This document shows positions 1-22,127 of a stretch of 22,127 bases of DNA, one piece after another. A program made the position numbers and the translations under genes. The notes below the pieces were generated by a model that had not been told where the DNA came from, ran no database searches, and saw only the letters and a list, made by a program, of their open reading frames with translations. Each line of letters begins with the position of its first letter. Position 1 is the first letter of the stretch. This DNA is from a virus. The DNA is taken from positions 1-22,127 of the IMG/VR virus record IMGVR_UViG_3300050821_003936; one strand, given 5' to 3'.

Positions 1-1575
1 GGCCTGATACTGTTGTGGATTCATTCCAAAATTATCAAATAATGGTTGGTACGAGAAAGTATCAAGAGTAGAACCAGTAATGACATAAACGTGAGAATAA
101 GTGAAGATATAAAGAGCTTCTGAAATAGCTTGAAGGGCAACAATAGGATATTGAAGGCGAAAGAAGTTACCGTTTACACCTGACGGAAAAGATTCTTCTG
201 GTACTCCAACTAAAGTTTCTTCTTGAGATGAAAAAAATAAAACATTTCCAATCCCGTACCAAATACGACCTTGAAAATAGGCCATAGAGGAAGAACGGGA
301 AGGCGTACAGGTACCTACAATACCGGGAGCTATACAAGTCGGGGGTGGCGAATTAGATGTTAAAGTGGGTGCAAATGTGCCAGTAATAAGTGTATCAGGA
401 ACAGGTCCATCAACAATAGTAGACGGAAAAAGACTATTAGTAGTCATTTTATCTGTATAGGTAATATTACCTGCACCAATATTAGTTATTACATCTATGA
501 GATAAAAAGTACCACCCCCGTCAGTTGTACGAAAAATAGCGATTTGAGGATAGTTTGTGGTATCCGCAAGCCCCTGTACAATCATTTGAGGAACACTAGA
601 CCCGCCACCAACTATAGTAGTTGAGATAAGGGGAGTAATTGAGGGACGTGTAGTTGAACTACCAGAACCGGCTCCGGTTACTATGGTTGGCGCACGATTA
701 GTATATTGTCCGGTATTAGAAATCCAAGCATATGAATATGTCCATCCGATTGAAAGCTGAAAAGTTTCTGTCGTCGCTACGGCCCAAGTAGGTATAGCAA
801 CTACGGTTGTATTATTTCCGTGTGCAGCTGCGGTAGTACCAGCAAAACCACGAACTACTGTAAAGGTCGAACCGGTTACATTGGAAACCTGCATTTGTTC
901 ATTTTCAACATAAATAATAAAAGTTATAGGAATTGTAGAAAAATTATTATTAGTTGCATCATAACGCACATTAATTGTAGTTGTAGTTGCGTTAATAGCG
1001 CCGATTAATTGACCAAATGCAGTATTAGAGCCTCCTATTTGAGCCGGTACGGTCGGTCCTAGCCCTCCCCAAGGCTGAATTGTAACTGTGCCTCCAGTGC
1101 CATTGAATATAACAGAACCTAATTTTTCACTAGTAAAAACTGGAAATCCTTTAATATAAAGTAAACCTCGCGCAACTACCATTTCATGGGGATAGAAACT
1201 TTGATTTAAGGCGCGATATGTTCCAGCACTAACGGCAGTAGCGGGACCGGTCGCAACAAGTTCTTGATACCATATTTCATATAATGAAGAAGATTCATTA
1301 AAAACTGACATCACCAAGTACACTAAAGGTGTGCCAGATGTTTCCATAGTTTCATATATAATAGCCCGTTCTACTCGACCAACGGTAGAGACATTATTAT
1401 TAATATAAGGAGCTATTGTGCCAAAACGACGAACAATACTACCGCCGAGAGTTACAAAGACATTTTGAGAACCGTTGACTAGCCGAGGTAATTCACTTAG
1501 ACCTTTTTCGCTTAAATTATAAGGTAGGTCTAATGCTTCTGGTTCATAAACGTCCCATTGTTGATTGGTAGACAT
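1..1575 (-). CDS. Large beta-rich tail protein, probable tail nozzle/tubular type (partial)
   Basis: The frame is open from an ATG at 1575 through the left edge (525 codons, no stop), so the C-terminus is outside the window. The N-terminus reads MSTNQQWDVYEPEALDLPYN and is followed by a conserved-looking stretch rich in Gly, Thr and aromatic residues. Around residues 170-245 there is a domain of the type seen in phage structural proteins (a 'VENEQMQV...GSTFTVVRGFAGT..AAAHG' pattern). From about residue 430 there is a stretch with FQGRIWYG, VLFFSS, EESFP and IFTYSHVYVITG, which resembles the beta-propeller tail-tube/nozzle proteins of podoviruses. The start overlaps the stop of the upstream gene (TAATG), which implies translational coupling. 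The tail assignment rests on these patterns and on the genomic position. The exact family is an inference. Confidence 0.6.
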   Translation of the reverse strand, partial: MSTNQQWDVYEPEALDLPYNLSEKGLSELPRLVNGSQNVFVTLGGSIVRRFGTIAPYINNNVSTVGRVERAIIYETMETSGTPLVYLVMSVFNESSSLYEIWYQELVATGPATAVSAGTYRALNQSFYPHEMVVARGLLYIKGFPVFTSEKLGSVIFNGTGGTVTIQPWGGLGPTVPAQIGGSNTAFGQLIGAINATTTTINVRYDATNNNFSTIPITFIIYVENEQMQVSNVTGSTFTVVRGFAGTTAAAHGNNTTVVAIPTWAVATTETFQLSIGWTYSYAWISNTGQYTNRAPTIVTGAGSGSSTTRPSITPLISTTIVGGGSSVPQMIVQGLADTTNYPQIAIFRTTDGGGTFYLIDVITNIGAGNITYTDKMTTNSLFPSTIVDGPVPDTLITGTFAPTLTSNSPPPTCIAPGIVGTCTPSRSSSMAYFQGRIWYGIGNVLFFSSQEETLVGVPEESFPSGVNGNFFRLQYPIVALQAISEALYIFTYSHVYVITGSTLDTFSYQPLFDNFGMNPQQYQA

Positions 1576-2567
1576 TATGGAAACGAAGGATACTGATAAC
1601 CGCCAAGTTGATTGAAGGGGTTACTCATTTGTGGGGCTTGAGAAGTTTGCGGCCCCAAACCCAACTGCTGTTGCATTCCTTGTAAGGTATTAAGTAACTG
1701 AGCAATACCAGACATACCATTTTGCCCACCACCACTACTAAAAATTTGATTCGGTACGCCGCTACCCTGTCCAATACCATTCATATTTCCACCCAACATT
1801 TGTAAAAACTGAGCTAAAAGCTGGGCTGTTTGAGGAGATACTTGTCCTAATGGCGAACCACCTTGTTGCTGCTGTTGAAATTGCTGTTGTGTGCCATTTA
1901 AAATATTTGAAAATAAATTCTGGTTACCCTGAGGTCCGTACATATAAGCCGCGCCATCATTATTAGCGTTAGGCGCATTAGGTCCATACATACCAGCCGC
2001 CGCCTCATTTTGAACTTGTGCCTGTTGAAGAGGCGACATGTTATTGGTAATCTGACCGGGCTGAATAGAGCCGCCATTTGGTTGAGGGCCGGGATTTCCC
2101 CATTGGCCACCGTACATCCAATCGGGTTGCCAACCGGGAGTCGAGGAGCCATATTGATTGTCGGTAGGAGCCGTAGGCGCGGCAGACTGAGGAGCGCTGG
2201 ATGATCCGTAGGGTGCGGTTACATTTTGTGGGGTAACGGTTGAGGGATTATTAGTAATATTAAGACCGGCATTAGTAAGTGCGGCAGGATCGTAGGGGTT
2301 AATATAAGGTATATTTGCGCCAGGAGTAGCAAGAGGATTGGTGTTTAAATTTACACTCTGATTTCCTATATTATTAGGATTAGTATTCGTTTGACCTACA
2401 CCCGAGAGATTAAGAGGAGCACTAGAACCACCACCATTCGCAATATTTGGATTATATTGTAGTCCCGCATTTGGATTTACATTGGCAAGTGGATTGCCGG
2501 GGGCGAAAGAAGTACGGTTAGGCATTCCACCAGGACCACCCGGCATATACGTATTATTAATGGCCAT
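1575..2567 (-). CDS. Asn/Gln/Gly/Pro-rich low-complexity virion-type protein
   Basis: This 330-residue protein is almost entirely low complexity. Asn, Gly, Pro, Gln and Ser dominate, with a polyglutamine patch near residues 228-236 and several MYGP repeats around residues 150-212. There is no signal peptide, membrane segment or catalytic motif. Charged residues are very scarce, which predicts an intrinsically disordered chain. The ATG at 2567 lies about 18 bases after an AGGAAAT ribosome site, longer than usual, and no better in-frame start is seen. It sits directly before the large tail protein and shares a TAATG overlap with it, so a structural or assembly role in the tail is plausible. No family is recognised. 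Confidence 0.75.
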   Translation of the reverse strand: MAINNTYMPGGPGGMPNRTSFAPGNPLANVNPNAGLQYNPNIANGGGSSAPLNLSGVGQTNTNPNNIGNQSVNLNTNPLATPGANIPYINPYDPAALTNAGLNITNNPSTVTPQNVTAPYGSSSAPQSAAPTAPTDNQYGSSTPGWQPDWMYGGQWGNPGPQPNGGSIQPGQITNNMSPLQQAQVQNEAAAGMYGPNAPNANNDGAAYMYGPQGNQNLFSNILNGTQQQFQQQQQGGSPLGQVSPQTAQLLAQFLQMLGGNMNGIGQGSGVPNQIFSSGGGQNGMSGIAQLLNTLQGMQQQLGLGPQTSQAPQMSNPFNQLGGYQYPSFP

Positions 2568-2585
2568 GAATAAAGATAAGTTATT

Positions 2586-2601
2586 TCCTACCTTTATTTT
2601 A
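2586..2601 (-). promoter_or_regulatory. TAAAAT box plus AGGA ribosome site before the 330-residue gene
   Basis: Read on the minus strand this is TAAAATAAAGGTAGGA, a -10-like TAAAAT followed nine bases later by AGGA. It belongs to the recurrent gene-start element described in the findings. No convincing -35 box is visible. Confidence 0.35.
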
Positions 2602-2609
2602 CCAATTTA

Positions 2610-3113
2610 TTAGAGAATTTGTTGCCAAGCTGTAACTTGGTCATTTGGAGCAAAAGGGGAGTGAGAGATAACAACTTTCTTATATGTGGCTCCATTTTCA
2701 TCAAAGGACGTACCTACAGGAATAGCGGGACCATCACCGTTAACTTCATAGAAACCAGGATACTGAGGAATAGCCTCGGCGATACTTAGTGGATTGGCTG
2801 GAACCGCTGGCACATTTGGAATAGGTACGTATTGGATGTATTGAAAAAATGAGGGTTGCGGAACTGGAACAGGAAAATTGGTTTCTGTCTGAGTAATAGC
2901 ATTTGAATCCACAATCATCAACATCGGAGGCTGCGGAGCGGGAGGAATAGGTAGACCAAGAGCTTTATCGGTGGCCGCATTTTGTGGGTAGTTGGCCATT
3001 GCGGTATTATAGTTAGATACTGCCGCTTGATTATTCAACTGTGCCCATTGAGTGAGCCCAGTAATCATTTGAGCGGCGACCGCTTGAAGACTATAGTTAT
3101 TCGTAGGTGTCAT
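2610..3113 (-). CDS. Proline-rich phage protein of unknown function
   Basis: This 167-residue protein has an alanine/glutamine-rich helical N-terminal third (residues 1-50). A proline-rich middle follows (PIPPAPQPP near residue 55, then PVPVPQPS, VPIPNVPAVPANP), and then a more ordinary C-terminal segment with GFYEVNGDGPAIPVGTSF. The start lies one base after the stop of the 58-residue gene (TAATATG). No catalytic motif or membrane segment is seen. The proline-rich composition and position between lysis and tail genes suggest a minor structural or assembly protein, but the function is unknown. Confidence 0.75.
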   Translation of the reverse strand: MTPTNNYSLQAVAAQMITGLTQWAQLNNQAAVSNYNTAMANYPQNAATDKALGLPIPPAPQPPMLMIVDSNAITQTETNFPVPVPQPSFFQYIQYVPIPNVPAVPANPLSIAEAIPQYPGFYEVNGDGPAIPVGTSFDENGATYKKVVISHSPFAPNDQVTAWQQIL

Positions 3114-3114
3114 A

Positions 3115-3291
3115 TTACTTACCTCGTGGAGCAGCTAGAACATCGTGTGGTTTAGGAGCCTTGGCCGCCGTTTTACCTTTCTTATTGGCCGTGGCGTAAA
3201 AAACGGACTTACCTTTCTTATCGCCATAGGTCTTACGCATCGAAGACATTACTTCGTTTCCATGACCGTCAAAATATTTTTCAACGGGCAT
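3115..3291 (-). CDS. Small basic phage protein with SMRKTYGDKKG..VFYATANK motif
   Basis: The 58-residue product is MPVEKYFDGHGNEVMSSMRK followed by TYGDKKGKSVFYATANKKGK and a basic Ala/Pro tail. The 'M+++YG.kKG..VFYA..NK' pattern recurs in short proteins of many tailed phages, where no function is established. The start codon overlaps the stop of the preceding gene (TAATG), which fixes the start. With roughly a quarter of its residues basic, it could bind nucleic acid, but that is speculation. Confidence 0.75.
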   Translation of the reverse strand: MPVEKYFDGHGNEVMSSMRKTYGDKKGKSVFYATANKKGKTAAKAPKPHDVLAAPRGK

Positions 3292-3488
3292 TACTTAGCT
3301 CCATAAAATTTTAGACATACTTCTGTACAATAGGGAGACTCAGGATCTTCATCACTATGCCACAAACCTTCGCGCCGAATACGAGCATAGTTTAGTTCTT
3401 GCTGTCTTTCATCCTGGTGCGACCAGTTGTCATCGAAAGCATTTACACCATCAGAGTAATAATCGTAGTTATCTTGACTTTGGGCCAT
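3291..3488 (-). CDS. Small acidic hypothetical protein
   Basis: The 65-residue product is rich in Asp, Glu, Tyr and Gln (MAQSQDNYDYYSDGVNAFDD at the start). Two cysteines lie near the C-terminus in 'PYCTEVCLKFYG', a CxxxC pair. It overlaps the end of the 44-residue gene upstream and is joined by a TAATG to the 58-residue gene downstream. No family is recognised. Confidence 0.65.
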   Translation of the reverse strand: MAQSQDNYDYYSDGVNAFDDNWSHQDERQQELNYARIRREGLWHSDEDPESPYCTEVCLKFYGAK

Positions 3489-3603
3489 TTTTATCTCTCG
3501 TAAAACGAATCATAACACCGTCGCCGCTAGTCTGTTTATCCTGGGACGGACGACGTAGAGGAAGAATAGCCGGTACAAATTCTTTGGTAGTGGGCTTCTC
3601 CAT
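3469..3603 (-). CDS. Very small hypothetical protein (44 residues)
   Basis: The product starts MEKPTTKEFVPAILPLRRPS and continues with a polar, basic tail. It is the first reading frame after the promoter candidate at 3634-3661, and it overlaps the following gene by 20 bases. No good Shine-Dalgarno sequence precedes its ATG. If the message starts just below the -10 box it would have a short leader. The reading frame fills an otherwise empty interval and fits the tight packing, but it has no known relative. Confidence 0.5.
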   Translation of the reverse strand: MEKPTTKEFVPAILPLRRPSQDKQTSGDGVMIRFTRDKNGPKSR

Positions 3604-3633
3604 CTACTATTATTTTACCATGTGAAAATGTGT

Positions 3634-3661
3634 ATAATAAATATAGCCCAACAACAGCCAA
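3634..3661 (-). promoter_or_regulatory. Promoter candidate after the endolysin gene
   Basis: On the minus strand there is TTGGCT (3661-3656), a 16-base spacer, and TATTAT (3639-3634). The -10 matches the consensus at five of six positions and the -35 at four. It sits in the 116-base gap between the endolysin and the 44-residue gene (3604-3719), one of the few real gaps in the window. The rest of this gap is a GC-rich stretch with short imperfect inverted repeats (about 3670-3712) and no clear T-run, so no terminator is called there. Confidence 0.4.
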
Positions 3662-3719
3662 CGGAGGGCGAACACGGCCCGAATGCCGCCAAGCCTTCCA
3701 GTGGTTGCCTCCCTAAAAA

Positions 3720-4109
3720 TTAAGGAACATTATAAAAGTCAAAGGATGAAGTATGGGCGCACGGTTCAACGCCTTTATTCCAAGACGTAGCCAATCCCTT
3801 ATTACAGTAGTGGTTAGCTCCATTTGTATTATCCGTTAAATCGGCGGCTACAAGTTTTTGAATTGCCTGCCAAGCCTTCCATCCAGGAACATCAGCGGAA
3901 CGTGGAAATTTGGTGGAATTAACATCATTCCAATTAAAAGATGAAAATTGATACTTACGTAATATGACCTCGGCAAGCGTATTTGCCCCTAGATACGAGG
4001 CGGCTAACCGATTACGAGCAACCGACAAAATGCCCTGCCAATCGTCGGACGTTCCTCCACGAGCTTCACGCCATATAAATAATTCAATAAGACTATCCTT
4101 CAAATCCAT
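3720..4109 (-). CDS. Endolysin, SleB-type cell wall hydrolase
   Basis: This 129-residue protein matches the Hydrolase_2/SleB catalytic domain over its whole length. It has 'IWREARGG' with the expected catalytic Glu at residue 15, 'WQGILSVARNR' (residues 24-34), 'FSSFN' near residue 57, 'ALTD/DLTDNTNGANHYCN' near residues 90-103, and a C-terminal 'AHTSSFDFYN'. The family cleaves peptidoglycan glycan strands. There is no signal peptide and no separate wall-binding domain, so release would need a holin. It overlaps the preceding 76-residue gene by 17 bases. The lysis role is inferred from family and context. Confidence 0.85.
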   Translation of the reverse strand: MDLKDSLIELFIWREARGGTSDDWQGILSVARNRLAASYLGANTLAEVILRKYQFSSFNWNDVNSTKFPRSADVPGWKAWQAIQKLVAADLTDNTNGANHYCNKGLATSWNKGVEPCAHTSSFDFYNVP

Positions 4110-4323
4110 TATCAGCCTTGTCTAATGAATTAGCATGTTGTACGGCCTTAGCACAGTGATTTGGGAATGCTGCGTCTAGACATTTACATCCGTACTTACC
4201 CCACCATTTATTAGTGTTGCGACCCATCGTAGACGATATTGTTTCTTGGGGACCAACATCTAAAAAGGCTGAGGCTAAAGTCCGGTCAAAATTGTACGCC
4301 GTATCTTTAATCCACTTTTTCAT
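4093..4323 (-). CDS. Small conserved phage protein next to the endolysin
   Basis: The 76-residue product carries 'FDRTLASAFLDVGPQETISS' followed by 'TMGRN', and then CxC...HC cysteines and histidine (KYGCKCLDAAFPNHCAKA). The 'ETISS..GR' pattern resembles a short conserved protein that often lies beside lysis genes in tailed phages; its function is not known. It starts with an ATGA overlap on the upstream 51-residue gene and overlaps the endolysin by 17 bases, so the three are almost certainly translated together. Confidence 0.7.
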   Translation of the reverse strand: MKKWIKDTAYNFDRTLASAFLDVGPQETISSTMGRNTNKWWGKYGCKCLDAAFPNHCAKAVQHANSLDKADNGFEG

Positions 4324-4475
4324 TTCGGTTCGACCGTGACCGTAACCACCACTTTATATGAAGATAAAAATTTCTTAATCTGATCCAAATCGGTGGCGAC
4401 CGCATCTTGCGCTTTTTGGACTGTATCTTCAGCCGTAGTCTTGAGATCATTTATTGTGCCTTTTACTAAATCCAT
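4320..4475 (-). CDS. Small helical protein (51 residues)
   Basis: The product begins MDLVKGTINDLKTTAEDTVQ, continues KAQDAVATDLDQIKKFLSSY, and ends in a short valine-rich beta-like tail. Hydrophobic residues at three- and four-residue spacing suggest a single amphipathic helix or coiled coil. The ATG at 4475 is preceded by AGGTG at a suitable distance. Its stop overlaps the next start (ATGA). No family is recognised. Its place just before the endolysin suggests a lysis accessory, but nothing in the sequence proves it. Confidence 0.65.
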   Translation of the reverse strand: MDLVKGTINDLKTTAEDTVQKAQDAVATDLDQIKKFLSSYKVVVTVTVEPK

Positions 4476-4482
4476 TTTACAC

Positions 4483-6615
4483 CTATTGATACTCTCCAAG
4501 TTTAATTAACTTTTTAATTTTAGAAACAGCACTAGTTGAGGCCGGGGCGGGACCAAGAAATGTATCGGCAACAGCCGACCAATTAGTGGCCGACACATTA
4601 GCCATCGTCCACACCCAGTTGATTTGTCCCGTGGAAGTAAACCATCCGTGCGACCACGTGTCTCCGTTGTTCATCTTTGACTGATCGGTTTCTGATGTGT
4701 AATTGGTGTTGTCATAGATCAGTCCGGCAGTTGCCGTACCTGCTAGGTTCGAAGAAGGCCCGGTACCATTCTGTAATACGGTGAAGGCCATCCCTGGCTG
4801 TCCACCAGGAGTGATCGATGGAGCCCCAGCGAAGTTGTCTGTGCCACAAGTGGCTAAGGGTATATTCTCACCCGCGTTGCACTGCGTTCCGCTGCCGTTA
4901 GAGTCAGTATCGTGGCTGACGGCATTAGCTACGTCGTACATATGAACGAGGGTGCTATCGGTTACATGTCCACTCGTAAAGGACATCGTCAAGGTAGGAC
5001 TTGTTGCTGCTGAACAACAGATATAAAAGCTTTGCGGAAAGATCGTATTACCGGCGCAGCTTCCTCCGCAGTACTTCGTAAACGTATTAGCTGGAGATGT
5101 GGCGATAGTGACGATATTTCCACCTGTGTTATTGTTGATATCGTCCACCCCAATCCACAGGAGATTGCCACTGGAAGGGAATATGGTCGTGTATGATGCA
5201 GTTGGAAGATAGGCAATTTCTTCGTGAATTAGTTGTATTCCGGTTCCGGCAGAAGTCCCCGCAGAAGCGGACTTCCATGCACCGGCCACCACATCGAAGT
5301 TATCACTGGTAGACTGATTAGCTACGATAAAGGGAGTAATCGTGCCAGCACTTGGCTGAACCCAGGCAGAACTAAAAGAGCCTACCGTTGAGCCAGAGCC
5401 ATTCGAGCCACTCACAAGCGTTGTCGGAAATCCCGCCACAACTGAAGTGATCGTAAATGATGGCGAGAGAATAGTATTTGACGGCGCATCCAGAGCGGTT
5501 ATTAGAATCATATCTTGTGGGGTAGTGGTGGTGATTGCCGCGCTACAAACTGCCTTGGGGCCAGCTACACCATTATTGGTGCAGGTCCCATCTAGCGGAG
5601 AACTAGTCGCGATATTACGATATTCTAATAGCGCCGCATGAAAGTCGCTAACGGTAGCAGAAAATGTCGTGGTAATCAGATTCACACCAGCGGATTTGCC
5701 GACAATATAATATTGCTGGAGCACCCAGCCGCCCGTGCCGCTGTCTCCAGTATCGACGAGAATCCATGTATTACCCGCGTTATCCGTAGGCACGGAAGGC
5801 GAAAGAGTGGAACCGTGTGGATAGGCGATAACAAAAACTAATAGATTATTAAGCAGTGATCCAGTTCCGAGCGCCCCACCATAGGTAAATTTGAATGCAT
5901 TGCCGCTCTCACCTGCGCTGGATGCGAACTTGGTAGAGACCAAAGTAGGGCAGGTTCCAGTACACGCCGGAACCGGACCGAGGATCTCACCGACAAATGA
6001 TAACCACGTACTACTAGTGACGGTAACGTTGGTGGATGCCCAACTTGAGACGGTAGCATTCGTGTCATTGGCCGCTAAGGACGGACCAGTTCCCGCTGTT
6101 TTGAATTGGCTCATCAGCGACGGTGCACCGACGATAACGCCGCTGTCTGCCGCGATCCCGAGCACCCAGTTGTTTGCGGCCTGAACCGCGATGGTAGGGA
6201 AGTTTACCGTTGTGCTAGCCTTTGCTGAGTTAGTGGCTCGATTCCCGACACCCGTTAGATTGCAGTCTGCGGTTACATTGACTAGTGTCCCGCTATAGGA
6301 AACTCCGACGACGTCGGTTGCGTTGGTCCAGGTGCCAGAGCCGGTGTCACCAGAAGATGATGAGACGTTGCAGCCTATCCGAATCGCTCCGGGAGTTCCG
6401 CCTGTGGTTGTAGCGACCGTGGCAATTGTTGTCCAACCAGACGGTAAGGTTGGAATAGTGGTCGCGCCGCTGTCGAAGGCAACTACGATTTTAAGATCGC
6501 CGGTTGCGGTAGCGGAAAAGGTAAAAGACGTACCGACTGCTCCTCCGTTCCCATCTCTTGCAATTGCACCCCAACTAGGCAGTGCAAACAAAAGCAGAAT
6601 AAGAAAACGGCGCAT
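4483..6615 (-). CDS. Large exported beta-rich protein with three repeated domains
   Basis: This 710-residue protein starts with a classic Sec signal peptide: MRR, a leucine-rich core (FLILLLFALP), then SWGA with a likely cut near residue 17. The rest is Gly/Ser/Thr/Ala-rich and low in charge. It reads as three diverged domains of about 220-240 residues, and the first and last end alike ('TWLSFVGEILGPVPA' near 215, 'NWSAVADTFLGPAPA' near 695), with a weaker match near 455 ('FDVVAGAWKSA'). Several cysteines in the third domain could form disulfides after export. The gene is about half G+C by eye, higher than its neighbours. It abuts the 196-residue exported gene. It may be an appendage, adhesin or envelope-modifying protein. 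No catalytic motif is seen. Confidence 0.75.
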   Translation of the reverse strand: MRRFLILLLFALPSWGAIARDGNGGAVGTSFTFSATATGDLKIVVAFDSGATTIPTLPSGWTTIATVATTTGGTPGAIRIGCNVSSSSGDTGSGTWTNATDVVGVSYSGTLVNVTADCNLTGVGNRATNSAKASTTVNFPTIAVQAANNWVLGIAADSGVIVGAPSLMSQFKTAGTGPSLAANDTNATVSSWASTNVTVTSSTWLSFVGEILGPVPACTGTCPTLVSTKFASSAGESGNAFKFTYGGALGTGSLLNNLLVFVIAYPHGSTLSPSVPTDNAGNTWILVDTGDSGTGGWVLQQYYIVGKSAGVNLITTTFSATVSDFHAALLEYRNIATSSPLDGTCTNNGVAGPKAVCSAAITTTTPQDMILITALDAPSNTILSPSFTITSVVAGFPTTLVSGSNGSGSTVGSFSSAWVQPSAGTITPFIVANQSTSDNFDVVAGAWKSASAGTSAGTGIQLIHEEIAYLPTASYTTIFPSSGNLLWIGVDDINNNTGGNIVTIATSPANTFTKYCGGSCAGNTIFPQSFYICCSAATSPTLTMSFTSGHVTDSTLVHMYDVANAVSHDTDSNGSGTQCNAGENIPLATCGTDNFAGAPSITPGGQPGMAFTVLQNGTGPSSNLAGTATAGLIYDNTNYTSETDQSKMNNGDTWSHGWFTSTGQINWVWTMANVSATNWSAVADTFLGPAPASTSAVSKIKKLIKLGEYQ

Positions 6616-7206
6616 TTAGTACCCTACGATCTCCATCCACTGAAAACGAAGATTACATGATCCGCCCGTTAAAGTTGTCCCATTAAAATTAAGAGCCGCC
6701 TGTTGAGCCGTACCGCGAAGCACAATACTTTGCCCCATGCTGGGAGTCCAAACGTAGATGTCATTCGGCGAGGCCGTTGCTGGTGCCATCATACCTATTA
6801 CTTGAGAATCGATCAACCTAGCCGTAGCATCATTCACTGTGGGGTTTGCCGTGTATGTTAACACCGAACTGACCGACGATGCATTATTTTGATCTAACGG
6901 AAAAGTAGTTGGACTTCCCGTAGAAGTACCACTTGTATCCGCTGTAGTTCTAATAAAAAGTTGTACTGTGAACTGTCCCGCTGTGGTTTGGGTACAACTC
7001 AACACAATTTTACTTACTACTACTGTATTAGTCGCATTACCGCTTAAAACCGCAATATCGGTGGCACTAGCTGCGGGGACAAGTGCAGTTTTAGCCGCCG
7101 CAAAAGTAGCCACCGACTTATTGGGCATTGGGGCATCTGGAGCCTGCCCATAAGCCGCTACTACGCCTAAAAGTAAAAGACCGTAACGGAAAATGTAGTT
7201 GTACAT
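6616..7206 (-). CDS. Exported beta-rich protein of unknown function
   Basis: This 196-residue protein has an N-terminal signal peptide (MYNYIFRYGLLLLGVVAAYG, cut likely after AYG or AYGQA). The mature part is Thr/Ser/Ala-rich with alternating hydrophobic residues, for example 'TNTVVVSKIVLSC' and 'QFTVQLFIRT', which suggests a beta sandwich. A C-terminal 'GGSCNLRFQWMEIVGY' follows. Two cysteines are well separated. It overlaps the preceding exported gene by 40 bases and ends immediately before the 710-residue gene, so the three exported proteins form one translational block. No family is recognised. Confidence 0.7.
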   Translation of the reverse strand: MYNYIFRYGLLLLGVVAAYGQAPDAPMPNKSVATFAAAKTALVPAASATDIAVLSGNATNTVVVSKIVLSCTQTTAGQFTVQLFIRTTADTSGTSTGSPTTFPLDQNNASSVSSVLTYTANPTVNDATARLIDSQVIGMMAPATASPNDIYVWTPSMGQSIVLRGTAQQAALNFNGTTLTGGSCNLRFQWMEIVGY

Positions 7207-7760
7207 CCTGTCACCGTTGCGCCAGAATCACTAGTAGCACCTGCCACACCTATTCCAGTCGCATAATTTGTAAGCGCTAGAGGACCAACAGGGATAACTA
7301 CCGTTTGCCCAGCTTGCACCATATATGAATCAACAACACTTGTTCCTGCTGTCGGTGTTCCTGCTGTATTAAATACCTGTAACCAACAATCTATTGTCCC
7401 CGAATTACCAAGAACTAGACCATATAGATTACCCGCACTAGCTTTAACATTCGCCACTGCCGCTGAGCTTGAATGATAACGAGACGTGGCATTAGTTGAA
7501 GAAGTGGTAGGCACAGGAGCACCAATTGAAGAGGCATTTGTTACAAAAGCATTCACACCAGGAACTAATACTGCTCCAGGCGATGTGCCATAGTTTGCCA
7601 TTGCGCCTAAGGTCCCATTGGCCCAAGTAGTAATATTAGATAGCCAAGCGGCAGCATTGGAAGCCTGAGGTCCCTGTGCTACCGGCTGTTGCGCCCATAC
7701 TACAATTCCAAAAGTCAAACAAATCGCAACGATACAAATAAAAATCCACTTATTTTTCAT
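7167..7760 (-). CDS. Exported beta-rich protein of unknown function
   Basis: This 197-residue protein begins MKNKWIFICIVAICLTFGIV followed by VWAQQ, a textbook signal peptide with an AxA-like cut near WAQ. The mature chain is Ala/Thr/Ser/Gly-rich. A segment around residues 110-160 (NLYGLVLGNSGTIDCWLQVFN, then MVQAGQTVVIPVGPLAL) resembles small virion or decoration proteins in composition. GGAG stands eight bases before the ATG, which supports the start. It is the first of three consecutive exported products. The role is unknown. Confidence 0.7.
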   Translation of the reverse strand: MKNKWIFICIVAICLTFGIVVWAQQPVAQGPQASNAAAWLSNITTWANGTLGAMANYGTSPGAVLVPGVNAFVTNASSIGAPVPTTSSTNATSRYHSSSAAVANVKASAGNLYGLVLGNSGTIDCWLQVFNTAGTPTAGTSVVDSYMVQAGQTVVIPVGPLALTNYATGIGVAGATSDSGATVTGCTTTFSVTVFYF

Positions 7761-7890
7761 CTAATTTACTCCGTATATGCTTCCAATGCCGGTGCTGCCG
7801 GTCAAACCAATTTCCATAAGAACGCCAACCTTTTATTAAGTTTGGTATAACCAAAAGAATTAAACAAATAGTTTGAATATGGCGTTCCAT
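7750..7890 (-). CDS. Small membrane protein (46 residues)
   Basis: The product is MERHIQTICLILLVIPNLIK followed by a basic, aromatic tail (GWRSYGNWFDRQHRHWKHIR, then SKLDEK). Residues 6-19 can form one short membrane segment. The start overlaps the stop of the 190-residue gene (TAATG) and has GGAG eight bases upstream, better than most starts here. The end overlaps the next signal-peptide gene by 11 bases. A single membrane segment with a positively charged cytoplasmic-type tail could suit a lysis or export accessory, but this is inference. Confidence 0.6.
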   Translation of the reverse strand: MERHIQTICLILLVIPNLIKGWRSYGNWFDRQHRHWKHIRSKLDEK

Positions 7891-8462
7891 TAAGTATTCT
7901 CCATAATTGATAAAGACCCGCCACTTGCCGAACTAATAACTTGAACAGCCCCAGTCCACATAGTATCAGTCCATATTCGGCTACTTCCATCATTTGAAGT
8001 TCCATTAGCCGCTAATGCTATATGATAATTTGATGAAGAGGCTGTACTAGCACCAAATAACACATAAATAACTGTCGTACCTACACATTGCAAAGTTAAA
8101 CGTTTACGGCTTGCATTTGCCGCAATCGCCTGAATAGATAAAGTTCCAACGGTAAAAGGCGAAGTAATTGCTGTTGCGGTATTACTTTGAGTAGGATTTA
8201 CCGTTAAAGACCCGGCAATTTTTAAATTTCCAGATCCATCTAAATTAAGCGCGGCCATATTGCCGCTAATATCTTTAGCGCCTGCTGCTGTGCCGATACC
8301 TGGAAAACTAGCGCCAAAAGTAGAGGAAGTACCCCCAGCACCACCACCAGCCACTACATTTACTTGTAAAGCATGGTTAGTATTATCCATAATAGATGTT
8401 GCCGTGTCGTCTACGTGACGATTGATCGGAACACCTAATTTATCGGATAAATTAACTGACAT
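7890..8462 (-). CDS. Virion-type beta-rich protein
   Basis: The 190-residue product has a short N-terminal region with 'GVPINRHVDDTATS', a glycine-rich linker near residues 38-45 (VVAGGGAGGTSSTFGASFPG), and a C-terminal beta-rich domain. That domain contains 'AANASRKRLTLQCVGTTVIY' and a 'YHIALAANGTSNDGSSRIW' stretch. The pattern of an RK(R)LTLQ strand, a VxYVxFG strand and a terminal SGGxLSIxE is common in small appendage or decoration proteins of tailed phages. No signal peptide is present, unlike the genes that follow. It lies three bases after connector 2. The call rests on composition and context. Confidence 0.65.
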   Translation of the reverse strand: MSVNLSDKLGVPINRHVDDTATSIMDNTNHALQVNVVAGGGAGGTSSTFGASFPGIGTAAGAKDISGNMAALNLDGSGNLKIAGSLTVNPTQSNTATAITSPFTVGTLSIQAIAANASRKRLTLQCVGTTVIYVLFGASTASSSNYHIALAANGTSNDGSSRIWTDTMWTGAVQVISSASGGSLSIMENT

Positions 8463-8464
8463 GC

Positions 8465-9223
8465 TCAGAAGCCGAAACCGACGCCAAACATCTGTGGGCG
8501 ATATGGACCCTGACTTACAAGCGGCTCACTTGGGCTAATAACCGGATCACCTAGCTCAAGGCCCTCGCGAGACGCAACCCATTCGATAGACGCCATCATA
8601 ACGGCGGCCTGCCCAGTGGCCGTCATTTGCCCATTCTGCCACGTTATTTGACCGGCGCGAGGATCAGAATCCATTTCCCAAGCTACCCATTTAGCCGTCT
8701 CAATCCACATATCAAAGTAGATGTCATCAAATGGTAGATACGTGGAGGCTATAGTGTTGACATTAATTTTGGCGGGCCGCGTTTTATATTGCCCTTCCAC
8801 AAGATAATCGGGCGAACCAATATTATCTGGAATACGTGGGTATAAGCGAAATGCCTTTTTATCACTTACGTAACATATTGCGTGGGGTAGATATCGTATA
8901 TGCGTTGGCTGTAAGTCTTTAATAATAGCGAGGGGCTGACGATAGGGAGGCACATTGGAGGCTCTCATAAGATTACACCATCGGAGGCCATAAAAATCTT
9001 GTGGTATTACAACGGCGGGGGCTCCATAGTCCTGTTCGTTAGGTACGAGGTAAAAAGGAGGTAAAGAGGCAAGGGACTCGCGCCAATCGTACTTATCCCA
9101 GACGTAATTCATTGTATTATTAACAATATGAACCTGCAAATCTCTATCAGTTGCAGCAGGAATTTTTCTACGAATTATATCTAAAACATTTGCCCACGTA
9201 TAGGTTGAGGGTCTGGCGGACAT
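8465..9223 (-). CDS. Head-tail connector protein 2 (podovirus adaptor type)
   Basis: The 252-residue product starts with helices ('VLDIIRRKIP', 'LQVHIVNNTMNYVWDKYDWR') followed by 'LASLPPFYLVPNEQDYGAPA', 'PQDFYGLRWCNLMRAS' and a C-terminal helical part with 'MDSDPRAGQITWQNGQMTAT' and 'SIEWVASREGLEL'. The layout, with N-terminal helices, a Trp-rich turn, a beta section with a P-x-DF motif and a C-terminal helix bundle, fits adaptor proteins that dock on the portal ring. It is clearly related to connector 1 at 10255-10977, with the same N.T..Y.W...WR, P.DF, D.RAG and TGQ landmarks. It follows the endonuclease gene with a TAAATG junction. Confidence 0.65.
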   Translation of the reverse strand: MSARPSTYTWANVLDIIRRKIPAATDRDLQVHIVNNTMNYVWDKYDWRESLASLPPFYLVPNEQDYGAPAVVIPQDFYGLRWCNLMRASNVPPYRQPLAIIKDLQPTHIRYLPHAICYVSDKKAFRLYPRIPDNIGSPDYLVEGQYKTRPAKINVNTIASTYLPFDDIYFDMWIETAKWVAWEMDSDPRAGQITWQNGQMTATGQAAVMMASIEWVASREGLELGDPVISPSEPLVSQGPYRPQMFGVGFGF

Positions 9224-9568
9224 TTACTTATTCCATTTCTTTAAATAATTTAAGGCAGTCTCTACTATTATTTTATCATCATAGAGCATTCCAAGTCCTA
9301 AATTACATTTTCTACATAATAATTCACGAACTTGACCAGTTATATGATTATGATCGACATATAATTTTTCAGTATGCTTCTTACAGATCGCACATTGTTT
9401 ATTTTGTTCTATAACTTTTCTATCATATTCTTCTATTGTTAACCCGTATGTTATTTTTAAGTGATAAGAACGTTTATTAAACACACGATCTCGTTTCTTT
9501 TCTTTCCAATATTTTTCATAATAATTTTTATGATATTCTCGTCTCTTAACTGTATCTTTAAGGGGCAT
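9224..9568 (-). CDS. Endonuclease VII-type HNH (His-Me finger) nuclease
   Basis: The 114-residue product has a lysine-rich N-terminus, then the recombination endonuclease VII signature: 'YGLTIEEYDRKVIEQNKQCA', zinc ligands C59/C62 and C85/C88, the DHNH core at residues 72-75 and the conserved Asn after the last cysteine (CRKCN, residue 89). The family cuts branched DNA in T4 or acts as a free-standing or homing-like nuclease elsewhere. The gene is visibly AT-rich (about 26-28% G+C by hand count of four lines) compared with its neighbours. It sits between otherwise connected structural genes, so it looks like a mobile insertion. Confidence 0.85.
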   Translation of the reverse strand: MPLKDTVKRREYHKNYYEKYWKEKKRDRVFNKRSYHLKITYGLTIEEYDRKVIEQNKQCAICKKHTEKLYVDHNHITGQVRELLCRKCNLGLGMLYDDKIIVETALNYLKKWNK

Positions 9569-9571
9569 AAT

Positions 9572-10255
9572 CTAAAGATTCCAAGGAGTTTCCGCATGTC
9601 TAACAAGATAAATACCGGGAAATAAAAAGGGCACTCCATCCAACATTTTAGGAAGACGCTTAAAATTCCACTTATTCTTTAACTTATATAACCATATCAC
9701 TTCTAGCGGATAACCAATATCTCGATTATATATCGTATGGTCATAATCCACATCATCTGGTTCCGGTTCGCCACTATACTCAGCCAGCCACGCTTCTATC
9801 GCGTTAATATCGTGAAAGTGCGTCACAACTAGAATACGCTTAGACGTATGTTCAGTCCAAACCTCCATTATTTCTTTCATTTTCGTTATTACACGATTTT
9901 TAAATGATAGAAAAGATTCCCCAGGCTTGGTAGACTTAGGTCCCATTCCTTCCGGCACTACCCAAGGACGTTTCTCCACTAATTCCTGTATTTTTGGCAA
10001 AACCTTATCTTTGGGTTGGCCCTCAAAAGCCCCTAAAGGCCAACTTGTCAATTCCTCGGAGGGACGCATAAAGGAGACATTAGGACAGGCTGTGGCAAGG
10101 GCGTGGGCCGTTTCTAGTGCCCGAGCCTGGGTGGATGTATAAACACGCCAGAAGCACCCTTTAGCGGCAAATTTTTGACCAAGTAGCCGAGACTCTTCGC
10201 GGCCCTGTGTGGTAATATGGAGGTCGGTACTACCTCGAATTAAAGAATCCGACAT
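9572..10255 (-). CDS. Circularly permuted histidine phosphatase (phosphoglycerate mutase-like)
   Basis: All landmarks of the histidine phosphatase superfamily are present but rotated. The protein opens with 'LIRGSTDLHITTQG' (residues 5-18), which in the family follows the N-terminal RHG motif. 'VYTSTQARALETA' (R45), 'EEL' (residues 67-69), 'LGAFEG' (74-79), 'KPGES' and 'ILVVTHFHD' (H146) come next. The catalytic 'GIYLVRHAETPWNL' (R219, H220) forms the last residues before the stop. The C-terminal end and N-terminal start together recreate the usual short link between ETxWN and RG. Both active-site histidines and both arginines are therefore retained, and activity is plausible. The start overlaps the stop of connector 1 (TAATG). 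The substrate and phage role are unknown. Confidence 0.88.
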   Translation of the reverse strand: MSDSLIRGSTDLHITTQGREESRLLGQKFAAKGCFWRVYTSTQARALETAHALATACPNVSFMRPSEELTSWPLGAFEGQPKDKVLPKIQELVEKRPWVVPEGMGPKSTKPGESFLSFKNRVITKMKEIMEVWTEHTSKRILVVTHFHDINAIEAWLAEYSGEPEPDDVDYDHTIYNRDIGYPLEVIWLYKLKNKWNFKRLPKMLDGVPFLFPGIYLVRHAETPWNL

Positions 10256-10977
10256 TACTTACTCAATTTGACTTCCTGATCGGGACCGCCCATTGGTGGA
10301 GATATAGACAGGAGCTTCTCGCGTTCTTTCATCAATAAGATATTGGCCTCAAAAACACCACGTTGGCCGGTAAAAGTAACCTTATTGGACGCGGGATCTA
10401 TTTGAGCCCCGCCCGCACGTTGGTCATCAGCAAAAAGATAGGCGTAGTATAGAACGCCCGACTCGTAGACCCAAAACCATTCATCGTCAAAAACTTGAGT
10501 ACCAGCGGTAAAAATATTAAGAGATGTTAATACTGGTGATGTGCGCTTATAGTAACTATATATGGTGGCCGAATAAACAGGATCTAAGGCACCGGGATTT
10601 GGATAAATATTGACAGCAGTACTACCACCAGGAACGGGACTATTTACTGCAATCTGTGAAGTTTGACCGTACTGAGCGAGAAAGGTAGTTAAAATGGGTT
10701 CTACAGATAAAACACGAATACTTGCCGTCTCTTTAACTGCCATATATGAATATAAAAGATATAAAAAATCGGCTGGACAAGTTACGGTATATTGTTGAAC
10801 ATTGGCGGAAATATTAAAGGAGGGAAATGCACCTAAAGTCCATCGCCAAGGCGCGGCCATCCACATATATTTAAGTGTCTGATCCAGTATATCAACTTGC
10901 ACTTGTTCAAGCGACATATTTTTGATAAATCGCTTGGCATAGTCGAAAGCCTGGATCGGCTGATATGTAGAGGCCAT
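10255..10977 (-). CDS. Head-tail connector protein 1 (podovirus adaptor type)
   Basis: The 240-residue product has N-terminal helices ('LDQTLKYMWMAAPWRWTLGA'), a beta section with 'QQYTVTCPADFLYLLYSY', 'DEWFWVYESGVLYYAYLF' near residue 165, 'ADDQRAGGAQIDPASNKVTF' and a terminal 'TGQRGVFEANILLMKEREKL'. The layout matches portal-docking adaptor proteins of short-tailed phages. It is a diverged paralogue of connector 2 at 8465-9223. No strong ribosome site precedes the ATG. It ends with a TAATG overlap on the phosphatase gene. The function is inferred from architecture and position after capsid genes. Confidence 0.65.
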   Translation of the reverse strand: MASTYQPIQAFDYAKRFIKNMSLEQVQVDILDQTLKYMWMAAPWRWTLGAFPSFNISANVQQYTVTCPADFLYLLYSYMAVKETASIRVLSVEPILTTFLAQYGQTSQIAVNSPVPGGSTAVNIYPNPGALDPVYSATIYSYYKRTSPVLTSLNIFTAGTQVFDDEWFWVYESGVLYYAYLFADDQRAGGAQIDPASNKVTFTGQRGVFEANILLMKEREKLLSISPPMGGPDQEVKLSK

Positions 10978-11008
10978 GTCACAACGTTACGCAATATCCT
11001 GGTCAAAT

Positions 11009-11422
11009 TTAGGCATCTGGGCCACCAATCCATTCAATAGGTATACGCAACCAGGGCGGTAACGTCTGTTGCGTATATTCTTTCGCACAAAAAGCACAAA
11101 TAAAATGATACTGATGTTGATGATCGCGCTGTCCCGCTATAGCCGGTTGCATATTAGGTTTCATATGGGGGCAGGCCGACTGTAATGCCTCTTGTCTATC
11201 CCTCCCCTTTTGCATTTCTAAAGCCCCATTTAACTGGGCCTGTTTTGCAACACGATCAGTCTCATCCTGTTCGGCCATATCCTTAGCCAATTTTTTATAC
11301 TGAAGAGCAAGTAGCCCTTTTTGCATTTCAAGAATATCTGGGTCCGTTGAAGCAGGGAGACCACTATCTTTAGCCGCCGCCAAAACATCCAACGGATCAG
11401 TATGAGTTTGTTTATTTGACAT
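11009..11422 (-). CDS. Phage protein with C-terminal zinc ribbon
   Basis: The 137-residue product has a helical, charged N-terminal half (residues 28-80) and a likely zinc-binding C-terminal part. C84-P-H86 and C109-F-C-A, with cysteines 109 and 112 spaced CxxC, flank a histidine-rich loop 'GQRDHQHQYHFICAFC'. The aromatic/Pro-rich end 'LPPWLRIPIEWIGG' follows. The start has TAGGA seven bases upstream. It lies directly before connector 1, so a role in head completion is possible, but no such function is shown by the sequence. Confidence 0.7.
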   Translation of the reverse strand: MSNKQTHTDPLDVLAAAKDSGLPASTDPDILEMQKGLLALQYKKLAKDMAEQDETDRVAKQAQLNGALEMQKGRDRQEALQSACPHMKPNMQPAIAGQRDHQHQYHFICAFCAKEYTQQTLPPWLRIPIEWIGGPDA

Positions 11423-11426
11423 ATAT

Positions 11427-11442
11427 TCCTATATTAATTATA
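11427..11442 (-). promoter_or_regulatory. TATAAT box plus AGGA ribosome site before the zinc-ribbon gene
   Basis: On the minus strand this reads TATAATTAATATAGGA, a perfect TATAAT followed by AGGA, then an ATG seven bases on. It lies in the 26-base gap after the 219-residue gene. No clear -35 box is present. Confidence 0.45.
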
Positions 11443-11448
11443 CCTTTA

Positions 11449-12108
11449 CTAGTTCCACGTTTGGAACGAAGTATTACGTCCCGTAAACTTAGCCCATTCT
11501 GCCGTTGTGCCATGAGAAAAGTATCTTTCAATGTCGGATATGGTAATGAGACGTTCACCGAGTAACTTAAGTAGGACGGTGCGCCAGCCGCGTTTAATTT
11601 CGCGTCCTATCTGCTTAACACGCTTAAAACCGGGCCTAACTGTCGTATCATCAAATACGAAACCTACCCCCGGCACAAATTCATACTTACCAAGATCCTT
11701 CCGCGTAATTGACTTAGTACGATTAATAACATCTCGATCTGGCAACTCGCGTTCTACTAACTGCATAACACTATGTTCAGGCATAATACCACGTTCATAT
11801 GGTACTATCGTCTCTAGCTCCGTAAGAGACTTGACACGCATTATTGCTTTTTTAGTAATATTAAATGGATTATCTTTGAAGAAACAATTGGAAGGTAGAA
11901 TTTTGGCGAGGCGCTGTTCTAGTTCCCACGAGGTCATAGAATGTCCCATTTGTTTCATATTATCTGTAGGATCGATAAGACGATCTTCTACGTAGATAAG
12001 ATGGGACTCTTCTTCGGCAATATATTTTAAAAGATCCTGTTTCTGTTTTTCTACTCGATCACCGTGCGCTAGTACCGCGAATTGTTTATCTGTAGTCCGA
12101 AGGTGCAT
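11449..12108 (-). CDS. Conserved-looking phage protein of unknown function
   Basis: The 219-residue product is well ordered and charged, with no signal peptide or membrane segment. Residues 20-110 are helical and Glu/Lys/Arg-rich, with 'MTSWELEQRLAKILPSNCFF'. A middle 'YEFVPGVGFVFDDTTVRPGF' looks like a beta hairpin. The C-terminal part, 'GWRTVLLKLLGERLITISDI' and 'YFSHGTTAEWAKFTGR', is basic and could contact nucleic acid. No strong ribosome site is seen before the ATG, so it may be coupled to the upstream membrane gene, which ends two bases earlier. No family is recognised. Confidence 0.65.
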   Translation of the reverse strand: MHLRTTDKQFAVLAHGDRVEKQKQDLLKYIAEEESHLIYVEDRLIDPTDNMKQMGHSMTSWELEQRLAKILPSNCFFKDNPFNITKKAIMRVKSLTELETIVPYERGIMPEHSVMQLVERELPDRDVINRTKSITRKDLGKYEFVPGVGFVFDDTTVRPGFKRVKQIGREIKRGWRTVLLKLLGERLITISDIERYFSHGTTAEWAKFTGRNTSFQTWN

Positions 12109-12110
12109 AA

Positions 12111-12353
12111 TTATTTTGAATTTGACTTAAGTGCTAATTGATCGATAATTTTCTGATCTAATATTTCAATTTGACGTAACTCAATATTAATATCATCCAT
12201 TTTCTTACTTAACTGCACAACGTCTCCTCTAGTATCTTCCAATTTTACCTGCTCAATCGTAACATCATTCTGAATTTTCCAGGCCCAGCCGCCGAGAGAA
12301 ATGATAATAGGTATAAGGCAACCTACGGCCCAATGTAGTAAATTCGGCGGCAT
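12111..12353 (-). CDS. Membrane-anchored coiled-coil protein, possible holin or spanin-like
   Basis: The 80-residue product has one N-terminal membrane segment (about residues 7-25, 'HWAVGCLIPIIISLGGWAWK') followed by a coiled-coil stretch to residue 75, with regularly spaced Val, Leu and Ile among Asp, Glu, Lys and Gln. One membrane anchor plus a coiled coil is the plan of several phage lysis proteins (inner-membrane spanin subunits, some holins). It is far from the endolysin gene, which weakens a pure lysis call. It starts right after the stop of the 160-residue gene. Confidence 0.55.
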   Translation of the reverse strand: MPPNLLHWAVGCLIPIIISLGGWAWKIQNDVTIEQVKLEDTRGDVVQLSKKMDDINIELRQIEILDQKIIDQLALKSNSK

Positions 12354-12836
12354 TTATGTTCCCACTACGTCCGGTAGCGTAGCTGTTAAAGGTGTGGTGC
12401 CAACTGGAATAGTAACTCCACCTGTCGCCGCTATTGGATCTATTACATTTGTAGTAGTTACAAAAAAAGTGGCTGACGGACCACTTACTTGATTACTTGC
12501 GGAGTCATACAAATACCATTGATAGCCGGAACCAGGGGGTACTATGTCAGAGTTTAAATAAAGACCACAAGTAGTATTATATTGACCATTTATAATTGGA
12601 ATACGTTGGAATAGTGGAAGAGGCATTCCAGGGTAAATCTGACCGTAATTGGGCGTTAGGGATTCGCCGGGAGACATAGTGGGAGGCGCTACGGTTGGTA
12701 CCAATAAATTGACAAGAAGGAACCCATTAAATGGAGCTACGTTGGTACCACTGGAAGTCCAAAAATATTGGGCTGTATTTGAAAATTGGGCTACACGCGG
12801 AGGTGTGATAGGTTGTGAAACTGGCAGCAGTCCCAT
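12354..12836 (-). CDS. Virion-type beta-rich protein
   Basis: The 160-residue product is Pro/Thr/Ser/Val-rich with few charges. It contains 'FWTSSGTNVAPFNGFLLVNL', 'PNYGQIYPGMPLPLFQRIPI', and a C-terminal segment 'GYQWYLYDSASNQVSGPSAT'. It looks like a small beta-sandwich structural protein. The initiating ATG at 12836 lies about 14 bases after AGGGAAA; an earlier ATG just upstream is followed at once by TAA, so it cannot be the start. It is the first protein gene after the tRNA. The function is unknown. Confidence 0.6.
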   Translation of the reverse strand: MGLLPVSQPITPPRVAQFSNTAQYFWTSSGTNVAPFNGFLLVNLLVPTVAPPTMSPGESLTPNYGQIYPGMPLPLFQRIPIINGQYNTTCGLYLNSDIVPPGSGYQWYLYDSASNQVSGPSATFFVTTTNVIDPIAATGGVTIPVGTTPLTATLPDVVGT

Positions 12837-12847
12837 TACATTTTATT

Positions 12848-12864
12848 TCCCTATATTAATTGTA
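12848..12864 (-). promoter_or_regulatory. TACAAT box plus AGGGA ribosome site after the tRNA
   Basis: On the minus strand this reads TACAATTAATATAGGGA, 16 bases after the tRNA 3' end. It closely resembles the element before the zinc-ribbon gene (TATAATTAATATAGGA). Confidence 0.4.
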
Positions 12865-12879
12865 ACAGGTACTTAGGAG

Positions 12880-12955
12880 TGGTTGCAGGATCGAGATTTG
12901 AACTCGAATCTTTGGGACATGAACCCAACATCCTACCGGGTTAGACCATCCTGCG
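12880..12955 (-). tRNA. Initiator-type tRNA-fMet (anticodon CAU), CCA encoded
   Basis: This is a complete 76-base cloverleaf. The acceptor is CGCAGGA/TCCTGCA with a C1xA72 mismatch and six good pairs, followed by A73 and an encoded CCA. T8 and G9 precede a D stem GTCT/GGAT with a G18G19 loop. The anticodon stem TTGGG/CCCAA has a loop TTCATGT, giving anticodon CAU. The variable loop has four bases, and the T stem TCGAG/CTCGA closes a TTCAAAT loop. The C1xA72 mismatch and three consecutive G-C pairs in the anticodon stem are the established marks of bacterial initiator tRNA. The 11-24 pair is T-A, the elongator-like orientation, so the molecule is not a perfect copy. It is the only tRNA in the window. 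Confidence 0.92.
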
Positions 12956-12960
12956 ATATG

Positions 12961-13003
12961 GCCCGACAAAGAATAAAGGTAATTGGAAAATTCTCTATCG
13001 GGC
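12961..13003 (-). repeat. Inverted repeat (hairpin) just before the tRNA
   Basis: GCCCGA and TCGGGC form a perfect six-base stem around a 31-base AT-rich loop, ending five bases before the tRNA 5' end. In the transcript it could set the processing of the tRNA precursor or form part of a structured leader. Confidence 0.5.
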
Positions 13004-13007
13004 GGCT

Positions 13008-13071
13008 CACCCAGCAGGAAAGGGGTCTAAGGAAAGGAGGTAGAAACTTAGACTACCCTCTCCCTTGGGTG
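13008..13071 (-). ncRNA. Long RNA hairpin with anti-Shine-Dalgarno sequence in its loop
   Basis: The minus-strand RNA folds into an imperfect 64-base hairpin. The inner stem is perfect, GTCTAAG (13053-13047) with CTTAGAC (13031-13025). The outer arm pairs CACCCA with TGGGTG and has further G-rich/C-rich pairing between. The 15-base loop (13046-13032) reads TTTCTACCTCCTTTC and holds ACCTCCTTTC, the sequence at the 3' end of 16S rRNA in many bacteria. It lies about nine bases downstream of the predicted transcript start and in front of the initiator-type tRNA. The fold is seen in the sequence; any function is inference. Confidence 0.5.
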
Positions 13072-13076
13072 CGTTG

Positions 13077-13120
13077 GGCTATTCATAATGTAACATACAT
13101 TACACTCGAAGTCAATAGCC
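13077..13120. repeat. Nested inverted repeat over the promoter, possible operator
   Basis: GGCTATT and AATAGCC (outer arms, seven bases, perfect) enclose TAATGTA-TGT-TACATTA (seven-base perfect arms around 13085-13101). The inner repeat covers the -10 box and part of the spacer, the usual place for a repressor or activator site. Confidence 0.5.
13087..13115 (-). promoter_or_regulatory. Strong sigma-70-type promoter for the tRNA leader
   Basis: On the minus strand TTGACT (13115-13110, five of six consensus positions) is followed by exactly 17 bases and TACATT (13092-13087, four of six), with TG one base before the -10 (extended -10). The predicted start is near 13080, just before the hairpin and tRNA. 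It is the best canonical promoter seen in the window. Confidence 0.6.
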
Positions 13121-13128
13121 ACAAAGGT

Positions 13129-13215
13129 TCAATAATCTTGAACGCGCATTAACACCATTACGAGTAATGCCGTATTAATCACTAATAGACTTACGATAAT
13201 GACTATCGGGTCCAT
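13129..13215 (-). CDS. 28-residue single-pass membrane peptide
   Basis: The product is MDPIVIIVSLLVINTALLVM followed by VLMRVQDY. Residues 4-23 are an uninterrupted hydrophobic helix, long enough to span a membrane. The ATG lies one base after the stop of the 47-residue gene (TAATATG), so it is probably coupled to it. Such a peptide could act as a tiny holin-like or regulatory membrane peptide, but nothing confirms this. The reading frame is short, so chance cannot be excluded; the stop-start junction and pure hydrophobic character speak for it. Confidence 0.5.
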   Translation of the reverse strand: MDPIVIIVSLLVINTALLVMVLMRVQDY

Positions 13216-13216
13216 A

Positions 13217-13360
13217 TTACCAAACTGCTTTCCAAACAGCCTTAGGCATCGTCACAAATACAACCTTAGGTGTGGCCTTTACAACCTTAGCAGCAGTTCT
13301 GACCACACCACCGTACATCAGCGCACTTGCGAGAAAGGATACTAGAAACAGTTTCCGCAT
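13217..13360 (-). CDS. 47-residue protein with N-terminal hydrophobic segment and basic tail
   Basis: The product begins MRKLFLVSFLASALMYGGVV, which is a signal-peptide-like or membrane segment. A repetitive basic tail with alternating Lys, Val and Ala follows (RTAAKVVKATPKVVFVTMPK, then AVWKAVW). GGAT precedes the ATG by about seven bases. It starts four bases after the stop of the major capsid gene. The tail, if exported, would be a short cationic amphipathic peptide that could act on membranes; this is inference from composition only. Confidence 0.55.
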   Translation of the reverse strand: MRKLFLVSFLASALMYGGVVRTAAKVVKATPKVVFVTMPKAVWKAVW

Positions 13361-13363
13361 ATA

Positions 13364-14353
13364 TTATCCAATCGAACTGGCAGCGTCAATCATCTTATAT
13401 CGGTAAGTACCACCGATAGACGGAGGCCCATCAAGGACAACGGACACAAATACGAAGTTATAAGATACAGCCGCACCAATCACACCTTCGGGATCAGCGA
13501 TAGAAGGTTCACCCTTGACTACGTTAATTTTAAAGCGCTGTTTAGTGGGATCTTTAACGTCCGAGGGGCCACGACCTTCTAGGTCAACGGAACCGATACC
13601 GTTACGTCCGAATACATACACACGATACAGATTAGGTGTACCGGTTGTCTTAAGCACATTAGTACTTTCGATAAGACGGCAACCGGCAATCTGCGTAACC
13701 AAGCCGCGATCTTCATACCGAACCAAAGGAGTATCCTTCGGGCTAGTATACTTAAAGATATCAGCCAAACCAGCGGCGGCAGGATCGTTTACCAAATCAT
13801 ACGTACAGAAAGGATGAGCAATGGCGAAAAAGTTGCCATCTTCCATCGGAAGTACGTCGTTAGCCTGTAACGAATGCCGCGAATTACGAAGGTCGGCCAC
13901 GCGCAAAAAGGTGCCCAAAAGAGATTGTTTGGTACCACCAATTTCCGCATCAATGACCGCCCGCGTAATGGTATCGACCGACAGGCCAGCCGAGTATCCA
14001 AGTAATTCGGAGGCATTCTGCACGACCGGATCAATGGCCGTATCTTGTAGCAAGTCGGACACGGTAATAAAGGCCGTGTACTGACTCACAGTCGCGCCCA
14101 CGATCCGCGAGGTCATGGACAGTGACGTGCCAACCGTACCCTCGGTAGTAGGCGTGGTATTTGCTCCGAAATTGATATAACGAAAGAACTGGACCGTTCG
14201 ACCAACTTGCTTCGGCAGCATATCACGCATACATGCATCACGAAAGACAAATTTCTTTTGGAGACGATCTAGTCCCTTTTTTCTGTAATAGACATTAGCG
14301 AGATGCGCTAAGCCCGCCGATGAAGTCTGATTACCTGCTGGTTGGTAGGCCAC
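13364..14353 (-). CDS. Major capsid protein, N4-gp56 type
   Basis: The 329-residue product fits the N4-gp56 family of HK97-fold capsid proteins. It has 'RLQKKFVFRDACMRDMLPKQ' near residues 30-50, then 'GRTVQFFRYINFGANTTPTT' and 'EGTVG', then 'VSQYTAFITVSDLLQDTAID' and 'LLGYSAGLSVDTITRAVI', all typical positions for the family. A C-terminal domain with 'RVYVFGRNGIGSVDLEGRG' follows. The length is normal for the family. The start codon is GTG, with AAGGA eight bases upstream, giving a product beginning MAYQPAG. It follows the decoration gene in the order scaffold, decoration, capsid. Confidence 0.88.
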   Translation of the reverse strand: MAYQPAGNQTSSAGLAHLANVYYRKKGLDRLQKKFVFRDACMRDMLPKQVGRTVQFFRYINFGANTTPTTEGTVGTSLSMTSRIVGATVSQYTAFITVSDLLQDTAIDPVVQNASELLGYSAGLSVDTITRAVIDAEIGGTKQSLLGTFLRVADLRNSRHSLQANDVLPMEDGNFFAIAHPFCTYDLVNDPAAAGLADIFKYTSPKDTPLVRYEDRGLVTQIAGCRLIESTNVLKTTGTPNLYRVYVFGRNGIGSVDLEGRGPSDVKDPTKQRFKINVVKGEPSIADPEGVIGAAVSYNFVFVSVVLDGPPSIGGTYRYKMIDAASSIG

Positions 14354-14378
14354 GAATTATTCCTTAATATCCACGTAT

Positions 14379-14861
14379 TTACGAAACTGCGGGATCAAAA
14401 TCCTGATTTTCTGCAACTACAATCGTAAAACCCGCATCTGCAATTTCAGTTTGGGGTGAAGCTGTTCGCGTCAGCGTCCAAACAATCTTCAAATTATCCC
14501 CCGCCTTAACGGCCACATTAGCCGCATTCAAAGTCGGAGGCGTCACACCGGTTCCACCAACCAAAGTACTGGCGAACACATTACCAGCGGCCTTAGCGAT
14601 AGAAGGAACGGTAGAAAAAAGAGTATTACCAGTATTAGTATTGGTAACTTGACACGAAAGCGAAAGGGGATTAGTATTATCGGCTCCCATTGTCATAGAC
14701 AAATCAGCCGCCGTAATTTTACCCGCCCGCATTACTGTGAAATTAGTTGAAGTAGGAGCCGAGGTAACATTTCCTACTGTGCCCGCCGTAAAATGGCGTT
14801 CAACTAATTGGGGGATAGCAAATCGATCATTGGTAGAAAAGGTGCGAAGTCCTACAGCCAT
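14379..14861 (-). CDS. Probable capsid decoration protein
   Basis: The 160-residue product has no signal peptide and is rich in Thr, Ala, Val and Asn. It starts 'MAVGLRTFSTNDRFAIPQLV', followed by 'TNFTVMRAGKITAADLSMTM' and ends with 'LKIVWTLTRTASPQTEIADA' and an FTIVVAE strand. The alternating pattern suggests a beta sandwich. Its size, composition and position between scaffold and major capsid genes fit a head decoration or fibre protein. An AGGAAAT element lies 14 bases upstream of the ATG. Confidence 0.65.
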   Translation of the reverse strand: MAVGLRTFSTNDRFAIPQLVERHFTAGTVGNVTSAPTSTNFTVMRAGKITAADLSMTMGADNTNPLSLSCQVTNTNTGNTLFSTVPSIAKAAGNVFASTLVGGTGVTPPTLNAANVAVKAGDNLKIVWTLTRTASPQTEIADAGFTIVVAENQDFDPAVS

Positions 14862-14874
14862 GTTCTTACTTATT

Positions 14875-14890
14875 TCCTATTCATATTTTA
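14875..14890 (-). promoter_or_regulatory. TAAAATATGAATAGGA element before the decoration gene
   Basis: This 16-base word is identical to the one before the portal gene (18686-18701). It combines a TAAAAT -10-like box with an AGGA ribosome site. Here it overlaps the last codons of the 43-residue ORF; before the portal it overlaps the terminase stop. Confidence 0.45.
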
Positions 14891-15008
14891 GCATTAAGTT
14901 ATTATTAAAATTATTAAAATGATAAGCGGGCAAGCCACACGGCTCATAAAATGCGGTATTTGCCCTTAAAACCTGCTCGTTGTTAAAATAGAGGTCGTAG
15001 CTTACCAT
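14877..15008 (-). CDS. 43-residue hypothetical protein between scaffold and decoration genes
   Basis: The product is MVSYDLYFNNEQVLRANTAF followed by an Asn/Tyr/Phe-rich stretch (YEPCGLPAYHFNNFNNNLML, then KYE). Its ATG overlaps the scaffold stop (TAATG), the same coupling seen for established neighbours, and the frame fills the interval almost up to the decoration gene. No family is recognised. The unusual Asn/Phe content and short length leave doubt. Confidence 0.5.
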   Translation of the reverse strand: MVSYDLYFNNEQVLRANTAFYEPCGLPAYHFNNFNNNLMLKYE

Positions 15009-15985
15009 TACCGTTGAATTGGCTTTCCCATACGAGCAAATACATTTTCAATTTGCTCCACACTTAGATCGTCTGGATTAAAGCCGCCTCCCATTTGAGA
15101 AGGCATATTACGATTTACACCGGGAGGCGCATTCAAGTAGGGGTTATTTGCGAATTGTGGAGGTAGGTTAAATCCAGGGGCCGGTGCCAGTCCCGTTCCA
15201 CCGTTCCACTGCCGAGGATCTACTTGGCCGGGATATTGAGGTTGGCCTTGAAATTGGGTCTGATCATAAGGATTTTGCCAATTTTGAGGTGGCTGTTGAT
15301 ATTCACCGGACTGTTGCAATTGTTGAGCCTGCTGAGCTTGTGCAGCGGCCTGTTGACGTTGGGCGTAAAAGTTGGGTAGGAAACCTTTATTAATACCCAT
15401 TAAGTAGGCTGCATCCAGGCCATTTGCATCATATGGCAAATTCATTTGCTGGCGAATTTGCTCAATCTTATTGGCATTTTCAGCTCCACCAGGAAATTCA
15501 GGATGGGCTTCTTTAAACTGATACACGGCCAAAGTACGCTTGGTATTTTCAAATTCCTCTAAGCGGGCACGTAACTCACCAGGAGCATCAGTAGCTTTAC
15601 CCTCAAATATAAGTTGATTAAAAGCATACTCCATAGCGTCTTTAGGCGACTTTTGCATTTTCTCAATAAATGCTTCATCAGACCACTTAGGAGTTTCATC
15701 GCCCGTAACATATGAACCTTGTTTATCGTGTTCAGCCACTTTTTGCTGTAGCTGTGCCATTTGAGAGGCCGTTGAACCTACGAATTGATTAAGTGAAGAT
15801 TCAAGTTCCTGAAGAGAATTATAGGTAAGGGATTTATCACCTACTTTAATAGTAAGCGGCTGTGCTTGCGGTGTAACAACTTGCTGTTGCTGTTGTGTTC
15901 CGGCACTTGCGGACGCCTTCTGTTGTTCCTCTAAAACTACTTCACGAACAAATTGAGAGAAGTCTTGGTTTGGATCGGCTGCCAT
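15008..15985 (-). CDS. Capsid scaffold-like protein
   Basis: The 325-residue product is acidic to neutral, Gln-rich and mostly helical. A short N-terminal part (residues 1-45) has a polyglutamine patch. A small beta-like 'LTIKVGDKSLTYNSLQELES' follows, then coiled-coil helices (residues 60-190), a Gln/Ala-rich stretch (about 208-225) and a disordered Pro/Gly/Gln tail. A final 'DDLSVEQIENVFARMGK' helix could bind the capsid protein. This layout and the position between portal and major capsid genes are typical of scaffolding proteins. No protease motif is visible. Confidence 0.75.
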   Translation of the reverse strand: MAADPNQDFSQFVREVVLEEQQKASASAGTQQQQQVVTPQAQPLTIKVGDKSLTYNSLQELESSLNQFVGSTASQMAQLQQKVAEHDKQGSYVTGDETPKWSDEAFIEKMQKSPKDAMEYAFNQLIFEGKATDAPGELRARLEEFENTKRTLAVYQFKEAHPEFPGGAENANKIEQIRQQMNLPYDANGLDAAYLMGINKGFLPNFYAQRQQAAAQAQQAQQLQQSGEYQQPPQNWQNPYDQTQFQGQPQYPGQVDPRQWNGGTGLAPAPGFNLPPQFANNPYLNAPPGVNRNMPSQMGGGFNPDDLSVEQIENVFARMGKPIQR

Positions 15986-15990
15986 ATATT

Positions 15991-16006
15991 TCCTATTATT
16001 ATTGTA
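15991..16006 (-). promoter_or_regulatory. TACAAT box plus AGGA ribosome site before the scaffold gene
   Basis: On the minus strand this reads TACAATAATAATAGGA, followed by AATATATG. It lies in the 33-base gap between the 128-residue gene and the scaffold gene. Confidence 0.45.
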
Positions 16007-16018
16007 ACTCTTTCATTA

Positions 16019-16405
16019 TCAAATTAAATTACCATAGCCACCAGTATTTCCCCAAGTACCAGATTCTAGTGGAGGATAAGGATTACCAGTTTTACTATTA
16101 TTATGCATTTGTTTAAATATTTCCCTCACTTTTTGATTTGTCTGTTGATTAGGTTTAAGTCCCAAATCTTCCTTATACTGTGTTTCAAGTAATGCCACCA
16201 CATCTCCGGGTACGGTCCTAAGCTGGCCGACAATATAACGGAGAGCACGCCAGTAAGGTAGTAACTCCAGGGTTTTCTTTTCATCTGTAGTTGCGCCTAT
16301 CGTATCAGTTAGATCATCAGCGATGGCTTGTAATTTATCTATAAGTAATATATATGCCGGATCACTTGGTAAAGTAGTAAGTAATTCTAATTCTTGTGGT
16401 GTCAT
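16019..16405 (-). CDS. Small helical protein between portal and scaffold genes
   Basis: The 128-residue product is largely helical and mixed in charge ('MTPQELELLTTLPSDPAYIL', 'LLPYWRALRYIVGQLRTVPG', 'QKVREIFKQM') and ends in a glycine-rich tail (GTWGNTGGYGNLI). It starts three bases after the portal stop. No membrane segment or catalytic motif is visible. Position suggests a head-assembly accessory. No family is recognised. Confidence 0.7.
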   Translation of the reverse strand: MTPQELELLTTLPSDPAYILLIDKLQAIADDLTDTIGATTDEKKTLELLPYWRALRYIVGQLRTVPGDVVALLETQYKEDLGLKPNQQTNQKVREIFKQMHNNSKTGNPYPPLESGTWGNTGGYGNLI

Positions 16406-16408
16406 AAA

Positions 16409-18682
16409 TTATGTAGCTTTAGGGGGCCGCGCTTTATGCCGCGTCTCGCTCGTCTTCTTAGGAGGCTTACCTGTCGCTTGTCCCGGCTCACTAGCCTGCT
16501 GCACACCCTTGGGGTACTTATCCGCCAGCCCCTGTCGTGTCTGGGCCTGCACACTTTCACCCTGTAGCTGTTGCAACATCTGAGTCATCTTCATCTGATG
16601 ATCCATTTGTCCCTGTTCACGCTCATTTTGTGAAGCCTGATTTGCAACTTGGACATCGGCCTGTTTTTTCTGCAAATCCATCTTGTGTTGTTCATGCTTA
16701 GCCGCAAGTTCAATTTGAGCCATCTGCTGTTTTTGTTTAAGTTCTTGTGCGGCCTTAACCATTTCCATCTGCATCTCTTGGGCTTTTTGTTGCGCCTCCA
16801 TTTGCATTTCGGCCTGTTTAGCTTGTATTTCCCAAGGATTGGGCTGTTTCTTTATATTTTCTTTCTGAAGATCACCCTGAACCTTCATCTGCATTATTTC
16901 TTTACGAGTCTGACCCTCTTGTTGTGCCTTTTGCATATCGGCTTGAACTTGGGGCGGCGGCTGTTGAGTAGCCTGATGTTCCTGTTGATTCATGGGACGT
17001 ATAAGTGAATATACTTTAGCCACGCCCGTTGCATCTTGAATCATACGGAAAAGTTCATCAAAATCCACTGTACGTCCCGTTTGTTGTAGGGACGACATAA
17101 TATTACCGGTCGAAATAGTTTGCATCCAGAAAGGTAATACCTGCATTAATTCTTGCTTCGTAACCATGCGGGAGGCGGCTAACATACGAAAGCGTACTTT
17201 TTTCTGAACCGTCGATGACTCAATTTCGTAGTACTGACCTTGTGGTGATGAAGCAGGCAGCGCTTGACCGGGACGAGTATGAAACTGGAGAAGTTTTTGT
17301 AACTTATATAGAACCGGCACTAACAAATATGTCTCAATATTGTTGACTATTTCGGACAATCTTGACCCTGATCCTTGCTGTTGCATTTGCATTCCGCCCA
17401 AAGTACGATTAGCATTGGAAGGACGGGGAGCAGAACCAGAAGACACGCCATTAATACCGGTTCGACGTTCAGCACTAAGTTCCAAATACTGAATATCTGT
17501 AAAAACATTTTGTGTATTATTATTTACCTGTAACAATGAAACATCATCTTTATTATCGGCACTAAATACAACACCAGGACGCCACTTTTGTTGAGCCGGT
17601 GTCAATAATGTTGAACGCTTTTGTACTCGTGGGGGATGTAACAATAATGTTAACTCATCGTAATGGGCATTTAAAAGCGCCTCAATATATCTTTGATTAT
17701 TTTCCTGCACATCAGCAATAGACTGGGCGTAAAAACGAGAAGGAACAATATAACAGGGAGAAAAAGCAAACGGAATAAAACCATATGGATTCGGTCCATT
17801 ATATGCAATCCATTCTTTATTCAATACCCATATAATACGACTTTTAGAATAATAAATTAGAACTTCAATTTTTTGATCAGCAGGCAGTGGAATGAAGTCC
17901 GAAAAACCGGGACTATAGTAAATACCCCGGAGTGCCTCTTGTACTCGCTTAGTATTCTCAGCATTAGCTTGCGGTACATTCTTGGCCATATACCACAAAA
18001 TATCACCCGAAGGAATGCTCATCCGAGGATCTTTTTTTAACTGCATTATTTCATCAATCGTCATAAATTTACGACGAATAACAGAACGTCCCTCATCAAT
18101 ATTAGGAACTATAAGGCCGGGATCAATATAGAAATCACGTAAGTCCACCCATTCTACGACCGGCCTATTTAATGTAGGCGACCATTCGACCGAGACACCG
18201 CCATTTCCGTAAAGGAGGGTATTCTTAATGGCTAACTTTATTTCAGTGATCGCATTAGACCCAAGTTCATCTTTAGGATGTTCTAGTGTATAGGCTAATG
18301 AGTTTTGAATATCTTTCGCTTCTTTAGGATCTGTCCCCGGCTCTGCATCTACCTGAAACCATTCGGGACCAATACCAAATATTGAATTGGTAATTGCGGG
18401 TAAACTTGCCTCCACTTGGTCGAATACAATCGGCTGAGTATATGCGGCTCTCGCCACATTTGAACCATCCCATACGCGAGGAGGAACATAACCGAAGTAT
18501 AGGGAATCATGGGTGTTCCAACGACGATCATGATTCATCGTTCGAAATTGCTCATATGCCCAGTACGTTTCATTTACTAACGCCAAGGCATAACTGTCCG
18601 TAATACTCTGTTCCGCAGTCTTAAGAGGCTCCTCTATAAGAGTTGCGGGAGTAATTATGGGCGGCTGACGTTCAACGGGCAT
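16409..18682 (-). CDS. Portal protein (podovirus type) with long coiled-coil C-terminus
   Basis: The 757-residue product has the portal pattern of short-tailed phages. An N-terminal helical region with 'YWAYEQFRTMNHDRRWNTHD' and 'YTQPIVFDQVEASLPAITNS' is followed by a central 'LLYGNGGVSVEWSPTLNRPV' and 'VEWVDLRDFYIDPG', and a later 'GSRLSEIVNNIETYLLVPVL'. It is a dodecameric DNA channel that also binds terminase. Residues from about 575 to 735 are an unusually long Gln/Lys/Met-rich coiled coil, followed by a basic tail. GGATAC precedes the ATG. The length is at the upper end for podoviral portals because of the coiled-coil tail, which might line the barrel region inside the capsid. Confidence 0.85.
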   Translation of the reverse strand: MPVERQPPIITPATLIEEPLKTAEQSITDSYALALVNETYWAYEQFRTMNHDRRWNTHDSLYFGYVPPRVWDGSNVARAAYTQPIVFDQVEASLPAITNSIFGIGPEWFQVDAEPGTDPKEAKDIQNSLAYTLEHPKDELGSNAITEIKLAIKNTLLYGNGGVSVEWSPTLNRPVVEWVDLRDFYIDPGLIVPNIDEGRSVIRRKFMTIDEIMQLKKDPRMSIPSGDILWYMAKNVPQANAENTKRVQEALRGIYYSPGFSDFIPLPADQKIEVLIYYSKSRIIWVLNKEWIAYNGPNPYGFIPFAFSPCYIVPSRFYAQSIADVQENNQRYIEALLNAHYDELTLLLHPPRVQKRSTLLTPAQQKWRPGVVFSADNKDDVSLLQVNNNTQNVFTDIQYLELSAERRTGINGVSSGSAPRPSNANRTLGGMQMQQQGSGSRLSEIVNNIETYLLVPVLYKLQKLLQFHTRPGQALPASSPQGQYYEIESSTVQKKVRFRMLAASRMVTKQELMQVLPFWMQTISTGNIMSSLQQTGRTVDFDELFRMIQDATGVAKVYSLIRPMNQQEHQATQQPPPQVQADMQKAQQEGQTRKEIMQMKVQGDLQKENIKKQPNPWEIQAKQAEMQMEAQQKAQEMQMEMVKAAQELKQKQQMAQIELAAKHEQHKMDLQKKQADVQVANQASQNEREQGQMDHQMKMTQMLQQLQGESVQAQTRQGLADKYPKGVQQASEPGQATGKPPKKTSETRHKARPPKAT

Positions 18683-18685
18683 GTA

Positions 18686-18701
18686 TCCTATTCATATTTT
18701 A
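18686..18701 (-). promoter_or_regulatory. TAAAATATGAATAGGA element before the portal gene
   Basis: This is identical over 16 bases to the element before the decoration gene (14875-14890). The TAAAAT box includes the terminase stop codon, and AGGA serves as the portal ribosome site three bases before its ATG. No -35 box is evident. Confidence 0.45.
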
Positions 18702-20558
18702 CAACTTAAAGGCATCTGGATTTACGACCAAGTTAACGTCTGAATCTGGTGATGGAGGCCATATTTCAATTCCCAATCGCTTATTCCAATGTTCCTCTCT
18801 CACACGTTGAAAAATATGTTGCCGCTGCCATTCTGGTATATCCGTCCCTCCGGTGCCATATTTTTTAGGATCTTCGCGTATTACAGTGGTCGGATTAAAC
18901 CGCGCCGCTTCACGACCAAAGTATTCTTTATTAGCCAAAAAGTCAGCCACCGCATCCAAAATATCATCGGTTTGACCGGCTGGAAACTGTTCTAACTCTT
19001 TGAGTAAATGCGCCCAAGCATCTTTATTAATATCATCTAAGAAACGTAAGTCATCATTCTTATACCAAGGTTGTAAAGACTTTTCAATTCTATCCAACTT
19101 CTTTTGACGATTGCCGCGTTTTACCGGCTCTATAACGAAATTAATTCCCTTGGGCCGTAAGTCCGTATCTAAGACGCGGTTAATAGATGCCATAAGACCG
19201 CGTAAGTAACCGGTTTCTTCTATTTTTATAACACGTAAAAATCGCCTATGTTTAAGCGCAATACCGAATATAATATTAATAACTTTATCGGCCAAAAATC
19301 GACCATGATAAATTTCTTCCACGTATAACTTACCCGACTGTGATACAGCCCCCACTACGATAGCCGTATAATTAGACCGTTGATTATCTGTCTCCGCAAG
19401 GTCAACAGTAATCTCTTTATATGCAACACGAATATTTTGATAATCTTGACGAGATATTTTCTTAGGAAACTCATTATTTACTGGAAAAGCAACATATCCT
19501 TCCATAGTTGCAATTGGCCAATTTAATTTCTGGGAAGCAAATTCAAAAGGATCTACTTTTTCTTGCTGTTCTAATTCTTTAAGCGGAAATCTCTCGGGCC
19601 ACCAAGGTATACGATTGCCCTGTTCATCTAGTAAAAAGGGATACTTCATATCATCAGGAGTGAATGATTCGCCGCCAGGAATATTACGTTTAAAAACACT
19701 TCGTATATGTATCTTATATGTCCGCTTCTCTAGAACCGCCTCCATTTCAGAATCAAGAATTTTACGATAAATATCCCCAAAGTGATAGGTAGTACCTTCT
19801 ACATCCATCCAATATTTAGGACCAATAAGAAGATTAGCTGAAATATAAAATTTCTTACGTACTATCTCTAATCCATTACCGCTAATATTATTTTCATCTA
19901 CAATGTCAGAAAATTTAATAACTTCAAAGTGATAACCTGCCGCTCCTTTTTCAATAGCTCCCGTCATTACGGTAGGTTCTTTACGAACATCCCATTTTGG
20001 CCTAGCCTCAGTAATAAAACGGTCGGCACGCCCCCACTGGTCTATACCTTTCCACGGTACATATTCAGGAAAAAGTTCCCGAAAATACTGATTATATTGA
20101 AAATGCCCCTTTATTTCATTCAAAACATCACTTGCCTTCTGGTCCTGGCCCATAAAGATAAGGATGGCAATACGGGGATAGTTCAAAATCCACTGTATTG
20201 TGTGCCCAATAGAGTTAATAGTGGTCTTAAGGTGCCCTCGGGGATCGAGAATAAGGGTGCGACGGCCTCCTGGGAGTGCTTCTAGAGGTAAAATAGGCTT
20301 ATATTCCCACTTACCATTAACAATTACATCGTTTTTATCGAATTGATCCTGTGTGGGGGAAGGAAACTTCTGTAAAACATCGACTATAGGCTGGTGTAAG
20401 GCCCTCCAGGGACCACCAGAGGCATCAGAAACGTCCGAATAGTTCAAAACCTCACGGCAGAGCCACCCAATATCAGTTCGGGCCTTCCAACGAGCCGCCC
20501 GACGCATAAAATAGAGCTTTTCGTTCTTTAAAACGGCTCTTAAGTCTATTTTTTCCAT
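18699..20558 (-). CDS. terL: Terminase large subunit (packaging ATPase and nuclease)
   Basis: The 619-residue product has an N-terminal ATPase with a deviant Walker A 'LDPRGHLKTTI' (residues 104-114), a Walker B-like 'FEVIKFSDIVDEN' (211-223) and a coupling motif 'EGTTYHFGDIY' (254-264). The RNase H-like nuclease follows, with 'ITVDLAETD' (D387), 'VIKIEETG' (E447/E448) and 'DDILDAVADFLA' (D531/D532, D535), giving the expected acidic metal ligands. The length is normal. The enzyme cuts and pumps phage DNA into the head through the portal encoded next. The ATG at 20558 has no Shine-Dalgarno sequence, has an in-frame TAA two codons upstream, and lies inside a 55-codon ORF in another frame. A later start at Met18 is possible but would remove only a short helix. 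Confidence 0.92.
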   Translation of the reverse strand: MEKIDLRAVLKNEKLYFMRRAARWKARTDIGWLCREVLNYSDVSDASGGPWRALHQPIVDVLQKFPSPTQDQFDKNDVIVNGKWEYKPILPLEALPGGRRTLILDPRGHLKTTINSIGHTIQWILNYPRIAILIFMGQDQKASDVLNEIKGHFQYNQYFRELFPEYVPWKGIDQWGRADRFITEARPKWDVRKEPTVMTGAIEKGAAGYHFEVIKFSDIVDENNISGNGLEIVRKKFYISANLLIGPKYWMDVEGTTYHFGDIYRKILDSEMEAVLEKRTYKIHIRSVFKRNIPGGESFTPDDMKYPFLLDEQGNRIPWWPERFPLKELEQQEKVDPFEFASQKLNWPIATMEGYVAFPVNNEFPKKISRQDYQNIRVAYKEITVDLAETDNQRSNYTAIVVGAVSQSGKLYVEEIYHGRFLADKVINIIFGIALKHRRFLRVIKIEETGYLRGLMASINRVLDTDLRPKGINFVIEPVKRGNRQKKLDRIEKSLQPWYKNDDLRFLDDINKDAWAHLLKELEQFPAGQTDDILDAVADFLANKEYFGREAARFNPTTVIREDPKKYGTGGTDIPEWQRQHIFQRVREEHWNKRLGIEIWPPSPDSDVNLVVNPDAFKL

Positions 20559-20640
20559 TTTTTAGGCCACAAGTAGGTTCTGCAAACTCCCATTCCGAGG
20601 GATCATCTATGAGAAGGTTGGTAATTTCATCAAAATTCAT
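20473..20640 (-). CDS. 55-residue ORF overlapping the terminase start
   Basis: The product begins MNFDEITNLLIDDPSEWEFA and continues with a basic stretch. Its ATG has TAGGAT upstream, a better ribosome site than the terminase has. The frame runs 86 bases into the terminase gene in another frame. The first 25 residues look protein-like (acidic, with Leu-Ile-Trp); the part overlapping the terminase may just be run-on. It probably serves to couple translation onto the terminase start. No family is recognised. Confidence 0.45.
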   Translation of the reverse strand: MNFDEITNLLIDDPSEWEFAEPTCGLKNGKNRLKSRFKERKALFYASGGSLEGPN

Positions 20641-20645
20641 CGTTA

Positions 20646-20662
20646 TCCTATCCCTATTATAA
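20646..20662 (-). promoter_or_regulatory. TATAAT promoter element upstream of the terminase
   Basis: On the minus strand this reads TTATAATAGGGATAGGA, with a perfect TATAAT -10 box followed by the AGGA ribosome site of the 55-residue ORF. The -35 region is weak. It lies in the 55-base gap below the 106-residue gene. Confidence 0.45.
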
Positions 20663-20695
20663 GCCGCAGGGCTTCGACGGGCTAAGATATTGATT

Positions 20696-21016
20696 TTAAA
20701 AGCCGTGATAGTACACTGGGAACTGCAAATCGTGTTCCGGGGCCACTGATGCTATAAATTTATAATATTGAATACCTTCAAAGTCGGGGGCGTTAAATAC
20801 TATAACTTTTCTATCCTTCCAGATAGTAAATGCAAAGGGTATATCAAAATTCATAAACTGATAGATCGGCATAAATTCATTTCCATCAGCGCTCCCAAGG
20901 ATCGTAATAACTATCTGTTCAGGAGAAGAGGGGCAATAAATGGCGGCTATCTGCGAATTACCGAGGCATTCTACGGAACTCTCAAGTTTACCTTTTTTAA
21001 TTTCGACAGTATACAT
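20696..21016 (-). CDS. Small beta-rich phage protein of unknown function
   Basis: The 106-residue product alternates hydrophobic and polar residues ('MYTVEIKKGKLESSVECLGN', 'EQIVITILGSADGNEFMPIY', 'RKVIVFNAPDFEGIQYYKFI') and looks like a beta sandwich. There is no signal peptide or membrane segment. It starts two bases after the stop of the 43-residue gene. Proteins of this style are often virion accessory or appendage proteins, but no family is recognised. Confidence 0.7.
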   Translation of the reverse strand: MYTVEIKKGKLESSVECLGNSQIAAIYCPSSPEQIVITILGSADGNEFMPIYQFMNFDIPFAFTIWKDRKVIVFNAPDFEGIQYYKFIASVAPEHDLQFPVYYHGF

Positions 21017-21018
21017 AT

Positions 21019-21150
21019 TTAGCCATTGGTCGGTGGATCATTATTTGCTTGAGTAGGCACACTTGATTGTTGGTCGGTAGGTATAGTTAGAGTGCCAATA
21101 GGGACATTTATTTGAACTATTGCCGCATCTACTATACCTTGTAATGCCAT
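21019..21150 (-). CDS. 43-residue hypothetical protein
   Basis: The product is MALQGIVDAAIVQINVPIGT followed by a polar, Pro/Gln/Asn-rich tail (LTIPTDQQSSVPTQANNDPP, then TNG). It starts one base after the end of the 141-residue gene and stops two bases before the next start, so it fits exactly between them. A short hydrophobic beta part and a disordered tail are all that can be seen. Confidence 0.55.
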   Translation of the reverse strand: MALQGIVDAAIVQINVPIGTLTIPTDQQSSVPTQANNDPPTNG

Positions 21151-21151
21151 A

Positions 21152-21577
21152 TTAACCTGCCGCCGTATCTATTTGTGTAACTTCTGGATCTACAATTAAT
21201 GAACCATTCATAATTTCATATTTATCACTAGAGGTATCAAACATTTGTAAGTCATAGACAAGATAAATACGATGCCCTATCGGACAAACTGGAGGCGTAA
21301 AATTACTACAAGCAGTTCCAGTGTAAACCTGTGATGGAATATGAATTGTTATAATACCTCCAGATGTATTTGTAATTATAATCCCAATAAAACAACCAGT
21401 TGTTACAGCCTGATCTGTTATTATAAATAATGCTTTATTATCAGGATCGTGTATATTAAACTTAGCCGTAAAACGAAAATGATAGCCAGTAATATTTAAT
21501 GGTGCCCCATTAAGAGTTATATTTACTGTCGCATTCCAATCCGTATTACGGAAGACATGTATATTTTGTTGAGCCAT
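21152..21577 (-). CDS. Conserved virion-type beta-sandwich protein
   Basis: The 141-residue product starts 'MAQQNIHVFRNTDWNATVNI' and contains 'GYHFRFTAKFNIHDPDNKAL', 'GGIITIHIP', 'RIYLVYDLQMFD' and a terminal 'IMNGSLIVDPEVT'. The order of an N-terminal strand before a bound partner, a 'FTAK..I.DPD' hairpin and a final 'G.l.V.PEVT' strand recurs in a short protein of many tailed phages, possibly a baseplate or fibre attachment domain. No Shine-Dalgarno is seen, so coupling to the upstream gene is likely. The function is not established. Confidence 0.7.
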   Translation of the reverse strand: MAQQNIHVFRNTDWNATVNITLNGAPLNITGYHFRFTAKFNIHDPDNKALFIITDQAVTTGCFIGIIITNTSGGIITIHIPSQVYTGTACSNFTPPVCPIGHRIYLVYDLQMFDTSSDKYEIMNGSLIVDPEVTQIDTAAG

Positions 21578-21580
21578 ACA

Positions 21581-22012
21581 TTAGGACGGCGATACAACGT
21601 AATATACAAAAATCTCAAATACACCAGCCGTAAGAGCGGCCACCGCAGAAGTAATGGTAATACTACCCGCCGCCGACATTTTAACTGGAGCCGCCAAAGT
21701 TGCCGCACTATTAAGTTTGGCATTAGTAGAAAAAGAACCAATAGCGGTTGCGGCTAGAAGAGAGGTAGCCGAAGAGCCAGCAGAGGTACCTACGGATACC
21801 GTCGCGCTAGCACCTGCCCCAGCGGTAGTAGAATTAATAGTACCACCAATTATAATTGCATTAATTGGAATAGTAGCATTAGCAGCGGGAGTAATGAGAC
21901 CAGGAGCCCCACCACCATCTACAGCAAAATTATAGGTAGCATGAGCGACCTGTAATGCTCCAGTTCCAGCAACCGATCCATTAGTTGAATAAAGTGTTTG
22001 TACTTGTGCCAT
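21581..22012 (-). CDS. Ala/Thr/Ser-rich virion-type protein
   Basis: The 143-residue product is low in charge and rich in Ala, Thr, Ser and Gly, with regular beta-like stretches ('ALQVAHATYNFAVDGGGAPG', 'ATIPINAIIIGGTINSTTAG', 'GVFEIFVYYVVSPS'). No signal peptide is present. AAGGA stands nine bases before the ATG. Small proteins of this plan are common among phage head decoration or fibre proteins. It lies well upstream of the terminase, so its role in the particle cannot be fixed. Confidence 0.65.
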   Translation of the reverse strand: MAQVQTLYSTNGSVAGTGALQVAHATYNFAVDGGGAPGLITPAANATIPINAIIIGGTINSTTAGAGASATVSVGTSAGSSATSLLAATAIGSFSTNAKLNSAATLAAPVKMSAAGSITITSAVAALTAGVFEIFVYYVVSPS

Positions 22013-22021
22013 TAATTTTCC

Positions 22022-22127
22022 TTATAGAACTAATAGGTTAAATTGCTGAGCCACCGGTGTAATAGTATTTGCTGTTTGATTCTCAAAAGTCAATTCCAAA
22101 ACCTGATTGGCTAGTAAACGAGAAGAA
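22022..22127 (-). CDS. C-terminal end of a phage protein (partial)
   Basis: The frame is open from the right edge to a TAA at 22024-22022 and encodes a C-terminus reading SSRLLANQVLELTFENQTAN followed by TITPVAQQFNLLVL. It stops nine bases before the next gene. The alternating hydrophobic residues suggest a beta strand region. Too little is present for a functional call. Confidence 0.6.
   Translation of the reverse strand, partial: SSRLLANQVLELTFENQTANTITPVAQQFNLLVL

Follow-up and report, generated by a model that had tools for sequence, protein, structure and literature searches.

Gene organization at the locus

The window, i.e., the whole stretch of DNA analysed here, is an IMG/VR virus record of 22,127 bases. 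It carries a gene for a protein related to the histidine phosphatases (Table 1), the chain of which starts with MSDSLIRGSTDLHITTQG and terminates with GIYLVRHAETPWNL directly before the stop codon (residues 214–227), with an RHAETPWN motif in this last segment. Reading of the open frame confirms an earlier note on this DNA, which had placed the RHA motif at the C-terminal end (residues 214–226 of 227) and had listed R45, LGAFEG and H146 in that order. The ATG shares one base with the stop codon of the gene before it, and is preceded in frame by GTA and then TAA. Because this stop lies one codon upstream of the ATG, no N-terminal motif is missing from the phosphatase, and no RHG motif occurs upstream of the gene in the two other frames that were read.

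According to profile matches in the window, the phosphatase shares its strand with genes for a terminase, a portal/adaptor and a major head protein, and on this basis the setting is a virion-gene operon, in agreement with the earlier note. A gene for a cell-wall hydrolase (PF07486), probably the endolysin, is found at positions 3720–4109.

The two paralogous genes that flank the phosphatase region give no match in Pfam, PHROGs or PDB. They adjoin each other in about 20 related phage records, and an insert between them is seen only in the window, in the related contig L003 and in L011/L024. Since the flanking genes are mostly adjacent and the gap is variable, the region between them is regarded as an accessory slot and the phosphatase as an accessory gene. 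The slot of L024 (8711–9656) holds two unrelated ORFs, one of which (131 aa) is on the opposite strand.

Table 1. Features at the phosphatase locus (window coordinates).
Feature	Position	Strand	Description	Basis
Circularly permuted histidine phosphatase gene (most probable reading)	9572..10255	-	227 aa + stop	PF00300 match; rotation test; homologue in same slot in L003
C-terminal segment GIYLVRHAETPWN	9578..9616	-	Residues 214–226; canonical first strand and RH(G) nucleophile loop, relocated to the end	Alignment; AlphaFold2 strand
New N-terminus MSDSLIRGSTDLHITTQG	10202..10255	-	Residues 1–18; counterpart of the canonical stretch after the RHG loop	PF00300 and PhoE alignments; family alignment
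R45	10121..10123	-	Second catalytic arginine	Invariant in 5/5 permuted members
S71	10043..10045	-	Column of the canonical acidic Glu (nine canonical enzymes)	Alignment
LGAFEG segment	10019..10036	-	Residues 74–79	PF00300, PhoE and family alignments
H146	9818..9820	-	Second catalytic histidine	Present in 4/5 permuted members
In-frame TAA stop	10259..10261	-	Just upstream of the phosphatase ATG; fixes the N-terminus	Frame reading
Upstream neighbour	10255..10977	-	240 aa; first of two paralogous genes; stop overlaps phosphatase start	
Endonuclease VII-type HNH gene	9224..9568	-	114 aa; directly downstream; not in the L003 slot	
Second paralogous neighbour	8465..9223	-	252 aa; closes the accessory slot	

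Sequence evidence for a circular permutation

The histidine phosphatases form a large enzyme superfamily, whose accepted hallmark is an RHG motif at the N-terminus. In the window protein, the motif occupies residues 219–221 of 227, and the protein is therefore filed as a permuted variant rather than an ordinary PF00300 member. This placement is not due to chance. The PF00300 model aligns with residues 6–159 at model positions 17–160 (E 4.2e-21, 75.9 bits, cut-off 21.7), which leaves the first 16 model positions, i.e., the RHG strand, unmatched at the N-terminus. When the sequence is rotated to place the C-terminal segment first, a single match covering model positions 1–160 is obtained, and the score increases from 75.9 to 86.9 bits. 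The same rotation raises the scores of the four permuted relatives described below, from 57.3 to 60.3 bits in L003, from 64.0 to 75.2 in L042, from 66.3 to 75.2 in L040 and from 73.0 to 77.5 in L041, such that all five members give a continuous and better match from model position 1.

Comparison with the PhoE structure sequences (1h2e/1ebb) divides the protein at the same place. With HMMER, residues 215–227 align with PhoE 4–16, and residues 6–150 with PhoE 20–154; for a profile of the five family members, positions 210–225 correspond to PhoE 3–18 and positions 6–158 to PhoE 20–162. The rotation gain and the PhoE alignments bear out the earlier proposal of a circular permutation with ends in the ETxWN/RG loop. 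The only PHROG match of all five members is phrog_12933, which covers profile positions 22–157 of 197 in the window protein (5e-11, 44 bits). Rotation increases this score from 44 to 57.2 bits and moves the match start from 22 to 4, an improvement which indicates that the PHROG 12933 family has the canonical order. A search for C-terminal RH motifs returned a hydrophobic residue followed by RHxxTxxN within the last 35 residues in 3 of 3280 distinct ORFs from the fetched loci, all three belonging to the permuted family.

Based on these alignments, we consider the window protein very probably to be a branch-1 histidine phosphatase that has undergone a true circular permutation (probability roughly 0.85), with the new ends between ETxWN and RG. 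An alternative is that the unusual ending stems from an assembly artefact or misjoin, in which case the RHA segment would be the beginning of a second, canonical phosphatase, or the real N-terminus would be absent. Assembly does appear difficult here, as IMGVR_UViG_3300021170_000160, which is 100% identical to window positions 10285–22127 (11,843 bases), stops at 10285, 30 bases before the phosphatase gene. The junction at this position is nevertheless real, since L003 keeps the gene order across it, with a permuted protein 53% identical to that of the window. The three further permuted members in other contigs, the absence in the window of an RG..D.PL continuation after the C-terminal motif, and the in-frame stop just before the ATG also speak against a misassembly. 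The earlier note had itself named an assembly error as something that would overturn its reading; we rejected this explanation, and regard it as extremely improbable, because four permuted relatives are found in other contigs.

A canonical phosphatase locus could alternatively have been split or rearranged by insertion of the HNH endonuclease gene, giving the odd ending, and this gene does begin only a few bases after the phosphatase stop. The L003 slot, however, contains the permuted protein without any HNH gene, and no HNH gene follows the motif in the other members. We rejected an HNH insertion on account of L003, and its chance of being correct is negligible.

Predicted structure

The circular permutation is compatible with the predicted structure. 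AlphaFold2, run for the window protein on the five-member alignment, gives a pLDDT of 86 and a pTM of 0.86, and strand 214–219 falls within a block with a mean pLDDT of 96. The pTM, together with the Foldseek matches listed for the PDB, which are phosphoglycerate mutases and histidine phosphatases with sequential TM scores of 0.5–0.7, points to a phosphoglycerate mutase-like fold. Among viral predicted structures, the best TM score is 0.54. A permuted homologue should have scored higher, and neither the PDB nor the viral set thus seems to hold one.

The first strand of the histidine phosphatase fold occupies the middle of the sheet, flanked by the strands equivalent to residues 37–41 and 140–145 here, and the fold could therefore hardly form without it. 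The C-terminal strand is expected to fill this central place, beside H146, a predicted placement that rests on the strand assignment, its confidence and the fold's need of the strand. We envisage that the old C-terminus, a strand ending near residue 200, would be connected to the old first strand, IYLVRHA, by some 13 linker residues, with the new ends falling in the ETxWN/RG loop. The C-terminal strand would then bring H220 and R219 to R45 and H146. In a prediction of the L040 domain with 50-residue flanks, confidence is confined to the core and does not extend to either flank, in keeping with a self-contained permuted module.

Relatives and their distribution

The four permuted relatives all derive from other IMG/VR contigs, and identities among the five members range from 28 to 53%, most pairs being 28–38% identical. 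Residues R45, Y216, R219, H220, T223 and N226 are invariant. The closest relative, on the 67-kb contig L003, was reached via a neighbour gene; it is 53% identical to the window protein, occupies the same slot, and ends with GIYFIRHFMTGWNK. L042 (same contig as L036) has a stand-alone permuted protein encoded a few hundred bases upstream of a terminase gene and ending with AVYIVRHCSTRLN followed by 12 residues. In L040 and L041, the permuted domain resides within giant ORFs, of 2887 aa and more than 3707 aa, respectively, with the same domain borders. Each of these domains has a single RHG, located at its end, and no upstream RHG that could supply the first strand. As the domain lies mid-chain in both giant proteins, the nucleophile is not the last-translated part there, which counters the suggestion in the earlier note that activity would depend on full-length synthesis.

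The giant ORFs span L040:5076–13739 and L041:5547–16670, the latter part of an open frame of 4142 aa on the whole L041 record. A weak match to ART-PolyVal (ADP-ribosyltransferase), below the cut-off, is located just before the phosphatase domain in L040, and the giant protein of L041 contains a SNF2-type helicase.

Scans of viral contigs with a single protein or with two members retrieved only L003. L042, L040 and L041 could be reached only with the help of neighbour genes and a three-member profile, through a PF00300 search of related phage records combined with profile scans. PF00300 matches occur in only 2 of 23 records related through the neighbour genes, and no permuted member reaches an NCBIfam equivalog cut-off. 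Two scans of genome contigs gave no permuted members, and plasmids gave none; the contig scans are based on short peptide patterns that more members may have escaped. The DNA pattern for RH[GA]ETxWN-x-stop has no match in viral contigs. With tblastn against phage records, only weak matches were obtained, and the seven for which reading frames were read are all canonical; the polyprotein domains gave no tblastn match in the same records.

The existence of two relatives as giant-polyprotein modules with identical domain borders raises the question of whether the stand-alone gene is a functionless remnant, cut from a polyvalent injected protein. Against this, stand-alone forms with clean starts and stops are present in three phages, and those of the window and L003 share a slot. 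Furthermore, these two genes differ at 159 of 448 first and second codon positions and at 142 of 224 third positions, and the lower divergence at the former indicates selection on the protein. We consider a remnant improbable. The permuted phosphatase is viewed as a real, conserved protein family.

Active site and predicted activity

The nucleophile motif of the window protein consists of R219 and H220 followed by alanine instead of glycine, and the second arginine and second histidine of the phosphate pocket are R45 and H146. Across the family, the glycine of RHG is replaced by Ala, Phe or Cys in three members, and the H146 column holds histidine in four of five. The phosphate pocket is mostly, but not wholly, conserved. 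The exception at H146 is L041 (7992–8708), in which this column is occupied by serine (VVGSFRN) while RHG is intact, a possible pseudo-enzyme.

A further difference concerns the canonical acid. The glutamate located four residues before the glycine of LGxxEG is present in nine of nine canonical enzymes, and is Ser, Ser, Ser, Pro and Pro in the five permuted members, directly followed by an invariant tryptophan. The acidic residue of the E-x-x-[LFY]-G segment is accordingly replaced by Ser71 in the window protein. The view in the earlier note that the whole active site had been left intact therefore holds for R219, H220, R45 and H146 of the window protein; it does not hold for the acid, which is Ser or Pro in all five members, nor for L041, which lacks H146.

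Given the absence of the canonical acid, and of H146 in L041, activity is not assured. These two features, together with the loss of the RHG glycine in three members, would be in line with a non-catalytic protein, either a binding protein or a degenerate pseudo-enzyme, whose retained phosphate pocket might serve, e.g., as a sponge for a phosphorylated signal. Such a loss of function is at odds with the invariance of R219, H220 and R45, and the retention of H146 in four of five members, in a family where most pairs share so little sequence. Moreover, the acid varies in some members of the histidine phosphatase superfamily. A non-catalytic role is hence rather unlikely in our judgment, and catalysis by the permuted phosphatase is likely on the basis of residue conservation, while loss of the canonical acid suggests an altered chemistry or substrate. 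We predict that the permuted protein retains phosphate binding, with H220 as the residue converted to phosphohistidine.

Origin of the permutation

In a tree of the five rotated permuted sequences and nine canonical enzymes (E. coli CobC and YtjC, and seven from phage-collection records), the permuted members occupy one side of a branch with support 100/99. The tree was built without members of PHROG 12933, the closest canonical phage relatives, and shows clustering rather than exact origin. The permutation is shared by five divergent members grouped in one clade, and a single origin that predates the split of these phage lineages is therefore most likely. Gene duplication followed by truncation may have been the route. 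In L040, the tail RGAANVPTEQGV after RHGMTAWN (RGAANVP..EQGV) is similar to the beginning of the same domain, RGSTNIPLAPEGV. This similarity is not significant, being equalled in 309 of 5000 shuffles, and nothing of the kind was seen in L041 and L042; there is thus no evidence of a duplication intermediate.

Possible role and implications

The permuted family takes two forms: stand-alone accessory genes, located in virion operons, and modules within giant polyproteins of the injected, polyvalent type. Its most likely role, to which we give slightly less than even odds, is that of an accessory phosphatase that may be delivered together with the genome and would act on a signal of the host, either a small molecule or a phosphoprotein. 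For the polyprotein forms, our best guess from the domain company is likewise that they may be delivered with the genome and aimed at a host signal, perhaps in counter-defence. A broader proposal, offered tentatively and more probably wrong than right, is that a single old permutation gave rise to a distinct and so far phage-only class, with the acid replaced and the substrate or chemistry consequently new, that forms one module of counter-defence proteins carried in the virion or injected early.

A natural permuted class would show that the fold tolerates the nucleophile on the last strand, and would provide a natural experiment on the importance of folding order and of the canonical acid. 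The permutation also accounts for the missing catalytic motif in domain-search reports of these proteins, in which PF00300 begins at model position 17, and it adds a phosphatase module to the polyvalent-type phage proteins.

Comparison with known systems

In the literature searched, no paper was found that joins histidine phosphatases with circular permutation, and looser queries gave nothing relevant. The statement in the earlier note that no phage case was known is upheld by this search, and the family is apparently undescribed. As for the branch-1 histidine phosphatases (PF00300; Bacillus PhoE 1h2e, CobC and the phosphoserine phosphatase PspA), the permuted proteins share the fold, as judged from sequence and Foldseek, and the same R-H...R...H residues, and PhoE is the best PDB sequence match of the window protein. 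Unlike the branch-1 enzymes, they carry the first strand and RH loop at the C-terminus, and have Ser or Pro beside the invariant Trp in place of the acid of E-x-x-[LFY]-G. The PHROG 12933 phage proteins, of unknown function, match all five permuted members, but their profile is in canonical order.

The polyvalent phage proteins (Iyer et al. 2017, PMC5512222) resemble L040 and L041 in forming giant multi-domain chains, whereas the window protein is a single domain. The paper that describes them makes no mention of histidine phosphatase, phosphoglycerate mutase or permutation. Circularly permuted DNA adenine methylases have been reported from phages in a jumbo phage survey (PMC7824862). In analogy to the phosphatase described here, these are permuted phage enzyme domains, but their fold and chemistry are unrelated.
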